From Aureibaculum luteum (GTDB lineage Bacteria > Bacteroidota > Bacteroidia > Flavobacteriales > Flavobacteriaceae), in NCBI RefSeq assembly GCF_003449015.1, contig NZ_QRGD01000006.1, forward strand, positions 186,001 through 250,000: DNA of 64,000 nucleotides, read 5' to 3'. This document shows, one piece after another, positions 1 to 64,000 of this stretch. The notes under the pieces are model-generated. The model did no database searches, was not told where the DNA came from, and saw nothing but the letters and a program-made list of their open reading frames with translations. A program made the position numbers and the translations under genes. How positions within the stretch are numbered: position 1 is the stretch's first letter; every line of letters starts with the position of its first letter.

Positions 1-2
1 CT

Positions 3-1490
3 TTATTTAATTTCCTTACCAGCTAGCATTCTAATTTTTATATTCAATGCAGCAAAAATTAATGTCATAAAAGGACTTAACCAATTAAAAATTGCATAGA
101 TAAAATACTCACCTACACCAACACCTAAAACACTAGATTGGTAAGCACCACAAGTATTCCATGGTATTAGCACTGAAGTTACCGTACCTGAATCTTCTAA
201 GGTTCTACTTAAATTTTCAGGAGCTAAACCTTTATCTTCATAAGCCTTTTTAAACATTTTACCAGGGATTACTATGGCTAAATACTGATCAGAAGCCACA
301 ATATTTAAACCTAAACAACTTACCACTGTTGCAGAAAATAAGCCAAAAACTGAAGATGCCAAACTTAATAAGGCTTTTGTAATTCTGGCCAACGCACCAA
401 TACCATCCATTACGCCACCAAAAACCATAGCACAAATAATTAAAAAGATGGTCCAAAGCATACCTTCCATACCTCCAGAACTAAATAATTCATTCAATTT
501 TTCATTTGTTGTAACAATCTCAGTATCTACGAATACTGCATTAATTATGGATTGAAAATTACTTTCAGACAAACTACTTAAAACATCTGATTGAAAAATA
601 AATGCAAAAACAGCGGCTAATAAGACACCTGCACTTAAAGCTATCAAAGGTTTTGTTTTTAATAATATCAGAGCGATAACCGTTAATGGTACAATAAACA
701 AATAAGGTGTTATATGAAAAGTGGATTTAATAGTATCTAATAAATTACTAACGTTAGCATTACCATTAGTCTCTATGGTAGTACTTAGTATTCCAAAAAC
801 AATTAAAGTTATTAAAATTGTAGGTACAGTTGTAATTGACATGTATTTTATATGCGTAAACAAATCTGTGCCTGCCATGGCAGGAGCAAGATTTGTAGTA
901 TCACTTAAAGGTGACATTTTATCACCAAAATAAGCTCCTGAAATTACAGCACCAGCAATCATTCCTGTAGGAATTCCCAGTGCAGTACCAATACCAACTA
1001 AAGCAATACCTACTGTGGCTGAAGTGGTCCAAGAACTACCTGTAGCTATTGAAATAACAGCTGCAATAACAACAGATGCTGGTAAAAATATACTGGGACT
1101 TAATAATTGAAGTCCGTAATACACCATTGCTGGTATAACTCCACTTACCAACCAAGTACCAGCCAAAGCACCAACCAAAAACAAAATCATTATGGGAACA
1201 AAAACACTTTTCCAGTTTTCCCAAATTTCGGTAAGCATTATATTTAAAGGAACTTTATTTAAAAATCCGACTATGGCAGCTATACCTCCACCAATTAACA
1301 AAATAAATTGATTTGAATATTCACCCAACCATTCCCCTTCTTTATAAAAAATATTATAGGCTAACAAGGCCATTAATATTAAAACTGGAGTCAAAGCTTC
1401 CCAAATATTAAGTTCTTTATTATCTATTATTTTGTTATGTGTAACTTTAGAACTTATATCAATTTCAGAAATATTCTTTTCGTCTTCCAT
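3..1490 (-). CDS. nhaC: Na+/H+ antiporter, NhaC family
   Basis: Polytopic inner-membrane protein of about 495 residues with many hydrophobic segments, matching the NhaC family in length and in the conserved ATGSSWTTSATVG and GAYFGDKMSPLSDTTNLA stretches. The family exchanges cytoplasmic protons or Na+ and supports pH and sodium homeostasis, which fits a marine organism. The open frame extends to a TTG at 1535, but I chose the ATG at 1490 because it opens onto the acidic, soluble N-terminus (MEDEKNISE) expected before the first membrane helix. The stop lies at the very edge of the window, so the gene is complete. It is divergent from the DinB-like gene, with about 150 bp between the two starts. 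The actual ion specificity cannot be read from sequence. Confidence 0.85.
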   Translation of the reverse strand: MEDEKNISEIDISSKVTHNKIIDNKELNIWEALTPVLILMALLAYNIFYKEGEWLGEYSNQFILLIGGGIAAIVGFLNKVPLNIMLTEIWENWKSVFVPIMILFLVGALAGTWLVSGVIPAMVYYGLQLLSPSIFLPASVVIAAVISIATGSSWTTSATVGIALVGIGTALGIPTGMIAGAVISGAYFGDKMSPLSDTTNLAPAMAGTDLFTHIKYMSITTVPTILITLIVFGILSTTIETNGNANVSNLLDTIKSTFHITPYLFIVPLTVIALILLKTKPLIALSAGVLLAAVFAFIFQSDVLSSLSESNFQSIINAVFVDTEIVTTNEKLNELFSSGGMEGMLWTIFLIICAMVFGGVMDGIGALARITKALLSLASSVFGLFSATVVSCLGLNIVASDQYLAIVIPGKMFKKAYEDKGLAPENLSRTLEDSGTVTSVLIPWNTCGAYQSSVLGVGVGEYFIYAIFNWLSPFMTLIFAALNIKIRMLAGKEIK

Positions 1491-1636
1491 TAGGTTGGTT
1501 TTGTACTGTAATATTACGAAAAATACTAAAGACAATAAAAGGGTATTAGCATGTTAAATCCAAAAAGTCAAACTTACTCACTACCAATGAGTTAAATTTT
1601 TATTATTATCTTTAATGCAAACTAAACTAATTTATT

Positions 1637-2269
1637 ATGAACTTTTCAAAAAAAAATCACGAGCATCAAAAGAGCAATTTTTTAATTGTGAATCAAAAAT
1701 CTATTATTTATTTTACCCTTGGAATACTTGTAATGAGTACCGTTGCTTTTATTAAAGTTGAAAATAAAATTACCAAAAACACTAACGTAAAAGCATATAT
1801 TGAAGTATTAAGTAGCTCTAAGGCGTATACACTTCAAATAGCAGAGGCTATGCCTGCCGAAAAATATACGTTTAAACCAACGGACTCTGTAAGAAGCTTT
1901 GGAGAACAAATGGCTCATATTGCTACCTCGTCAAAATTTTTAATTGCTTTATTTGTAAAGGGAGAACCGATGCCAAGTCAAGAAGATTTTGCTGCTGCCG
2001 CAAAAATGGAAAAGGAAATGGGAGTTTCGAAGGAAGCTTGTTTAAAAGCAATTTCCGAATCATATAATTTGGTTATTTCTACCTTTCAAAACATGAGTGA
2101 TGAACAATTGGCTGAAACATTTGTAGTTCCTTTTGACCCCCAACAACCAGCTTTTGCAAAAGAAAAAGCATTTCAATTTATTGGTGAGCATACAGCACAT
2201 CATAGAGGGCAAGCATTAGTAGCCTTACGAATGCAAGGCATAAAATCACCTGAATACAAGTTGTATTAA
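1637..2269 (+). CDS. DinB-like protein with N-terminal membrane anchor
   Basis: A 210-residue protein with a hydrophobic segment at about residues 23-42 (signal anchor or uncleaved signal) followed by a four-helix-bundle DinB/YfiT-like domain. The putative metal triad is His94 in EQMAHIA and His185/His188 in GEHTAHHRGQ, the usual DinB arrangement. Family members are metal-dependent and in some cases thiol transferases; the substrate here is unknown. The membrane-facing N-terminus suggests an extracytoplasmic protein, which is less usual for DinB proteins. A strong hairpin follows the stop codon. It is one of only two confident plus-strand genes in the window. Confidence 0.75.
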   Translation: MNFSKKNHEHQKSNFLIVNQKSIIYFTLGILVMSTVAFIKVENKITKNTNVKAYIEVLSSSKAYTLQIAEAMPAEKYTFKPTDSVRSFGEQMAHIATSSKFLIALFVKGEPMPSQEDFAAAAKMEKEMGVSKEACLKAISESYNLVISTFQNMSDEQLAETFVVPFDPQQPAFAKEKAFQFIGEHTAHHRGQALVALRMQGIKSPEYKLY

Positions 2270-2275
2270 AAACAG

Positions 2276-2309
2276 GAGACAGTTTGAAATTAAAATATCA
2301 AACTGTCTC
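2276..2309. terminator. bidirectional hairpin terminator
   Basis: Perfect 12-bp inverted repeat: GAGACAGTTTGA at 2276-2287 and TCAAACTGTCTC at 2298-2309, with a 10-nt loop. It sits between the converging ends of the DinB-like gene (stop 2269) and the DUF6526 gene (stop 2309-2311), and its right arm reaches into the latter stop codon. The AT-rich flanks and position support termination in both directions. Confidence 0.75.
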
Positions 2310-2737
2310 TATATGCGGTAATAATCACCTCTCCAATTTTTTACTAATTTCTTGATTTCTTTTTCCGATAATTTGTCGGCTACGGCTTTTTTTGCTAAAT
2401 CTGGAAATTCTTCATCAGAAGCAAAACGTAGACCAATGATTTGACGAGTCGTTAGGTTACTATCTAATGGTTTTCCTGATAAAACAAAATGTTTTAAATT
2501 TTCTTCTGCCCTGATAGCCCTATCTTGTGCTTTTAACGCGAAAGTACGAGCAAAAAGCATGGCCAATATTAAAAGAAGAGCAACCATTACTAATAAAGTG
2601 GCACTATAAAAATTTTGTTCTGATGATTTTACAACATTAACAATGGTACCAATAAGTACAATTAAAGATAGTGGTATTGCAAAAAAATGATAAACTGGGC
2701 TAAAACGAGCGTGGTTTTTATAATTTTGAGAATTCAT
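2309..2737 (-). CDS. DUF6526 family membrane protein
   Basis: A 142-residue protein with two predicted membrane helices (about residues 18-38 and 45-66) followed by a charged cytoplasmic tail containing TTRQIIGLRFASDEEFPDLAKKA. This layout matches small Bacteroidota membrane proteins of the DUF6526 type. Function is unknown. It lies 66 bp downstream of the HGSNAT-like gene and may be cotranscribed with it. Confidence 0.65.
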   Translation of the reverse strand: MNSQNYKNHARFSPVYHFFAIPLSLIVLIGTIVNVVKSSEQNFYSATLLVMVALLLILAMLFARTFALKAQDRAIRAEENLKHFVLSGKPLDSNLTTRQIIGLRFASDEEFPDLAKKAVADKLSEKEIKKLVKNWRGDYYRI

Positions 2738-2803
2738 AAGGGTAAAGTTTAGGTGAAATTAATGGTTTTAAACTTAAGAAAATAAATGTAATCAATAAAA
2801 ATA

Positions 2804-3895
2804 CTAAACCTTAATAAAAATCTTCCGCTTATACATAATGTATCCTAAAACTAAATAGAAGGTTATTACCGTTAAAGCATACATTAGTGATGCTAATTTG
2901 TCAATAGAAATCCAACTTGTATAAAAGGTTTGATATAACCATGAATGAATGCTTTGGTTCTCCCCTATTTTAGTAAGATAGAACGTTTTTGCTATAAAAC
3001 TTGACAAGAAAAATATGGTAATAGCATTACTTCCTACATATTTAAAAATAGTACCAATTTTTATTTTTTTAACATCGGTCACATAATAAACTATGGCCAA
3101 AATTAGTGTTGCCCAGCCACTAGTTACGAGCACAAAACTACTTGACCAAAGAGCTTTATTTAACGGAAACCAAAGACTCCATATATACCCTGTAAGTAAT
3201 AACATAGCACCAATAATTAATAAAAATTGTGTTTTCTTGAGTTCTTTTGAAGCCAACACCTTTCCTATTAAAATTCCTATAATACAGGTAACTATAGCGG
3301 GTAACGTACTTAACAAACCTTCTGGATCATAATCATCTTTCCACATATGATTGCCCAATACATTTAAATCAATATAATTAGCCCAATTATTTGAAGCCCT
3401 ATCAAAAGTGGGTATTTCCCCATCAGGTAATGGAACAAAGCCTAAAAACAACCAATAGCCAACTAAAATGACAAAACCAATGGCTAATAGTTTTTTCCAG
3501 TCAAAATTTAGAAATAAAATAGCTGCAATAAAAAACACGACACCTATTCTTTGTAAAACACCAGGAAACCTTAGTGATTCAAAACTTTTAAAAAACGGAA
3601 AATAAGGCAAAAACCATCCTAAGAATAAGCCTAAGCCTATTAATTTTAAACCTCTAATGGTTATTTTTTTATACGTTAACCAAGTATTGGGCTTGTTTTT
3701 ATACGCGTAAGAAATTGAAATACCCACAATATATAAAAAGAAAGGAAAAACCAAATCAGTTGGTGTCAACCCATGCCATTCTGCATGCATAAGTGGTGGA
3801 TAAATACTCCCCCAACTTCCTGGATTATTCACCATAATCATTGCGACTATGGTTAAACCCCTTAGTATATCTACAGATTCAACTCTATTTTTCAT
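2804..3895 (-). CDS. heparan-alpha-glucosaminide N-acetyltransferase-like membrane protein
   Basis: A 363-residue polytopic membrane protein with about ten hydrophobic segments. The N-terminus carries the family signature RVESVDILRGLTIVAMIMVN followed by EWHGLTPTDLVFPFFLYIVG, as in the DUF5009/HGSNAT/NagX group. The His in this second stretch corresponds to the region that takes acetyl groups in HGSNAT. Family members are predicted to move acetyl groups onto amino sugars or related substrates across the membrane. The gene lies about 110 bp downstream of fucP, at the edge of the fucose locus, so a link to sugar uptake is plausible but is inference. Confidence 0.8.
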   Translation of the reverse strand: MKNRVESVDILRGLTIVAMIMVNNPGSWGSIYPPLMHAEWHGLTPTDLVFPFFLYIVGISISYAYKNKPNTWLTYKKITIRGLKLIGLGLFLGWFLPYFPFFKSFESLRFPGVLQRIGVVFFIAAILFLNFDWKKLLAIGFVILVGYWLFLGFVPLPDGEIPTFDRASNNWANYIDLNVLGNHMWKDDYDPEGLLSTLPAIVTCIIGILIGKVLASKELKKTQFLLIIGAMLLLTGYIWSLWFPLNKALWSSSFVLVTSGWATLILAIVYYVTDVKKIKIGTIFKYVGSNAITIFFLSSFIAKTFYLTKIGENQSIHSWLYQTFYTSWISIDKLASLMYALTVITFYLVLGYIMYKRKIFIKV

Positions 3896-4004
3896 TTTAA
3901 CATCTTATTAAAAAAGGAAAATACACCCCTAATGAACTCTGCTCGGTATCTTCAATAAAAATATTTTTCCATTTCGATAATCCTCAAAGGGACAATCCCT
4001 AATT

Positions 4005-5321
4005 TTATTTCTTTTTAAAACCTAGTTTATGCCCCCAAACAGCATAATATAAAATAATTATATAACAAGGTAAAAGAATCCAATAGCTACTATTCGCAGA
4101 ACTTGCCATTGCTTCAGCTTCAGAAATACCACTAGCAATTAATTCATGTTTACCAGAATCTACCAATCTACCATATAATGGTGGAATTATCGCCCCACCA
4201 GAAATTGCCATAACTAATAAAGCGGAAGCTGTTTTGGTAAATTTCCCTAATCCATGTAAGGTTAAAGGCCAAACTGCCGGCCATACCAATGCATTTGCAA
4301 TACCTAAAGAAGCTACGAATAATACCGAAGTAAAACCAGTAGTTAATAAAATACAAACTGAAAAGATAACACCAAGTACTGCACTAATTCTTAACGCAAG
4401 GCCTTGACTTAGATATTTTGGTATCAAAAATACACCGAGAGCATACATAAACACCATTGCTCCTAACGTAAAGGAGGTGAATTTACTTGCCTCAGCTGCG
4501 GGGATACCTATTGATAAACCATAGGCAATTATAGAATCACCAGCAATTACTTCTGCACCAACATAAACAAACAACGTTAATACACCTAACCATAAATGTG
4601 GGAATTGAAAAATACTAGTTTTAGCCGTTTCACCTTCAGCAACTTCCTCGTCTTCATCACCTTCTAATTCTGGTAATGGTGCTCTTAAAACTAATAAACC
4701 AAAAAGGAATAATACTACTGCCATTATTATATATGGCACTACTACACTATTGGCCATAGTATCCAATAGTTGCATCTTTTCATCTGAAGAAACAGTACTC
4801 ACTTTATCTTTTATATCATCTATACCCGATAACAGTAATGCTCCAAAAACTATTGAGCCTAAAGATCCTGCCACTTTATTGGCAATACCCATCATTGCAA
4901 TCCGTTTTGCTCCACTTTCAATAGGTCCTAATATCGTTATATATGGGTTTGCTGCAGTTTGTAATAAGGTCATACCCGTACCTTGAATAAAGATTCCAGC
5001 TAAAAACATCCAATAGGTTCTGGCTTCGGCCGCGGGTATAAACACCAATGCTCCAACAGCCATTAATATTAAACCAATGGACATACCCTTTTTATATCCT
5101 ACTTTTTTCAACAGATAAGATGATGGTAAAGCCATTACTACAAAGGCGATGTAAGAAGCTGATGCCACTAAATATGATTGTGTATCTGTTAACTCATTAA
5201 TAGTTTTCATAAATGGAATTAAAACTCCATTTATCCAAGTTACAAATCCGAAAATGAAGAACATAGCTCCAATAATCAGCATTGGTATTAAGTTACTGTT
5301 GCTTTTAGAAGGGGTTGTCAT
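4005..5321 (-). CDS. fucP: FucP-type sugar:H+ symporter (MFS, FHS family)
   Basis: A 438-residue MFS transporter of the fucose-glucose-galactose:H+ symporter family. The N-terminal half has FGFVTWINGVLIPFMKTIN and the hallmark QTAANPYITILGP segment, with a short acidic loop (ELEGDEDEEVAEGE) near the middle. It is the inner-membrane importer for a monosaccharide. L-fucose is the likely substrate given the five GH29 domains and the GH95 immediately upstream, but glucose/galactose members look similar. Its ATG overlaps the TGA of a truncated upstream reading frame in an ATGA, a sign that it was once translationally coupled to another gene. Confidence 0.8.
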   Translation of the reverse strand: MTTPSKSNSNLIPMLIIGAMFFIFGFVTWINGVLIPFMKTINELTDTQSYLVASASYIAFVVMALPSSYLLKKVGYKKGMSIGLILMAVGALVFIPAAEARTYWMFLAGIFIQGTGMTLLQTAANPYITILGPIESGAKRIAMMGIANKVAGSLGSIVFGALLLSGIDDIKDKVSTVSSDEKMQLLDTMANSVVVPYIIMAVVLFLFGLLVLRAPLPELEGDEDEEVAEGETAKTSIFQFPHLWLGVLTLFVYVGAEVIAGDSIIAYGLSIGIPAAEASKFTSFTLGAMVFMYALGVFLIPKYLSQGLALRISAVLGVIFSVCILLTTGFTSVLFVASLGIANALVWPAVWPLTLHGLGKFTKTASALLVMAISGGAIIPPLYGRLVDSGKHELIASGISEAEAMASSANSSYWILLPCYIIILYYAVWGHKLGFKKK

Positions 5322-5560
5322 AAATTATAAATTATAGGTTGATTTTTAAAGGATGGTAATGTACTAAAATAATTGAATATTTCATATAATATTCTACAAT
5401 TGACATCTAAACGACTTCGAAAAGCATTTATGCCGTTAAAATGTTTAATTATTGATTCTACTACATCTAATTGGATTCCTCCTTGGTTAGAAACAATTAA
5501 ACGGTCAAATGTCTTTTCATTTAAATTATCTATGGAAGGATAATTAGAATTAAATTTTAT
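5318..5560 (-). pseudogene. 5'-truncated gene remnant coupled to fucP
   Basis: An open frame of 80 codons plus stop runs from just after a TAG at 5561-5563 to a TGA at 5318-5320 that overlaps the fucP ATG (ATGA). It contains no ATG, GTG or TTG codon, so it cannot be an intact gene. The encoded peptide looks protein-like (for example LDVVESIIKHFNGINAFRSR and DVNCRILYEIFNYFS). In DNA this AT-rich an 80-codon open frame is unlikely by chance, and the ATGA junction is typical of operon partners. I read it as the 3' end of a gene whose 5' part was lost when the locus was rearranged. I cannot name the family. Confidence 0.45.
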
Positions 5561-5602
5561 CTATTACTTTATTTTTACGCGTATTCATAATTATAAAGAA
5601 AT

Positions 5603-7975
5603 TTATTCTACTAAATAAACACTGATTTTTTTAATTTGTGGTTGCTTTTCTGAAGCTAATACTCGAATTCTTACTCGACTTAGCTTTATATTATCAAATT
5701 TTTCAATTCTTTTATGTCCAATACTTTCTCCTTTGATGATAATTTTCCATTTTCCATTGAAACGCCCTTCCACTTGATATTTTCTAATACGTTCACCAAA
5801 TTTAATATCCTCTTGAATGATAATATGATTAATTTCAGTAGGTCTATCTAGTTTCAATTCAACGACATTACCTGTTCCTGAAGTTGTAGCAATTGGGTTT
5901 GAAAAACGTCTTTTAATTTCATCACCCCATTCTTTTAAGCGTTGCACATCAGGCTCAGGTAATAAACCATCTGGGTTTGGTGTTAGGCCCATAATCAATG
6001 TTGCATTCCGTCCAACTGATTTGTAATACATTTCCACCAAATTCTCTAAAGGAAAAACATGTGCGTCATCACCAGGTTCCCAAAACCATTCGTGACGTCC
6101 GTTATATCCTCGTAATGGGGCATCTGCCATTGCTGGCACCCAGAATTTACCATTTTTGTCTCCGTGTTTCAATAGTTTAAAATTATCCTTAGCAATATTT
6201 TTTTTAGCACTCTCACCGGCCCCTGTAACAGGGTAAGGAAAAGTGGACCAATTAGGATAACCTACTGTACCAGATTCTGACCCTCCCCAGCGTGCCTCTG
6301 CTAATTGTCCGTTATGATAAAAAAGACAATTGGGTTGATATTTTCGCACGATCGGCAATACATCTGGTGCACCATTTTTAGGATGGTCTGCACCTCCATC
6401 GAACCAGATTTCGAACAATTCACCATAATTGGTACTAATTTCTTTGACCATCCCTTCAACCATTTTATTATACCACTTTTGTCGTTGCTCTTTAAACGCT
6501 CCCTCTCCATTTATCTTAAAATCATGAACTCCCATAAAAGAGTTCCATCGAATGCCTAAATAAATTCCAGGCTTAATTCCATATTTCCTACAAGAAGCTA
6601 CAAAATCTCTTACAACATCACCTTTACCATCTCGCCATTTTAACGCTTTGACACTATAAGGATTTATATCTGATTGAAATAAAGCAAAACCCGTTTCATG
6701 GGTAGCTGTAAGAATGGCAAATGTTGCACCGGCATCTTTGGCGGCCTTTACCCATTGGTCAGTGTCTAAATGTTCTGGGTTAAATATTTGATAGTCATCA
6801 ACCGGATCAATTCGATTATTACCCTGTCCATATTTTTTATTATCAAAAACATGTAAATCATAATGAAAAACCACACCTAATTCGGCTTCTTGCCATGCCA
6901 ATTGACGTTTATTGGGTTTAGGAGAGCTCTTTTTCTCAATAGGAATAAAAACAGAATACGATTCATCATCTTTTTTTACAGTAACCATAAGTAAAACCGG
7001 TTCGCCATTTTCATGATATATAAATGGACGTTCCATTCTGTCAGGTTTTATCAATGTGCCATCATTTTGTTCGATTTCTTTTAATTTAAGAACGTATTCT
7101 GTAGCTTTTTCCCAATCCAGTCCATTTTCAGAAGTTATCAAACCTATAAAGCCATTTGTATGAAAAACACCATAATAACGCTCTCTATTTTTATCAAACC
7201 AAACAGACATATCTTCGGTGTCTAAATAATCAATCACAGGATTATCTTGAATTACAAAACCACGATCGGGTCTGTTTGAAACCGCTACAGCTTGATTCCT
7301 AATAAATCGAGTTTCATTAGGTTTATCTCCTTTTACAATTAAATAATAATTACCGTCCTTTCCTCTCTCAATTGCTGGATTTACGGTTAAGGTAGTAATA
7401 GGCCCACTAGGCTCAATTAATGGCTTATCTTGTCTAACCCATATCCCATTCAAAGAATTTGATACGGCCACTCCTGTACGCTGATTGGGTCTTAAAATTT
7501 TCCAATTGGCATGGTTATAGCCTGTTTTGGCTGTCTCAATCAGGTCTTGTTCTGTGTAGTTATTTACGCCTAGATTAGTAGCTATATAATAAAGATAGTA
7601 TTTCCCTTCGAAATATTTTATTTTCGGATTATGAGCCGTAATAGCATCCCAAAAACCTTCGCCCCGTCCTTTTAAAACCGTTTCCCTATATTTCCACGGA
7701 CCAGTAGGATTTTTAGCCGTTGCATGGGCAACTTCTGAATGTGTCAACCAACCTAAAAAACCATACTCTTTTTTCCATCGAGAATAAAAAAGATGGTACT
7801 TCCCTTTTTTATCTTTAATGATTGAGCCTCCCCAATTGTAAAAATTAGGTGTATTGAAAATATTTTCTTTGGCAATAGGTTGAAAACGATCATATAAGTA
7901 TAAATCATCCTCTTTCTTTTGTGCCATAATAGTAAAAAGAAAGAAATAGCAAATAAAAAATAGTTGCGTTTTCAT
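5603..7975 (-). CDS. two-domain glycosidase: beta-propeller (GH43/GH117-like) fused to GH29 fucosidase
   Basis: A protein of about 790 residues with signal peptide MKTQLFFICYFFLFTIMAQ. Residues ~20-350 resemble five-bladed beta-propeller glycosidases of the GH43/GH117 type (NWGGSIIKDKKGKYHLFYSRW, GEGFWDAITAHNPKI, MERPFIYH). Residues ~360-700 are a GH29 domain: HYDLHVF, ILTATHETGFALF, and FEIWFDGG whose Asp (about residue 526) is the predicted nucleophile. The last ~90 residues resemble a discoidin-like beta-sandwich. I chose the ATG at 7975, two bases after the upstream stop, rather than the codon at 7996, because the signal peptide begins there. The propeller's exact CAZy family is uncertain. 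The fusion may remove two linked sugars from one substrate end. Confidence 0.75.
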   Translation of the reverse strand: MKTQLFFICYFFLFTIMAQKKEDDLYLYDRFQPIAKENIFNTPNFYNWGGSIIKDKKGKYHLFYSRWKKEYGFLGWLTHSEVAHATAKNPTGPWKYRETVLKGRGEGFWDAITAHNPKIKYFEGKYYLYYIATNLGVNNYTEQDLIETAKTGYNHANWKILRPNQRTGVAVSNSLNGIWVRQDKPLIEPSGPITTLTVNPAIERGKDGNYYLIVKGDKPNETRFIRNQAVAVSNRPDRGFVIQDNPVIDYLDTEDMSVWFDKNRERYYGVFHTNGFIGLITSENGLDWEKATEYVLKLKEIEQNDGTLIKPDRMERPFIYHENGEPVLLMVTVKKDDESYSVFIPIEKKSSPKPNKRQLAWQEAELGVVFHYDLHVFDNKKYGQGNNRIDPVDDYQIFNPEHLDTDQWVKAAKDAGATFAILTATHETGFALFQSDINPYSVKALKWRDGKGDVVRDFVASCRKYGIKPGIYLGIRWNSFMGVHDFKINGEGAFKEQRQKWYNKMVEGMVKEISTNYGELFEIWFDGGADHPKNGAPDVLPIVRKYQPNCLFYHNGQLAEARWGGSESGTVGYPNWSTFPYPVTGAGESAKKNIAKDNFKLLKHGDKNGKFWVPAMADAPLRGYNGRHEWFWEPGDDAHVFPLENLVEMYYKSVGRNATLIMGLTPNPDGLLPEPDVQRLKEWGDEIKRRFSNPIATTSGTGNVVELKLDRPTEINHIIIQEDIKFGERIRKYQVEGRFNGKWKIIIKGESIGHKRIEKFDNIKLSRVRIRVLASEKQPQIKKISVYLVE

Positions 7976-7977
7976 TT

Positions 7978-10134
7978 CTATTTTATGAGGAACCAAGTAT
8001 ATCCATTTGCTGGAATTTTCACACTTAAATCAACTTCATAATTTCGATTCAACTCGTATTTTTTACCTTTTTTCTTGTCTTTTTCGGATATGGTTGCAAA
8101 TTCCGTTATACCGGTATAATATAATGGTACTTTTATAACTTCGTCTATAGTATTTTCTGTAGGGTTAAATAACATAACAAAGCCTTTTTCAGAATTATTA
8201 GGATTGGCATGCATAAATCCATCCCAAGATCTTCCATCTGGCCTTCTTAAATGAATAATGTCTGAATTTAGAATTTCTCTATATTTTTTATAATGATCTA
8301 TTTGTTCAATAACCAGTTCTTTTGTTTTTTCTGTATCATATAAGCGTGGACCTCGATAACAAGCTTGTACACCTGAACCATAATTCTGAACCATATGTTT
8401 TTCATAATCGAGTAAATGTTTGCTTAATGGCTCTAAAGTAGCCTCTTCTCCCCCTCCATGATATTCAGTCAACGGGACAAATGTCCAGGCCATCGAAGGT
8501 GTTTTTTCCCAGGTACCATCGTAAATATTTTGTCGACCTAACATAATTTGCTGCTCTCTAGGTAAAGACCAATTTACTTCTCGATACCCAATACCACATT
8601 TATTTGAACCGTTTAAATAATAAAAATCTGGAGCATTTAAATAAATTCTTTTGTCCTTTAGCCAATGATAAAAATCAGTGGTCATTTTCCATTGTTCCCA
8701 CTGTGAATCTTCATAACCTTTATGATGTTTATGAGTTGTAGAAGCACAAAAATCACCAGGATATGGACCGTCATGTTCTAATAAATCAAATCCCGTTTTA
8801 TCTAAAAAATATTTCAATTTTTCAATATAACTTTCTCCCCATTCACTTGCCAAACATGGAGCATTTCCAAATTTAGCACCTCCTGGTTTTCCAGTTTCCT
8901 TATCAATTACATCAACAGCATCATTTATTTTCCTACTTGAAAAAAGTGAATACCCACCCAATTCAATACCTTTACCATGAGCGTAATCTGCTAGGTTTTT
9001 GAATTTTTGTATGTTTACAGCCGTGGTATCTTCCATATTCAACCCACTTCCAAAACTTAAAATAACCATTTCGTAACCGGTTTCCTTACATTGATCTATA
9101 GCAGAAACAACTTCTGTTGAATCTGTACTTGTTAAATGCATAAAAATTGGATTCTCAGTTGACCATGGAGCCAATAAACGATACATTTTTCGTTTACTTA
9201 ACGAATTCCGTTCTCTGTCCGTACCATCTAATAAAAGTTCGTAAGTATGGAAACTTTCAAAAGTTCCCTTTGGTTGTAAAAGTTTGTCCGGACCAACTTT
9301 TAATTTACTTTCAAGTAAACACGGCGTTTCCAAGTTCCAATTAACTTGCGAAGTATATTCGGGATCTTTTTCATAAAAAATAGTATGGTTGGCTGAACTT
9401 GCTGAAAATCCACCAAAAGCGTAATCACTTTCTACATGCATGTTCGGACGTAACCATTGCTCTGGTTTATCAACAGCATTTTCTGGTTCAGGAAAAGCCA
9501 ACATTTCGTTTTTAAATCCATCTACAGTAACCGCTTTATCACTATTATTCTCAATAGTAATCCATTTAGAAATTAATGGAGCCCCATTATAAATTTCGTA
9601 ATGTACAAATACTTTAATCTTTTTTAAATCAGGTGATTTATGTTTAAATTCCAATACAATTTCTCTTCCTGTAGCAAATCCTTTGGTAGCTAAATTAAAC
9701 TCCTTATTCTTACTCCATTTTATTTTTCTATCTATTGGATTATTGGTGTAATTTTTAAACTGAAAAGCAGAATCATCCGTTTCTAAGTCATCAATCCATT
9801 CATTTTTTAAATAACCGTGTTCTTTAAGTCCAGTTAATCCACCTACCGCATATACCTTACCATCAATTGTAACTTCTGCTTCTGGTTTAATGCTTCTTAA
9901 CATATTTTCGCCAGTAACATCATTCCGAAATTCAACCGTAGCTGCATTAGGACTCATCCTTATTTTTCTGGTTATAAGACCGTTAGTCAATACAATGTCT
10001 TTGCCTTTATTAAAAACTTGAGCTTCATAAACTGTATTATCAATTAGCCAATCATTGGCTTTTTCAGCTATGAATGTAAAACTTAGAATTAAGGTAATAC
10101 TGAGTAGAGCGACTATTTTTAGGAATGATTTCAT
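7978..10134 (-). CDS. clan GH-D-like glycoside hydrolase (alpha-galactosidase-like)
   Basis: A 718-residue secreted protein with an N-terminal signal peptide (about residues 1-24), a beta-sandwich N-domain (~30-310) and a TIM-barrel-like part (~320-600). The barrel has YEMVILSFGSG, GKGIELGGYSLFSS and FDLLEHDGPYPGD, in which Asp455 lies where clan GH-D enzymes (GH27/GH36) keep their nucleophile. A short C-terminal beta domain follows (FVMLFNPTENTIDE). I cannot assign a CAZy family; it may be a divergent GH36-type alpha-galactosidase. The next gene begins 2 bp after its stop, so the two are tightly coupled. In this locus it would fit removal of alpha-linked galactose from a galactofucan. Confidence 0.6.
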   Translation of the reverse strand: MKSFLKIVALLSITLILSFTFIAEKANDWLIDNTVYEAQVFNKGKDIVLTNGLITRKIRMSPNAATVEFRNDVTGENMLRSIKPEAEVTIDGKVYAVGGLTGLKEHGYLKNEWIDDLETDDSAFQFKNYTNNPIDRKIKWSKNKEFNLATKGFATGREIVLEFKHKSPDLKKIKVFVHYEIYNGAPLISKWITIENNSDKAVTVDGFKNEMLAFPEPENAVDKPEQWLRPNMHVESDYAFGGFSASSANHTIFYEKDPEYTSQVNWNLETPCLLESKLKVGPDKLLQPKGTFESFHTYELLLDGTDRERNSLSKRKMYRLLAPWSTENPIFMHLTSTDSTEVVSAIDQCKETGYEMVILSFGSGLNMEDTTAVNIQKFKNLADYAHGKGIELGGYSLFSSRKINDAVDVIDKETGKPGGAKFGNAPCLASEWGESYIEKLKYFLDKTGFDLLEHDGPYPGDFCASTTHKHHKGYEDSQWEQWKMTTDFYHWLKDKRIYLNAPDFYYLNGSNKCGIGYREVNWSLPREQQIMLGRQNIYDGTWEKTPSMAWTFVPLTEYHGGGEEATLEPLSKHLLDYEKHMVQNYGSGVQACYRGPRLYDTEKTKELVIEQIDHYKKYREILNSDIIHLRRPDGRSWDGFMHANPNNSEKGFVMLFNPTENTIDEVIKVPLYYTGITEFATISEKDKKKGKKYELNRNYEVDLSVKIPANGYTWFLIK

Positions 10135-10196
10135 TTATAATTGGTTGTTGATTAAAATATTTAATATATAACGTACAGTATATCTATTTGTTTTAA

Positions 10197-11753
10197 TTAG
10201 TTTAAAACCTCAGCAGGATAAGGGATCTGTTTTCCATTTTTTTTATCTGCGGGAATTTGAGCCTTAACTTCTTTTAAATAGTCTGTCAAAATAATTGCCA
10301 ATGCTTTAGCTTTTTCAGGATTTATCTCGACTAAGTTATTTAGCTCTCCAATATCTTTAATAATATTATACAATTCTAATTTCTGATTTTCATAAAAATA
10401 AATTAATTTCCAATCACCTAGACGCACTGCACTACTGGCACCAATTCCAGGACCTGATGCTCCCCAAAAATTTGGATAATGCCAAAATAATGGACGTTCA
10501 TTTGTTTTAGGACTTTCTCCTATTAAAATTGGCACAAAACTCTGCCCATCTACTTTTTGAATTGTTTTAGGATTTTCAATTCCCGCCATTTCAAGAATGG
10601 TTGGATAAAAATCTTCAATAATTACATAATTATCTGTATTCGATTTCTCACTCACTTTTCCTGGCCATTTCACCAACATTGGTTCTCGTATACCTCCTTC
10701 ATAAGCAGAACCTTTACCACTATTAAGTGGTTTATTATGGGAGTGTTTTTTGCCACCACGGGCAACAGCACTTAATCCTCCATTATCTGACATAAATAAT
10801 ATTATGGTATTATCTGCTATGTTTTTTTTATCAATAAAATCCATAATATCTCCTAAACTTTTATCCATACCTTCAACCATTGAGGCATATTTAGCTTCTA
10901 TAGAATCGATACCTTTATCATAATATTTCTGAACAAACCTATCATCTCCCATAATTGGAGAATGAACTGCATAATGGGACATATATAAAAAAAAAGGATT
11001 TTTATTTTGCACTGCAGTATCAATGGCTTTAAGAGCTTCTAATGTAATAGCTTCTGATAAATAAATATCTTTGCCATGGTATTGCTCTAACCCAGGCACT
11101 GCCCATACCTCTTTACCTTTTTTACCATTGCCAAAATTTTCCATTCCGTAATAACTTGCAGGTGCTCCCGCAGCATGACCTGCAATATTTACATCAAAAC
11201 CTAAATTCAATGGGTTTTCTCCTGGTGTACCAATTGCTCCTAGATGTGCTTTTCCTGAATGAATTGTATAATAACCCGCATCTTTTAATACCTGTGGCAA
11301 TGGTGTGGCATAAACAGCGTTTTCATCTCCTGCTACCTGACTCATACCATTTACATTCCAATTTGGAAATGATAATGTTTTATGATTTGACTCCATAGGT
11401 TGTAAAGCATCTTTATTTAAAGTCCAATTGGTAACTTGATGCTTAGCTGCATTCATACCGGTCATTAAACTTATCCGTGTTGGTGAACACACTGCGGTTG
11501 CATAAGCTTGCGTAAATTTCATACCTTCAGTGGCCAAACGCTCCATATTTGGGGTATGATACAAATCATTAAAAGGTGTACGTTTATCCCAAAATGGAAC
11601 AGAAGTATCTTGCCACCCCATGTCATCTACTAAAAACAAGACAATATTGGGACGATTTATTTTTGCTATTTCATTTTCTTGATGATCTTTCGGTTTGCAA
11701 TTAATTATCAATAAAAGAATTAATGTCAAATACGGTAAATAGTTTTTTTTCAT
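10197..11753 (-). CDS. S1-family sulfatase, lipoprotein
   Basis: A 518-residue sulfatase with lipobox Cys19 (LLLIINC). The metal-binding start is RPNIVLFLVDDMGWQD (Asp43-Asp44), and the formylglycine site is Cys89 in CSPTR (CxPxR). FMSDNGG, about two thirds along, supplies further metal and sulfate ligands. It would remove sulfate esters from the glycan at the outer surface or in the periplasm. The Cys needs conversion to formylglycine by a maturase (anSME or FGE type), none of which is encoded in the window. Its ATG overlaps the preceding TGA by 4 bp, so it is translationally coupled to the phosphodiesterase-like gene. The S1 subfamily and regioselectivity cannot be assigned by eye. Confidence 0.9.
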   Translation of the reverse strand: MKKNYLPYLTLILLLIINCKPKDHQENEIAKINRPNIVLFLVDDMGWQDTSVPFWDKRTPFNDLYHTPNMERLATEGMKFTQAYATAVCSPTRISLMTGMNAAKHQVTNWTLNKDALQPMESNHKTLSFPNWNVNGMSQVAGDENAVYATPLPQVLKDAGYYTIHSGKAHLGAIGTPGENPLNLGFDVNIAGHAAGAPASYYGMENFGNGKKGKEVWAVPGLEQYHGKDIYLSEAITLEALKAIDTAVQNKNPFFLYMSHYAVHSPIMGDDRFVQKYYDKGIDSIEAKYASMVEGMDKSLGDIMDFIDKKNIADNTIILFMSDNGGLSAVARGGKKHSHNKPLNSGKGSAYEGGIREPMLVKWPGKVSEKSNTDNYVIIEDFYPTILEMAGIENPKTIQKVDGQSFVPILIGESPKTNERPLFWHYPNFWGASGPGIGASSAVRLGDWKLIYFYENQKLELYNIIKDIGELNNLVEINPEKAKALAIILTDYLKEVKAQIPADKKNGKQIPYPAEVLN

Positions 11754-12664
11754 AATTTCACTACTTCTTTAACAGCTTTTCCTCTCCAAAAATCGGGAGT
11801 TTTTAATCCTAACAGATAGGCTATAGTTGGTGCAGTATCATAGGTTACAATACTCTTTTCTAATTTTCCTTTGTTAGCAATGTTTTTACCATAGATAATC
11901 CAAGGTATTTCAACTTCTAGTAAAGTCTTACCTCCATGCCCTTTGCCTACACCACCATGATCTGAAGTGAAAATAATTACGGTATCATCCATCATATTAT
12001 TTTGTTGTAAAGTACTGATAACACCACCGATTTGACCATCTACTTTTTCAACAGCAGTAAAGTATTCAGGAGTATTATGACCAATTTCATGCCCTTCATT
12101 ATCAGGATGTGAAAGATGTATAAAAGTGAATGCCGGCTTTTCCTTTAAAAAGAAGTCCATAGCTGTTTTTATTGTTTTTTCATCAGATGCTCCGTTATAA
12201 TTAAGATCTACAATACTCTTTTCAAACAAGTACCCAATACCATTCCATGTGTAAGAAACACCCATTTTTGCATTAGGCAACTGCTCATCTATCAAACTAA
12301 ATATTGTTGGATAAATACTGTCTTTTCCAATAATACGAGATGGTAATTCAGGCGTTTTACTACCCCATTCTGTATAGCCATGCAGCTCTGGACCCGAACC
12401 CATTATCATTGATGCCCAATTTACAGCACTAGAAGATGGTAAAACTGACCTCGCTTTCAGAGAGTAAGCACCATCTTTCATTAACATTCTTAAATTCGGT
12501 AATTTAGCTTTATCAAAAGCATAAGCACCAAAACCGTCAGAACCTATTAGAATTACATGCTTTGTTATTGGCTCACTATGACTATTCTGTTGTACAATCT
12601 TTTTACTGCAAGAAATTGTCAATAAAGAAATAAAAACAACTACAAATATTAATTTACGTTTCAT
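11750..12664 (-). CDS. alkaline-phosphatase-superfamily phosphodiesterase/sulfatase-like lipoprotein
   Basis: A 304-residue lipoprotein (lipobox Cys19, LLTISC) of the type I phosphodiesterase/nucleotide pyrophosphatase branch of the alkaline phosphatase superfamily. ILIGSDGFGAYAF (Asp43) begins the metal site. The nucleophile region is a Ser-rich LPSSSAVNWAS in place of the sulfatase CxPxR, followed by GSGPELHGYTEWG and later FTSDHGGVGKGHGG. It therefore should not need formylglycine maturation and probably cleaves a phosphodiester or phosphoester rather than a sulfate. The 4-bp overlap with the sulfatase gene implies that the two act together. The substrate is unknown. Confidence 0.75.
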   Translation of the reverse strand: MKRKLIFVVVFISLLTISCSKKIVQQNSHSEPITKHVILIGSDGFGAYAFDKAKLPNLRMLMKDGAYSLKARSVLPSSSAVNWASMIMGSGPELHGYTEWGSKTPELPSRIIGKDSIYPTIFSLIDEQLPNAKMGVSYTWNGIGYLFEKSIVDLNYNGASDEKTIKTAMDFFLKEKPAFTFIHLSHPDNEGHEIGHNTPEYFTAVEKVDGQIGGVISTLQQNNMMDDTVIIFTSDHGGVGKGHGGKTLLEVEIPWIIYGKNIANKGKLEKSIVTYDTAPTIAYLLGLKTPDFWRGKAVKEVVKL

Positions 12665-12686
12665 CTACTACTATTTAATTTTACTT

Positions 12687-14021
12687 TTAATTACTTTCTA
12701 TTACTGCTCCGTCTTCTCGATATAAATCAACCTTACCATCTAATAAGACAGCAATTACAGTCATCTCATCATCTAACACATACTCTGGTACTTGAATATA
12801 CTTAATACCAGGATAATGACTCCAATATACGCTTCCTACAACTTTATGAGAAAGTTTAGTACCATCACCAACTACCCAAATACGGTTTATTTTATTCTTT
12901 AAACCTCTAATAACAACTTCACCTTTAGGGTCTCCTTTAACAAATAAATACAACATTGTTTTATCTTTTGATAAGGTCGTTGGTCCATAAAAATGTTCTT
13001 TGGGTATGCCTGCGATAGAACCATAAATAGCTTCTTTATGTTTACTAGTCCATTTACCTAATCCTTCCAACACTTCAACTTGTTCTTTTGGAATTGAACC
13101 ATCTCCTTTAGGCCCAATATCTAATAATAAATTACCTCCATTGCCAATAACATCAGCGAAAATTCCGATAATTTGGTTGGTAGTTTTATAATTGTGATCA
13201 TTCTTTTGATACCCCCAAGAATCATTTATAGTCATACATAATTCCCAATACTTACTTTTGGGTCTAGTTATAGGCATACCTTGTTCTGGAGTCGCATAAT
13301 CTCCATGTTCTCGTAAACGAGAATTCAAAATTGTATTTGGGTTTTTATCCAACAACATCTTTCTAACTTGCGGAGCTTGCCATTCTTCCGAATTATGTTC
13401 CCAATCACCATCAAACCAATATAAATCTGGATTATAATTGTCAGAAAGTTCTTTTAATTGACCTTGGTAATAGTTCAAGAATTTTTTCCATCTTTTTGGT
13501 TCATCTTGAATTTTATAGCGAATAGAATCTCTAGTGAAATTTGTATAATCATTATAAGTCCAATCGGGTAACGAATAATAAATACCAACTTTAAGGTCAT
13601 TTTTTCTTAGTGCAGTTACAAATGGTGTCAATACATCTTTTTTTGATGTAGCGGCATCCACAGAATTAAAATTTCCATATTTTGTATCCCATAAAGCAAA
13701 ACCATCATGATGTTTTGAAGTAATTACAGAATATTTTGCTCCACTATTTTTAATTAATTTGGCCCATGCTTCAGGATTATAATTTTTAGCCGTAAATCCT
13801 TTTGTTTGCTTAAGGTAATTTTTATGAGAAATATAACCGTTATAAAATGACCAAGATTCATCAATTCCATTTACAGCATATAATCCCCAATGTATAAAAA
13901 CACCCAATTTGGCATCTTTAAACCATTGCATTTTTTGCTGTTCTACTTTTAGTGAATCAACATTCTGAGACCAAGAAAACATTGCGGACAATAAAAATAT
14001 ACAAATTACAGACTTTTTCAT
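12687..14021 (-). CDS. GH29 alpha-L-fucosidase
   Basis: About 444 residues with signal peptide MKKSVICIFLLSAMFSWSQ. The GH29 barrel shows WFKDAKLGVFIHWGLYAV, YSVITSKHHDGFALWDT, VGIYYSLPDW and DLYWFDGDWE, with the predicted nucleophile Asp at about residue 204. It would release alpha-linked L-fucose (or L-galactose) from non-reducing ends in the periplasm. I chose the ATG at 14021 because AAAGAGG lies just upstream and the signal peptide starts there; the frame also opens at 14060. It has no added carbohydrate-binding domain, unlike the other GH29 proteins of the locus. Confidence 0.9.
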   Translation of the reverse strand: MKKSVICIFLLSAMFSWSQNVDSLKVEQQKMQWFKDAKLGVFIHWGLYAVNGIDESWSFYNGYISHKNYLKQTKGFTAKNYNPEAWAKLIKNSGAKYSVITSKHHDGFALWDTKYGNFNSVDAATSKKDVLTPFVTALRKNDLKVGIYYSLPDWTYNDYTNFTRDSIRYKIQDEPKRWKKFLNYYQGQLKELSDNYNPDLYWFDGDWEHNSEEWQAPQVRKMLLDKNPNTILNSRLREHGDYATPEQGMPITRPKSKYWELCMTINDSWGYQKNDHNYKTTNQIIGIFADVIGNGGNLLLDIGPKGDGSIPKEQVEVLEGLGKWTSKHKEAIYGSIAGIPKEHFYGPTTLSKDKTMLYLFVKGDPKGEVVIRGLKNKINRIWVVGDGTKLSHKVVGSVYWSHYPGIKYIQVPEYVLDDEMTVIAVLLDGKVDLYREDGAVIESN

Positions 14022-14037
14022 TACCTCTTTAATTTTG

Positions 14038-16404
14038 TTATATTTCTTCAAGACTTTCATTTAATGATGTTTTTTTATTTTTTATTAATTGAATTTCAAC
14101 TTCCTTATTACTGTACTTAATTTTCACCAATTTATCGGTTAACGGCACCAAGTTTAATTGTTTTAATAAACCATCCTCCCACACGATATCAACTATAATA
14201 TTACCTCTTGCCTTTAATCCTTCAACATTACCTATTTTCCAATTATTAGGAAGCGATGGTAATATCATTAAAAACCCTTCATGGGATTGTAATAAACATT
14301 CTGCAACACCTGCCGTATAGCCAAAATTTCCATCAATTTGAAATGGAGGATGCTCATCGAACAAATTATCAGCAACTGAAATCTGCATAAATTTTGCAAT
14401 ATTTTCTTCGGCAGATTTTGCATTTAACAACCTAGCATTCATGTTTATCATCCATGCTCTACTCCAACCTGTACCGGCACCACCGTGCTCTAATCGATAA
14501 TCTATTGTTTTTTGAGCCGCGGCAAAGGCTTCTTTAGTTTGCGAAGTAATATCATCACCCGGATGCAGTGCATATAAATGCGACATATGCCTATGTCCCT
14601 TTTCAGGTTCTTCGTAAGGTTCATTCCATTCTAATATTCTACCATCTTCACCAATAACGACACCTGGATGTAACTTCTCTTTTTTAGCTTTTAACTCTTT
14701 CACAAAATCATCATCTATTCCTAAAATTTCAGCTGCAGCCAACGTATTGTCAAAAACTTCTCCAATAATTTGATGTCCCATTGCACTACCAAAAGATATT
14801 GCTGCTGGTTTTCCATCCGACGCTAAATATGAATTTTCAGGAGATGAATCTGGGCTAGAAACCCAAGTCTTTGATTTTTCATCCCAAACCAACCAATCTA
14901 AATAAAACTCAGATAAGCTTTTCAACGTAGGATAGGCTCTCTTTTCTAAAAACACTTTATCTTCAGTAAATTGATAATGCTCCCAATAATGTTGGCCTGA
15001 CCATCCACCTCCGTGAATCCAAGCCCCCCAATAAGCCCTTTCTGCACGCATCCATGGTGTAGCCCATAAATCTGTAGCATGATGAGCAACTGTACCTCTT
15101 TCAATACCATATTGCTCTTTTACGGTAATCCTTCCTCTATCAAATACTTTATCTAAAAAATTGAAAAATGGAGTATGCAATTCACTTAAATTAGTTACCT
15201 CAGCCGGCCAATAATTCATTTGTAAATTAATGTTTAAATGATAATCTGCATTCCAAGGAGCTTGTATATGTTCATTCCATAACCCTTGTAAATTTGCGGG
15301 ATTTGTTCCTTCACGTGAAGAAGCTATCAACAAATAGCGTCCGTACTTAAATAACTTAGCCGCTAAATCTGGATCGTCATTACCCTCTTTTATACGTTTT
15401 AAACGTACATCCGTAGGTAAACTATCTAAACTCGCATCACCCAGATTAAAATCAACTCTATTGTATAGTTCCTGATAATCCTTTTTATGAGTATCAAGTA
15501 ATTCCTTAATCGATTTTTCAGTAACGTCTGTTAGAGTTTTAGTATTTTCAGTCTCATAATCATCATGATAAAAAGAAGTATTTGCTACTACATATAGGGT
15601 AGCCTGCTTAACGTTTTTTAATTCTAAAATTCCATCTTTTGCAATTACTTCACCACTATTATTATTTACTTTTAAGCGTGTTTCAAACTTTACACCATAA
15701 TCAATAGGAAATGGTTCTGAAAACTTTTTACCACCATATTGAGTTACCATTCCTTTCATACTGATTTCTTTTTCAGAAGGGTTTGAGATTTCCACGGTTT
15801 TATGCCCATTATCCTCTGGACGATTCATCTTTATAGTAAAGCTTAAACCTTCGGGATTTTTACTTTCTAATGTTACAATGAGTACATCATCTGGGTTTGA
15901 AGCAAAAACTTTTTGCGTAACTTGATATCCATTTGAATCATAAACAGTTTTAGCAATAGCATTATCAAAATCTAAAGATCTCTTATAATTGGTTACTTCG
16001 TTCTCTCCTTCAAAATCAATAAACAAATCGCCCATAGTTTGGTGCGACCTTAAAACTGATTTATACGAAAACTTCTCTATTATTAGTTGATCAACTTCAT
16101 GAGCTTTTCCTGCTGCCAAAAGTTCACGAATTTGCTCTAAATCATCCTTATTCCCTTTCGAATTACCCCAGTCTGGACCACCTGGCCAAAGTGAATCTTC
16201 GTTAAGTTGAATACGTTCATGATTGGGGTCACCAAACACCATAGCCCCTAAACGGCCATTACCTACAGGTAAGGCTTCCATCCATTTAGTAGCAGGTTGG
16301 GCATACCAAATTTCTGTTACGGGTTGCTTTACCTCTTCCTTTTGACATGAGATTAAAGCAAAAAATACGATAAATATTATTAAAATTTTGGTTGGTTTTC
16401 TCAT
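14038..16404 (-). CDS. GH95 alpha-L-fucosidase/alpha-L-galactosidase, lipoprotein
   Basis: A 788-residue lipoprotein (lipobox Cys20, FFALISC). The family start WMEALPVGNGRLGAMVFG is clear. Residues matching the catalytic set of the founding GH95 enzyme AfcA are present: Asn391 and Asn393 (NINLQMNYW), acid Glu523 (SSPENSY) and Asp691 (FQIDGNFG). GH95 enzymes invert and remove alpha-1,2-linked L-fucose, and some act on L-galactose. The length matches the family (about 750-800). It sits 4 bp after the esterase gene and 16 bp before the next GH29, so all three are probably one transcript. Confidence 0.92.
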   Translation of the reverse strand: MRKPTKILIIFIVFFALISCQKEEVKQPVTEIWYAQPATKWMEALPVGNGRLGAMVFGDPNHERIQLNEDSLWPGGPDWGNSKGNKDDLEQIRELLAAGKAHEVDQLIIEKFSYKSVLRSHQTMGDLFIDFEGENEVTNYKRSLDFDNAIAKTVYDSNGYQVTQKVFASNPDDVLIVTLESKNPEGLSFTIKMNRPEDNGHKTVEISNPSEKEISMKGMVTQYGGKKFSEPFPIDYGVKFETRLKVNNNSGEVIAKDGILELKNVKQATLYVVANTSFYHDDYETENTKTLTDVTEKSIKELLDTHKKDYQELYNRVDFNLGDASLDSLPTDVRLKRIKEGNDDPDLAAKLFKYGRYLLIASSREGTNPANLQGLWNEHIQAPWNADYHLNINLQMNYWPAEVTNLSELHTPFFNFLDKVFDRGRITVKEQYGIERGTVAHHATDLWATPWMRAERAYWGAWIHGGGWSGQHYWEHYQFTEDKVFLEKRAYPTLKSLSEFYLDWLVWDEKSKTWVSSPDSSPENSYLASDGKPAAISFGSAMGHQIIGEVFDNTLAAAEILGIDDDFVKELKAKKEKLHPGVVIGEDGRILEWNEPYEEPEKGHRHMSHLYALHPGDDITSQTKEAFAAAQKTIDYRLEHGGAGTGWSRAWMINMNARLLNAKSAEENIAKFMQISVADNLFDEHPPFQIDGNFGYTAGVAECLLQSHEGFLMILPSLPNNWKIGNVEGLKARGNIIVDIVWEDGLLKQLNLVPLTDKLVKIKYSNKEVEIQLIKNKKTSLNESLEEI

Positions 16405-16408
16405 CTTG

Positions 16409-17812
16409 TTATTTTAATTCAATTTCCCAATTATCTGTTCTAAAGGCCGACGCAGGTAAATTTTCCTTATTGAAAAAATTAGGTAAAGCTCCGTTTGTAA
16501 AAGCAAACCTAACAGCAACTGGTTTTTTTACTGCTTTCGCTGAAACGACGACGGTTTTTCCTACTACTTTAGCCTTGGCTGGATAAAATTTCTGGTCATC
16601 ACCTGCAATATAAAATTCGTTTAACACCTTTCCTTTTTGTAATAAACCATTATCAGCATAATCAAAATTCAATATAATTTTCTTCTTTTTGATTTCCATT
16701 GATTTATAAATGGGCCCACTATATACTAAATCTGATTTACCATAATCTTTTGCCAATGCCCATAAGGCCAATCTCAAACCTACATCTTGCTTATTAATGG
16801 GATGAATGTTTTCTAAATTACCTATATCATTTGTAACCACCATACCAGTCTTAGGTATTGTTAACATGGTTTGTAATTGAGCATCTCTGACCACCGCAGC
16901 ATCCATTCCTTGTAGGTCGTCATATTTATAAGGTGCAATTTGTACAAAATAAAAAGGAAACTCCTTACCAAATGCTTTTCTCCAAGATTCAATTAATAAA
17001 GGAAATGATTTATAATAAGATAGTGCATTTTGCCGGTTAGACTCTCCTTGATACCATATAACACCTGCTATATTAAAATTTATTAGTGGGTAAATCATTG
17101 CATTATATGCTAGTTCGGTTTTATTTGGCCACCACGCTCTTGGTGTGATTTTTTTTGCCGCCTCTTGTAGTGACTTATTACCGTTCATCATTTGTTCTGG
17201 TATCCAAGTTTCAATAGGGGTACCTCCCCAATTACTACTTATTAATCCTACAGGAATACCCAACTCCTTATGTAATTTCTTGCCAAATAAATAAGCAATT
17301 GAACTAAAATTTTTCATAGTTTCAGGACTACAAACAATCCACTTACCTCTCGTGTTTTCTTGGGGCGTATTTGCAATATGCTTAGACACTTGAAAAAACC
17401 GAATTTCTGGATAATTAGCATTCTTAATTTCTTCTTCTGCATTAACAAGGCCTTGAGCCGGCGTCCACTCCATATTCGATTGTCCAGAACCCAACCAAAC
17501 TTCACCAATGAGCACATTTTTAATACTAATTTCTTCGTGACCTTGTATCGTTATAGTATAAATTCCTCCTGCTTTAGGCGTGGTTAATTTTCCTTGCCAT
17601 TTTCCTTGATAGGCTTTAATTTCTACGGAAATATTATTCCAAGAAGGCGTAATGGTTATTTTTTCATTGGTATTAGTAGTCCACCCCCAAAAGGTAACTT
17701 CAGATTTTTGCTGCAAAACCATATTATCAGATAAGATAGAGGGTAGCCAAATCTCTGCAAATGCCTGATTAAAAAAGAAGATGGCAATTATTAATAATAT
17801 ACTTTTTTTCAT
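16409..17812 (-). CDS. sialate O-acetylesterase-type SGNH esterase
   Basis: A 467-residue secreted esterase with a signal peptide (about residues 1-19). After an N-terminal beta domain it has GSGQSNMEWTP with nucleophile Ser112, then VIWYQGESN and a C-terminal NLENIHPIN block with His337, the SASA/DUF303 pattern also used by CE20 acetylesterases. It most likely removes acetyl esters from the glycan so that the fucosidases can act. The name sialate O-acetylesterase reflects the family, not the substrate. The gene is followed after 4 bp by the GH95 gene. Confidence 0.85.
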   Translation of the reverse strand: MKKSILLIIAIFFFNQAFAEIWLPSILSDNMVLQQKSEVTFWGWTTNTNEKITITPSWNNISVEIKAYQGKWQGKLTTPKAGGIYTITIQGHEEISIKNVLIGEVWLGSGQSNMEWTPAQGLVNAEEEIKNANYPEIRFFQVSKHIANTPQENTRGKWIVCSPETMKNFSSIAYLFGKKLHKELGIPVGLISSNWGGTPIETWIPEQMMNGNKSLQEAAKKITPRAWWPNKTELAYNAMIYPLINFNIAGVIWYQGESNRQNALSYYKSFPLLIESWRKAFGKEFPFYFVQIAPYKYDDLQGMDAAVVRDAQLQTMLTIPKTGMVVTNDIGNLENIHPINKQDVGLRLALWALAKDYGKSDLVYSGPIYKSMEIKKKKIILNFDYADNGLLQKGKVLNEFYIAGDDQKFYPAKAKVVGKTVVVSAKAVKKPVAVRFAFTNGALPNFFNKENLPASAFRTDNWEIELK

Positions 17813-17873
17813 GTGTCTATTTTTAGAGTTTTAATTTAGTTATCTGTTCATTATTTTTATTATTGAAACTATG

Positions 17874-19967
17874 TTATTCTGTAATCACCCCTATTTCAGC
17901 AACAGACATTTTTCCGTCATGGTCTACACTTTTAATCCCTTTTAGCTTAATATAGCGACCTTTAGATGATTGGAATTTTATAATCTGTTCAATGGGGTTG
18001 TTTTTAATATTTCCAAACTCTCCAATAGATACAGATTTCCATGTTTTATTATTTTCACTTACTAAAAACTCATAATCAGAAATGATTCCAGCCGGCCAAC
18101 GCCCTTGCATAGGCATATATGTAAAGCCTGACAAATTGTACACGTTACCTAAATCTATAACAATTTCATTAGGTCCACTATTATTAGTATCGCAGACCCA
18201 AGAGCTCATGTAACTATCATCAATCATCTTCGTAGCCTCTTCTATCTTACCTGAAGACACTTTTAAAACCTTCCAATTCTTTTTACTAATATCAAAATAG
18301 ACCTGCTTTACTGAAGTCCTTTCTTTATTTTCTGGATTATAACCAATCACTTTAAGCTGAGTAGGCTGATCAACAAAAAAGGCATTATTATACTTTAATG
18401 AAGAGGTATCTGGCTCTGAACCATCTGTTGTATAATAAATTTCAATATTTTTATCCGCTACTTTCATTGTTATTGTGCCTTCCTTATCTCTAGTAACAAT
18501 AGGTTCAGTTAATAAATGTGGAGCTTTATACAATTCTATATTTGAAATAGCTAATGCTGCTTTTCCTTTAATATCCAGCTTTATTTTTGAGGTCTTAACC
18601 ACATTAAACCTTAAAATACGCTTATCTCCAATAGTGGTTTGTGTATCTATTACTTTCCAAACGCCATCCACTTCTGCTTCTACAGTAAATTTACTTACAC
18701 GCTGTCCTAAGGGTATGTATTCTTCTAATAAAATTCTATTAATTTCGGTAGGCTTATTAAAAGACAATGTAATAGATGCTTCTGTAATTGAATCGTTAGT
18801 TGACCAATACGTTTCATCATTATTATCATTCACATTTTCAGGCTTATACATTGAATTGTCTCCTCTTACATTTGTAGCTTTTACATCTAAATCTTTAGCT
18901 AAATTCTCAGAAAAATCTTTAGTAATTTGCTCTTTTAAGGCCATCAATTGCTTCACATCATTTTCATGAACCAAGCCCCTAGTGTCAACAGGTAAATTCA
19001 TTAGCAATGAAGCATTTCTCCCCACAGATTCGTAATAAATTTTAACCAAATGTTCTAAGGATTTCACTTGAGTATCTTCAGATTTATGATAATACCAACC
19101 TGGTCTTATAGACACATCACATTCTGCCGGTACCCAATGGGTTCCGTCTTCATGACCAGAACGCAATTCTTTGTATTTCTGATAACCAGGATAAACTTCA
19201 TCTCTTCTGAGTAAACTCCAATTGGTTTCATTTGCCCATCCTTCTTCATTACCTACCCAACGTACGCCTGGGCCACCATCTCCAAAAATAACAGCATTAG
19301 GCTGTAACTCTCTTACAATTTCAACGGCTTTATCCCATTGGTAATAAGTTTTATTATCTATTTTTCGAGTTTCATTTGCTCCTCCATAATACCCAGAACC
19401 TCCATTAGCACCATCAAACCAAACTTCAAATATGTCACCATAATTTGTCAATAATTCTCTTAATTGATTATGAAAATACGTAACATATTCTGGTTTCCCG
19501 TATTGTTCATGGTTTCTATCCCATGGTGATAAATATACGCCTAACTTTAAACCAAATTCTTTACAAGCTTCTGATAAATCTTTAAGAACATCACCTTTTC
19601 CATTTTTCCATGGAGAGTTTTTAACCGAATGCTCTGTATATTCTGATGGCCATAGGCAAAACCCGTCATGGTGTTTAGCTGTAATTATGACTCCTTTCAT
19701 TCCAGCATCTTTAATTGTTTTTGCCCATTGCCTAGCATCCAATTCCGTTGGATTGAACTGTTCTGGTTTTTCACTACCGTCACCCCACTCCATATTCGTA
19801 AACGTATTCATGTTAAAATGAATAAATGCGTAATATTCCATCCCGTGCCATTGCAATTGTCGTTGTGACGGTATTGGTCCAAATGGTTCTGGTGGTGCTA
19901 CTTTTGGAGCACAAGAAATTATACTACTTAATGCTAGAACAACTACTATTTTTATACTTAATTTCAT
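17874..19967 (-). CDS. GH29 alpha-L-fucosidase with discoidin and HEX-C-like domains, lipoprotein
   Basis: A 697-residue lipoprotein (lipobox Cys19, SSIISC). The GH29 domain (~35-350) shows MEYYAFIHFNMNTFTNMEWG, VIITAKHHDGFCLW and FEVWFDGANGG with predicted nucleophile Asp185. Then follow a discoidin-like sandwich (~360-470), a chitobiase-C-type Ig-like module (IEIYYTTDGSEPD, ~490-545) and a second discoidin/CBM32-like domain to the C-terminus. This is the architecture of the GH29 subgroup that often cleaves alpha-1,3/4-linked fucose. Carbohydrate-binding modules and lipid anchoring suggest action on large glycan fragments at the cell surface. Confidence 0.9.
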   Translation of the reverse strand: MKLSIKIVVVLALSSIISCAPKVAPPEPFGPIPSQRQLQWHGMEYYAFIHFNMNTFTNMEWGDGSEKPEQFNPTELDARQWAKTIKDAGMKGVIITAKHHDGFCLWPSEYTEHSVKNSPWKNGKGDVLKDLSEACKEFGLKLGVYLSPWDRNHEQYGKPEYVTYFHNQLRELLTNYGDIFEVWFDGANGGSGYYGGANETRKIDNKTYYQWDKAVEIVRELQPNAVIFGDGGPGVRWVGNEEGWANETNWSLLRRDEVYPGYQKYKELRSGHEDGTHWVPAECDVSIRPGWYYHKSEDTQVKSLEHLVKIYYESVGRNASLLMNLPVDTRGLVHENDVKQLMALKEQITKDFSENLAKDLDVKATNVRGDNSMYKPENVNDNNDETYWSTNDSITEASITLSFNKPTEINRILLEEYIPLGQRVSKFTVEAEVDGVWKVIDTQTTIGDKRILRFNVVKTSKIKLDIKGKAALAISNIELYKAPHLLTEPIVTRDKEGTITMKVADKNIEIYYTTDGSEPDTSSLKYNNAFFVDQPTQLKVIGYNPENKERTSVKQVYFDISKKNWKVLKVSSGKIEEATKMIDDSYMSSWVCDTNNSGPNEIVIDLGNVYNLSGFTYMPMQGRWPAGIISDYEFLVSENNKTWKSVSIGEFGNIKNNPIEQIIKFQSSKGRYIKLKGIKSVDHDGKMSVAEIGVITE

Positions 19968-20034
19968 TTCTCAGATCTTCTTTATATTTTGATTTACGAA
20001 AATTCTTTTGAACATCGTCCGTTTCAGATATGTT

Positions 20035-22170
20035 TTAATTTTCCTCCAAAAGCTGTTCATATTTTTCTTTAATAAACTTACCCCAAATAGCATAACCTTC
20101 AGGTTTTAAATGTATACCATCTCCAGAAAAATAATCCTCATTTAAAAACCCTTTTTCATCAATGAATAATGAAATAAGGTTATAGTACTTCACCTTGTTT
20201 GGCGTTTTAAACGCACTTAACAATTTATGAACTGAATTATATTTCTGTCTTGTCTTCTGGGTAGGATCTATTCCTGTTGGTAACGGTCCTAACACGACAA
20301 TTTTTGATTTTTTAAATTTTGTTCGAGTAAGTGCTATCAATTTTTCTATACCTTCAAAAATTTCAAAAGCATTATTATCTCTAAAGTTATTGACGCCAAT
20401 TGTTACTACCACCATTTTTGGATTTGCATTTTCATAATTTCCTTTTTCAATTCGCCATAAAACATGCTGCGTTCTATCACCAGAAATACCAGCATTCATC
20501 CAAGTAATATCTTTAAAGTATGTTTTAGCTGCTTCGGTACCAGTATTACTATTTATATAATTTCTATTACCACTACTCCCCCAACTTTGAGTAATAGAGT
20601 TACCAATAACTAGTACATCGATATTTTTAAGTGTCTGAACTACAGAATCAATATCATGAGCTTGTGCCCACCAATCGGTACCATTAGTCCATCCTGCAGC
20701 TGAACGATATTCAGCAGAAGGTGATGGAATTGTTACAAAACTCACTTTTTGATCTGTAGCCCGCAAAATAAAGTCAACAATAGGTGTTGGGTTTTGCAAG
20801 CTATGTGGATGATGACCAGTATTTGGTTTATGAATTACTTCAATGTCACCTGAAAACTGATTAATTTTCTTCTCAAATAGTGTTGTATTTTCTGAAATAG
20901 GGACTACGTTATCTGCATCTCCTACCACATGTAGCATTGGATAACCTCCTTTTACTATTTTTTTTACTTTGTGTATCGGGTTGTCTTTAAACCTCTCTAG
21001 TTTCCTTTCATTTTTCAACTTATACACCTTCTTAAAACGCCCCCAGTCTCCCTTACTTAATTTACCTTGGCCCATTCCTCCTGGCCAACTCTTACCATCT
21101 AAAACTGGGGCATCTGCATAAATAGCAGCAATTTTTTTAGGATTTTTCGCAGCCCAATTGTAAATTATTAATCCACCTCGGCTCATTCCTTCTAGAACTA
21201 CTTTTTTAGACAAACCTGAACTCGTCATTAATTTATAAAAATTATTCCACCGCTTTAATGCTAATTTGCTCCCATAAAGACTACTAACATCACAATATGC
21301 AATATGAAAACCTCTTTCCAGTAATGCAATATCAGTTTGCGGCTCATGTCCCCAGAATCTTGCACGTAAAACCCAAGGGTTTCCTTTTGCCACTTTTTTG
21401 GGTACAACAATTTTACATTGCGTACTGTCAATTTTAAAGTTTAACAAAGAATATCCGTAAAAATTTTCGCTTTTTTCAATGGCACTATTTTTATCTTCAA
21501 AAAAGTTTATCGACATCATTTGCTCTTGATGAATTACTTCATACAATCTTTTAGCTATAATGGTTTGACCTAATCCAGAGGGATGAATTCCATCTGGCAA
21601 TAAATCCTTTTTGTCCACAAACAAATGATATAAATCTATAACCTCAACATTCGTATTAAATGCCACTGACTGCGTCAAAGGAATAATTTTATTTTTTATT
21701 ACAGGATTCCAAATTTTGGTAGTATCTACTGTAAAAGATGGTACTGGAAGCAACAAAACTATCCGTATTTTATCATTTATGTTTTTAAATGATTGAATCA
21801 AATCTTGATAATCCTTTTCAAATTCACCTAAATAAACCCTGTTTCCAAGCTTACTATCATTAGTACCCAACTTCATAAATACAATATCAGGAATAAAATT
21901 AAGAGCTTCCTTATAAGCTTTAGTCTCAGTATATGGGTGATTTCCTTTGTTCAAAAGCGTTCTACCACTAACTCCAAAATTTTTCACCTCATATTTATCA
22001 CCTAACAATTCCTGTAATTGAGCAGGGTATGAGTTTTTTTCACGATTAACGACTCCAGCCCCATAAGTAATACTATTACCGACGCAAGCAATTTTTATAG
22101 GTTCTTGGGCTATTAACCCAACAGAAAAAGTTAAGAGAAAAAGAATTAAAAGTTTACTTGTTCTTTTCAT
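20035..22170 (-). CDS. three-domain esterase: SGNH + alpha/beta hydrolase + SGNH
   Basis: A 711-residue secreted protein (signal peptide ~1-21) that contains three complete hydrolase domains. Domain 1 (~24-215) is SGNH/GDSL with Ser33 in GNSIT, TNDS at 103-106 and Asp193/His196 in LPDGIHP. Domain 2 (~235-470) is an alpha/beta hydrolase with Ser330 in GMSRGG, Asp418 or Asp420 in VVGDAD and a His near 453. Domain 3 (~517-705) is another SGNH with Ser525 in GNSIT and Asp684/His687 in SGDGIHL. All three appear catalytically intact. It probably deacylates an acetylated glycan. Its start overlaps the sulfatase stop by 4 bp (ATGA), so desulfation and deacetylation genes are coupled. Confidence 0.85.
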   Translation of the reverse strand: MKRTSKLLILFLLTFSVGLIAQEPIKIACVGNSITYGAGVVNREKNSYPAQLQELLGDKYEVKNFGVSGRTLLNKGNHPYTETKAYKEALNFIPDIVFMKLGTNDSKLGNRVYLGEFEKDYQDLIQSFKNINDKIRIVLLLPVPSFTVDTTKIWNPVIKNKIIPLTQSVAFNTNVEVIDLYHLFVDKKDLLPDGIHPSGLGQTIIAKRLYEVIHQEQMMSINFFEDKNSAIEKSENFYGYSLLNFKIDSTQCKIVVPKKVAKGNPWVLRARFWGHEPQTDIALLERGFHIAYCDVSSLYGSKLALKRWNNFYKLMTSSGLSKKVVLEGMSRGGLIIYNWAAKNPKKIAAIYADAPVLDGKSWPGGMGQGKLSKGDWGRFKKVYKLKNERKLERFKDNPIHKVKKIVKGGYPMLHVVGDADNVVPISENTTLFEKKINQFSGDIEVIHKPNTGHHPHSLQNPTPIVDFILRATDQKVSFVTIPSPSAEYRSAAGWTNGTDWWAQAHDIDSVVQTLKNIDVLVIGNSITQSWGSSGNRNYINSNTGTEAAKTYFKDITWMNAGISGDRTQHVLWRIEKGNYENANPKMVVVTIGVNNFRDNNAFEIFEGIEKLIALTRTKFKKSKIVVLGPLPTGIDPTQKTRQKYNSVHKLLSAFKTPNKVKYYNLISLFIDEKGFLNEDYFSGDGIHLKPEGYAIWGKFIKEKYEQLLEEN

Positions 22171-23624
22171 GAAATGTTTTTATAAATAATTGATAAGTCT
22201 AATTGATCTCCCATTTGTTTCTGTAACTCCATTAATTCTACAAAAAGGGTTTTTATTTTTTCTTTACTCTGAGGCTCTGCTGCTATATCTTTCAACTCTT
22301 GTGGATCTTCTTTTAAGTTATATAAAAGAATTTTCTCGCTTTTAGGATAAACGATTAATTTATAACCATCCCTTCTTATCATTCTTTGAGATTTTTTCTC
22401 GTACGTTCCATAAATAGCATCATAACTACCCTTAGAATCAGTACCATCAATTTGATTTGTTAAACTATTAAACTCAACATATTTTGGTTTTTCAATTCCT
22501 GCCAACTCAAGTGTTGTGGCCATTACATCTTGCATATAAACATCAGTAGCTATTTTTTTGCCTTTTGGAATTTTGGGTCCTACAATCATTAAAGGAACTC
22601 GCATACTATGATCATACATATTCTGCTTTCCGATAAGTCCATGTTCACCCACTGACAAACCATGATCAGAACTGAAAAATATATACGTATTTTCCATAAG
22701 ACCTTGTTTTTCTAAGGTATTAATTATGTCCTTTAGCTGATCGTCCAAATGGGTTGTTAATGCATAATATTCCTGCCTATTTACTTTTACGGAATATTCA
22801 GTTCTAGGAAAAGGAGCCAATTTTTCATCTCTCAGGTTTTTCCCAGCTCCCATGGTTTCGGCATAAGGGTACATGGGCATAAAACTGTCAGGAATAGCGA
22901 TACTATCCAACGGATACATATCTACATATTTCTTCGGAGATTGACGCGGATCATGTGGAGCGTTGAACGCGATATACATAAAAAATGGTTTTTCTTTGGT
23001 TGCCGCACTGTCAATAAAAGACACCGCATCATCTTTTATCATTTCGCTCCAATGTTTGCCTCCTTTCCAATACCCACCAAATTCTCTTTTCCATGGTTTC
23101 CATAGCGTGTCATTCTCATTTTGTGGTCGATTATATCCTTCAGGACTATCACCAGGCATGCCTGGAAGAACATGACCTACATGGTTAAAAATAGAATCCG
23201 CTTTAGCTGAAATATGCCATTTTCCAGTCATATAGGTTTCATAACCCGCACGTTGCATTAACCTTGGCCAGGTCTTATCTAGTTCATTATTCTTACTAAA
23301 CTCTTTTGAAACTGCTTGAGCTCGCCATACTGACCGTCCGCTTATGACCATTGCTCTTGAAGCTAAACAAATAGCACCGTTCCATCCACCCATATTATAG
23401 GTATGCGTAAAAGTAGTCCCCTCTTCCGCCAGTTTATCCATAGTAGGCGTTTTTACTTCTTTATTACCTAATACATGGACATCTTTAAAACTTTGATCGT
23501 CAGAAAACAGAAAAATAATATTAGGCTTTTTTACAATTTTATTTTCGGGTTCTGAATTTTCATTGTTTTTTTTACAACCAAAAACACAGATAACTAATAG
23601 TAATAACCAACTGATATTTCTCAT
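22167..23624 (-). CDS. S1-family sulfatase with CxAxR motif, lipoprotein
   Basis: A 485-residue lipoprotein (lipobox Cys17). It opens with KPNIIFLFSDDQSFKDVHVLG (metal ligands Asp42-Asp43). The modification site is Cys86 in CLASR, the CxAxR variant in place of the commoner CxPxR; both forms are accepted by known formylglycine-generating systems. The second metal/sulfate motif FSSDHGLSVGEHGLIGKQ is present. It removes sulfate from the glycan, but position specificity is unknown. The gene is translationally coupled to the triple esterase by a 4-bp overlap and follows another sulfatase by 22 bp. Confidence 0.9.
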   Translation of the reverse strand: MRNISWLLLLVICVFGCKKNNENSEPENKIVKKPNIIFLFSDDQSFKDVHVLGNKEVKTPTMDKLAEEGTTFTHTYNMGGWNGAICLASRAMVISGRSVWRAQAVSKEFSKNNELDKTWPRLMQRAGYETYMTGKWHISAKADSIFNHVGHVLPGMPGDSPEGYNRPQNENDTLWKPWKREFGGYWKGGKHWSEMIKDDAVSFIDSAATKEKPFFMYIAFNAPHDPRQSPKKYVDMYPLDSIAIPDSFMPMYPYAETMGAGKNLRDEKLAPFPRTEYSVKVNRQEYYALTTHLDDQLKDIINTLEKQGLMENTYIFFSSDHGLSVGEHGLIGKQNMYDHSMRVPLMIVGPKIPKGKKIATDVYMQDVMATTLELAGIEKPKYVEFNSLTNQIDGTDSKGSYDAIYGTYEKKSQRMIRRDGYKLIVYPKSEKILLYNLKEDPQELKDIAAEPQSKEKIKTLFVELMELQKQMGDQLDLSIIYKNIS

Positions 23625-23646
23625 GACTTTAAGTATTTCTATTTAA

Positions 23647-25245
23647 TTATTTTTTATTCAAAAGACTAAACCGCTCTATTTCCTTCCATACTTTACCGTT
23701 CATCGGTGCATCATTCTGTTGATACTCTCCTTCTGTACTTCTGCCATTTTCAATTGTTGAAACCATTAAACTATTTAATTCTTTAGCAATTTCAGGATTC
23801 GCTTTAAATAAATTATTCGCTTCTTCGGGATCTTCTTCTAAATTGTAGAGTTGATATTTTGGTAAGGTTTTTGCCAATTCAGAATTCGGTTTCGGATCAC
23901 TCCAACCTCCTGAGTCAGGACAAAAAATCATTTTCCACTTTCCTTTACGTATCGCAAAACTTCCGTTGATGGAATGATGAACAGTAGCTTCACGACTGTA
24001 ATTGGTAACGCTTTCACTAGAAAAAAGTGGAACCATTGAATAACTATCTTCACACTCACTATCTTTCAGTTCTGTATTTGTTAATTCGGCCACAGTAGCC
24101 AATAAATCCGTAGTACATATCGTTTTATCAGAACTAGAGTTGGGTTTAATATGCTTTGGCCATTTTACAATAAAAGGAACACGATGCCCACCTTCAAATA
24201 TATCAGCCTTGTGACCTCTGTATATAGCACTTGGATTATGTCCTTTTTCAGCCAAAACTTTATAATTGGCCTGAGGAGAACATCCATTATCACTTGTGAA
24301 AATTATAACAGTATTTTCTGCAATACCTTCCTCTTCAACTGTTTGTAGTAATTGCCCCATATAATGGTCAATTTGCATCATAAAATCAGCATATGGATTT
24401 AATCCACTTTTACCTTGCCATTCTTCGGTTGGTAAAATAGGTGTGTGCGGTGATGGTAGTGCTAAATACAAAAAGAAAGGTTTGTCACTTTTAGCCTTTT
24501 GTTCAATATAACTGAATGATTTTTTAAAAAAATTTGGGGTAACATCCTCATGTACAAAATCAGAACCTGTTGGTCCTTCTCGCCACCAAGAATACTTCCC
24601 TTTATTTACTGTAACAGAATCTGGAATTACCGTAGGCATTCCGTTTTGAACGTATACATAAGGTGCCATATCTAAAGAGCCTGAATGCCCATAAGAATAG
24701 GTAAACCCTAATTCTTTTGGTCCATTTTTTATAGGTTTAGAGAAGTCTATATTATCATAATCATCGGCATTCCAGCCTGTACCACCAACAGAATCCCCCT
24801 GTTTTAGAGCCCAATCCCAACCTAAATGCCATTTACCAATAAAGCCCGTTTCATATCCTTGTTTTTTCAACAAAGAAGCAACTGTGGTTCTACTATTTGG
24901 AATTAATGCCTTAGACACACCAGTGAGCACTCCATTTTTTAACGGACTCCTCCAATTATATCTGCCAGTTAAAATTCCATATCTTGTAGGAGTACAAACT
25001 GCTGATGAAGTATGAGCGTCAGTAAATTTAATTCCATCTGCTGCCAATTGATCGATATTTGGAGTTTTTATTTTACCATTAGAATTAAACGTTCCAATAT
25101 CTCCATAACCCAAATCATCCGTAAGGACGTAGATAATGTTTGGAGGATTTTGAATGATCTCTTTTTCGTGCTCTTTTTTATCATTGCAAGAAAACATTAG
25201 GCTCAAAAAAGTTAAAAATAATATTGTCTTTAATGATTTCTTCAT
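23647..25245 (-). CDS. S1-family arylsulfatase-like sulfatase, lipoprotein
   Basis: A 532-residue lipoprotein (lipobox Cys20, LSLMFSC). It has PPNIIYVLTDDLGYGDIGTF with the Asp pair at the metal site, Cys84 in CTPTRYGILTGRY as the formylglycine site, ETGFIGKWHLGWDW and IIFTSDNGCSP. The overall pattern is close to arylsulfatase A-type enzymes. It would act on the sulfated glycan in the periplasm or at the surface. It lies between the frameshifted beta-helix gene (32 bp upstream) and the second sulfatase (22 bp downstream), inside one probable transcript. Confidence 0.9.
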   Translation of the reverse strand: MKKSLKTILFLTFLSLMFSCNDKKEHEKEIIQNPPNIIYVLTDDLGYGDIGTFNSNGKIKTPNIDQLAADGIKFTDAHTSSAVCTPTRYGILTGRYNWRSPLKNGVLTGVSKALIPNSRTTVASLLKKQGYETGFIGKWHLGWDWALKQGDSVGGTGWNADDYDNIDFSKPIKNGPKELGFTYSYGHSGSLDMAPYVYVQNGMPTVIPDSVTVNKGKYSWWREGPTGSDFVHEDVTPNFFKKSFSYIEQKAKSDKPFFLYLALPSPHTPILPTEEWQGKSGLNPYADFMMQIDHYMGQLLQTVEEEGIAENTVIIFTSDNGCSPQANYKVLAEKGHNPSAIYRGHKADIFEGGHRVPFIVKWPKHIKPNSSSDKTICTTDLLATVAELTNTELKDSECEDSYSMVPLFSSESVTNYSREATVHHSINGSFAIRKGKWKMIFCPDSGGWSDPKPNSELAKTLPKYQLYNLEEDPEEANNLFKANPEIAKELNSLMVSTIENGRSTEGEYQQNDAPMNGKVWKEIERFSLLNKK

Positions 25246-25277
25246 TTTAATTAAATTATTTATATGTTAAGTTTATA

Positions 25278-26948
25278 CTATTTTTTTAGAGGCAATTCAA
25301 TTTTCAATTCTTTTTGATTTCTAAAAACCAATAGATCAAGTTTACCTAGCCAACTATCATTTTGAAACGATTTCATTAAATTTGCAAACTCATTTATTTC
25401 TAAACCTTGGCAGGAAATAATAACATCACCAACTTTTAAAGAAGAATTACCGATTATACCATTCTCATCAATTGAGGTAATTAAAACTCCTGCTGTTTTG
25501 TTTAAACCTGCAGCTGAACGTTCTTCAATTGTTGTTATATTTTTTATTTTTGCTCCCAACCATTCATAAACAGAAGACTTTTCACTAACTCCACTAAAAA
25601 ATATAATTGGTGTATTGGGAGTTTTAGCCAAGGCTTTTAATTTTTTATTTTTTACGCCAAAACCTGTCATATCAAAATTCTTGAAGCCAATTTCAAAAGC
25701 CCGTGAATTATTTTTTAACTTGTAATTTCCTGATTTAGCATCTTCAAAAAGAGGGTTCCCAAAAATACTATGTTTGTCTACCCCCTTATTTTGGCTTGCC
25801 AATAAAGTTTTTTGGTCGGGAAAAAAATTAAAATCGACTTCTTTTCCCCATTCTTGTAAACGGATATCTCTATGCTCCGTAAAAACAATGTTACTTTTAA
25901 AAATGTCGTTGCTATTTTTAAACCAAACATGTGGATGGAATCCATTGTTAATTGTAATATTATTTTCAACCGTACGATTAAATCCTTCCCTCAATTTAAT
26001 CCCTCCATTTAAACATAAATTATTATAAATTTGATAGTTGGACGACCCATCATCTAAATCTATATCCCAACCATGGTCACAACGGAACCTGTTATTTCTA
26101 ATGATAGTGGTTTGGGTAGCATCCCAAGTTGGCATTTTAGGGTTTGCCTCAACTATACCATTCATTGTTTCTCTGTTAGGGTGCCAGAAACGATCTCTTC
26201 CCCAAGAATTAAAAGCACCGTGGTCGCCAGATTCCAACACCGTATTAAAAACGTCATTATACTCTATGATATGCCCACCCCAAGTACCGTCCCCAATATT
26301 AACACCTGCTCTGGGAACATCATAAATGCTATTATTACTAACTGTTATGTTCATTGCCATAGCAATTTCAACACCGGCGGTTTGTTTTTCTATACGACCG
26401 ATTTTGTAAATTAAATTATTATCTACCAATACATTACTTGGATATTTGTTGTTTTTTGGTCCTTTAATAGTATCCATTTTAGGTAGCGGCATGAACTCAT
26501 TATATTGGAAAGATGGCGAACGTACGGCTTCAGGAGAGCCTACCAAACAAATTGCTGAAGCTCCAATATTATGAATGTGGTTATTTGAAATTTCGATATT
26601 ACGATTAAAATTACTGACAAAAATAGCATTACCTCCCAAATTAGTAAATTCACAATTTTCAATTTTTATATCTTTTGCACCTTCAATAAAAATAGCCCCA
26701 CCTCGATAAATTGTCCAATCGCTTCTTAATAATGGCTCGTATTTTTCCATGAATGTTCGCTGCGTATGTTCAAATTTTAAATTGCTAATTTCAATATTAC
26801 TTGCGGGCTTTTCCTCTGTGCCTACAATCTCAATTAAATGTTTCTGTTCTGAAACCTCTACCAAAGTATTAGCTAAATCTATATTCTCCATAGGCCAATA
26901 GTATAAATTATCATGAGTATCTAAATACCATTCACCTGGACTATCCAA
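25278..26948 (-). pseudogene. beta-helix (GH141-like) protein with PDZ domain, C-terminal part after frameshift
   Basis: This frame encodes the last ~550 residues of a right-handed parallel beta-helix protein: repeated N-x-I/V strands (ISNLKFEHTQRTF, IENCEFTNLGGNAIFVSN, ISNNHIHNIGASAICLVG), then a C-terminal PDZ-like domain (ENGIIGNSSLKVGDVIISCQG). It is out of frame with the upstream part by one base. Read continuously across the junction, the protein gives VFEELDSPGEWYLD, a stretch typical of beta-helix glycosidases related to GH141, a family that includes alpha-L-fucosidases. The Met at 26948 is internal to that conserved stretch and is not a natural start. The gene is therefore either inactivated, or the assembly has a one-base error. 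Confidence 0.8.
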
Positions 26949-27664
26949 TTCCTCAAAACATTTTCTACCATTCTGTATTTTTCGTGCATTTTTGATGGAC
27001 GATTATTTTGATGTCCTCCAATTAATTTGGCTTCTCCATTTTCATCTATCTCAGTAATCTTATAATGAAAATCACCCCATTCACCACTATGCATTACATG
27101 AAGAAAAGCTCCAATAGGATTGTTCCAAGAACTTATTCTTTCTTTAGATAGAGCATCAGCTGCATGTCCTTGCCAATGACCTCCGTTTTCTTCATAATTT
27201 GGATAACGTGCCATTATTTGCGGTTTTCCATTGATATATAAGGCATCAAATATTTCATTTTTTTCAACTTTTGCGATCCAAATAGCACTGTTATGCTTTT
27301 GCCAACTTAAATTTAACTTTTTAGATCCTTTTATGATAGTTTTGTCATTTCCCGCTCCTATCAGTTTTAAAGATCCTTGTTCATTACCTATCCTAATCGG
27401 TGAAGTTATTCGGTGCTCACCAGCTTCAAGATGAATTGTAATAGGATGAAGTTTTCCATTATTTCTTAACCTATTTACTTTATTGATTGCTTCTTCAAGT
27501 GTGCTCAAAACAATTTTCCCATCGTTAAAGTCAGAGAAATCATTATTTTTTGATACATATAAATCAGATACAATGGGTTTACACCCAATAAACATCAACA
27601 ATAAAATACTAAGCCTAAAGATCCATTTTAGATCTTGTTTTTTATATTTAAAAAATTTTCTCAT
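26921..27664 (-). pseudogene. beta-helix (GH141-like) protein, N-terminal part before frameshift
   Basis: This frame encodes about 240 residues: a lipoprotein signal (lipobox Cys28, LLLMFIGC), then SDLYVSKNNDFSDFNDGK and STLEEAINKVNRLRNNGK, the usual start of parallel beta-helix enzymes, and ALYINGKPQIMARYPNYEENGG, common in GH141-like proteins. After MVEN the frame shifts and only a dozen unrelated residues precede the stop at 26921. Joined to the downstream frame it would make a protein of roughly 800 residues with a C-terminal PDZ domain. It begins 7 bp after the preceding GH29 stop, so it is embedded in the fucosidase operon. The GH141 assignment is by resemblance only. Confidence 0.8.
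26955..26958 (-). other. single-base frameshift site in A/T homopolymer
   Basis: On the coding strand the sequence reads GAAAATGTTTTGAGGAATTG; one additional T in the four-T run would restore VENVFEELDSPGEWYLD. Plus-strand coordinates are those of the AAAA run. Four-base homopolymers are common sites of both slippage mutation and sequencing error. Confidence 0.75.
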
Positions 27665-27671
27665 TAAATTA

Positions 27672-29963
27672 TTATTGTAACAAATCTATTTCTGAAATAG
27701 CTGCTGTTTTTCCACCACCAGCTATTACTTTAGATTCAATGCGTATATATTTTGTTGTGATTGCTTCTTTAAAATAATGAGTCCTCGGAGTTGGGTCATT
27801 AATTAGATTACCAAATTCAAATTCATCGATCAACTGCCAAGTTTTTCCATCCTTACTTGATTTTAAAACACCTTTTTCTATCATGCCTTCATTGTGTTCT
27901 TTTTGAGGTGTATAGATAAATCCTTTAATGTTTTGGGCTTTTCCCAAATCAATACTTATAAAATTGAGATGCTTTTTTGGACCAGATTGCCAATAGGTTT
28001 TAGAATTTTCATCAATTGCATATTTAGAGCTGTGTTTCCCAGACGAGTTGTCCTCTCCGATAACCTTCCAATCCTTTTTCACAATGCCAAATAACTGCAT
28101 TGTTAAACTACCTTTTTCATCATTTGCCTCAGCTTTGGCTTTTACCTCTCCAGATTCCAATAAAAACGGTTCTATATAAATTTCTGAATCAGACGTTGGT
28201 TCATTTCCATCAGTTGTATATCTCATTTTAATACCCGAATTAATATTTTCAGAAGCATTTTCTCCATGAGGTTTCCAACCAAAATCGTGTCGTTTAGGGT
28301 GAATACTTACGAAACCGTTTATATCTCTTGTGATTGCAAGTTGAGGTGGTTTAGGCTTATAGTAATGTGCTGTAACATTTGAAATAGCAGGATAAAAACG
28401 AGATTCTAAAATTCGAATCCTAAATTTATTTGAATTCACTTCTGGAAATCGTAAAATTCTCTTATAACCAATATTTGTTGCTGTTAAAATTTCTTTCCAA
28501 GCATTGTCTATCCAAGCATCAAGAGCATGTTTTTCAACTCGTTCACCATGCGTTGCAATGGCTTCTTGTAGTGCAATTCTATTGATTTTAATTGGATCTT
28601 TTATGATAATAATAATTTCATTATTTACAGAATCTAATACTTCGAAACTGCTTAAATCTTCATCCAATACATTGTTTGAACCCGTTGCGTTTTCGAATAA
28701 ATTTTTGCCATAAGTTTCCTGAATGCGTTTACCTACTTCATTCAATACTTTAACATCTTCATCAGAAAACTTACCATCTCTGTTTGGCGGAATATTCAAT
28801 AAAAAAGTTGAATTACCTCCTACCGATCTTTCATAAATATCAAAAACATCATCGACACTTCTAACTTTTTGCTTATCGTCATCTCTGTAAAACCAACCTT
28901 CACGAATTGAGGTATTTGTTTCTGCTTGCTGATAGTGCAAATATTTGGCCTCATATAATTTCTCTTTACTGGCAATATCTTCACCAGTAATATCAGCAAA
29001 GCTATTCATCTCCTGAGGGTTTTCAGCGTATGGCATTACATTGAATTCAGTATCTCTCGTTCCTCCTGCCTCATTACCACACCAACGGATGTCTTGTTTA
29101 CCAAAAATGACCGCTTTAGGTGCCAAAGTAGTAATAAGTTGTTTCCATGCCATGTAATTATAAGTTTGTCCTCCTTTTCTTTTAGGATGAGCCCCATCAA
29201 ACCAAACCTCATCAATTGAGCCGTATTCGGTTAATAATTCAAAGAGTTGATTTAAAAAATACTCGTTATAATCGTCAACCTTAAATTTAAAAGTGGTTTT
29301 ATTTTCAAATGGACGACCTTCAACAGCCCTAGGAATTGTACGTTCTGAATATTCGCTCAAGTTTCCATAAAGTCCGTCTTTATTTTCTATTTGAAATAAA
29401 TCTGCTGGAGATAAATAGACACCTAATTTTAGCCCATATTTTTTACAAGATGCTGATAACTCTTTTAAAATGTCGCCTTTTCCATTCTTAAAAGGTGTCG
29501 ACATAATACCATGTTTGGTATAACGACTTTGCCACAAAACGAAACCATCATGGTGTTTAACCGTGATAATAACCATCTTCATTTGAGCAGCAGCCATGGT
29601 TTTACACCATTGGTCAGTATTCAATTTTTGGAGATTAAATATTTTTGGATCTTCCATACCATTTCCCCACTCCATCCTTGTAAAGGTGTTTGGTCCAAAA
29701 TGAATAAAAGCAATAAATTCATTTTTTAAAGCTTCGTATTGATTAGGAGTTGGAATAACATGTGCCGCTTTTAATAGAATAGAATCGTTAGAGTCATCAA
29801 CATCTATTTTGATGGTGTTGGAAACAGGCATTACCAGTGAATCTATTTCAACTTTATCTTGTGTGCATGATATTAATAATAAAAACATATAAATAAAAAA
29901 CACAGCCTTTAGCCCTCTATGAAATAAGGAAAATGTATGTCGGTATAAATTTATAGTTGTCAT
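27672..29963 (-). CDS. GH29 alpha-L-fucosidase with discoidin domains, lipoprotein
   Basis: About 763 residues with a long n-region and lipobox Cys33 (YMFLLLISC). The GH29 domain (~70-430) has FIAFIHFGPNTFTRMEWGNG, VIITVKHHDGFVLWQSRY, LGVYLSPADLF and DEVWFDGAHP with predicted nucleophile Asp256. A discoidin-like sandwich, a chitobiase-C-like module (MRYTTDGNEPTSD) and a terminal discoidin/CBM32-like domain (KNWKVIG-type opening, ending ISEIDLLQ) follow. The open frame reaches 30122, but residues before 29963 or the alternative ATG at 29990 do not look like a signal peptide. It is a paralogue of the 17874-19967 enzyme, suggesting different linkages or chain positions. Confidence 0.88.
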   Translation of the reverse strand: MTTINLYRHTFSLFHRGLKAVFFIYMFLLLISCTQDKVEIDSLVMPVSNTIKIDVDDSNDSILLKAAHVIPTPNQYEALKNEFIAFIHFGPNTFTRMEWGNGMEDPKIFNLQKLNTDQWCKTMAAAQMKMVIITVKHHDGFVLWQSRYTKHGIMSTPFKNGKGDILKELSASCKKYGLKLGVYLSPADLFQIENKDGLYGNLSEYSERTIPRAVEGRPFENKTTFKFKVDDYNEYFLNQLFELLTEYGSIDEVWFDGAHPKRKGGQTYNYMAWKQLITTLAPKAVIFGKQDIRWCGNEAGGTRDTEFNVMPYAENPQEMNSFADITGEDIASKEKLYEAKYLHYQQAETNTSIREGWFYRDDDKQKVRSVDDVFDIYERSVGGNSTFLLNIPPNRDGKFSDEDVKVLNEVGKRIQETYGKNLFENATGSNNVLDEDLSSFEVLDSVNNEIIIIIKDPIKINRIALQEAIATHGERVEKHALDAWIDNAWKEILTATNIGYKRILRFPEVNSNKFRIRILESRFYPAISNVTAHYYKPKPPQLAITRDINGFVSIHPKRHDFGWKPHGENASENINSGIKMRYTTDGNEPTSDSEIYIEPFLLESGEVKAKAEANDEKGSLTMQLFGIVKKDWKVIGEDNSSGKHSSKYAIDENSKTYWQSGPKKHLNFISIDLGKAQNIKGFIYTPQKEHNEGMIEKGVLKSSKDGKTWQLIDEFEFGNLINDPTPRTHYFKEAITTKYIRIESKVIAGGGKTAAISEIDLLQ

Positions 29964-30122
29964 TGTAGTTGTTATTATTAATTTATTCATATGTATTACC
30001 TGTAAGATTCGGTTTGTTATTCTTAGCTCATTCCGCCCGAATGAACTAATAAATTGATAACATTTCTCTATAAATTTTCTTTTCAGGTCTCGACTAAAGA
30101 AAACATTTGAAATGATAAACAA

Positions 30123-31919
30123 TTATAAGCCTATCTCAAATACCCAAGCATCATGTGATGGTAATTCATCATATTTTATAGAACTGGTATCAATAATTAA
30201 TTTTTCATTTACGTATTTCCAATCCAAATTTCTGCCGAGGCCCAAAAGTTTTACTTTTGCCGTTTTACCAGGATTCGGAATATTTAATTCGATTTCATCA
30301 TCGTACCATTCAAAACTAATGGCGTAAACATTATCATTGTTTTGGGTATAGCACAAATGCGTTTTCATAGAACTGTAAACACCTTTTAAACCTTTTTTTG
30401 TTTTTCCTTTGTTTTGAAAAAATGCCGTTGTCGGTACAATTTGCTTTTCTATTGATTTACTTTCCCAAAACAAACTTACCGAAGCATTTTGCTTCTTTTC
30501 TTGATATTTTATAGTAATCGGATATGCTACTCCTTCTTTCAAGTTTACTATTCCTTTCGTTGAAGCAGTGGTATTTGCATCCATAACTTCAGACTGCGTT
30601 CCAGATGCGGTATAATTTTGATCTATAATAAGTTTTCCATCTATATAGACTGCTACAGCATCATCAGCTTTGGTTTCAAAAGTGTATTTTCCTTTTTTTG
30701 GGGCGACAATATAACCACTCCACTCTATAGTGAAATTATCTTCTTTTATACCTTTCATAGGCGAATTACGCACCCAATTAAAATCTATATTTTCATCAAG
30801 ACCTTCTATTTCTATTCTTTTTTCTTCTTCAGTTATTTGATAAGCTGTTGCTCCATAAATTGCACTACCATTAGTTTTTAACCAATCTCCCAACTGTACT
30901 AAACGTTCTTGTTGAATCATTGGAATTTGCCCATCAGCTTTTGGCCCTACATTTAAAATCATACCTCCTCCATTTGCAACGGCTTGAGCAAAACGTTCAA
31001 TCAGTTCTTTTGATGTTCCATAGGCTTCCAAATCTTCATTCCGATTTAAACCAAATGATCTTCCTAAACCGCGAACCTCCGTCCAAGGACGATTAGTTTC
31101 TTTAATGCCAGAACTGTATTCTGGTGTTAAAAAACCGGTATCTAAACCATGCCCCCAACGGTTATTTACAATAGCTTCATCTCCGACTAAATTATAGTAC
31201 CAATTGATTAATTGAGGGGCATGCCATTGTTTTGCTGTATTATACCACTCACCATCTGAAAAAATTAAGGTAGGTTTGTAAGTACTAACTAATTCTTTAA
31301 ACTGTGGAATCATATATTCATCCACATATTTACCAATACTATCATGTGGATCTGTGTACCAACGATGTAACGGATGATTCCATTCACTAAGTGAATAATA
31401 CAAGCCCATTTTTAAATCGGTTTTTCGTACGGCTTCTGTCAATTCCCCCACAATATCACGTTTTGGTCCAACATCAACAGAATTCCAATTTCTGTTGTAT
31501 TTACTCGGCCAAAGTGTATATCCATCATGGTGTTTTGAGACCAACATTACATATTTGGCTCCAGCCCTTTCAAAAAGCGAAGCCCATTCATCAGGATTGA
31601 ATAATTCAGCTTTAAAAAGTGGAGCAAAGTCTTTATAGGTAAAATTGGAACCATAAATATCTTCTACAAATTTCATCCTCTCTACTCCCTTAGTTTGCAT
31701 TCCTCTCAAAAACCATTCAGAATACCCCTCTTTGCTTGCATATGAGGGAACTGAATACAATCCCCAATGGATGAATATACCCAATTTAGCATCTTTAAAC
31801 CATTGCGGATAAGGCCTCTCTGATAGGGCTTTTTTGGCTTCTTCGTAATTATCTTCTTGTGCACTTAATGCAAATCCAAAAAAGTAAATAGCAATTAAAA
31901 AAGTAAATTTGAATTTCAT
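30123..31919 (-). CDS. GH29 alpha-L-fucosidase with PA14 domain
   Basis: About 598 residues with a cleavable signal peptide (MKFKFTFLIAIYFFGFALSAQ). The GH29 domain (~30-360) has WFKDAKLGIFIHWGLYSVPSY, YVMLVSKHHDGYTLWPS and LIFSDGEWYN with predicted nucleophile Asp222. A PA14 domain (~375-500, containing TFETKADDAVAVYIDGK) and a short C-terminal beta domain follow. PA14 modules in glycosidases can bind sugar or shape the active site. I chose the ATG at 31919 because the in-frame Met at 31955 would add 12 residues that partly repeat the same KFKxK sequence ahead of a perfect signal peptide. Confidence 0.9.
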   Translation of the reverse strand: MKFKFTFLIAIYFFGFALSAQEDNYEEAKKALSERPYPQWFKDAKLGIFIHWGLYSVPSYASKEGYSEWFLRGMQTKGVERMKFVEDIYGSNFTYKDFAPLFKAELFNPDEWASLFERAGAKYVMLVSKHHDGYTLWPSKYNRNWNSVDVGPKRDIVGELTEAVRKTDLKMGLYYSLSEWNHPLHRWYTDPHDSIGKYVDEYMIPQFKELVSTYKPTLIFSDGEWYNTAKQWHAPQLINWYYNLVGDEAIVNNRWGHGLDTGFLTPEYSSGIKETNRPWTEVRGLGRSFGLNRNEDLEAYGTSKELIERFAQAVANGGGMILNVGPKADGQIPMIQQERLVQLGDWLKTNGSAIYGATAYQITEEEKRIEIEGLDENIDFNWVRNSPMKGIKEDNFTIEWSGYIVAPKKGKYTFETKADDAVAVYIDGKLIIDQNYTASGTQSEVMDANTTASTKGIVNLKEGVAYPITIKYQEKKQNASVSLFWESKSIEKQIVPTTAFFQNKGKTKKGLKGVYSSMKTHLCYTQNNDNVYAISFEWYDDEIELNIPNPGKTAKVKLLGLGRNLDWKYVNEKLIIDTSSIKYDELPSHDAWVFEIGL

Positions 31920-32172
31920 TATTTTATTGATTAAAATTTTTAATTTGAATTTCATTTTTAAAAGGGTGACGCTATTTTTTTAAATATGAACGCCCATTTT
32001 AAAAAGCTCTTCTCCCGTCAGAATTCAATAAATTACATAATTTGTCTCTTTTCTAAAGTCTAACAATTCACATCTAATTATTACTCAGTCCACTTTACGC
32101 TTCCTTAAGTAGGAGAATGTGCTCCGTCATATTCATGACCTAAAACATCCGTAAGGATAAAATAATATTAAG
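31920..32172. other. intergenic spacer inside the fucosidase operon
   Basis: About 250 bp between the GH20 stop and the GH29-PA14 start, the longest gap in the minus-strand run from 34.5 to 5.6 kb. No hairpin with a T-run and no exact TAnnTTTG element stood out. It may hold an internal promoter, but I cannot support one. Confidence 0.3.
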
Positions 32173-34491
32173 TTATTTCACTACAATTTCATCTATCCAT
32201 ATTTGTGAAGAGCTTCCACTTTTATGATGTCCTTCAGGAATTATCTCAAAACCGCTTGCCTTAAATTTTAACATTTTCACTTTAACAGGATCAAAAGATA
32301 TAGTTGTACTTACCTTATTTCTTCCTTGTTCTGATGCCTCTTCTAATTGTTCTTTTTTAGCCAATAACGTATAGGTTTTCCCATCAACGGAGCCAAAAAC
32401 TTCAATTTCTTTTGGTGGATAAATACCTGATATGGTAAATCTTAACCCATCAAATTGTATTTTTTTTACTTCAGTCTCTTTGCCTAAATTAATAGTCAAT
32501 TCAACCTTATTAGAAAAATGATACCATGCTTTATCCCCTTTTGAAAGAGCCCCGTAACTTAAATCCGTCATTTCTTTAATTTCCTTTCCATTTTCATTTT
32601 CATTTACAACATTGGCATTTTTAGCCAAATGAACAGGGAACGTTTTAGAAGAAATATACCCAACGGCTTTTTCATTTTTAAATGCTCTTGCTTTCAATTC
32701 TGAATTTTCTGATATCGTTAAACCTTTTTCATATTTAGGCGATTTATAAGTAGGTTCTGTACCGTCTAACGTATAATGAATAGTTAGCCCTTCCACTTCT
32801 GTTTTCATTGTTACTTCAATCTCTTTTCCATTTCCTTTATGATCTATCCAAGGACTAAAAGCACTTACAGCATACCGTACTTCTTGAGCGTCAAGCCTAT
32901 CGAATTGCGTTAAAAGCCTGTTCGTAAAATCATTCCAATTTTTCTTTTCATGAGGTGTCCATGCCGTTTCAGCAATTGCATAAACTCTAGGAAAAGTCAT
33001 ATAGGTAAGTTTACTCCAATCACTTATAGATTCTGTCCACAAATTCGCTTGAATTCCTTTTATTAATTTTCCTTCTTCCGTATTTAAGGTATCTGGAATA
33101 ACCTTATAACTATAAGCTTTTGAAAGTAATAAACGTGAATATCCTAAATTAGGTTCTAAATCGTCATGACCTTGTTTTAAATCTATATAACAATAATTAC
33201 TTGGCGTCATAATTACTTCATGACCTGCCTTTGCAGAAGCTATACCACCTCTTTCTCCTCGCCAACTCATTACTGTAGCGTTAGGAGCCAAACCACCTTC
33301 CAAAATTTCATCCCAACCGATCATAATTCGATTACGTGAATTGATAATCTTTTCAATTCTTTTTATAAAATAACTTTGTAATTCATGTTCATCTTTTAGT
33401 TTCTCCTCTTTCATTCTTTGCTGTGCAAAAGGGTCTACTTTCCATTGCTCTTTATTACACTCATCACCACCAATGTGTACATACTTATAAGGAAACAAAT
33501 CCATTATTTCATTTAACATTTTCTCCGCGAACTGAAAAGTTTCTTCTTTTCCAGGGTTATACGTATTATTTTTAAAAACACCTCCAGTGGCAACATAAGG
33601 CAAAGCATTAACACAACCTATTTCTGGATAAGCTGCAATGGTTGCTTGAGCATGGCCCGGCATATCAATTTCAGGAATAATTTCAATGTTGCGATCTTTG
33701 GCATAAGCAATAATTTCTTTGACATCTTCTTGAGTATAAAAACCACCATAAGTTGCTTTTTCTCCCGGTTTTTGTGCAGGCCTGCCCCACCAATCAGATT
33801 TATTTTCATCTGTATGATTGTAATCCATTCTCCAAGCTCCAATTTCTGTAAGCTTTGGATAACTCTTAATCTCTATTCGCCATCCTTGATCATCTGCTAA
33901 ATGCCAATGAAATCTATTCAACTTGAGTTCTCCCATAAAATCAATTACATCTTTTACCTGATCTTTTGAAAAGAAATGTCGAGAAACGTCAAGCATATAA
34001 CCACGCCAACCAAAAGCTGGGTAGTCATCAATAGTTACAACCGGTATACCCCAACGAATACTTTGCTGTGATTTTTTATAAATAGCTATGGGTAATAATT
34101 GTTTTAAAGTTTGTAAAGCATAGTAAAACCCAGTATTTGTTGCTGCTTGTATAGTAATGCTATTTGTAGTTGCTTTTAAAGTATAACCTTCAGGCTTTAT
34201 AGATTTATCGGTACTAAAATTAATATCACCTTGCCCTCCTATTTCAATTTCAGGAATCCAACCTGCTACTTTTTGAAATTGACTAAAAAATTTTGATACT
34301 ATAACTCGCTGCTCTTCATTCTCAACCGTAATTATTGAAGTTGATTTTATTTCAAAATGCCCTTCACCATCTACTTGACTTATTGGTTTAGGAATTATAT
34401 CAGCTCGTCCGATTTGTAGTTCATCTTCTTTTTTGTCACATGCATTTAACACTAGTAAACAAAACAATAATCTTATAATAAATCTATACAT
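32173..34491 (-). CDS. GH20 beta-N-acetylhexosaminidase, lipoprotein
   Basis: A 772-residue lipoprotein (lipobox Cys18, LLVLNAC). The GH20b-like N-domain is followed by the barrel: GWRGYMLDVSRHFFS, FHWHLADDQGWRIEI, IPEIDMPGHAQA and VHIGGDECNKEQW, with the catalytic Asp343-Glu344 pair of substrate-assisted catalysis. A chitobiase C-terminal Ig-like module (IHYTLDGTEPTYKS) and a discoidin-like domain complete it. It should remove terminal beta-linked GlcNAc or GalNAc. Its presence suggests that the target glycan, or a cofactor glycoprotein, contains amino sugar. It is the first gene of the long minus-strand run. Confidence 0.92.
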   Translation of the reverse strand: MYRFIIRLLFCLLVLNACDKKEDELQIGRADIIPKPISQVDGEGHFEIKSTSIITVENEEQRVIVSKFFSQFQKVAGWIPEIEIGGQGDINFSTDKSIKPEGYTLKATTNSITIQAATNTGFYYALQTLKQLLPIAIYKKSQQSIRWGIPVVTIDDYPAFGWRGYMLDVSRHFFSKDQVKDVIDFMGELKLNRFHWHLADDQGWRIEIKSYPKLTEIGAWRMDYNHTDENKSDWWGRPAQKPGEKATYGGFYTQEDVKEIIAYAKDRNIEIIPEIDMPGHAQATIAAYPEIGCVNALPYVATGGVFKNNTYNPGKEETFQFAEKMLNEIMDLFPYKYVHIGGDECNKEQWKVDPFAQQRMKEEKLKDEHELQSYFIKRIEKIINSRNRIMIGWDEILEGGLAPNATVMSWRGERGGIASAKAGHEVIMTPSNYCYIDLKQGHDDLEPNLGYSRLLLSKAYSYKVIPDTLNTEEGKLIKGIQANLWTESISDWSKLTYMTFPRVYAIAETAWTPHEKKNWNDFTNRLLTQFDRLDAQEVRYAVSAFSPWIDHKGNGKEIEVTMKTEVEGLTIHYTLDGTEPTYKSPKYEKGLTISENSELKARAFKNEKAVGYISSKTFPVHLAKNANVVNENENGKEIKEMTDLSYGALSKGDKAWYHFSNKVELTINLGKETEVKKIQFDGLRFTISGIYPPKEIEVFGSVDGKTYTLLAKKEQLEEASEQGRNKVSTTISFDPVKVKMLKFKASGFEIIPEGHHKSGSSSQIWIDEIVVK

Positions 34492-34749
34492 AAATATCTA
34501 CCGTTTATATTTTTAGTTATTACCTATTTAAATCACTTATAGCATTAAATATTAGAATCTGCCTTTATTATATTCTAAAAATCCTTACCTAAAAAGTATT
34601 CATTTAAAATGAAAAAAAAATTCTAAAGAATTTTAAGTAATAATCATCATCATTACTCTAAATTAAAAACAAGTAAAAATAGTATTATCGAGTAATTATA
34701 ACAAATACTAAAGATTATAATACTAATACTTTTTTTGCTTGTAAATAGT
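34492..34749. promoter_or_regulatory. AT-rich region upstream of the GH20-led operon
   Basis: About 260 bp between the AraC-family gene stop and the GH20 start, very AT-rich with a nine-A run (34612-34620) and repeated AGTATT/AATACT words near 34680-34730. As the only sizeable space in front of the 30-kb minus-strand run, it should contain that operon's main promoter and possibly the AraC-family operator. I found no exact TAnnTTTG box, so the promoter itself is not located. Confidence 0.35.
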
Positions 34750-35610
34750 TTAATTCGAATGAATCTTAACATATTGCGTAGGTGACATTTCTTTTATTTT
34801 TCTAAATTGTCTATTAAAATTGGAAATATTATTATAACCGCATTCATAGCAAATTGATGTTATGTTTTGTTTATTTTCTATTAACAATTTACAAGCAAAC
34901 CCTATTCGCAATTCATTTAAATAAGCAGTAAATGTTTTTCTATGCATACGCTTAAAGAATCTACTAAATGAAGAACTATTCATATTAACAGCGTTAGCAA
35001 CATCTATTGAAGTAATAGGTTGATTAAAGTTGTTAAAAATAAATTCGTATGCCTTATCTAAAGTTCTATTTTCAGTTTTATTGAAAGTTTTAATATAACC
35101 TGAACTAACTAAATTTTCAGATTTTGAATTAGATAACTTATGGAGTATCTTAATGAAATTTATAATGCGAATAAAAGGATCAAATGACTTTAGGCTTACA
35201 ATATCTTCAATAAGTTCTTTCTTTACGTCAAAAAATTTAATCCCCTGTCCTGAATGATGTATCATTTGGAGAATTCTTTTCATTTCAAACATATCTAAAA
35301 AAATTTCTCCTAAAAAATATTTATTAAAATGAATTGCAATCGCTTCTGAAGATAATTCAGAATCTTCGTTAAAATAAACCTCATCGTTCAGCCATATATG
35401 GGGTATGTCCTCCCCAATTAAAACAACATCATTTTCTTTAAAATTAATAATACCATCACCAATAAAAAGTGTACCTGTACTTTTTAATATTAAAACTAGT
35501 TCTAATTCTGGATGATGATGCCATACTTTTAAAAAAAATGGATACTCATCATGAGCTATTGTGAAGGAACTATCATTTGTACTCGTTCTGTTTAATCGAT
35601 GTAGTTTCAA
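34750..35610 (-). CDS. AraC-family transcriptional regulator (TTG start)
   Basis: A 286-residue regulator with an N-terminal cupin-like sensor (WHHHPELELVLILKSTGTLF, IGEDIPHIWLND) and a C-terminal pair of helix-turn-helix motifs (ITSIDVANAVNMNSSSFSRF, ITSICYECGYNNISNFNRQF) of the AraC/XylS type. It probably senses a sugar released from the glycan and controls the flanking GH20-led operon and the divergent GH2 gene. The start is TTG at 35608-35610: the codon before it in frame is TAA, the next Met is far inside, and KLHRLNR is the usual N-terminus of this group. A heptamer repeat lies 5 bp upstream. Confidence 0.88.
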   Translation of the reverse strand: MKLHRLNRTSTNDSSFTIAHDEYPFFLKVWHHHPELELVLILKSTGTLFIGDGIINFKENDVVLIGEDIPHIWLNDEVYFNEDSELSSEAIAIHFNKYFLGEIFLDMFEMKRILQMIHHSGQGIKFFDVKKELIEDIVSLKSFDPFIRIINFIKILHKLSNSKSENLVSSGYIKTFNKTENRTLDKAYEFIFNNFNQPITSIDVANAVNMNSSSFSRFFKRMHRKTFTAYLNELRIGFACKLLIENKQNITSICYECGYNNISNFNRQFRKIKEMSPTQYVKIHSN

Positions 35611-35615
35611 TTATG

Positions 35616-35643
35616 GGGTTTTGGGTTTTGGGTTTTGGGTTTT
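35616..35643. repeat. GGGTTTT x4 tandem heptamer
   Basis: Four exact, uninterrupted copies of GGGTTTT (plus strand) cover 28 bp and start 6 bp from the TTG start codon of the AraC-family gene, where its ribosome binding site and leader should be. On the coding strand the unit is AAAACCC. Such short perfect repeats are prone to slippage, which would change the spacing between promoter and start codon. Confidence 0.9.
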
Positions 35644-35791
35644 GTAAAAATATACAAATGAGATTATAAATATTTGATTTAGGCAAAAAAAATATCATTA
35701 TCCATCTAATTATTGGTAGGGTAGCACTTTATTCAATATTACATTTACGATGTAATTTATTGTGAACACCTCATTACATTATTTTTTTAAA

Positions 35792-35799
35792 TATATTTG
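35792..35799 (+). promoter_or_regulatory. -7-like element upstream of the GH2 gene
   Basis: TATATTTG matches the Bacteroidota -7 consensus TAnnTTTG exactly and lies 105 bp before the GH2 start codon. The expected TTG near -33 is not at the ideal 19-bp spacing; the nearest clear TTG is about 29 bp upstream. It is a candidate only. Confidence 0.35.
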
Positions 35800-35898
35800 A
35801 GTTCATTTAGAATATGGTTGGTTTATAATCGACCTTTTTAAATTTACCCATTATTAAAATTTGACAAATACACTGTTTGAATCCACCCAACCAATTAA

Positions 35899-39207
<3,309 letters not shown>

Positions 39208-39334
39208 TTTTTAATTGTATTTCATTTTAATTCAATTATCGATGATTTATAAAAAAAAAGCTTACTAGTAAAATATAGTGAGTAACCTACGACAAATGAA
39301 TCCCTGTGTTATTATGACTTCAGGTTAAATTTAA

Positions 39335-39643
39335 TTTGACACCGCTGGGAATATTGAATATAAGGTTTTATACCTTTTTAATAAAAATGGAAAAAAGATT
39401 GAAAGATTGATTTATAACTCAGGGACTTCAATATCCGAAAAACAGATATATAAGTACAACAAAAATGGAAATATAATTGAAGAAAGTGTTTATCAATCGG
39501 GTGGCATATTATTTCATAAAAAAACATATAAATATGATAACTATGGCAACATGACTGAATTTATATCAAGAATGCCAACTATTAAGAGTATTCCAACAAC
39601 ATTAGAATCACGGGAGTATTTTTCTATTAAACCAAAAAATTAG
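39335..39643 (+). pseudogene. remnant of a YD-repeat-like protein
   Basis: An open frame from just after a TAA at 39332-39334 to the stop at 39641-39643 encodes repeated units such as YLFNKNGKKIERLIYNSG, YKYNKNGNIIEESVYQSG and YKYDNYGNMTEF, the pattern of RHS/YD-type repeat proteins. The only in-frame initiation codon is a TTG at 39407, in the middle of a repeat unit, and no signal peptide precedes it. It is therefore probably the 3' end of a deleted gene. Its last 17 bp overlap the end of the convergent LytTR regulator gene. Between the GH2 stop and this remnant (39208-39334) I see no other feature. Confidence 0.5.
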
Positions 39644-40340
39644 CATCCAAATATTTTTGAAATTTTTCTTTATGCTGCTCACTAACAGGAATATAAATCT
39701 TATCAAAAACAATTCTATTACGCTCTATAGTCGTGATTTTTTTTAAATTAACAATAAAAGAACGATGTACCCTCATAAAATTATTCTTAGGTAGTTGCTC
39801 TTCAACCGATTTCATACTCAGAAGAGTCATCACTGGTTTATCATTGACCAAATGAATTCTAACATATTCTCGCATACCTTCAATATACTTTATGTCATCC
39901 AATTTAACTCTTACAATCTTGTATTCAGATTTTATAAATAAGAAATCATCATCACTTTTTAATTCTTCTTTTTCATTTTGTTGATTCCCAAACCATTCAT
40001 TTGCTTTATTAGAAGCTTTTAAAAAAGTAGCATAATCAATTGGTTTTAACAAATAATCTAATGCATCAACTTTAAAACCTTCCAGAGCATATTCACTGTA
40101 AGCTGTTGTAAAAATTACTTTCGGCGGACTGTTTAACGATTTTACAAAATCCATTCCGTTTAAATCCGGCATATTTATATCTACAAACATTAAATCAACG
40201 GCATTATCTTGTAAAAAAGAAATGGCCTCAAGAGGGCTTTCAAAACTGCCTTTTAGCTCTAAAAAAGGTGTTTTACAAATATAACTCGCAACTTGTTTTA
40301 ACGCCAATGGTTCATCGTCAATGTTTATGCAACTGATCAT
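39627..40340 (-). CDS. LytTR-family response regulator
   Basis: A 237-residue regulator with a receiver domain (IDDEPLALKQ; phospho-acceptor Asp54 in FVDINMPD; Thr in FTTAYSEYALEGF; Lys in YLLKPI) and a C-terminal LytTR DNA-binding domain (~135-237; YIEGMREYVRIHL, MRVHRSFIVNL). LytTR proteins bind pairs of short direct repeats spaced about two helical turns apart. Exactly such repeats (21-bp period) precede five transcription units further along (43.1-51.3 kb), so this protein is their probable activator. It is coupled to the kinase gene by a 4-bp overlap. Confidence 0.9.
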   Translation of the reverse strand: MISCINIDDEPLALKQVASYICKTPFLELKGSFESPLEAISFLQDNAVDLMFVDINMPDLNGMDFVKSLNSPPKVIFTTAYSEYALEGFKVDALDYLLKPIDYATFLKASNKANEWFGNQQNEKEELKSDDDFLFIKSEYKIVRVKLDDIKYIEGMREYVRIHLVNDKPVMTLLSMKSVEEQLPKNNFMRVHRSFIVNLKKITTIERNRIVFDKIYIPVSEQHKEKFQKYLDANFLV

Positions 40341-41446
40341 ATTGGAATGTTTAAGTTAACTTTATAAATACCCTTTGTTTCTGAAACTTTCAGATCAAAA
40401 CTCTCTTGAAACAGTAAAGCTAATCTTTTTTTAGTGTTTTCAATACCAATTCCAGAAGCTCCATCACGCTCTTTAACATGATTACTATTTTCTATTGAAA
40501 ACTGCAATTGTTCATCTGTAAAATTCATAATTATAGTAATGAATGATTCTTTATTATAACTTATTCCGTGCTTAAAAGCATTTTCCAATAATGAAGTGAA
40601 CAATAATGGTGGAATTGATGTATCAGGGATTTCTGAAGGGATTTCTACATTGATTTTTACTTTATCTGAAAAACGAAGTCGCATCAATTCTATATAACTT
40701 TGAATAAACTTCACTTCCTTTTTAATGGGTGTAAATTTTTCTTCTGAATCATAGAGCAAATGACGCATTAAATTTGAGAGTTTAATAATGGCATCTTTAG
40801 CTTCTACGGTATCAATGTCAACCAAAGCATGAATATTATTTAAAGTATTCATAAAAAAATGAGGACTGATCTGATTTCTTAAAAAAGCCAACTGGTTTTC
40901 TACACTTTCTTTTTGAAGACTCGTTTTTTCTTGTTCCAGTGTTGACCACCGCATTGAAATTTGCAACCCTGCATCAAAACCTACTAATAATACTGCTAAG
41001 ATGATAAAATTGGCATAGACAGGAATTCGCCCTCCATTTTTTTCTATAGATTGGGGAGGTGGTGGTGGTTCCATTTCAGAAATTCTTTGCGGAGAATTTT
41101 CAATATGCCTTTCAACACGTTCTGGAGGAGTCATTTTTTGCCGACCTGTAGTATCCCCAAAAATGTAAAGAACAGATGTAATGGTAATAATTATTCCTAA
41201 TGTAATTACAAAATAAAAGACCTTTTTACCCTTAAAAAACAATTTAGGCATTAATAAAAACCGGTGAATTAAATACAGTCCTAATAGTGGTAAATTATTT
41301 TTCCAGACTTCAAAAATATGATTCCAGTCTATTCCGTCTTCAAAGGGGCCAAAAAGCAACGGTGAAGCAAATAACAATATCCAAAATGCGATAATGATAA
41401 AAGGCTCAAAAAAATTAAAATTGTATTGCTTTTTAATAAGTTTCAT
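40337..41446 (-). CDS. LytS/YehU-type sensor histidine kinase
   Basis: A 369-residue membrane kinase with about four membrane helices (~15-35, 52-66, 76-96, 143-165), a loop containing the proline-rich MEPPPPPQS, and a C-terminal His_kinase domain: phospho-acceptor His196 in NQISPHFFMNTLNNIHALV, then an ATPase domain with LLENAFKHGISYN and GIGIENTKKRL. This family phosphorylates LytTR-type regulators; the coupled downstream gene encodes one. The signal is unknown. The proline-rich and charged loop between helices 3 and 4 is a candidate sensing segment. Confidence 0.9.
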   Translation of the reverse strand: MKLIKKQYNFNFFEPFIIIAFWILLFASPLLFGPFEDGIDWNHIFEVWKNNLPLLGLYLIHRFLLMPKLFFKGKKVFYFVITLGIIITITSVLYIFGDTTGRQKMTPPERVERHIENSPQRISEMEPPPPPQSIEKNGGRIPVYANFIILAVLLVGFDAGLQISMRWSTLEQEKTSLQKESVENQLAFLRNQISPHFFMNTLNNIHALVDIDTVEAKDAIIKLSNLMRHLLYDSEEKFTPIKKEVKFIQSYIELMRLRFSDKVKINVEIPSEIPDTSIPPLLFTSLLENAFKHGISYNKESFITIIMNFTDEQLQFSIENSNHVKERDGASGIGIENTKKRLALLFQESFDLKVSETKGIYKVNLNIPI

Positions 41447-41484
41447 TCTTTAAATGTAAGTGCAAAATTTTATAAAAAATTAAA

Positions 41485-41529
41485 AATATCTTTGTTCATA
41501 CTCATAAATTGGGTACAAACAAAGATATT
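41485..41529 (-). terminator. terminator downstream of the CotH-like gene
   Basis: Inverted repeat AATATCTTTGT (41485-41495) and ACAAAGATATT (41519-41529), 11 bp perfect, with a 23-nt loop. On the minus strand it is followed by a T-rich run. It lies 10 bp after the CotH-like stop and before the kinase gene, so it probably ends the cotH transcript. Confidence 0.6.
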
Positions 41530-41539
41530 AAAACTAATC

Positions 41540-42967
41540 TTAATTCAAGTATTTTCCAACAGCCGTTGCACGACTTGAAGCATGCGATTTTAAAGTTGTA
41601 ATTGCTTGCTGAAAACTTCCACTACTATTTAAGAATGTATATCCAGAAACTTCAGTGGTTGCATAGGGCTCAACTATTGTTGCATATGTGTCATATATAT
41701 TTTGAATGTAAGATGTTGAAAAAGGCCCGTTTACAGTTTGTTGAACATAATTATCATAAATTGCCTTATATTCCTCATCTGCATATAAATATTCTATTAA
41801 AGGCCAATCGTTATTTGATAGACTAGAGAAATTCAAATTTAAAGAACCTCCTTGTTTTCCTTCTTGTAAAGCTTCGTTATTATCCCAAGGAATCCACGTC
41901 AATAGATTATTATCAGGATTATTGTATAGATAGTAATTATGTTCCATTCTACCATAGGTGTCCCAATTTTGTATTACCGTATTTACGGCTAAATAATGTA
42001 AAAACACATCAGTATCCAATACTGCATCTAAACCTAATCTCCAAGAGGCCGGATCTGTTGTTCGTGTTGTTGCGTGCAAAGCTGTAAACACAGATTGAAT
42101 ATCAGACCAATCAGCTTCATCTTCATTAGTTTTTTTCTCAAAACCATCCTCATTAATTGTACCTTCTGCAAAACTAGCTCCATAATCTTCTGGTTTGTAA
42201 AGATTACCGTCGTCACTAGAGAATTGAGTATCAATTACGGTATCATCAATCTCTTCTACCAGTGTATATAATCCGAAATATTCAGGACCATCTCCATGAT
42301 CTACATAAAGAGTATAAAAAGCTGTATTAGAAACTGCTAACCCCGCCTCCTTAAAAATATCTGCAGCAACTTTTTCTCTTAAAAATGAGCTATCGTCATA
42401 ATTATTTTTTAAACTGAATTTTTTGAATCCATAAAATCGTTGATTGTCTATTTGAGGATAATCATCTTCATACTCATCAAAATCCATTTTAAATGCCAAT
42501 TTTAAAATACCAGATTGCCAAGCAGTCTGTAAACTTGAATTACCTTTAAAACGTAGTCCTACTTTGTACCATTCTTTGCCATTATAGAAAACTTCTCCGG
42601 GTACAAATATTGGGTCTTCGTCAACATCACTTAACCCTCCAGGACCACTACTATTTTGACCAAAAGTTCCATAAAGACTTGTCATATCTACTAGCATGGC
42701 TTCCCAATTACTTTCAGAAATTACAAAATCAAATCTTTTTACTGTAGTATTATCAAATACCTCATCAAAATCTGCATCTGCACTTTTACTATGTGTTGCG
42801 TCTGTCCAATCTGTGGGGTCAAAATCTGGATCATCTAAAGTTACCCCTACTTGTGTTGCTACTTCTGTTTCCGTAACTGAATCGTCATCAGAGCAACTTA
42901 CAAATAAGAAAGTGGCTATAAACAAAACATTAACTAGGAGTGGAATTCTTAAATTTACTTTTTTCAT
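41540..42967 (-). CDS. CotH-like kinase-fold lipoprotein
   Basis: About 475 residues with a lipoprotein signal (IATFLFVSC) from the ATG at 42967; the frame also opens at 43009. The CotH domain shows GLRFKGNSSL, FYGFKKFSLKNNYDDSSFLREKVAADIFKEAG split over several strands, FGLYTLVEEID and LLTWIPWDNNEAL. CotH proteins of spores are atypical secreted protein kinases; the role of surface CotH lipoproteins in Bacteroidota is not established. It is the last of five units with the shared 21-bp direct-repeat promoter. Its leader is about 100 bp longer than the others because of an inserted hairpin element. Confidence 0.85.
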   Translation of the reverse strand: MKKVNLRIPLLVNVLFIATFLFVSCSDDDSVTETEVATQVGVTLDDPDFDPTDWTDATHSKSADADFDEVFDNTTVKRFDFVISESNWEAMLVDMTSLYGTFGQNSSGPGGLSDVDEDPIFVPGEVFYNGKEWYKVGLRFKGNSSLQTAWQSGILKLAFKMDFDEYEDDYPQIDNQRFYGFKKFSLKNNYDDSSFLREKVAADIFKEAGLAVSNTAFYTLYVDHGDGPEYFGLYTLVEEIDDTVIDTQFSSDDGNLYKPEDYGASFAEGTINEDGFEKKTNEDEADWSDIQSVFTALHATTRTTDPASWRLGLDAVLDTDVFLHYLAVNTVIQNWDTYGRMEHNYYLYNNPDNNLLTWIPWDNNEALQEGKQGGSLNLNFSSLSNNDWPLIEYLYADEEYKAIYDNYVQQTVNGPFSTSYIQNIYDTYATIVEPYATTEVSGYTFLNSSGSFQQAITTLKSHASSRATAVGKYLN

Positions 42968-42994
42968 GTGTCTTATATTTATTATTTTTAAATG

Positions 42995-43045
42995 GTCATC
43001 CCGAAGCATCGGGACAGTTCGCTATTGATCATTCCCTTGGGTGAC
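42995..43045. repeat. small inverted-repeat element (MITE/REP-like) in the cotH leader
   Basis: Starts with GTCATCCC (42995-43002) and ends with the near-complement GGGTGAC (43039-43045). An internal perfect hairpin TCCCGA-AGCA-TCGGGA occupies 42999-43014. Its GC-rich character contrasts with the surroundings. The distance between the -7 element and the start codon is 146 bp here versus 46-47 bp at the three DUF1566/DUF4353 promoters, which fits an insertion of about 100 bp including this element. Confidence 0.55.
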
Positions 43046-43112
43046 AACGCTCTGAACATGCTCATTTCATAATTAATTATTCTTTATGATGTTATTGATT
43101 AAATTAATACTG

Positions 43113-43177
43113 CAAAACACCGAATTTTGTGTCATGAAATAAAAAGAAATCAATGAAATGGATGATTTTATCTACGA
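43113..43177 (-). promoter_or_regulatory. LytTR-type promoter, copy D (cotH)
   Basis: Direct repeat on the plus strand: ATCAATGA at 43149-43156 and ATCTACGA at 43170-43177 (21-bp period). After exactly 28 bp comes CAAAACAC (43113-43120), whose complement GTGTTTTG resembles the Bacteroidota -7 box. The same geometry occurs at copies A, B, C and E. Confidence 0.65.
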
Positions 43178-43187
43178 AATGGAAAAA

Positions 43188-43231
43188 ATCCCCATGTTTA
43201 TAAATTTCATAAAACTTTTAAACATGGGGAT
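43188..43231 (-). terminator. strong hairpin terminator after the DUF1566/128-aa operon
   Basis: Perfect 13-bp arms, ATCCCCATGTTTA at 43188-43200 and TAAACATGGGGAT at 43219-43231, with an 18-nt loop. On the minus strand the second arm runs directly into a T6 run. It lies 20 bp after the stop of the small periplasmic protein gene. Confidence 0.85.
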
Positions 43232-43251
43232 AAACTAACCTAACTCAAATA

Positions 43252-43638
43252 TTATCTCATTTTCCTTTTTGGAGATTGATTTTTTTTCAAATAATTTATA
43301 TAAAGTTTTTCCTGATCTTCAGTTAATGCTTCTTTGACTTTAGCTTCAAAATCTGATTTTAAGGATTCCATTTCTTCCCTTTTAGGTCTTCCAGATTTTG
43401 TTTTCTCTTTAACTTCTGTGAAATGATCTTTATAAAGCTGCAAGACAGTCGCTTCTTGTAAATCTGACAAATCAATATCTGTAGCTAAATCACTGACCAT
43501 AGTTACTATTTCTTTGTCTGAAGGAAGTTTTGGAGGGCCCTCTTGACCTCTATCACCTCCTGGTTGAGCATAAACTCCAACTGAAATCAGTGCTATCCCT
43601 AAAATCAATATTGTCTTTGTTATTTTTTGAATTTTCAT
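43252..43638 (-). CDS. small periplasmic protein, Spy/LTXXQ-like
   Basis: A 128-residue protein with a cleavable signal peptide (ending SVGVYAQ), a Gly/Pro-rich mature start (PGGDRGQEGPPK) and a charged helical body with LSDLQEATVLQLYKDHF and LTEDQEKLYINYLKK. The paired helices and LTxxQ-type words recall Spy/CpxP-like periplasmic chaperones or metal sensors, but similarity is weak. It follows the first DUF1566 gene by 17 bp under the same LytTR-type promoter. Confidence 0.7.
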   Translation of the reverse strand: MKIQKITKTILILGIALISVGVYAQPGGDRGQEGPPKLPSDKEIVTMVSDLATDIDLSDLQEATVLQLYKDHFTEVKEKTKSGRPKREEMESLKSDFEAKVKEALTEDQEKLYINYLKKNQSPKRKMR

Positions 43639-43655
43639 GTGTTTATATTTATTGA

Positions 43656-44861
43656 TTAATTTATATCTCTTACTAATCTTACATTATTATAATAACGTTC
43701 AGCATCCTCTCCTGCTGGCCCGTCTTCATCCTTGGTGTCAAATCTTACCGCACCTGCTCCGTGAAAATCTTCACCTTCGCCATTTACAGCTCTACCAAAA
43801 GCAACATACCAGGCATAATAGTAAGGTTCGCCACTCGTAAATGGAGCAGAAGTACCTGTCCAATAATAACCATAATCATCATCATACCCCGCTTCTTGAA
43901 CATCGCTGGACAATTGTGTACAAGAAAATAGAGGGTCAATTGCAGGCCCCACCTTTGAAGCGTCAGTTGCTGTTGGGGAATAGGAATAATCAACAATTCC
44001 TTGCAATTCTTTTACATTTGGCAATCGCCAATTTGAATAACCTGCTAATTCTGAACTTTCAGCATATATTAAAGCATCTTCCCAGTCTAAGGTAATTCCA
44101 TCATCATCTTGTGCCCACATTAAACCAGTGTTAGCATCACTTATTGTACCATCTCCATTATCGGTAAATACATTAGTTCCATAATCGCCACCACGTACAG
44201 CTCTAACATATTTACCACCAACAGGACCGCTTGCTGTCGCTGAATATGCCTTTATATGCCCTGTAACATGGTTTACACCAAAGGCTGCATTACTACCGCC
44301 TTCAACAGTTACACCTACATAATAGTTGTTGGCCCAAAATTGTTCATCTTTGGTTACCTCACCACTTGCCAAATTAAAATAATCAGTATCTAAATATGGC
44401 CATCCTGAACTAAAATCACTAATCGAAAAGAGTTCTTTTAAAGTAGGCATCCGCCAATCATTATAACCGGAAAGCTCTAGATCATCACAATAGTCTATTG
44501 CTTCTTGCCAAGTATAATCATCTGATGAAGGAACTTGTTGCCACATTAACCCCGTGTTGTTGTCAGTTATTGTTCCATCTCCATTATCGGCATAATCCAT
44601 TGAAGCTCCCTTTAAATAATTAGCATCTTGTCCGTAAAATTCTTCACCAGAACTTATGTTACTCACCACTGCCCCGTCATTATCATATAAAGTAACTTGT
44701 CCCGTTGCAATCTGTAGATAGTCGTTTATTGTTAGTTCTGTATCAGTATCGGTTTCTGAAATTGTGTCATAATCATCATCGCAACTTGTTATTGTTAAGA
44801 ATAACATCGCTACAAAAAATAAGCTAAATAGTTTTGTTGTTTTTACATCTGTTGTTTTCAT
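43656..44861 (-). CDS. DUF1566 lipoprotein 1
   Basis: About 401 residues with a lipoprotein signal ([12 protein letters not shown], lipobox Cys27) and an acidic linker. It contains two DUF1566/Lcl-C-type modules, each opening with a YxDNGDGTIxDxxTGLMW phrase and including W-rich WRMPTLKEL or WRLPNVKEL words. DUF1566 domains adopt a C-type-lectin-like fold and occur on surface proteins, so a binding role is likely. The ATG at 44861 was chosen because the signal peptide starts there. It is paralogous to the next gene, with nearly identical signal peptide and promoter DNA. Confidence 0.85.
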
Positions 44862-44906
44862 GTTTGGTATTTTTAGAATGGTTTTATGTATTACTATTTG
44901 ATGGTG

Positions 44907-44971
44907 CAAAGAAAGGATAGCTATTGTTCATTCAAAAAAGCAATCAATGTTTGGGACTTTTTCATCTACCA
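44907..44971 (-). promoter_or_regulatory. LytTR-type promoter, copy A (DUF1566-1)
   Basis: ATCAATGT at 44943-44950 and ATCTACCA at 44964-44971 (21-bp period, plus strand). After 28 bp comes CAAAGAAA at 44907-44914, giving TTTCTTTG on the transcribed strand as the -7-like box. A TTG on the minus strand lies 18 bp upstream of it, near the usual -33 position. Confidence 0.7.
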
Positions 44972-45055
44972 ATTGGGCATAAACACCAAGGAACATGATT
45001 GATAATTTTAGGTTAAAAATGAAGAAATTGAATTCTTTAGATGTGTTATATAATT

Positions 45056-45088
45056 AAAGGATCAACCTAAAAAATAGACCGACCCTTT
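45056..45088 (-). terminator. terminator hairpin A
   Basis: On the minus-strand RNA AAAGGGUCG pairs with UGAUCCUUU across a short loop, with G:U pairs where the plus strand would mismatch, followed by a U-rich stretch. It lies about 105 bp after the stop of the second DUF1566 gene. Confidence 0.6.
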
Positions 45089-45193
45089 CTAACTAACTCA
45101 AATTAACTATGAAAAATAATTCTTTACAAAATGCCTTAAATAAACAACTTTTGAAAGGTTGTTTTCAATGGTATTTTTTATTGTTTTTAAGAC

Positions 45194-46480
45194 TTAATTT
45201 ATATCTCTTACTAATCTTACATAATTGTATATTCTTACCGCATCTCCTTGTGGGCCATGTCCCTCTTCAAATTCACTTGGGTCTCCATCTTTAGGGTCAC
45301 TTCGTTGGGCTCCTGCACCATGAACATCTGTCCATGTATCAGTCCCCATATTACCCATACAGCGTCCAAAAGCTATGTATACTCCCCATCCACCTTGCAT
45401 ATCTGCAGACTCGGCTTCGTGGGTTGTACTACTCCAATACCAAGGATAATCATCTTCACCAGCTTCATTCTGAATTACCGTGCTATCAAAGACATCATCA
45501 ATAGTTGCAGAATTAGATGTTGCTGGAGATTTTGTATAATCTACAATTCCTTGTAATTCTTTTGCATCGGGTAAACGCCAATTCGTATATCCATCATATT
45601 CAAAGTTCTCCGCATAACTTAATGCATCTTGCCAAACCATGCTAGTTCCGCTGTCATCTTGCATCCACATTAGACCTGTTGCTGTATCAGAAATTGTACC
45701 ATCACCATTATCAGTATATTCGTTTACGCCATAAGTTTCACGTCCGCGTACCAATAAGTAATTAAACATTTTGTCCCCACCATTAAAACCAGTTCCATAG
45801 CCTTTTATTCGACCATCAGCAAGATTAACTCCAAAAACGGTTTCACTAACCTCATCACTTACATAAACTGCTGTAGTAGCACATTGCACATCAATTAAGC
45901 GTTCCATAGCACTTGTATCACCATAAGCAAAGTCGAAGTAATTGGTATTAATAAAAGGAATTAAACCTGAAGTATCGTCTCCTTGAACAGAACTTATATC
46001 GCGACCGCTAAACATCATAAGAGAATACATCTCTTTAATTGTAGGAACACGCCAATCGCTATAGCCCCCTGTAGAAGTAGTGTTTACAACGGCAAGTATG
46101 TCAGCGTATGATAATTTGTCATCAGCATCAATACTACCGTCACCATTGTGGTCAAAAGACTGTTCCCACATTAACCCTGTAACCATATCAGTCACTGTAC
46201 CATCTCCATTATCTTCATAATTTGGTGTTTCACCCGGATAATTTGCATTCTGACCATAAAAATCATCACCTACAGATTGAGTTGTAGTTTCTGTTGTATT
46301 ATTAAAGAATTTTGTTTGGTTGGTTCCAACAATAGGGAAACCAGAAATATTAGGTAAATTTTCTTCGGTTGTTTCATCTGTAATTTTATCATCATCATCG
46401 CAACTTGTTATTGTTAAGAATAACATCGCTACAAAAAATAAGCTAAATAGTTTTGTTGTTTTTACATCTGTTGTTTTCAT
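45194..46480 (-). CDS. DUF1566 lipoprotein 2
   Basis: About 428 residues. The first ~30 residues are essentially identical to DUF1566 lipoprotein 1, after which the proteins diverge. It has two DUF1566 modules: YEDNGDGTVTDMVTGLMWEQ with an intervening DHNGDGSIDADDK, a dockerin/EF-hand-like acidic loop that could bind Ca2+, and [19 protein letters not shown]-rich WRVPTIKEM and WRLPDAKEL words follow each module start. It is probably a surface-exposed lectin-like binding protein. It has its own copy of the LytTR-type promoter and is followed by a terminator hairpin, so it appears monocistronic. Confidence 0.85.
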   Translation of the reverse strand: MKTTDVKTTKLFSLFFVAMLFLTITSCDDDDKITDETTEENLPNISGFPIVGTNQTKFFNNTTETTTQSVGDDFYGQNANYPGETPNYEDNGDGTVTDMVTGLMWEQSFDHNGDGSIDADDKLSYADILAVVNTTSTGGYSDWRVPTIKEMYSLMMFSGRDISSVQGDDTSGLIPFINTNYFDFAYGDTSAMERLIDVQCATTAVYVSDEVSETVFGVNLADGRIKGYGTGFNGGDKMFNYLLVRGRETYGVNEYTDNGDGTISDTATGLMWMQDDSGTSMVWQDALSYAENFEYDGYTNWRLPDAKELQGIVDYTKSPATSNSATIDDVFDSTVIQNEAGEDDYPWYWSSTTHEAESADMQGGWGVYIAFGRCMGNMGTDTWTDVHGAGAQRSDPKDGDPSEFEEGHGPQGDAVRIYNYVRLVRDIN

Positions 46481-46525
46481 GTTTGGTATTTTTAGAATGG
46501 TTTTATGTATTACTATTTGATGGTG

Positions 46526-46590
46526 CAAAGAAAGGATAGCTATTGTTCATTCAAAAAAGCAATCAATGTTTGGGACTTTTTCATCTACCA
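46526..46590 (-). promoter_or_regulatory. LytTR-type promoter, copy B (DUF1566-2)
   Basis: ATCAATGT at 46562-46569 and ATCTACCA at 46583-46590, then 28 bp to CAAAGAAA at 46526-46533 (TTTCTTTG on the minus strand). It is identical in geometry to copy A because the region is duplicated. Confidence 0.7.
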
Positions 46591-46674
46591 ATTGGGTATA
46601 AATACCAAGGAACATGATTGATAATTTTAGGTTAAAAATGAAGAAATTGAATTCTTTAGTTGTGTTATATAATA

Positions 46675-46707
46675 AAAGGATCGACCTAAAAAATAGACCG
46701 ACCCTTT
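46675..46707 (-). terminator. terminator hairpin B
   Basis: AAAGGATCG (46675-46683) and CGACCCTTT (46699-46707) form a stem that is complete on the minus-strand RNA through one G:U pair, followed by a U-rich run. It ends the DUF4353 gene transcript, whose stop is about 80 bp upstream. Confidence 0.6.
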
Positions 46708-46784
46708 CTAACTAACTCAAATGAAAATTTTTATTTTCCTAATAGGAAGAACCATACTACTTCATTATGGTTTCAGTAAAGTGA

Positions 46785-48374
46785 TTAATTACCTCCAGGC
46801 CCTCCAGGTCCTCCACCTTCTCCAGGCTCTCCTGTTGGCCCTAGTTCTCCACCAATTTGTGTTACTGTGCTATTTATAATAAATGAATCACTTGAATTTG
46901 TTCCTCCGCTATAAGTTCCAGAAGTGTATAAACCGTTAATTTCTGTACCATTGCTTACAGTTCCTCCTGTGTAAATGTTATAGGTTTCGCCTGTTTCTAA
47001 TTTCGCATTGGAATAAATAATTGTTTTAACACTAAATGGTACTTGATAAGTAAGAGCTTCTGTTCCATCTTCTGATTGAATATTTAATATGGTATTTGCA
47101 CTAACTCCATCTAAAATTACTGTGTTTTGCGTGCTTTCACTTTCTGTTGGAAAGGATGTATTTAATCCCAACCCTAAAATGGTTCCTCCAGTTATTTTAA
47201 ATATATTATCATCACAATCAAAACTACCATCGGGCTCATCGGTACGAACTGCTATGGCAATGGTTGTACCACCTGTAACGGTAATTCCTCCGTTACTATC
47301 AATGGCATCATTAAGCGTGGCGTAAACATAAATATTTCCTCCATTAATATATATGTTGTCACCCGCATTAAGACCGTCATCGTATGAATTGATGCTAATT
47401 GTACCGTCATTTATGGTCATTATTCCTTTAGATTCTATACCTTCACCTTCAGAAGTCTTTATCACAAAATCACCTCCATTTATAGTTACATTAGGTGTAA
47501 TAGTATCATCTGGCTCATCCTCATCGTCAATGTCATATGATGCTGCAATGCCATCATCTACGGCATTGATATTGAATGTTCCATTGTTGATTATTATATA
47601 CCCTTCATTACAATCCATACCGTCGCTATCTGCTGTTAAATTAAGCATACCGCCATCTACAATGATGTAATCGTTAGTATGGATACCATCAGAAGCCGCT
47701 TGAGATACCGTAATTGTTCCACTAATTACCCTAATATAATCATCACTTGCAATACCATGCTTGTAATTTCCTACCACATTTAGAGCTCCTGATCCGCTAA
47801 AAACCAATTGCCCTTCGCTAAAAAAGGCTGCTTTTGCGTCTTCATCATCAGGAATATTGCTATAACTGGTTGCATCAGTTAAATTGTTTGTACCTTCTAA
47901 TTCAACAAAAATTGTTTTTTTTGATTGGATATTAATGGCCGGACCATCGGTATTGGTAATACTTAAATCATTTAATGATAATTTGAATTTTTTATCACTA
48001 TAAACTTTTAACATACCATCGGTTGTTATACCTGATATTTCATAAGCCACTTTTGAGATAGATGAATTAATGGTCACATCAGCTCCATCCTGTGTAATTA
48101 CCACATCATCAGGAACGGGGTTTGTGATGGTTGCTGATGTATTTGAAAATACAATTTGAACTGTATTTTCAAAAGTAGCATTTTCTACTAAATCATCTTC
48201 ATCGGCACCTGTGTTATTGATATCTCCTTCAGCCGTGCCAGATTTATTTGTATTTGCTATTAGTATATCTTCTGATGTTGATACAATATCATCTTCATCT
48301 TCATCACAACTTGTTATTGCTAAAAATAACACAGTTACGAAAATTAAGCTTAATAATTTTGTTGTCGTTTTCAT
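46785..48374 (-). CDS. carbohydrate-binding DUF4353 beta-helix lipoprotein
   Basis: A 529-residue lipoprotein (lipobox Cys23, FLAITSC) with an acidic linker and a long right-handed beta-helix of repeats such as ISGTITVSQAASDGIHTNDYI, LTADSDGMDCNEGYI, INAVDDGIAASYDI and ISINSYDDGLNAGDNIYING. The alternating DGI/DGL turns match DUF4353 (Cthe_2159-like) proteins, which bind acidic polysaccharide with Ca2+ at such turns. The C-terminus is a low-complexity Gly/Pro/Glu tail. The signal peptide and promoter are homologous to those of the two DUF1566 genes although the mature proteins are unrelated. Confidence 0.85.
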   Translation of the reverse strand: MKTTTKLLSLIFVTVLFLAITSCDEDEDDIVSTSEDILIANTNKSGTAEGDINNTGADEDDLVENATFENTVQIVFSNTSATITNPVPDDVVITQDGADVTINSSISKVAYEISGITTDGMLKVYSDKKFKLSLNDLSITNTDGPAINIQSKKTIFVELEGTNNLTDATSYSNIPDDEDAKAAFFSEGQLVFSGSGALNVVGNYKHGIASDDYIRVISGTITVSQAASDGIHTNDYIIVDGGMLNLTADSDGMDCNEGYIIINNGTFNINAVDDGIAASYDIDDEDEPDDTITPNVTINGGDFVIKTSEGEGIESKGIMTINDGTISINSYDDGLNAGDNIYINGGNIYVYATLNDAIDSNGGITVTGGTTIAIAVRTDEPDGSFDCDDNIFKITGGTILGLGLNTSFPTESESTQNTVILDGVSANTILNIQSEDGTEALTYQVPFSVKTIIYSNAKLETGETYNIYTGGTVSNGTEINGLYTSGTYSGGTNSSDSFIINSTVTQIGGELGPTGEPGEGGGPGGPGGN

Positions 48375-48420
48375 GTCTTTATTTTCTTAGTATTATATTA
48401 TTTATTACTAATTAATGGCA

Positions 48421-48485
48421 CAAAGAAAGTATAGCGAATGTTCACTGAAAAAAGCAATCATTGTTTAGGACTTTTTCATCTACCA
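48421..48485 (-). promoter_or_regulatory. LytTR-type promoter, copy C (DUF4353)
   Basis: ATCATTGT at 48457-48464 and ATCTACCA at 48478-48485 (21-bp period), then 28 bp to CAAAGAAA at 48421-48428. The flanking sequence has diverged noticeably from copies A and B, but these three words and their spacing are kept. Confidence 0.7.
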
Positions 48486-48569
48486 ATTGGGCATAAACAT
48501 CAACGAACTTTAGTAATAAGATTGGGTTAAAAATATAGAAATTGAACTCTTTAGAAGTATTATAAATTA

Positions 48570-48602
48570 AAAGGATCGACCTAAAAAATAGACCGATCCT
48601 TT
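48570..48602 (-). terminator. terminator hairpin C
   Basis: AAAGGATCG (48570-48578) and CGATCCTTT (48594-48602) pair perfectly and are followed on the minus strand by an AT-rich run. It lies 46 bp after the flavoprotein stop and ends the ferredoxin-cytochrome-flavoprotein operon. Confidence 0.65.
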
Positions 48603-48647
48603 CTAACTAACTCAAATGAATATGAAAAAAACTTATTTGTAAATATC

Positions 48648-50387
48648 TTAAGCAGACCAACTGTTAAAAGGTTGTTTTTCAAATTGCATGGTTCCATCAT
48701 CCCCTTTAAATATATTGATCCAGGCCTCCCAATTTTCAGGATCCATTTCAGGATAATCCAAACGATAATGACTACATCTACTTTCTTTTCGCATTAAGGA
48801 TGCCTTTAGTTTCATTTCTGCACTTACAATCATATTAGCAGTTTCATGAGCTAATCTCAGTTCGTGCATATTTGCAGCTCTAAGCATGGGCATATGGTGA
48901 TCTCTTAACTCTTCTACATAAGCTAAGGCCGCCTTTAACATATTCTCTTTCTTAATGTACAATACAAAGTTAGGTATTACAATACCTTGCAACGTTTGTG
49001 TTACCCAAGCGGGACTATAACCAGCTTCTCTTTTTAAAGGAGCTAAAATTTCCTCCTGTATTTCCTCAATTTTTGATGTTGAAATATGTGAAATTTCAAC
49101 GTTCTTACAATAGTTGGCCGCTGCTTCTCCTGCAACGCCGCCCTGAACTGCAGATCCTGACAATGATGAACCAATCTGCGTATAGATACCCCCGGACATA
49201 TAAGAACCTAAGGCATCACCTGCGGCGTATAGCCCAGGAATATTTGATTCGCATTGATCATTAATAGGCACCAAGCCTTCAGATTTATGTATAGCCATGC
49301 CGGCTGAAGATCCTCCCACAATACTTCCTCCCATTCCAGGAGGTGCTCCATCTCCATGACCTCCTTTTGGCGGTTTTCTATCTCCATTATCAGGTGGTTT
49401 TGAATTTTGACGACTAAATTCTTCAGGGACAAAAGGTCCACCACTAACTTCAGTCTTTTCTCCAGACCCCGGAGGTCCCATTTTTAGAGGACTTCCATTT
49501 GTATAAGCAACATAATTCATATCAACTCCTAAATCATGGTGCACTTCTATACCTGTGGTGCCGGGTTTTTGTTCGAACATGTCTCCCCAACCATCATAAC
49601 AAGCAGCTGCATTTTTAGCTTTTCCAGGATGCCCATCATTCCATTCTTTACCAGTAACTTTGGCACCAATATTATAAGCCATTACAGTACCATCATGCGT
49701 AAGATCACAGATTGGGAAACCATTGGGTTTAAAACCACCCGACCCAGTACATAAAATGATACTTTTAGCTTCATAAATAATGACTTTTTCTTTATCTATA
49801 CTAAAACCTGCTGCTCCAACAAGTTTATTATTTTCTTTAACTAAATGTGTTATGGTAACACGCTCTTGAATTGGAATATTACGTTCTTCAATAGGTTTGC
49901 TAAAACTTTTATTATATAGCGTAGAATCGAAAAACCCCCATTCTTTGAGTTCGTTTACCCTAGCCAATGAATGTTCTGCCATTTGCCTTGTATAAACAGG
50001 ATTGTTAGTGCCTAAAGCTGAACGCGAAACTGCTGCAACAAATTCATCAATGCTCAATGTTTCTTTGGCCGGGTCATAAGCAAAAATCCCTTTTGCAAAA
50101 GGGGTTAGACCAGATGAGCCTAGTCTTCCTTTTGAAACCATCAACACTTTGGCCCCAGCATCATGTGCTTTAACTGCAGCGAACAATCCTGCCATACCAC
50201 TTCCTATCACCAGAACTTCTGTTTTGAACGTATCAAGACCTAAAGCATCTATATCTACTTTTGGATTATTTGTTTCCCAATCTAGATGTAATCCTAAGGA
50301 GGCTACAGCGGCGGCACCAGCAGCACCTCCTGCCAATGCTATAAAACTTCGACGTGATATACTATTCTTTCTTTTTGATTCAGTCAT
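48648..50387 (-). CDS. Tat-exported FAD-dependent oxidoreductase (fumarate/APS reductase-like flavoprotein)
   Basis: A 579-residue flavoprotein with a twin-arginine signal (SRRSFIAL, Arg12-Arg13, then an Ala/Gly-rich stretch). The FAD-binding Rossmann motif is VLVIGSGMAGLFAAVKAHDAG (about residues 58-78, seen in two parts), with IILCTGSGGFKPN and GLYAAGDALGSYMSGG completing the fold. The helical C-terminus (RCSHYRLDYPEMDPENWEAW) resembles FrdA/AprA-type subunits. Residues ~301-360 are an unusual Gly/Pro/Lys-rich insertion. It begins within the last 8 bp of the cytochrome gene. It probably receives electrons from that membrane protein and reduces (or oxidises) an unknown periplasmic substrate. 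Confidence 0.85.
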   Translation of the reverse strand: MTESKRKNSISRRSFIALAGGAAGAAAVASLGLHLDWETNNPKVDIDALGLDTFKTEVLVIGSGMAGLFAAVKAHDAGAKVLMVSKGRLGSSGLTPFAKGIFAYDPAKETLSIDEFVAAVSRSALGTNNPVYTRQMAEHSLARVNELKEWGFFDSTLYNKSFSKPIEERNIPIQERVTITHLVKENNKLVGAAGFSIDKEKVIIYEAKSIILCTGSGGFKPNGFPICDLTHDGTVMAYNIGAKVTGKEWNDGHPGKAKNAAACYDGWGDMFEQKPGTTGIEVHHDLGVDMNYVAYTNGSPLKMGPPGSGEKTEVSGGPFVPEEFSRQNSKPPDNGDRKPPKGGHGDGAPPGMGGSIVGGSSAGMAIHKSEGLVPINDQCESNIPGLYAAGDALGSYMSGGIYTQIGSSLSGSAVQGGVAGEAAANYCKNVEISHISTSKIEEIQEEILAPLKREAGYSPAWVTQTLQGIVIPNFVLYIKKENMLKAALAYVEELRDHHMPMLRAANMHELRLAHETANMIVSAEMKLKASLMRKESRCSHYRLDYPEMDPENWEAWINIFKGDDGTMQFEKQPFNSWSA

Positions 50388-51036
50388 TTTTTATCACTTT
50401 TTTGGTAGATTTAAAAAGGTAGATTCTCAATAGATAAAATATTCCGCTTGCAACAACAATTAAATAATAAATTGAAAATGAAGTACTATTATAACGTCCT
50501 ATGTTGATAACATGTGACGTTGCAGTTATAATAAAAAGCATGGCCAAATAACCGTGAACTTTTCTCCAAGTTCTATATTGTAAATGCAGTTTAAACCTAA
50601 AGAAGGAGGTTATTAAAATAATAAGCATAATCATATAGGCAACCATGCCCAAAACAATGCCCAAACTATTAAAACTAGTAAGCAAAATTGTAAATGCTTC
50701 AAACGGCGTTTTAGTGTTGTCAAAAAATTTCGGAAGAATTATAAAAAAAGGATGTGCCATAATAATGATAATAAACACATAACCTATGAATTTGTGTATT
50801 TTAAGTACACTAGACATTTTTATTTGTTTTACCAGAATTTTATTTGTTCTTGTTAAAAAGAATTGTCCCAATAACAGACTAAAGGTTAAAATGATGATTA
50901 GCGATAACAATTCCTTAAATACCGACCGTTTAGGAAATTCACCTAAAGCCCAAAGCAATAAAGGTACACCGACAAATACCAAGATAAGTGGTAATAATTT
51001 GTATATTTTACTTTCCTTATTCATAATTAACCCCAT
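50380..51036 (-). CDS. ferric-reductase-like haem b membrane protein
   Basis: A 218-residue membrane protein with about six helices. Two histidine pairs with equal 14-residue spacing, His81/His95 (KIHKFIGYVF, AHPFF) and His161/His175 (KVHGYLAML, TSHVI), match the bis-haem ligand pattern of the ferric reductase-like transmembrane family (also MsrQ/YedZ). It should carry electrons across the membrane between the cytoplasmic ferredoxin-like protein and the Tat-exported flavoprotein encoded on either side. It may start at 51036 (10-bp overlap with the ferredoxin gene) or at the ATG at 51024. Confidence 0.8.
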   Translation of the reverse strand: MGLIMNKESKIYKLLPLILVFVGVPLLLWALGEFPKRSVFKELLSLIIILTFSLLLGQFFLTRTNKILVKQIKMSSVLKIHKFIGYVFIIIIMAHPFFIILPKFFDNTKTPFEAFTILLTSFNSLGIVLGMVAYMIMLIILITSFFRFKLHLQYRTWRKVHGYLAMLFIITATSHVINIGRYNSTSFSIYYLIVVASGIFYLLRIYLFKSTKKVIKND

Positions 51037-51242
51037 GATACAATTACTGGTATTGATTTTTCAGGCGAAATAGTGATAGCGTCAACTGGACAATACATAC
51101 GGCATAAATGACAAATCTGGCAATCTTCCGGATATAAAATCTCCGCTTTTTTTGTGTCTCGATTCAGTCTAATAACATCGGTAGGGCAGCTTTTTATGCA
51201 TTCTTCACATCCTATACAACCGTTAATACTTACTATAGACAT
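51027..51242 (-). CDS. 2[4Fe-4S] ferredoxin
   Basis: A 71-residue ferredoxin with two CxxCxxCxxxC motifs: Cys9, 12, 15 and 19 (CIGCEECIKSCP) and Cys41, 44, 47 and 51 (CQICHLCRMYCP), both followed by the usual proline. It has no signal peptide, so it is cytoplasmic. It resembles the N-terminal core of AprB-like subunits. It is the first gene of a tight three-gene operon and probably feeds low-potential electrons to the haem b membrane protein. It has the LytTR-type promoter copy E. Confidence 0.9.
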   Translation of the reverse strand: MSIVSINGCIGCEECIKSCPTDVIRLNRDTKKAEILYPEDCQICHLCRMYCPVDAITISPEKSIPVIVSWG

Positions 51243-51266
51243 TTCTCTTCCTTTTGATTTACACTA

Positions 51267-51331
51267 TAAAGAAAAGACCTCTAAATTTCATTTAAAAGTA
51301 AAATCAATGATGGGGGCTATTTTATCTATGA
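51267..51331 (-). promoter_or_regulatory. LytTR-type promoter, copy E (ferredoxin operon)
   Basis: ATCAATGA at 51303-51310 and ATCTATGA at 51324-51331 (21-bp period), then exactly 28 bp to TAAAGAAA at 51267-51274 (TTTCTTTA on the minus strand). The surroundings are not otherwise similar to copies A-C, so the motif is not merely part of the duplication. Confidence 0.65.
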
Positions 51332-51742
51332 ATTGTAAGATTTTTTAAATAAGCAATTTGCTTTTAAAGCATTAGAAAATGTTCCCTTTTAAAATAACAG
51401 AGACACAATAAAAACAATCACGGGATTCTTGAAATAAATTCTGGCGTGTTTTTAATAGGTCGTTATATCCATTCTATATTCTTTCTTGAGCAACTATTAG
51501 TGCAGTCATTTATTTTAAATACTCATATTTAAATTCAGAAAAAGAAATAAATATGATTATTTATTGAAGTTATTTATAATATAAACAGTTTTAAAACAGG
51601 CTATTTATTAAAGAAGTATTCAAAATTCAAGTTTTAATACCACAATTAAAGCTCAATAATACATAAATAATACATTTTTTAAATAAAAAAAACTTAAGTA
51701 TTTGATAAACATATTGTTGAGGCTTAATATAGTGGGCAAGGA

Positions 51743-51983
51743 GGATTAACTTCATTGATCACTAGGAAGACCGCTACTACAAATACAATCCCTTTTAAAG
51801 CTATCGCTTTTAATGGGATTTTTTATTTCTCTCCTGCTTTGTAAAGCGAGATTATCGTTTAGATGGGATTAACTGCGTAGATCCCTAGTAAGACCACTTC
51901 TGCAAATACAATCCTTTTAAAAGCTATCGCTTTTAATTGTGATTTTTGTTTTCTCAGCTTTGCAAAGCGAGCTTTGCACTCTG
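51743..51983. repeat. two diverged ~120-bp tandem repeats
   Basis: Copy 1 (51743-51865) and copy 2 (51866-51983) both read GGATTAACT, then GATC, CTAG, AAGACC, CAAATACAATCC, GCTATCGCTTTTAAT, GATTTTT and AAAGCGAG in the same order. Each contains an AAAGC-TATC-GCTTT hairpin, and copy 2 also has TGCAAAGC-GA-GCTTTGCA at 51961-51978. The family is unidentified. Confidence 0.75.
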
Positions 51984-51993
51984 AAAAAACAAA

Positions 51994-52024
51994 AATCCCG
52001 CAACAGCTATGCTGTTGCGGGATT
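51994..52024. other. perfect 14-bp-arm hairpin
   Basis: AATCCCGCAACAGC pairs with GCTGTTGCGGGATT around a TAT loop. It is GC-rich against an AT-rich background and preceded by an A-run, so it would act as a terminator for minus-strand transcripts (T-run after the stem on that strand). No gene on that strand directly precedes it. Confidence 0.7.
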
Positions 52025-52546
52025 GTGATTGATGTGGGCAATGAGAGAACAACCAAAATTTAAAGATTTGAGCATTCAAAAGGGCTTCCAAAGGGTCGAA
52101 AAAATAGGACTCCCGAATTCCTCCCGATTGTAAAAACTTTAACATACTTTAACATTTAAAATATCATTTAATGGCAAAAAGTCTCTTTAATTATTAAAAT
52201 AAATTAATATCGTGGACAATTTTTTGAGTTCCATAAAAAGATATTATTTACCATACTTTACTATCAAAGTTTGTGAATACTTCTTATCCGTTAATATAAA
52301 AATGTTGTGAACACAATAGTGTCAATAAAATTGATGATTTTCATTTAAGGCTTGTTGAACTGGAAATTAAGCTGATTAGCTTTTGAAATAATTATATAAA
52401 ATAGGCTTATTCTACAGAAAACGTATTTCTCAATTATGAGAAATTTACTCTTCAACTTTTTAAGTTAAGTTAAAGGCAATTTATAACTACCAGTTAAAAA
52501 ATAATATAAGAAATAGTGTTTATGGGTATATTGACTAAAGACTGTA

Positions 52547-53311
52547 TCAACCCTTCAACTGACTTGTTATTTCTTTAAAAGAATTCATAACTAAACCAAC
52601 ATCTACCGAATAAGAAATATATTGTACTCCAATATCTTTCCACATCTTTGCTTTTTCTGGAGACTCAGTAAAAGTCCCAATAAACTTGCCATACTTTTTA
52701 GCTATTTCTACAGCACCTTTCATCGCATTAACTACTTTAGGGTCATTAACCTGACCAGGAACTCCACAAGACTGAGATAAGTCATAAGGCCCCAAGAAGA
52801 TCACATCAATCCCATCTACTTGTGCAATTTCCTCTAAGTTGTTAATACCTTCCATTCCTTCAATATGAATAATGGTAGTAATATCATCATTTGCTTTTCC
52901 AAAATGATCTGGAGCACTAATGTTTGTATATTCTGCTGCTCTTACATAACGACACATCCCTCTTTCTCCCTTAGGATAAAACTTAGTAGCCCTTACTACC
53001 TTTTCAGCATCAGCTTTTTTACATATTTGAGGTATTTGAATGCACTTAGCACCAACATCTAAGGTTCTAAGAATTAGTGTCTCAGAATTTTCTGTAACCC
53101 GCACAACTGGAGTAATTCCTCTAGCTTCAGCAGCTCTAATCATATTCTGAAGCGATTCAATACTGAAAGGACCATGTTCCATATCAATAATTACAAAGTC
53201 AAAACCACTTAATGCAGCGATTTCTACAATTGCAGGATCTTGAATTTTACAAAAAGGGCCAAATACCGTTTTACCCTCCTTTAAACTATTTTGTAATACA
53301 TTTTTACTCAT
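52547..53311 (-). CDS. HpcH/HpaI-family 2-keto-3-deoxy sugar-acid aldolase
   Basis: A 254-residue cytoplasmic class II aldolase. It has FVIIDMEHGPFSIESLQ, TPVVRVTEN, GAKCIQIPQI, IHIEGMEGINNLEEIAQVDGIDVIFLGPYDLSQS, matching the divalent-metal (Glu/Asp) and substrate sites of HpcH/KDR aldolases. It would split a 2-keto-3-deoxy acid into pyruvate and an aldehyde such as lactaldehyde. It follows the aldehyde dehydrogenase by 2 bp and the enolase-superfamily enzyme upstream, forming a three-gene sugar-acid pathway. 2-keto-3-deoxy-L-fuconate is a reasonable substrate in this context, but rhamnonate- or galactonate-derived acids cannot be excluded. Confidence 0.85.
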   Translation of the reverse strand: MSKNVLQNSLKEGKTVFGPFCKIQDPAIVEIAALSGFDFVIIDMEHGPFSIESLQNMIRAAEARGITPVVRVTENSETLILRTLDVGAKCIQIPQICKKADAEKVVRATKFYPKGERGMCRYVRAAEYTNISAPDHFGKANDDITTIIHIEGMEGINNLEEIAQVDGIDVIFLGPYDLSQSCGVPGQVNDPKVVNAMKGAVEIAKKYGKFIGTFTESPEKAKMWKDIGVQYISYSVDVGLVMNSFKEITSQLKG

Positions 53312-53313
53312 AA

Positions 53314-54768
53314 TTATAATGCTGAAGTTACACGTTTTTTAACTAAATAATCTTCTAAAGCGAGATGAGAACAGTCATGTCCAAGACCACTATTTTTAAA
53401 TCCACCATGTGGTAAATAAATAGCATATTTTACACCATTAATTTGAATTTCTCCAAATTCTAGATCTTCTGTAAATCTTTCAATTCTCTTGTTATTATTT
53501 GTAAAAATGTAAGAAGCTAAACCAAATTCTGTGTCATTTGCTAATTCTAAAACCTCATCATCAGTATCAAAAGGCATTACACCTGCTACTGGTCCAAAAA
53601 TTTCTTCTCTAAACAATTTCATCTCTGTTGTAGTGCCTGAAACTATTGTTGGTTGAAACCAGTTTCCTCCTTCAGGTAATTCCTCAGGTATCTTACCTCC
53701 ATATTCTAATGTAGCACCTTTACTTACAGCATCTTCTATTAATTCAAACATTCTATCTCTAGCATCTCTAGATGCTAAGGGCCCCATAAAAACATCTTGA
53801 TTTTCTTTAACACCAAAACCTATTTTTAATTCTGAAGCTCTTTTTACATACGCTTTTAAAAACTTATCATAGATACTTTTGTGAACAAAAATTCTATTTG
53901 CAGCCACACAAATTTGACCTGTATTACCGAATTTCAATCCAATTGCAAGTTCTAGAGCTAAATCTAAATCTGCATCCTCAAAAACAATAAAAGGAGCATT
54001 TCCTCCTAATTCCATTCCTAATTTTTTGATTGAAGTTGTACTATCAGCAATTATTCTTTGACCCGTTTGTGTAGAGCCAATCATAGTAATTACTGCTGGT
54101 ATTTTACTTGTAGTCATTGGTGTTGCAACTTCTCTACTAGAACCTGCTAAAATAGTAACAACTCCTGCCGGAAAATTGATACTATGTAAAATTTCACCAA
54201 CCATATAGGCTGATAATGGTGCTAATGTGGACGGTTTTATGATTAAAGAACAACCAGAAGCTAATGCTGGCCCTATTTTATAACCAACATTTAATAACGG
54301 AAAGTTCCATGCTAAATAAGCTAAGGCCACTCCTGCTGGTTTAGAAATCATTTTATGCGTATGTGTTCCTTCATAATCAGGAATCTGTTCTTCCCTCATA
54401 TTTTTCATTGCATTAGGATACCATTCTAATGCTTCTGTAAGTCTTAAAATATCTTCTTCAGAACCTGCATAGGTTTTTCCCATTTCATGCACCATGGCAT
54501 TTCTTAACTCGTCTTCTTTTTCTAAAATCGCATCACGCAATTTAAGCATCCATACTGTTCTTTCTTCTAATGAAAGTTTAGACCAAAATTTAAAACCTTT
54601 TTGTGATGATATCAATGCTTTTTCGGCATCTGGTTTTCCCGCTTTAGCTACCTGTGCAATTACTTCTCCTGTTGCAGGGCAAATAACATCTTCTCTTTCC
54701 CCACTAACCGCATCAACTAATTGACCATCAATGTATAATTTTTTATACCCGAAATTTTGAGTTTTCAT
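53314..54768 (-). CDS. NAD(P)-dependent aldehyde dehydrogenase
   Basis: A 484-residue cytoplasmic aldehyde dehydrogenase with all core residues: Asn155 (LAWNFP), Lys178 (IIKPS), Glu253 (GMELGGNAP) and the catalytic Cys287 (GNTGQICVAANR). The length and pattern fit the succinate-semialdehyde/lactaldehyde dehydrogenase branch. In this operon it could oxidise L-lactaldehyde released by the aldolase, or oxidise a sugar aldehyde (3,6-anhydrogalactose dehydrogenases belong to this superfamily). It starts 12 bp after the enolase-superfamily gene. Confidence 0.88.
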   Translation of the reverse strand: MKTQNFGYKKLYIDGQLVDAVSGEREDVICPATGEVIAQVAKAGKPDAEKALISSQKGFKFWSKLSLEERTVWMLKLRDAILEKEDELRNAMVHEMGKTYAGSEEDILRLTEALEWYPNAMKNMREEQIPDYEGTHTHKMISKPAGVALAYLAWNFPLLNVGYKIGPALASGCSLIIKPSTLAPLSAYMVGEILHSINFPAGVVTILAGSSREVATPMTTSKIPAVITMIGSTQTGQRIIADSTTSIKKLGMELGGNAPFIVFEDADLDLALELAIGLKFGNTGQICVAANRIFVHKSIYDKFLKAYVKRASELKIGFGVKENQDVFMGPLASRDARDRMFELIEDAVSKGATLEYGGKIPEELPEGGNWFQPTIVSGTTTEMKLFREEIFGPVAGVMPFDTDDEVLELANDTEFGLASYIFTNNNKRIERFTEDLEFGEIQINGVKYAIYLPHGGFKNSGLGHDCSHLALEDYLVKKRVTSAL

Positions 54769-54780
54769 TCGTTTTTTATT

Positions 54781-55944
54781 TTAATATTTTTCAATTACAT
54801 CTTGTTTAGATGTTTCACAGATTGCATACTTACGTAAAACTTCCTCATCTATATCAATACCTAATCCTGGCCTATTAGGAACTTCTAACATACCATCTTT
54901 CATCTTTAATTTTGGGAACGATAAATTGTCTCTTAAACCATTTTCTGTTTGATCAAATTCCATCAAAAAATCGGGTTGATACATTCTTCCAGGAATAGAT
55001 TCTATATTCGCTATAAAATGCAAAGCTACATGCAAGCCAATTGAAGTACCCCATGTGTGAGGTATTAAATCAATACCATTTGTACTTGCTAAAGCTGCTA
55101 TTCTTTTTGCTTCAGTTAAACCTCCACTTGCACAAATATCTGGCTGAAGAATGTCTACTGATTTATTTTTGATTAACTCATTAAAGCCAAATCTTAAATA
55201 TTCACATTCGCCACCAGCTATAGGAATACTTGTTCGTTGTCTTAACTCGTTATATTGTTCATAAAACTCAGGTGAAATTGGCTCTTCAAACCAAGCGATA
55301 TCATATTTTTCTATTTTTCTTAAAAGTTCAACGGCTTCTCTAAACGTATAGGCATGATTAGAATCGACCATAAGTTGTATATCTGGCCCTATAGTTTCTC
55401 TAATTAATTTAACATTAGCTACATCTTGTTTAATACCAAGACCAACTTTCATTTTTATAGCTTTATATCCTTGAGAAACATAAAGTTTAGCTTCTTCAAC
55501 AAAACCATCCGAAAAATCGTTATGATTTGTAAAATATAAACCTGTTGCATAGGGTTGTATTTTTTTTCTATGAGCTCCACCTAATAAAGTTGAAACAGGA
55601 AGATTTAAAATTTTACCTTTTAAATCCCAAATAGCAATATCAATTGCACTTAAAGAGGCCATGTATACACCACGTCTAGAAAAATCTAAGGTCTTTCGGT
55701 ACATTTTGTTCCAAATGACTTCATTTTCTAACGGGTTTTCACCAATAACGGTGGGTTTTAAAAGTTTAATACCAGCTTGTACCATTGTTGCAGGACCATA
55801 AGCTTCGCCCCAACCATACTGGCCATTAGATGCTGTTACTTTAACAATACATATACACCGTTCGGAATATTCCCATTGCGAAAAGAAAAAACTTTTTGAT
55901 AGTGTGTCTTTAAGGACAAATGCTTCTATTTTTTCAATTGTCAT
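54781..55944 (-). CDS. mandelate racemase/enolase-superfamily sugar-acid dehydratase or cycloisomerase
   Basis: A 387-residue enzyme with the MR-group catalytic set: Lys164-x-Lys166 (IKMKVG), metal ligands Asp194 (VDSNHAYT), Glu220 (WFEEP) and Glu246 (AGGECEY), and the Asp269/His296 dyad (DILQPDICASGG, IPHTWGT). The sequence style resembles D-galactarolactone cycloisomerase-type proteins, but L-fuconate/galactonate dehydratases and anhydrogalactonate cycloisomerases share the same residues. It generates the 2-keto-3-deoxy acid for the downstream aldolase. It is the first gene of the three-gene operon; the 150 bp upstream contain no clear promoter box. Confidence 0.82.
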   Translation of the reverse strand: MTIEKIEAFVLKDTLSKSFFFSQWEYSERCICIVKVTASNGQYGWGEAYGPATMVQAGIKLLKPTVIGENPLENEVIWNKMYRKTLDFSRRGVYMASLSAIDIAIWDLKGKILNLPVSTLLGGAHRKKIQPYATGLYFTNHNDFSDGFVEEAKLYVSQGYKAIKMKVGLGIKQDVANVKLIRETIGPDIQLMVDSNHAYTFREAVELLRKIEKYDIAWFEEPISPEFYEQYNELRQRTSIPIAGGECEYLRFGFNELIKNKSVDILQPDICASGGLTEAKRIAALASTNGIDLIPHTWGTSIGLHVALHFIANIESIPGRMYQPDFLMEFDQTENGLRDNLSFPKLKMKDGMLEVPNRPGLGIDIDEEVLRKYAICETSKQDVIEKY

Positions 55945-56098
55945 AATTATAATCTTTATTAATGCAGCCTTTATTAAGCAAACAATTAACCTTTAATTTT
56001 AAGAAATAAAATTAACCATTTCTTACTCGTTAATATTCACAATTTTATCTTAAACTAATCATATATTACCCCTTTTATCATCTTAAAAAATCAATGAA

Positions 56099-57580
56099 TT
56101 AAGGTATTAGACTAAAGGTTTTATCAAAATGAGGCATACTATCTTTTCTCCATTCTATGCCTGTTTTTTCATCGTGAAACCATTTTGGTTGCATATGTGT
56201 TTTACTCCATTCTTCCGTCTTTAACACGAGTTCCTTTAAGATGTCAGGATGACTATCACTTAGGTCATTTTTTTCAGCTAAATCTTCATCTATATTAAAT
56301 AATTGCCAAGGTTTTTGCTCAACTTTTAATGCTTTCCATTGATTATGCCTTGCACCAACATCGGTATACCCTTCACGATGACGTAAAACATAAATATTCT
56401 CATCTTTGTGTGCATTTTTTCCAGCTAAAAAGTCATTCCAAATATCTTTTCCATCTAGCTTTTTTCCTTCAGGAATTTTAGCATTTGCAAGTCCTGCAAA
56501 AGTTGGATAAAAATCTAAAGCAGATACGGGATAGTCAAAACGTTTTCCAGCTGGCACTTTATTTGGCCAATGAAAAAACATAGGCACTCTATAACCACCC
56601 TCTTGAGTACTGCCTTTACCCTTACTTAAAGGATAATTGGTAGCTCCTTGGGTAGTCTTACCTCCATTATCACTTAAGAAAACAATTAGCGTATTCTCAA
56701 ACTGTCCCGTTGCCTTTAAGGCCTCTTCAATTTCATTTACACCGCGATCAACAGCATAGACCATGGCAGCATAGGTTCTTCGTTTTTCATCTTTAATAGC
56801 TGCAAATTTTTCTAAATCTTCCTTCTTTGCTTCTAAAGGAACATGTGGAGCATTATAAGAAAGGTACAAGAAAAATGGCTTTTCTTTTTTTGACGCATCC
56901 TTCACAAACCGAATTGCTTCATGAGATAGTGCATCTGTTAGATATTCGGTTTCACGCACCTCTTTACCATTGTGTTCTAACGGCACTAAATATTCAAAAA
57001 TAACTTTTACACCTTGCTTTTTTTGTTTTTCATAAGTAGCTAAATACTCCTCTGGAAAATATTTATGTCCACCACCAAGGAATCCGTAAAAATCATCAAA
57101 GCCACGATTATTAGGATGATATTGAGGCGTTGAACCGAGATGCCATTTACCCATAACTCCCGTTTCATAACCAGATTCTTGTAAAACCTTACTTATAAAT
57201 GTTTCATTCAAATCAACACCCTTACCAATGGTCTCACTATTAGGTGGTAAGTTAAATTGGGCCCCAATTTTATGAGAATATCGCCCAGTCATTAAACTAG
57301 TTCTACTCGGTCCGCAAAAAGGATGTGCAACATAAGCTGAAGAAAAAATGGTTCCGTCTTTAGCTAATTTGTCTAATGTAGGAGTCTTAATATCTTTTGC
57401 TCCATTAAAACCAACATCCGAATACCCCAGATCATCACAAAGTATCACTAAAATATTAGGTCTTTCTACAATTTCATCTTGCTTATCAACTTTCGCTATT
57501 TCTTTTGATTTTGGCTGAGAACAGCCACCTATGAATGTAGCAACCCCAATTATAATTAATATAATTTTTTTCATAATCAT
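56099..57580 (-). CDS. S1-family sulfatase, lipoprotein
   Basis: A 493-residue lipoprotein (lipobox Cys20, ATFIGGC). It has RPNILVILCDDLGYSDVGFNG, the formylglycine Cys89 in CGPSRTSLMTGRY, GVMGKWHLGSTPQYHPNNRGFD and VFLSDNGGKTTQGATNYPLS. It is similar to galactose- or N-acetylgalactosamine-sulfate-type arylsulfatases. It may start at 57580 or 57574 (two ATGs, same frame). It lies 22 bp downstream of the GH16 gene and should desulfate the same galactan. Confidence 0.9.
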   Translation of the reverse strand: MIMKKIILIIIGVATFIGGCSQPKSKEIAKVDKQDEIVERPNILVILCDDLGYSDVGFNGAKDIKTPTLDKLAKDGTIFSSAYVAHPFCGPSRTSLMTGRYSHKIGAQFNLPPNSETIGKGVDLNETFISKVLQESGYETGVMGKWHLGSTPQYHPNNRGFDDFYGFLGGGHKYFPEEYLATYEKQKKQGVKVIFEYLVPLEHNGKEVRETEYLTDALSHEAIRFVKDASKKEKPFFLYLSYNAPHVPLEAKKEDLEKFAAIKDEKRRTYAAMVYAVDRGVNEIEEALKATGQFENTLIVFLSDNGGKTTQGATNYPLSKGKGSTQEGGYRVPMFFHWPNKVPAGKRFDYPVSALDFYPTFAGLANAKIPEGKKLDGKDIWNDFLAGKNAHKDENIYVLRHREGYTDVGARHNQWKALKVEQKPWQLFNIDEDLAEKNDLSDSHPDILKELVLKTEEWSKTHMQPKWFHDEKTGIEWRKDSMPHFDKTFSLIP

Positions 57581-57602
57581 GTGTTTTTTATTATTTTCCG
57601 TA

Positions 57603-58547
57603 TTACTTTTTTTGCCAAACTCTTATATACTCAATTTCAAAATCAACAGCACCATCTTCTCCAACTTCTTCCTTTGAATCTGGAACGCCATGCCATGGAA
57701 ATGTTTCTTGATCAAACCAGATTTTTACCGGTTTTGTAATCACAAAATTATCCTCAGGTCCATTACCTCCATTATTATTTTTTACATCGTCATGGGCATT
57801 TATTGTTTCTTTTGAAACATTACGAAACAACTTGCCATCAATATAAATTGCAACCCCTTCTTCACTCCATTCATATCCATAAATATGAAAATCATCAGCT
57901 ACTCTAAATCCTAAATCGTGATATTCTGTATACGTAGTTTTACCTCCACCTGTAGAAGACCAATCATGAATAGACCACCACAATTCTCGTTCTTTTCCGT
58001 TGGCTTCTTTTTCTGCTTGTTTATGATCTCCAAACATTTCGAAAAAATCAAATTCAGAACCATTTCCTGTTGCCCAAAACGAACTTGTAACTTCAGCATC
58101 AGCGGCTTTGCTTTTTACTTCAATATACCCATACAGCAGATCCTTTTTTGTAATTACCGCTGCAGTAGTAATATTTTCATATGGATCTCCATCTTTATCA
58201 ACTTTAGGGTTAAAATTATAATTGGGTTGCCATCTGGTTTCTAACTTCAATTTCCCATCTTCTAATTTTACATTTTCTGTTGAAAACTGAGAGGGAGCTC
58301 TCCCTTTAAAATTAGATTGAAAGACTCCATTTCTTCCCTGAATTAACCATTTTGATTCATCTAATTGGACAGCATCAAACTCATCACTTAATGCTTCTAA
58401 GTATTTCCAATTTCCATTATTAGATAGATCAGAAGCGGGTTCAAACTTATTTTTTATCACTGTATCAATCTTATTCTGATGCTCACTTTTTTCGCATGAA
58501 AGAAAAAACAGTACCAGAATAAAAACCGCAATAGTTGTGCTTTTCAT
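57603..58547 (-). CDS. GH16 endo-beta-galactanase-like lipoprotein
   Basis: A 314-residue lipoprotein (lipobox Cys18, FFLSC) with a single GH16 jelly-roll. The catalytic beta-bulge motif is EFDFFE (nucleophile Glu165, Asp167, acid/base Glu170), within the ExDxxE pattern. GYIEVKSKAADA, IYGYEWSEEGVAIYIDGK and IWFDQETFPWHG fit the algal-galactan branch (agarase, porphyranase, carrageenase, furcellaranase) better than laminarinases, but the subfamily cannot be set by eye. It would cut the backbone into oligosaccharides at the outer membrane. It is encoded between two sulfatase genes. Confidence 0.88.
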   Translation of the reverse strand: MKSTTIAVFILVLFFLSCEKSEHQNKIDTVIKNKFEPASDLSNNGNWKYLEALSDEFDAVQLDESKWLIQGRNGVFQSNFKGRAPSQFSTENVKLEDGKLKLETRWQPNYNFNPKVDKDGDPYENITTAAVITKKDLLYGYIEVKSKAADAEVTSSFWATGNGSEFDFFEMFGDHKQAEKEANGKERELWWSIHDWSSTGGGKTTYTEYHDLGFRVADDFHIYGYEWSEEGVAIYIDGKLFRNVSKETINAHDDVKNNNGGNGPEDNFVITKPVKIWFDQETFPWHGVPDSKEEVGEDGAVDFEIEYIRVWQKK

Positions 58548-58559
58548 TTCTAGTGTTTA

Positions 58560-60218
58560 TTACGGATTTACATTGGCCATATTACCTTTCCAACCTTTAT
58601 TAAATTGTTCCAAAAGTTTTGCAACAAGTTCTGGGTTTTCATCCGCTATATTCTTCGTTTCATTAGGGTCATTTTTATGGTCATAAAGCTCAAAAAATAC
58701 GGGTTCTGCAGCTGGGTCTCTATAATCTCTCCATACCATAAAACGATATTGTTCTGTTCGCATAGTGTACCCCATTAAATAATTTTCAAACAAGTCTCTA
58801 TCCCATTTATCACCTTGTTGTTTTTTTATTTTTCCTTCAACCTCTTCAATTAAAGGTCCGAAATAAGTTTCTCTCATACCTTTTGACAATGGGTTTGCAG
58901 CCCATTCACGTAATGCCGGTGTTGGAAATTGGGTAAAAGCTGCTGGTTTCCACTCCTTATTAGGATTAGTTAATAACGGAACAAAGCTTTGCCCTTCTAA
59001 ATGTTCTGGCAATGGAAGACCTGCCAATTCTGTAATGGTAGGATAGATATCAACAAGCTCTACCAAGGCATTAGATTTTGCACCCCGTACCGATTTTGAC
59101 ATATCTGGTGTCCATATTATTAATGGAACACGTGTGGCAATTTCATAATTAGTTGCTTTACCCCAAATACCCATATCTCCTAAATGCCATCCGTGATCAC
59201 TCCAAACAATTATTATCGTATTATCACGAACGCCAGCTTCATCTAAAGCATTTATCATTTTTCCTATTTGAGCATCGACATAACTTACACTAGCCAAATA
59301 AGCATGTTTTAAAGTTCTTGCCATCTCATCACTTATTGGCCCTTTTTTAGGAATACCATATCTTGCTCTTAATTCAAATGATGGATGAAGTCCCATTGCT
59401 GCACCATCTTCAGGTCCAGAAGTTTGTGTTGCCAATTTAATATCATCAGGGTTATACATATCCCAATATTTTTTTGGTGCCAACCAATCTAAATGTGGTT
59501 TTTTCATCCCCATTCCTAAAAAAAATGGTTTATCAGGATTTTCAGCTAACATATCCTTTAGAGTTACTATGGCCAACTCTGCATTATATCCGTCTTCGTA
59601 AAACGTATCTAACACATCTGCTTTTTCATAAGCAGGTCCTTTACCCAGACCATTTCTAGGTGCATTTTTACCATATTTTTCTATTACCTCAGCCGTACTT
59701 TTTCTGAAAAGTTCTTGATTTTCAGGAAGAGCATACCCTCCAGGCGTTTTACTTTTTTCTATAGTCATTTTATCATATGCAGGCTCTCTACTCCATGATA
59801 ATTTGGCATCGCCATACTTTTCGTTATGGTAAATTTTCCCTGTGCTGGTTGTTTCATAACCATTGGCCCAAAAATATTGAGGTAAGGTTAAAATATCTGG
59901 GTTAAGATCTCTGAAATAAGTAAAATTCTCTATTACTTTAATAGTTTCAGGCCTTGCCCCTGTCATTAAACTAGCTCTTGAAGGGCTACAAATAGGCTCT
60001 TGACAATACGCATTGTTAAACAACAACCCTTGGCTCGCTAATTTATCTAAATTTGGAGTTATGGCTATCTCAGAACCATATGCTCCTATTTCGGGCCTCA
60101 AATCATCAATAGCAAGAAATAAAATGTTAGGTTTTTTATTCGGTTCTTCTTCCGCAACTTCTTTAGTTTTACAACTAACAATTAACACAAGTAGAAAAAG
60201 GATATTTACGATTCTCAT
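58560..60218 (-). CDS. iduronate-2-sulfatase-like S1 sulfatase, lipoprotein
   Basis: A 552-residue lipoprotein (lipobox Cys16, LVLIVSC). It has KPNILFLAIDDLRPEIGAYG, formylglycine Cys77 in CSPSRASLMTGARP, GYETTSTGKIYHN and VWSDHGWHLGDMGIWGKATNYE. The DDLRPElGxYG and GKxxHN words are characteristic of the iduronate-2-sulfatase-like group (S1_7-type), which in marine bacteria often acts on algal galactans and fucans. It starts 30 bp after the DUF4380 gene. Confidence 0.9.
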   Translation of the reverse strand: MRIVNILFLLVLIVSCKTKEVAEEEPNKKPNILFLAIDDLRPEIGAYGSEIAITPNLDKLASQGLLFNNAYCQEPICSPSRASLMTGARPETIKVIENFTYFRDLNPDILTLPQYFWANGYETTSTGKIYHNEKYGDAKLSWSREPAYDKMTIEKSKTPGGYALPENQELFRKSTAEVIEKYGKNAPRNGLGKGPAYEKADVLDTFYEDGYNAELAIVTLKDMLAENPDKPFFLGMGMKKPHLDWLAPKKYWDMYNPDDIKLATQTSGPEDGAAMGLHPSFELRARYGIPKKGPISDEMARTLKHAYLASVSYVDAQIGKMINALDEAGVRDNTIIIVWSDHGWHLGDMGIWGKATNYEIATRVPLIIWTPDMSKSVRGAKSNALVELVDIYPTITELAGLPLPEHLEGQSFVPLLTNPNKEWKPAAFTQFPTPALREWAANPLSKGMRETYFGPLIEEVEGKIKKQQGDKWDRDLFENYLMGYTMRTEQYRFMVWRDYRDPAAEPVFFELYDHKNDPNETKNIADENPELVAKLLEQFNKGWKGNMANVNP

Positions 60219-60248
60219 ATTATTTAGTTTAATTAATTTATATTAACA

Positions 60249-61709
60249 CTACTGTATTTTCAAATTTACTTCATCAAGATTATGTTCATTAGAATTGCTA
60301 TCTTTAATTAAAATAATAGCTTTAGAAGCATTCTTGTGTTTTTCTAACGTATAACTAACCCTGAAAGCACTTAAAGGATTTACCTTTTGGAGAAATATAT
60401 CTTTAATAATACTATTTGACTTATCCATTAAACGAACTACTGCATCTCCTTCATAAAAAACACCATAACTTCCCTTTAATTTATTGATTTTAGTATCAAA
60501 ACTTAATTTATTTGTGATAACACCTGTTTCATTTACGTCAAGAACAGGCAATGAAGAAACTTTTGCAGCTCCATGAATTTCTTTATAGTCAAAACTTTTA
60601 CCTGGTTGGAGCGTATACAAGGGCGTTTTTACTTCAGTTTCAAGATAGCCTGTTTCCATACCACTCATAAATATGGATACATTTAAACCATGGTCATATT
60701 CCAATGAAGGATTATAGGGTTCTAAAATTTTAGCAAAGACTGTGTTATTAATTTTATTTACATAGCATACCCAAGACTTTGATGAGATTATATGAAATCC
60801 ACTCATTAAATAATAATCATAATGCATTTCAAAAACTCCAGGTGCAACTTCACCCGTCCAGTTGGTACCATTATTATAAAAACGTTTTACATCTTCTGGG
60901 TTATTTTTATCAATAGGCATTCTGTTCCTGTTTACATACCTCCATCTCGAATCAGCCGTGCCCATAATTTCGTACTGCTTATCATTTGGAAGTTTATATT
61001 TTTTATCGAAAGGAACATAGGCTAAAAAATTTTCGCCGTCTTCTAATTCTGGTTTACTACGAGAAACATGTTGACTAGACGTCATAATTCCTCTTTTTAT
61101 CGTCTTATCTCCTGCGTTTTTTAGCGTGTGGTTGATATAAACCAAACTACTATTCGGTTTAATATATAGACTTCTACTATATTGCAATTGTTCATCAATT
61201 GTAGCTGGTTGATTAAATAATTTCGTTTTGCCGTTATAGGTTGGAACAGGTAAGTTTTGAATACCAGAAGTTACTTTTATACTTTTATAACCTTCAGCAT
61301 TGGTAGTTATTTCTGCATTATAAGGACTATCACCAATAATTGCAGGCGGTGGCCAACGTTGCGTTTTATCTCCATTACTATTGATAGCACAATTTTCTAT
61401 CGGTAAGGGTACCAATCTATAACCACCAAAATTTCGCCATTCGTTTTTCTTTACTAAATCTGTTGGAGCAAAAGACTTACCAAACATCTTGGGATTTAAC
61501 CATAATGATGGAACGTCTCCTAAATTATATTCAAGAATTCTTCCAGCAGCCTTAGGCACAACCGCTATACTTATGTATTTGTTTTTTGCTACAAAAACAC
61601 TATCCCATTGCCAATTATTATAATTCTTTTCAACTGAAACCGTAGCTTGCTGAGCTACACAACAATTGATAATTATTAAACTGAAAATAGTAAATAGAAT
61701 ATTTTTCAT
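60249..61709 (-). CDS. secreted DUF4380-type protein
   Basis: A 486-residue exported protein (signal ~1-20 ending NCCVAQQ; a lipobox is also possible). The N-terminal part KYISIAVVPKAAGRILEYNLGDVPSLWLNP is typical of DUF4380 and galactose-mutarotase-like beta-sandwich proteins that present a sugar-binding face. Residues ~340-480 form a further beta domain. No catalytic set is known. In this context a sugar-binding, mutarotase or lyase role is plausible, but none can be shown. Confidence 0.6.
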   Translation of the reverse strand: MKNILFTIFSLIIINCCVAQQATVSVEKNYNNWQWDSVFVAKNKYISIAVVPKAAGRILEYNLGDVPSLWLNPKMFGKSFAPTDLVKKNEWRNFGGYRLVPLPIENCAINSNGDKTQRWPPPAIIGDSPYNAEITTNAEGYKSIKVTSGIQNLPVPTYNGKTKLFNQPATIDEQLQYSRSLYIKPNSSLVYINHTLKNAGDKTIKRGIMTSSQHVSRSKPELEDGENFLAYVPFDKKYKLPNDKQYEIMGTADSRWRYVNRNRMPIDKNNPEDVKRFYNNGTNWTGEVAPGVFEMHYDYYLMSGFHIISSKSWVCYVNKINNTVFAKILEPYNPSLEYDHGLNVSIFMSGMETGYLETEVKTPLYTLQPGKSFDYKEIHGAAKVSSLPVLDVNETGVITNKLSFDTKINKLKGSYGVFYEGDAVVRLMDKSNSIIKDIFLQKVNPLSAFRVSYTLEKHKNASKAIILIKDSNSNEHNLDEVNLKIQ

Positions 61710-61731
61710 TATAGAACTCTTTTTAAGTACC

Positions 61732-61739
61732 CAAATGTA
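61732..61739 (-). promoter_or_regulatory. -7-like element before the DUF4380 gene
   Basis: The plus-strand CAAATGTA is TACATTTG on the minus strand, an exact TAnnTTTG match, 22 bp before the DUF4380 start codon. The partner -33 TTG is not evident at the usual spacing. It may start the transcript for DUF4380, sulfatase, GH16 and sulfatase genes. Confidence 0.4.
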
Positions 61740-61811
61740 AATCAGATTTACTCGAAATGACTTATTAATTTTACCTCTAAAGCGTACTATATTAACCTTA
61801 ACTTAAAATAA

Positions 61812-63386
61812 TTATTCTTTGGATTTTACCTGAAGTTTTGCTTGAATTTCTTCAATGGTTAAATTTTTTGTTTCTGGCAAATACTTAAATAGTATCAGCA
61901 AGCCTATAAATACTAGTCCTCCGTAAAACAAAAATATGGTACTTGCCCCCATATTTGCGAGTTGCCAGGGAAAGAAAAATTGAGTTAGTGCACTGATAGT
62001 ACTAGAAAGTAAAGCGAAAAATGGTATGGCTATACCCCTTAAAGAAATTGGAAAAATTTCAGACAACAGCACCCACATTATCGGTCCGACAGAAAAATGA
62101 AATGCTGCAATAAAACTTAAAATTCCTATCAAGATTAATGTGGCGTTTAATACGGCAGACTTCTGTAAAAACACACTCGAATTATCTCGTGCAGAAATCT
62201 CGCCCATCACACTTTTAATCGCTTCTTTAAATTCAATATCTGTGGCAAATTGTTTGCCTACCAAAGTGGTTAGTTTATTTACATCCTGAATATCTTGCAT
62301 TTCTGCAATAGCTTCATTAGTAACTTCATATTTTGCAGTACCAAATCCGTAAGCACAAACTCCTAAGCTTAAAATAACCCAAATCAATCCCCAAATCATC
62401 ATAGGTCGTCTACCCATTTTATCTATCAATACTAATGATAAAATAGTAAAAATTACACTCACTAATCCTATCCAAATGGCCTGCTCAAATGCGGCATTTT
62501 GACCTAAACCTAACTGCTCCATCACGGTTGGTGCGTAAGTTAGTACGGCATTGATACCTGTCGATTGCTGAACGATAGCCATGGTAAAGGCCACGATAGC
62601 CACAATACGCATTTTTTTACCGAAGATCTCTTTTAATTGGGTTCCAACTGACCTGTCTTGATTACTATTTTCAACACTTTCTTTCATTTCAGCAACATGT
62701 GCTTCAATTTCACTTTCTGGAATAACTTTGGCTAAGGTTAATTTTGCTTCATTGTACTTCCCTTTGTAAACTAACCAGGCCGGACTTCGAGGTACCATAT
62801 ATAATAATCCTAACCATATTAAAGCTGGAACAATTTCAATACCTAGCATCCATCGCCAAGTATATTCTCGTAAACCCCATGTTGTAACCCACTCTGCATT
62901 AGAATTGGTAGTTTGTAACAACCAATAATTTATAAAATAAGCTGCGGTTAAACCAATTACGATATTTATTTGGGTCATAGACACTAACTTCCCTCGCCAT
63001 TCTGCTGGTGCTATTTCACCAATATACATGGCTGCTAATGTAATGGAACTGAAAGCCAATCCTCCAAGAAAACGTGCCGCAAACAAGGTTGCAAATGAAG
63101 GTGCAAAGGCAGAGCCCAACGCTGAAATTAAGTACATGGCAGCAATAATTTTTAATGTTGCTTTTCTCCCATATTTGTTACTAGACCAAGCAGCAAGTGG
63201 CAATGCTACCAATACACCAATACCTGGTCCAAAACCTAAAGCTCCTACCTGCCAAGGGTTTAAATTAAATTCAGCTGTAATGAATTTAAATGCTCCCGAA
63301 ATTAATGCGGCATCAAGACCAAACACAAAACCTCCCATAGCAACGATGGTAGAATATGTAAAGGCATTTCTTTTGAATGAACTCAT
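61812..63386 (-). CDS. sugar-porter family MFS transporter
   Basis: A 524-residue transporter with twelve predicted helices and the sugar-porter signatures: GFVFGLDAALISGA near the start, LIDKMGRRPMM, PRSPAWLVYKGK after helix 6, QQSTGINAVLTYAP in helix 7 and LPETKNLTIEE at the end. An extra hydrophilic insertion (~355-405) lies between helices 9 and 10, as in many Bacteroidota members. It imports a monosaccharide such as galactose or xylose across the inner membrane, probably the product of this locus. It is separated by 100 bp from the DUF4380 gene. Confidence 0.87.
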   Translation of the reverse strand: MSSFKRNAFTYSTIVAMGGFVFGLDAALISGAFKFITAEFNLNPWQVGALGFGPGIGVLVALPLAAWSSNKYGRKATLKIIAAMYLISALGSAFAPSFATLFAARFLGGLAFSSITLAAMYIGEIAPAEWRGKLVSMTQINIVIGLTAAYFINYWLLQTTNSNAEWVTTWGLREYTWRWMLGIEIVPALIWLGLLYMVPRSPAWLVYKGKYNEAKLTLAKVIPESEIEAHVAEMKESVENSNQDRSVGTQLKEIFGKKMRIVAIVAFTMAIVQQSTGINAVLTYAPTVMEQLGLGQNAAFEQAIWIGLVSVIFTILSLVLIDKMGRRPMMIWGLIWVILSLGVCAYGFGTAKYEVTNEAIAEMQDIQDVNKLTTLVGKQFATDIEFKEAIKSVMGEISARDNSSVFLQKSAVLNATLILIGILSFIAAFHFSVGPIMWVLLSEIFPISLRGIAIPFFALLSSTISALTQFFFPWQLANMGASTIFLFYGGLVFIGLLILFKYLPETKNLTIEEIQAKLQVKSKE

Positions 63387-63422
63387 AGTGATTGATGTTT
63401 AGTTAGTTTGTTTTTAGATTGA

Positions 63423-64000
63423 TTAAATCCCAATCTTAATCTTTTTATTTACTGATGAAATTGTCTTATTTTCAGTTTCACCGTTTGTCCAAGTTACTTT
63501 CACCTTAATTGTCTTGCACTTACTTAGACCAAAATTCACAAAATTATTATGACTTAGCGAATATGAAGCTCCAGTGCTACCAACACGTTGAATTTGATGA
63601 TTTCCACATGACTCAATTTCAACTAAAGCACCTAAGGCAGATGCTTTTTCGGTTTTAGAATTACCAACCTCAACCGTTATATAATTATTATCTTTTGCTG
63701 CAGATAATTCATTTTTAAACAAATGCCATTTGCCGCGTTCGTTACCTAGTACAACATCTACTTTTCCATCTTGGTTATAATCAAATGTTTCAACTGCCAT
63801 ACCAATGGCTCCTAATTCTGGAGAAATAACATTATGTTTTTCCAATTTTTTAAACCCTGAATCTTTTGAATTTAAATATATAATGGACGCGTTAGCGTGA
63901 ATTAAATCACCTCGCTTAACTACAAGTAAATCTTGAAATCCGTTATTGTCAAAATCTGCAACACTAACAGCCATTGTATGCTCTTTATTTGACAAACCAA
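63423..64000 (-). CDS. FG-GAP/ASPIC-UnbV (CRTAC1-like) protein, 5' end beyond window
   Basis: Only the C-terminal ~190 residues are inside the window, and the frame is open to the edge, so the gene continues upstream. It has two VCBS/FG-GAP repeats with Asp-rich Ca2+ loops (VADFDNNGFQDLLVV, DYNQDGKVDVVLG) and a C-terminal ASPIC/UnbV domain (GALVEIESCGNHQIQRVGSTGASYSLSHNNFVNFGL, seen in parts). Such proteins are secreted, Ca2+-binding and often lie next to SusC/SusD-type sugar uptake genes. It precedes the sugar-porter gene by about 36 bp. Confidence 0.85.
   Translation of the reverse strand, partial: GLSNKEHTMAVSVADFDNNGFQDLLVVKRGDLIHANASIIYLNSKDSGFKKLEKHNVISPELGAIGMAVETFDYNQDGKVDVVLGNERGKWHLFKNELSAAKDNNYITVEVGNSKTEKASALGALVEIESCGNHQIQRVGSTGASYSLSHNNFVNFGLSKCKTIKVKVTWTNGETENKTISSVNKKIKIGI

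Follow-up and report, generated by a model that had tools for sequence, protein, structure and literature searches.

Five promoters in a lipoprotein-rich gene cluster of Aureibaculum luteum carry the same direct repeat, which raises the question of whether they are controlled together and by which regulator. The cluster lies in a window of 64,000 nts (contig NZ_QRGD01000006.1, positions 186,001 to 250,000), in which a kinase and a LytTR response regulator are also encoded, the end of the kinase gene overlapping the regulator start by 4 bp. The original prediction assigned the promoters to a five-operon LytTR regulon. From the repeat sites and their conservation, it is highly likely that this regulator, with the neighbouring His_kinase, activates five operons, and a group of cell-surface proteins very probably comes under the positive control of a single regulator.

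The features are collected in Table 1. The probable outputs CotH, the two Lcl_C proteins and Cthe_2159 are acidic lipoproteins that are probably surface-exposed; the mature part of the CotH lipoprotein begins with the acidic CSDDDS. In the best model, further outputs would be a small LTXXQ-like protein and a module of flavoprotein, ferric-reductase-like protein and ferredoxin. The gene of the LTXXQ-like protein follows LclA at a distance of 17 bp and has its orientation. This protein has no Pfam match of its own, while its orthologue (50% identical) matches LTXXQ at 21.1 bits, under the cut-off of 24.3. By eye, the flavoprotein N-terminus has the look of a Tat signal.

Table 1. Genes and promoter elements of the locus, in window coordinates, all on the minus strand.
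Feature	Position	Evidence
Response regulator, receiver + LytTR, 237 aa, candidate activator	39627..40340	Pfam LytTR 7.8e-22, Response_reg 3.6e-18
Sensor kinase, His_kinase family, 369 aa	40337..41446	Pfam His_kinase 4.9e-24
Inverted repeat AATATCTTTGT/ACAAAGATATT, between cotH and kinase gene	41485..41529	sequence
CotH-kinase-family lipoprotein	41540..42967	Pfam CotH 1e-71; lipobox region
-7-type octamer GTGTTTTG, cotH promoter	43113..43120	
Direct repeat TTCGTAGAT-N12-TTCATTGAT, cotH (probably kinase-regulator genes too)	43149..43178	
LTXXQ-like protein, 128 aa	43252..43638	via orthologue L053:3815-4207
Lcl_C/DUF1566 lipoprotein A (LclA)	43656..44861	Pfam Lcl_C 3.1e-44
-7-type octamer TTTCTTTG, LclA promoter	44907..44914	
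Direct repeat TTGGTAGAT-N12-AACATTGAT, LclA	44943..44972	
Lcl_C/DUF1566 lipoprotein B (LclB)	45194..46480	Pfam Lcl_C 5.6e-38
-7-type octamer TTTCTTTG, LclB promoter	46526..46533	
Direct repeat, LclB; identical to LclA site	46562..46591	
Cthe_2159 (DUF4353) carbohydrate-binding-family lipoprotein	46785..48374	Pfam 1.2e-66
-7-type octamer TTTCTTTG, Cthe_2159 promoter	48421..48428	
Direct repeat TTGGTAGAT-N12-AACAATGAT, Cthe_2159	48457..48486	
Third half-site TTCGTTGAT, 21 bp further upstream (in phase), Cthe_2159 promoter	48499..48507	
FAD-binding, fumarate-reductase-like flavoprotein	48648..50387	Pfam FAD_binding_2 1.9e-17
Ferric-reductase-like transmembrane protein	50380..51036	Pfam Ferric_reduct 1.2e-13
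Ferredoxin-like protein, 71 aa	51027..51242	NCBIfam ferredoxin-type; 25 of 54 matches listed, all below cut-off
-7-type octamer TTTCTTTA, ferredoxin operon promoter	51267..51274	
Direct repeat TTCATAGAT-N12-ATCATTGAT, ferredoxin operon	51303..51332	

Repeat and promoter geometry in the window

On the minus strand, each of the five promoters contains two 9-bp half-sites separated by a 12-bp spacer. The repeat ends 28 bp before the start of a -7-type octamer and 32 bp before the TTTG core, and a simple ATG-ORF call places all five sites between genes. The predicted common repeat at a fixed place was borne out with some corrections: the distance of 28 bp holds to the octamer but not to the CAAA/TTTG word, the TTTG box is found in four promoters while ferredoxin has TTTA, and the 21 bp are the period of an element made of two half-sites, with a third at Cthe_2159. 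The octamers are imperfect, and the -33 element is merely a T-rich stretch at +6 to +8, most sites having no clear TTG; the 28-bp distance is fixed to the octamer.

The strict motif ATCAATGW-N13-ATCTAYSA was found four times in the window and never in 100 dinucleotide shuffles. In the 5.10-Mb genome, the relaxed form ATCAWTGW-N13-ATCTA gave 11 matches against one for the reversed control. Five are the reported promoters (plus-strand positions 43149, 44943, 46562, 48457 and 51303), and the other six (four within ORFs, two intergenic) have no TTTG at +32.

The LclA, LclB and Cthe_2159 promoters are clear duplicates (240/249, 208/248 and 207/248 aligned bases identical). The cotH and ferredoxin promoters each align to this trio somewhat above 50 mononucleotide shuffles, so these two promoters may have a remote common origin with the duplicates; no alignment of cotH with ferredoxin exceeded 50 mononucleotide shuffles. 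Such resemblances would favor the view that the shared sequence reflects mere promoter duplication without regulatory meaning. However, the half-sites, the period and the TTTG at +32 persist in five other genomes while spacer and flanks differ, and we regard mere duplication as extremely unlikely.

Sites in genomes with an orthologous regulator

The conserved sites are associated with this one regulator. All five other genomes found with a 71-76% identical regulator carry sites with the core, the 21-bp period and the TTTG distance, which supports the predicted five-operon regulon. Comparison of orthologous upstream regions placed sites before orthologues of the window genes in four of the five. 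In the fifth (G414), the one site found stands in front of the kinase-regulator pair, its TTTG lies one base farther (+33), and no relative of CotH, Lcl, Cthe_2159 or ferredoxin was found in the 60 kb covered. The regulator orthologue adjoins cluster genes in 5 of the 6 genomes. Conversely, no such site turned up in the scanned loci of seven genomes that have a close orthologue of Cthe_2159 and lack one of the regulator.

A matrix trained on the window sites was applied at score 12, with no promoter filter in the main comparison. In the five other genomes it gave 19 matches, in a total of 200.5 kb flanking the regulator orthologue (somewhat less unique DNA, since L055 and L228 overlap), with TTTG exactly at +32 in nine and at +33 in one. 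Four comparison sets totaling 1.49 Mb gave 70 matches, none with TTTG at +32: 20 unselected loci accounted for 18, 40 other LytTR loci for 29, 18 own LytTR loci for 13, and 12 Cthe_2159 loci lacking a known regulator orthologue for 10. When TTTG was required at 31-33, ten matches remained in the five genomes against a total of one in ten shuffles, and the comparison sets retained 2 in 398 kb (unselected), 0 in 484 kb (other LytTR), 1 in 356 kb (own LytTR, weak) and 0 in 251 kb (Cthe_2159); this filtered test was window-trained and not blind, the five genomes having been scanned earlier with a hand-made pattern. At the looser score of 9, with the same TTTG window, there were 16 matches in the five genomes, at least 3 of them not upstream of a cluster gene; the comparison sets contributed 3, 4, 4 and 0.

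In an alignment of 20 sites from six genomes, TTTG stands exactly at +32 in 17, or in 16 of 19 without the G011 Lcl site, which came via the TTTG filter. The ferredoxin site of G434 has TTCG instead. The alignment omits candidates at L053 (2276, 9433, 9454, 16657) and L055 (13716, 13737, 16445, 19488), some being overlapping registers of tandem half-sites and some possible further sites, as well as low-scoring matches at L103, L104 and L055.

These distributions bear on which protein would read the sites. With 23 LytTR genes in the A. luteum genome, another LytTR could share the five sites, and a paralogue with 53% identity is encoded close to a further Lcl_C gene (L118). However, promoter-placed sites track the 71-76% orthologue, with none in the 40 held-out LytTR loci and one weak case in the 18 own loci at score 12, and the 21-bp repeats seen around the paralogue itself differ in sequence. 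That a different paralogue, or several, mainly serves the sites is therefore improbable. AraC proteins, too, can recognize direct repeats spaced by about 21 bp beside the -35 element, a similar geometry, and the window has an AraC-type gene (HTH_18, 34750-35610) whose product could be the activator. About 7.5 kb, including an ORF of 1100 aa, separate this gene from the nearest site. Its relatives in nine site-bearing loci amount to two matches, both partial and about 29-30% identical, whereas all the genomes concerned have a known kinase-LytTR pair. The half-site also fits the LytTR consensus, and an AraC-family activator appears very improbable.

Known LytTR systems and a proposed mechanism

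A repeat architecture is already known for LytTR sites. The sites described in PMC4847170 have repeats of 9-11 nts and spacers of 11-13 nts, a layout matched by all five window sites and by the aligned sites of the five other genomes. In the account of PMC6193735, S. mutans sites are 9-bp repeats, mostly 12 bp apart and 4-11 bp before the -35 element; those of HdrRM/BrsRM (the LRS) lie just upstream of -35. The window sites share the 9-bp repeats and the 12-bp spacer, and may lie in a similar position. In the LRS, the partner of the LytTR regulator is a membrane inhibitor protein, whereas the window encodes a receiver-LytTR regulator with a kinase, and an LRS assignment was set aside on these grounds. 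The window regulator has the CheY-like receiver and LytTR domain of LytS/LytTR-type regulators. The kinase, however, is not LytS proper: Pfam at E up to 0.001 returned His_kinase PF06580 only and no 5TM-5TMR_LYT, the input domain given for the LytS/LytTR kinase in PMC5552118.

Receiver-LytTR regulators are also found in YpdA/YpdB and BtsS/BtsR of E. coli, and BtsR is the best NCBIfam match of the window regulator (123.4 bits, below the cut-off of 246). The target of YpdB is a 10-bp motif in direct repeat, as described in PMC4847170. In contrast to these E. coli systems, the half-site here is different and several operons with different genes are targeted. The LytTR domain aligns with S. aureus AgrA chains at E ~0.01, a weak similarity, and the AgrA half-site differs. 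Searches of the open-licence literature listed no paper on a flavobacterial LytTR operator or on a LytTR regulon of several operons in this group, nor on the regulon proposed here.

In the proposed mechanism, the neighbouring kinase would phosphorylate the LytTR regulator, for which the five sites would be operators. Each of two protomers would occupy one half-site, the two lying on the same face of the DNA at a distance of two helical turns. The proximal half-site, ending 28 bp ahead of the octamer, would place the regulator beside the -33 region, a class II activator position suggesting activation rather than repression. Five units, with predicted limits, would be turned on: cotH, LclA with the 128-aa gene, LclB, Cthe_2159 and ferredoxin-ferric reductase-flavoprotein, giving a surface-displayed set of acidic proteins and a membrane electron-transfer module. 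Transcription from cotH would read through into the kinase-regulator genes, which probably belong to the regulon in this way; positive autoregulation is described for the S. mutans LRS (PMC6193735). A point against the model is that the pair also has its own consensus-like promoter without the repeat. In the inverted repeat ahead of the kinase gene there is a TATCTTTG box with TTG-N18 before it; inspection of this region showed no LytTR repeat, and L104 has a similar hairpin, also with TATCTTTG.

Possible generality of the geometry and meaning of the proposed regulon

Diverged regulators provide further cases of the geometry. G382 has TTCATTGAT-N12-TCTATTGAT three times and a Bacteroidaceae MAG has TTCGCTGAA-N12-TTCGCTGAA, both with diverged half-sites and with TTTG at +32 in 4 of 4. 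In three Bacteroides loci, no 21-bp repeat above thresholds was found before the VTC-DUF4956-DUF2490-Cthe_2159 operon, and at L048 the 8-of-9 pairs ahead of the Cthe_2159 gene fall inside the preceding ORF. A family-wide pattern, GTWGAT-N15-GTWGAT-N32-TTTG, was not selective (397 genomes gave 12 matches, and the reversed control 13), and the window's own sites do not fit it. Genome-wide, TWGAT-N16-TWGAT-N32-TTTG gave 7 matches against 2 for the control, three being window promoters and four lying within ORFs.

In non-redundant intergenic DNA, 9-mer pairs agreeing at 8 or more of the 9 positions were counted, distance 21 being compared with the mean of the other distances from 12 to 40. Distance 21 was enriched in 40 held-out LytTR loci (24 against 4.9, sd 2.3), 18 own LytTR loci (14 against 4.4) and 15 other LytTR loci (12 against 3.9, rank 2 of 29). 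The six orthologue loci gave 4 against 1.1 (rank 4), or 29 against 13.0 at 7 of 9 matches (rank 1), and Cthe_2159 loci without the regulator 4 against 2.8 (rank 8). The 20 unselected loci also gave 12 against 4.6 (sd 2.2, rank 1), and 21-bp repeats as a general mark of LytTR loci are only partly supported.

A broader proposal has three parts, which we put forward jointly as a tentative and rather doubtful reading. The 9-12-9 repeat with its 28-bp distance might be a common promoter code of Bacteroidota receiver-LytTR regulators, serving CotH/Cthe_2159 sense-and-display here; each regulator might read its own half-site sequence; and the displayed product might be a surface matrix, in relatives also involving VTC. 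The Maribacter version of the regulon (G434) holds CotH, VTC and DUF4956 genes together, and some Gram-positive Pel loci described in PMC7112168 have CotH, polyphosphate polymerase and DUF4956 accessory genes, the comparison covering the CotH, VTC and DUF4956 genes; Pfam found no VTC or DUF4956 among the window proteins tested.

An exact conserved candidate operator with a named partner regulator makes the regulon directly testable. It ties a sensor to the poorly understood surface proteins CotH, Lcl_C and Cthe_2159, a set that in relatives also includes VTC/DUF4956 and EF-hand proteins, and may help to find their role. If the broader proposal were true, the regulons of many Bacteroidota LytTR pairs would be predictable from sequence alone.

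The shared promoter repeat and its genes

The direct repeat predicted upstream of cotH, of the genes for the two Lcl_C (DUF1566) lipoproteins LclA and LclB, of Cthe_2159 and of the ferredoxin operon is present at all five promoters. On the minus strand, which is the sense strand for these genes, it consists of two 9-bp half-sites separated by 12 bp. A strict pattern matched four times in the window and never in 100 shuffles. The fixed 28-bp distance of the original prediction holds at all five sites from the proximal half-site up to the start of the -7-type octamer, but not up to the TTTG core of the octamer, which sits at 32 bp (+32) and is replaced by TTTA at the ferredoxin site. Across the host genome (5.10 Mb, 48 contigs), a relaxed pattern returned 11 matches, including the five promoter sites, all intergenic; of the remaining six, four lie within ORFs, and TTTG at +32 is absent from all six.

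Besides the LytTR response regulator and the His_kinase sensor, Pfam identifies CotH, two Lcl_C proteins, Cthe_2159, a FAD protein and a membrane protein resembling ferric reductases among the window products. The small ferredoxin matched NCBIfam ferredoxin models below cut-off. A 128-aa protein (p128) has no Pfam match, and its Maribacter orthologue matches LTXXQ just under cut-off. Operon limits are proposed from gene spacing. Four of the products (CotH, the two Lcl_C proteins and Cthe_2159) are acidic lipoproteins, in which the cysteine is followed by SDDDS or by D/E runs. Similar signals, SDDDD in Bacteroides fragilis and SDDFE in F. johnsoniae, have been described for the export of lipoproteins to the surface (PMC5080379).

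Features of the window and candidate operator sites in the five other genomes (HK-RR, adjacent sensor kinase and regulator genes)
Feature	Location	Strand	Sequence or basis
LytTR response regulator	39627-40340	-	Pfam
His_kinase sensor	40337-41446		Pfam
Inverted repeat	41485-41529, between cotH and kinase gene		AATATCTTTG.../...CAAAGATATT
cotH site		-	TTCGTAGAT-N12-TTCATTGAT
LclA and LclB sites (identical)		-	TTGGTAGAT-N12-AACATTGAT
Cthe_2159 site		-	TTGGTAGAT-N12-AACAATGAT
Ferredoxin site		-	TTCATAGAT-N12-ATCATTGAT
G296 sites	upstream of EF-hand/Lcl pair, ferredoxin, cotH-HK-RR
G011 sites	upstream of EF-hand gene, Lcl-like frame (end of L229), cotH		Lcl-like frame read by eye
G434 sites	upstream of lectin-like gene, p128, VTC, ferredoxin		Lectin_C below cut-off
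G435 sites	upstream of p128 (short ORF intervening), VTC, cotH, ferredoxin
G414 site	upstream of kinase-regulator pair only

Conservation of the repeat with the regulator

Among 397 genomes of the family, with at most about 7 candidates scored per genome, orthologues of the regulator were found in G011, G296 and G414 (73-76% identity), the next-best matches reaching only about 55%. Two Maribacter genomes with the cluster, G434 (locus L053) and G435 (L055), encode orthologues at 71-72% identity, directly after kinase and flavoprotein genes. Sites occur in all five of these genomes, in support of the prediction. The 60 kb retrieved from G414 yielded no relative of CotH, Lcl, Cthe_2159 or ferredoxin, a YHYH gene being the exception. 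When 20 sites picked from the matches in the six genomes were aligned, TTTG lay exactly at +32 in 17, the exceptions being the window ferredoxin site, G414 (one base further) and the G434 ferredoxin site (TTCG).

A matrix built from the window sites alone was applied to 200.5 kb surrounding the regulator's orthologue in the other five genomes and to four comparison sets: 20 unselected loci, 40 other LytTR loci, 18 own LytTR loci and 12 Cthe_2159 loci. At score 12 and without a promoter condition, the five genomes gave 19 matches (nine with TTTG at +32, one at +33, nine without), and the comparison sets, in the same order, 18, 29, 13 and 10. TTTG at +32 is found in none of these 70; three across the first three sets have it at 31 or 33. 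Requiring TTTG at 31-33 left 10 matches in the five genomes versus 2, 0, 1 and 0; dinucleotide shuffling of the five-genome DNA, repeated ten times, gave one in total. At score 9, the same requirement gave 16 versus 3, 4, 4 and 0, and one in ten shuffles; at least three of the 16 look incidental by position (L103:15343, L230:465 and L227:12693).

The 12 Cthe_2159 loci, scanned as loci only, contain no such site. The regulator check covered the genomes of eight of them (all but L040, L044, L045 and L046): the best match is 54-55% identical in seven genomes with a close Cthe_2159 orthologue (G027, G030, G372, G425, G436, G437 and G438) and 46% in G440.

Diverged sites and wider repeats

In G382, a regulator 55% identical adjoins two Lcl genes, and the kinase gene and both Lcl genes each carry TTCATTGAT-N12-TCTATTGAT. 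A Bacteroidaceae MAG (L050) has a perfect TTCGCTGAA-N12-TTCGCTGAA upstream of its Cthe_2159-HK-RR genes, and TTTG lies at +32 in all four of these diverged sites. An alignment shows the regulators of the site types diverging in places within the LytTR domain; this accords with loop residues being described as setting LytTR specificity (PMC4847170), and with three site types it is no more than suggestive. Also in L050, the gene at 8219-9595, divergent from Cthe_2159, shares this gene's perfect repeat, read on the opposite strand, and has a TTTG of its own 31 bp further along.

A survey of 21-bp repeats revealed a clear excess in LytTR loci and a smaller one in unselected loci (L195-L214), where 9-mers repeated at this distance are mildly enriched in intergenic DNA (12 versus a mean of 4.6). 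At six loci (L173, L174, L184, L185, L189 and L192), close to kinase-LytTR pairs, two divergent genes of about 440 aa and 290-330 aa have 21-bp repeats in the intergenic region between them; the half-sites differ from locus to locus, except that L189 and L192 are alike.

Proposed control and place among known systems

The geometry, conservation and linkage of the operator are established. In the proposed mechanism, two regulator protomers would occupy one helix face, the proximal one contacting RNA polymerase near -33, and a -33 element may be represented by the conserved T bases at +6 to +8. The F. psychrophilum -7 consensus is TAnnTTTG (PMC9723704). Read-through from cotH into the kinase-regulator genes would provide autoregulation. 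Within the inverted repeat between them lies TATCTTTG, with TTG-N18 before it in the window; these genes may accordingly also have a basal promoter. This inverted repeat overlaps the consensus-like -7 box and has a T-rich run after it, and may therefore be a terminator, a promoter or both; a similar one occurs in G296 (L104, upstream of 8644), making two genomes in all. By eye, near-identical hairpin-like stretches of the GGATCG...CGATCC type, followed by TTT, are seen near 45057, 46676 and 48572, beside the duplicated modules, and are perhaps repeated terminators.

LytTR operators of the 9-12-9 form just upstream of promoters were already known (PMC4847170, PMC6193735), and Bacteroides operons resembling the LytTR Regulatory System carry 11-bp repeats 11 bp apart (PMC6193735). 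In the mainly open-access literature searched, no such regulon was seen among the papers listed for LytTR in Bacteroidetes, Flavobacterium or Bacteroides or for combinations of Cthe_2159, CotH, LytTR and YHYH.

Three Bacteroides loci have genes of the VTC, DUF4956 and DUF2490 types ahead of Cthe_2159 (by Pfam in L051, by inspection in the other two), and in two of the three an HK-RR pair follows it. In L056 (Bacteroides, 7469-9007), the VTC- and DUF4956-type parts seemingly form one 512-aa open frame, whereas L048 and L051 have a separate gene for each. The G434 regulon has VTC, DUF4956, DUF2490, Cthe_2159 and CotH in a row, comparable to the CotH, polyphosphate polymerase and DUF4956 genes found together alongside some Gram-positive Pel clusters (PMC7112168). 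These gene associations suggest a role for the regulon at the surface or in a matrix.
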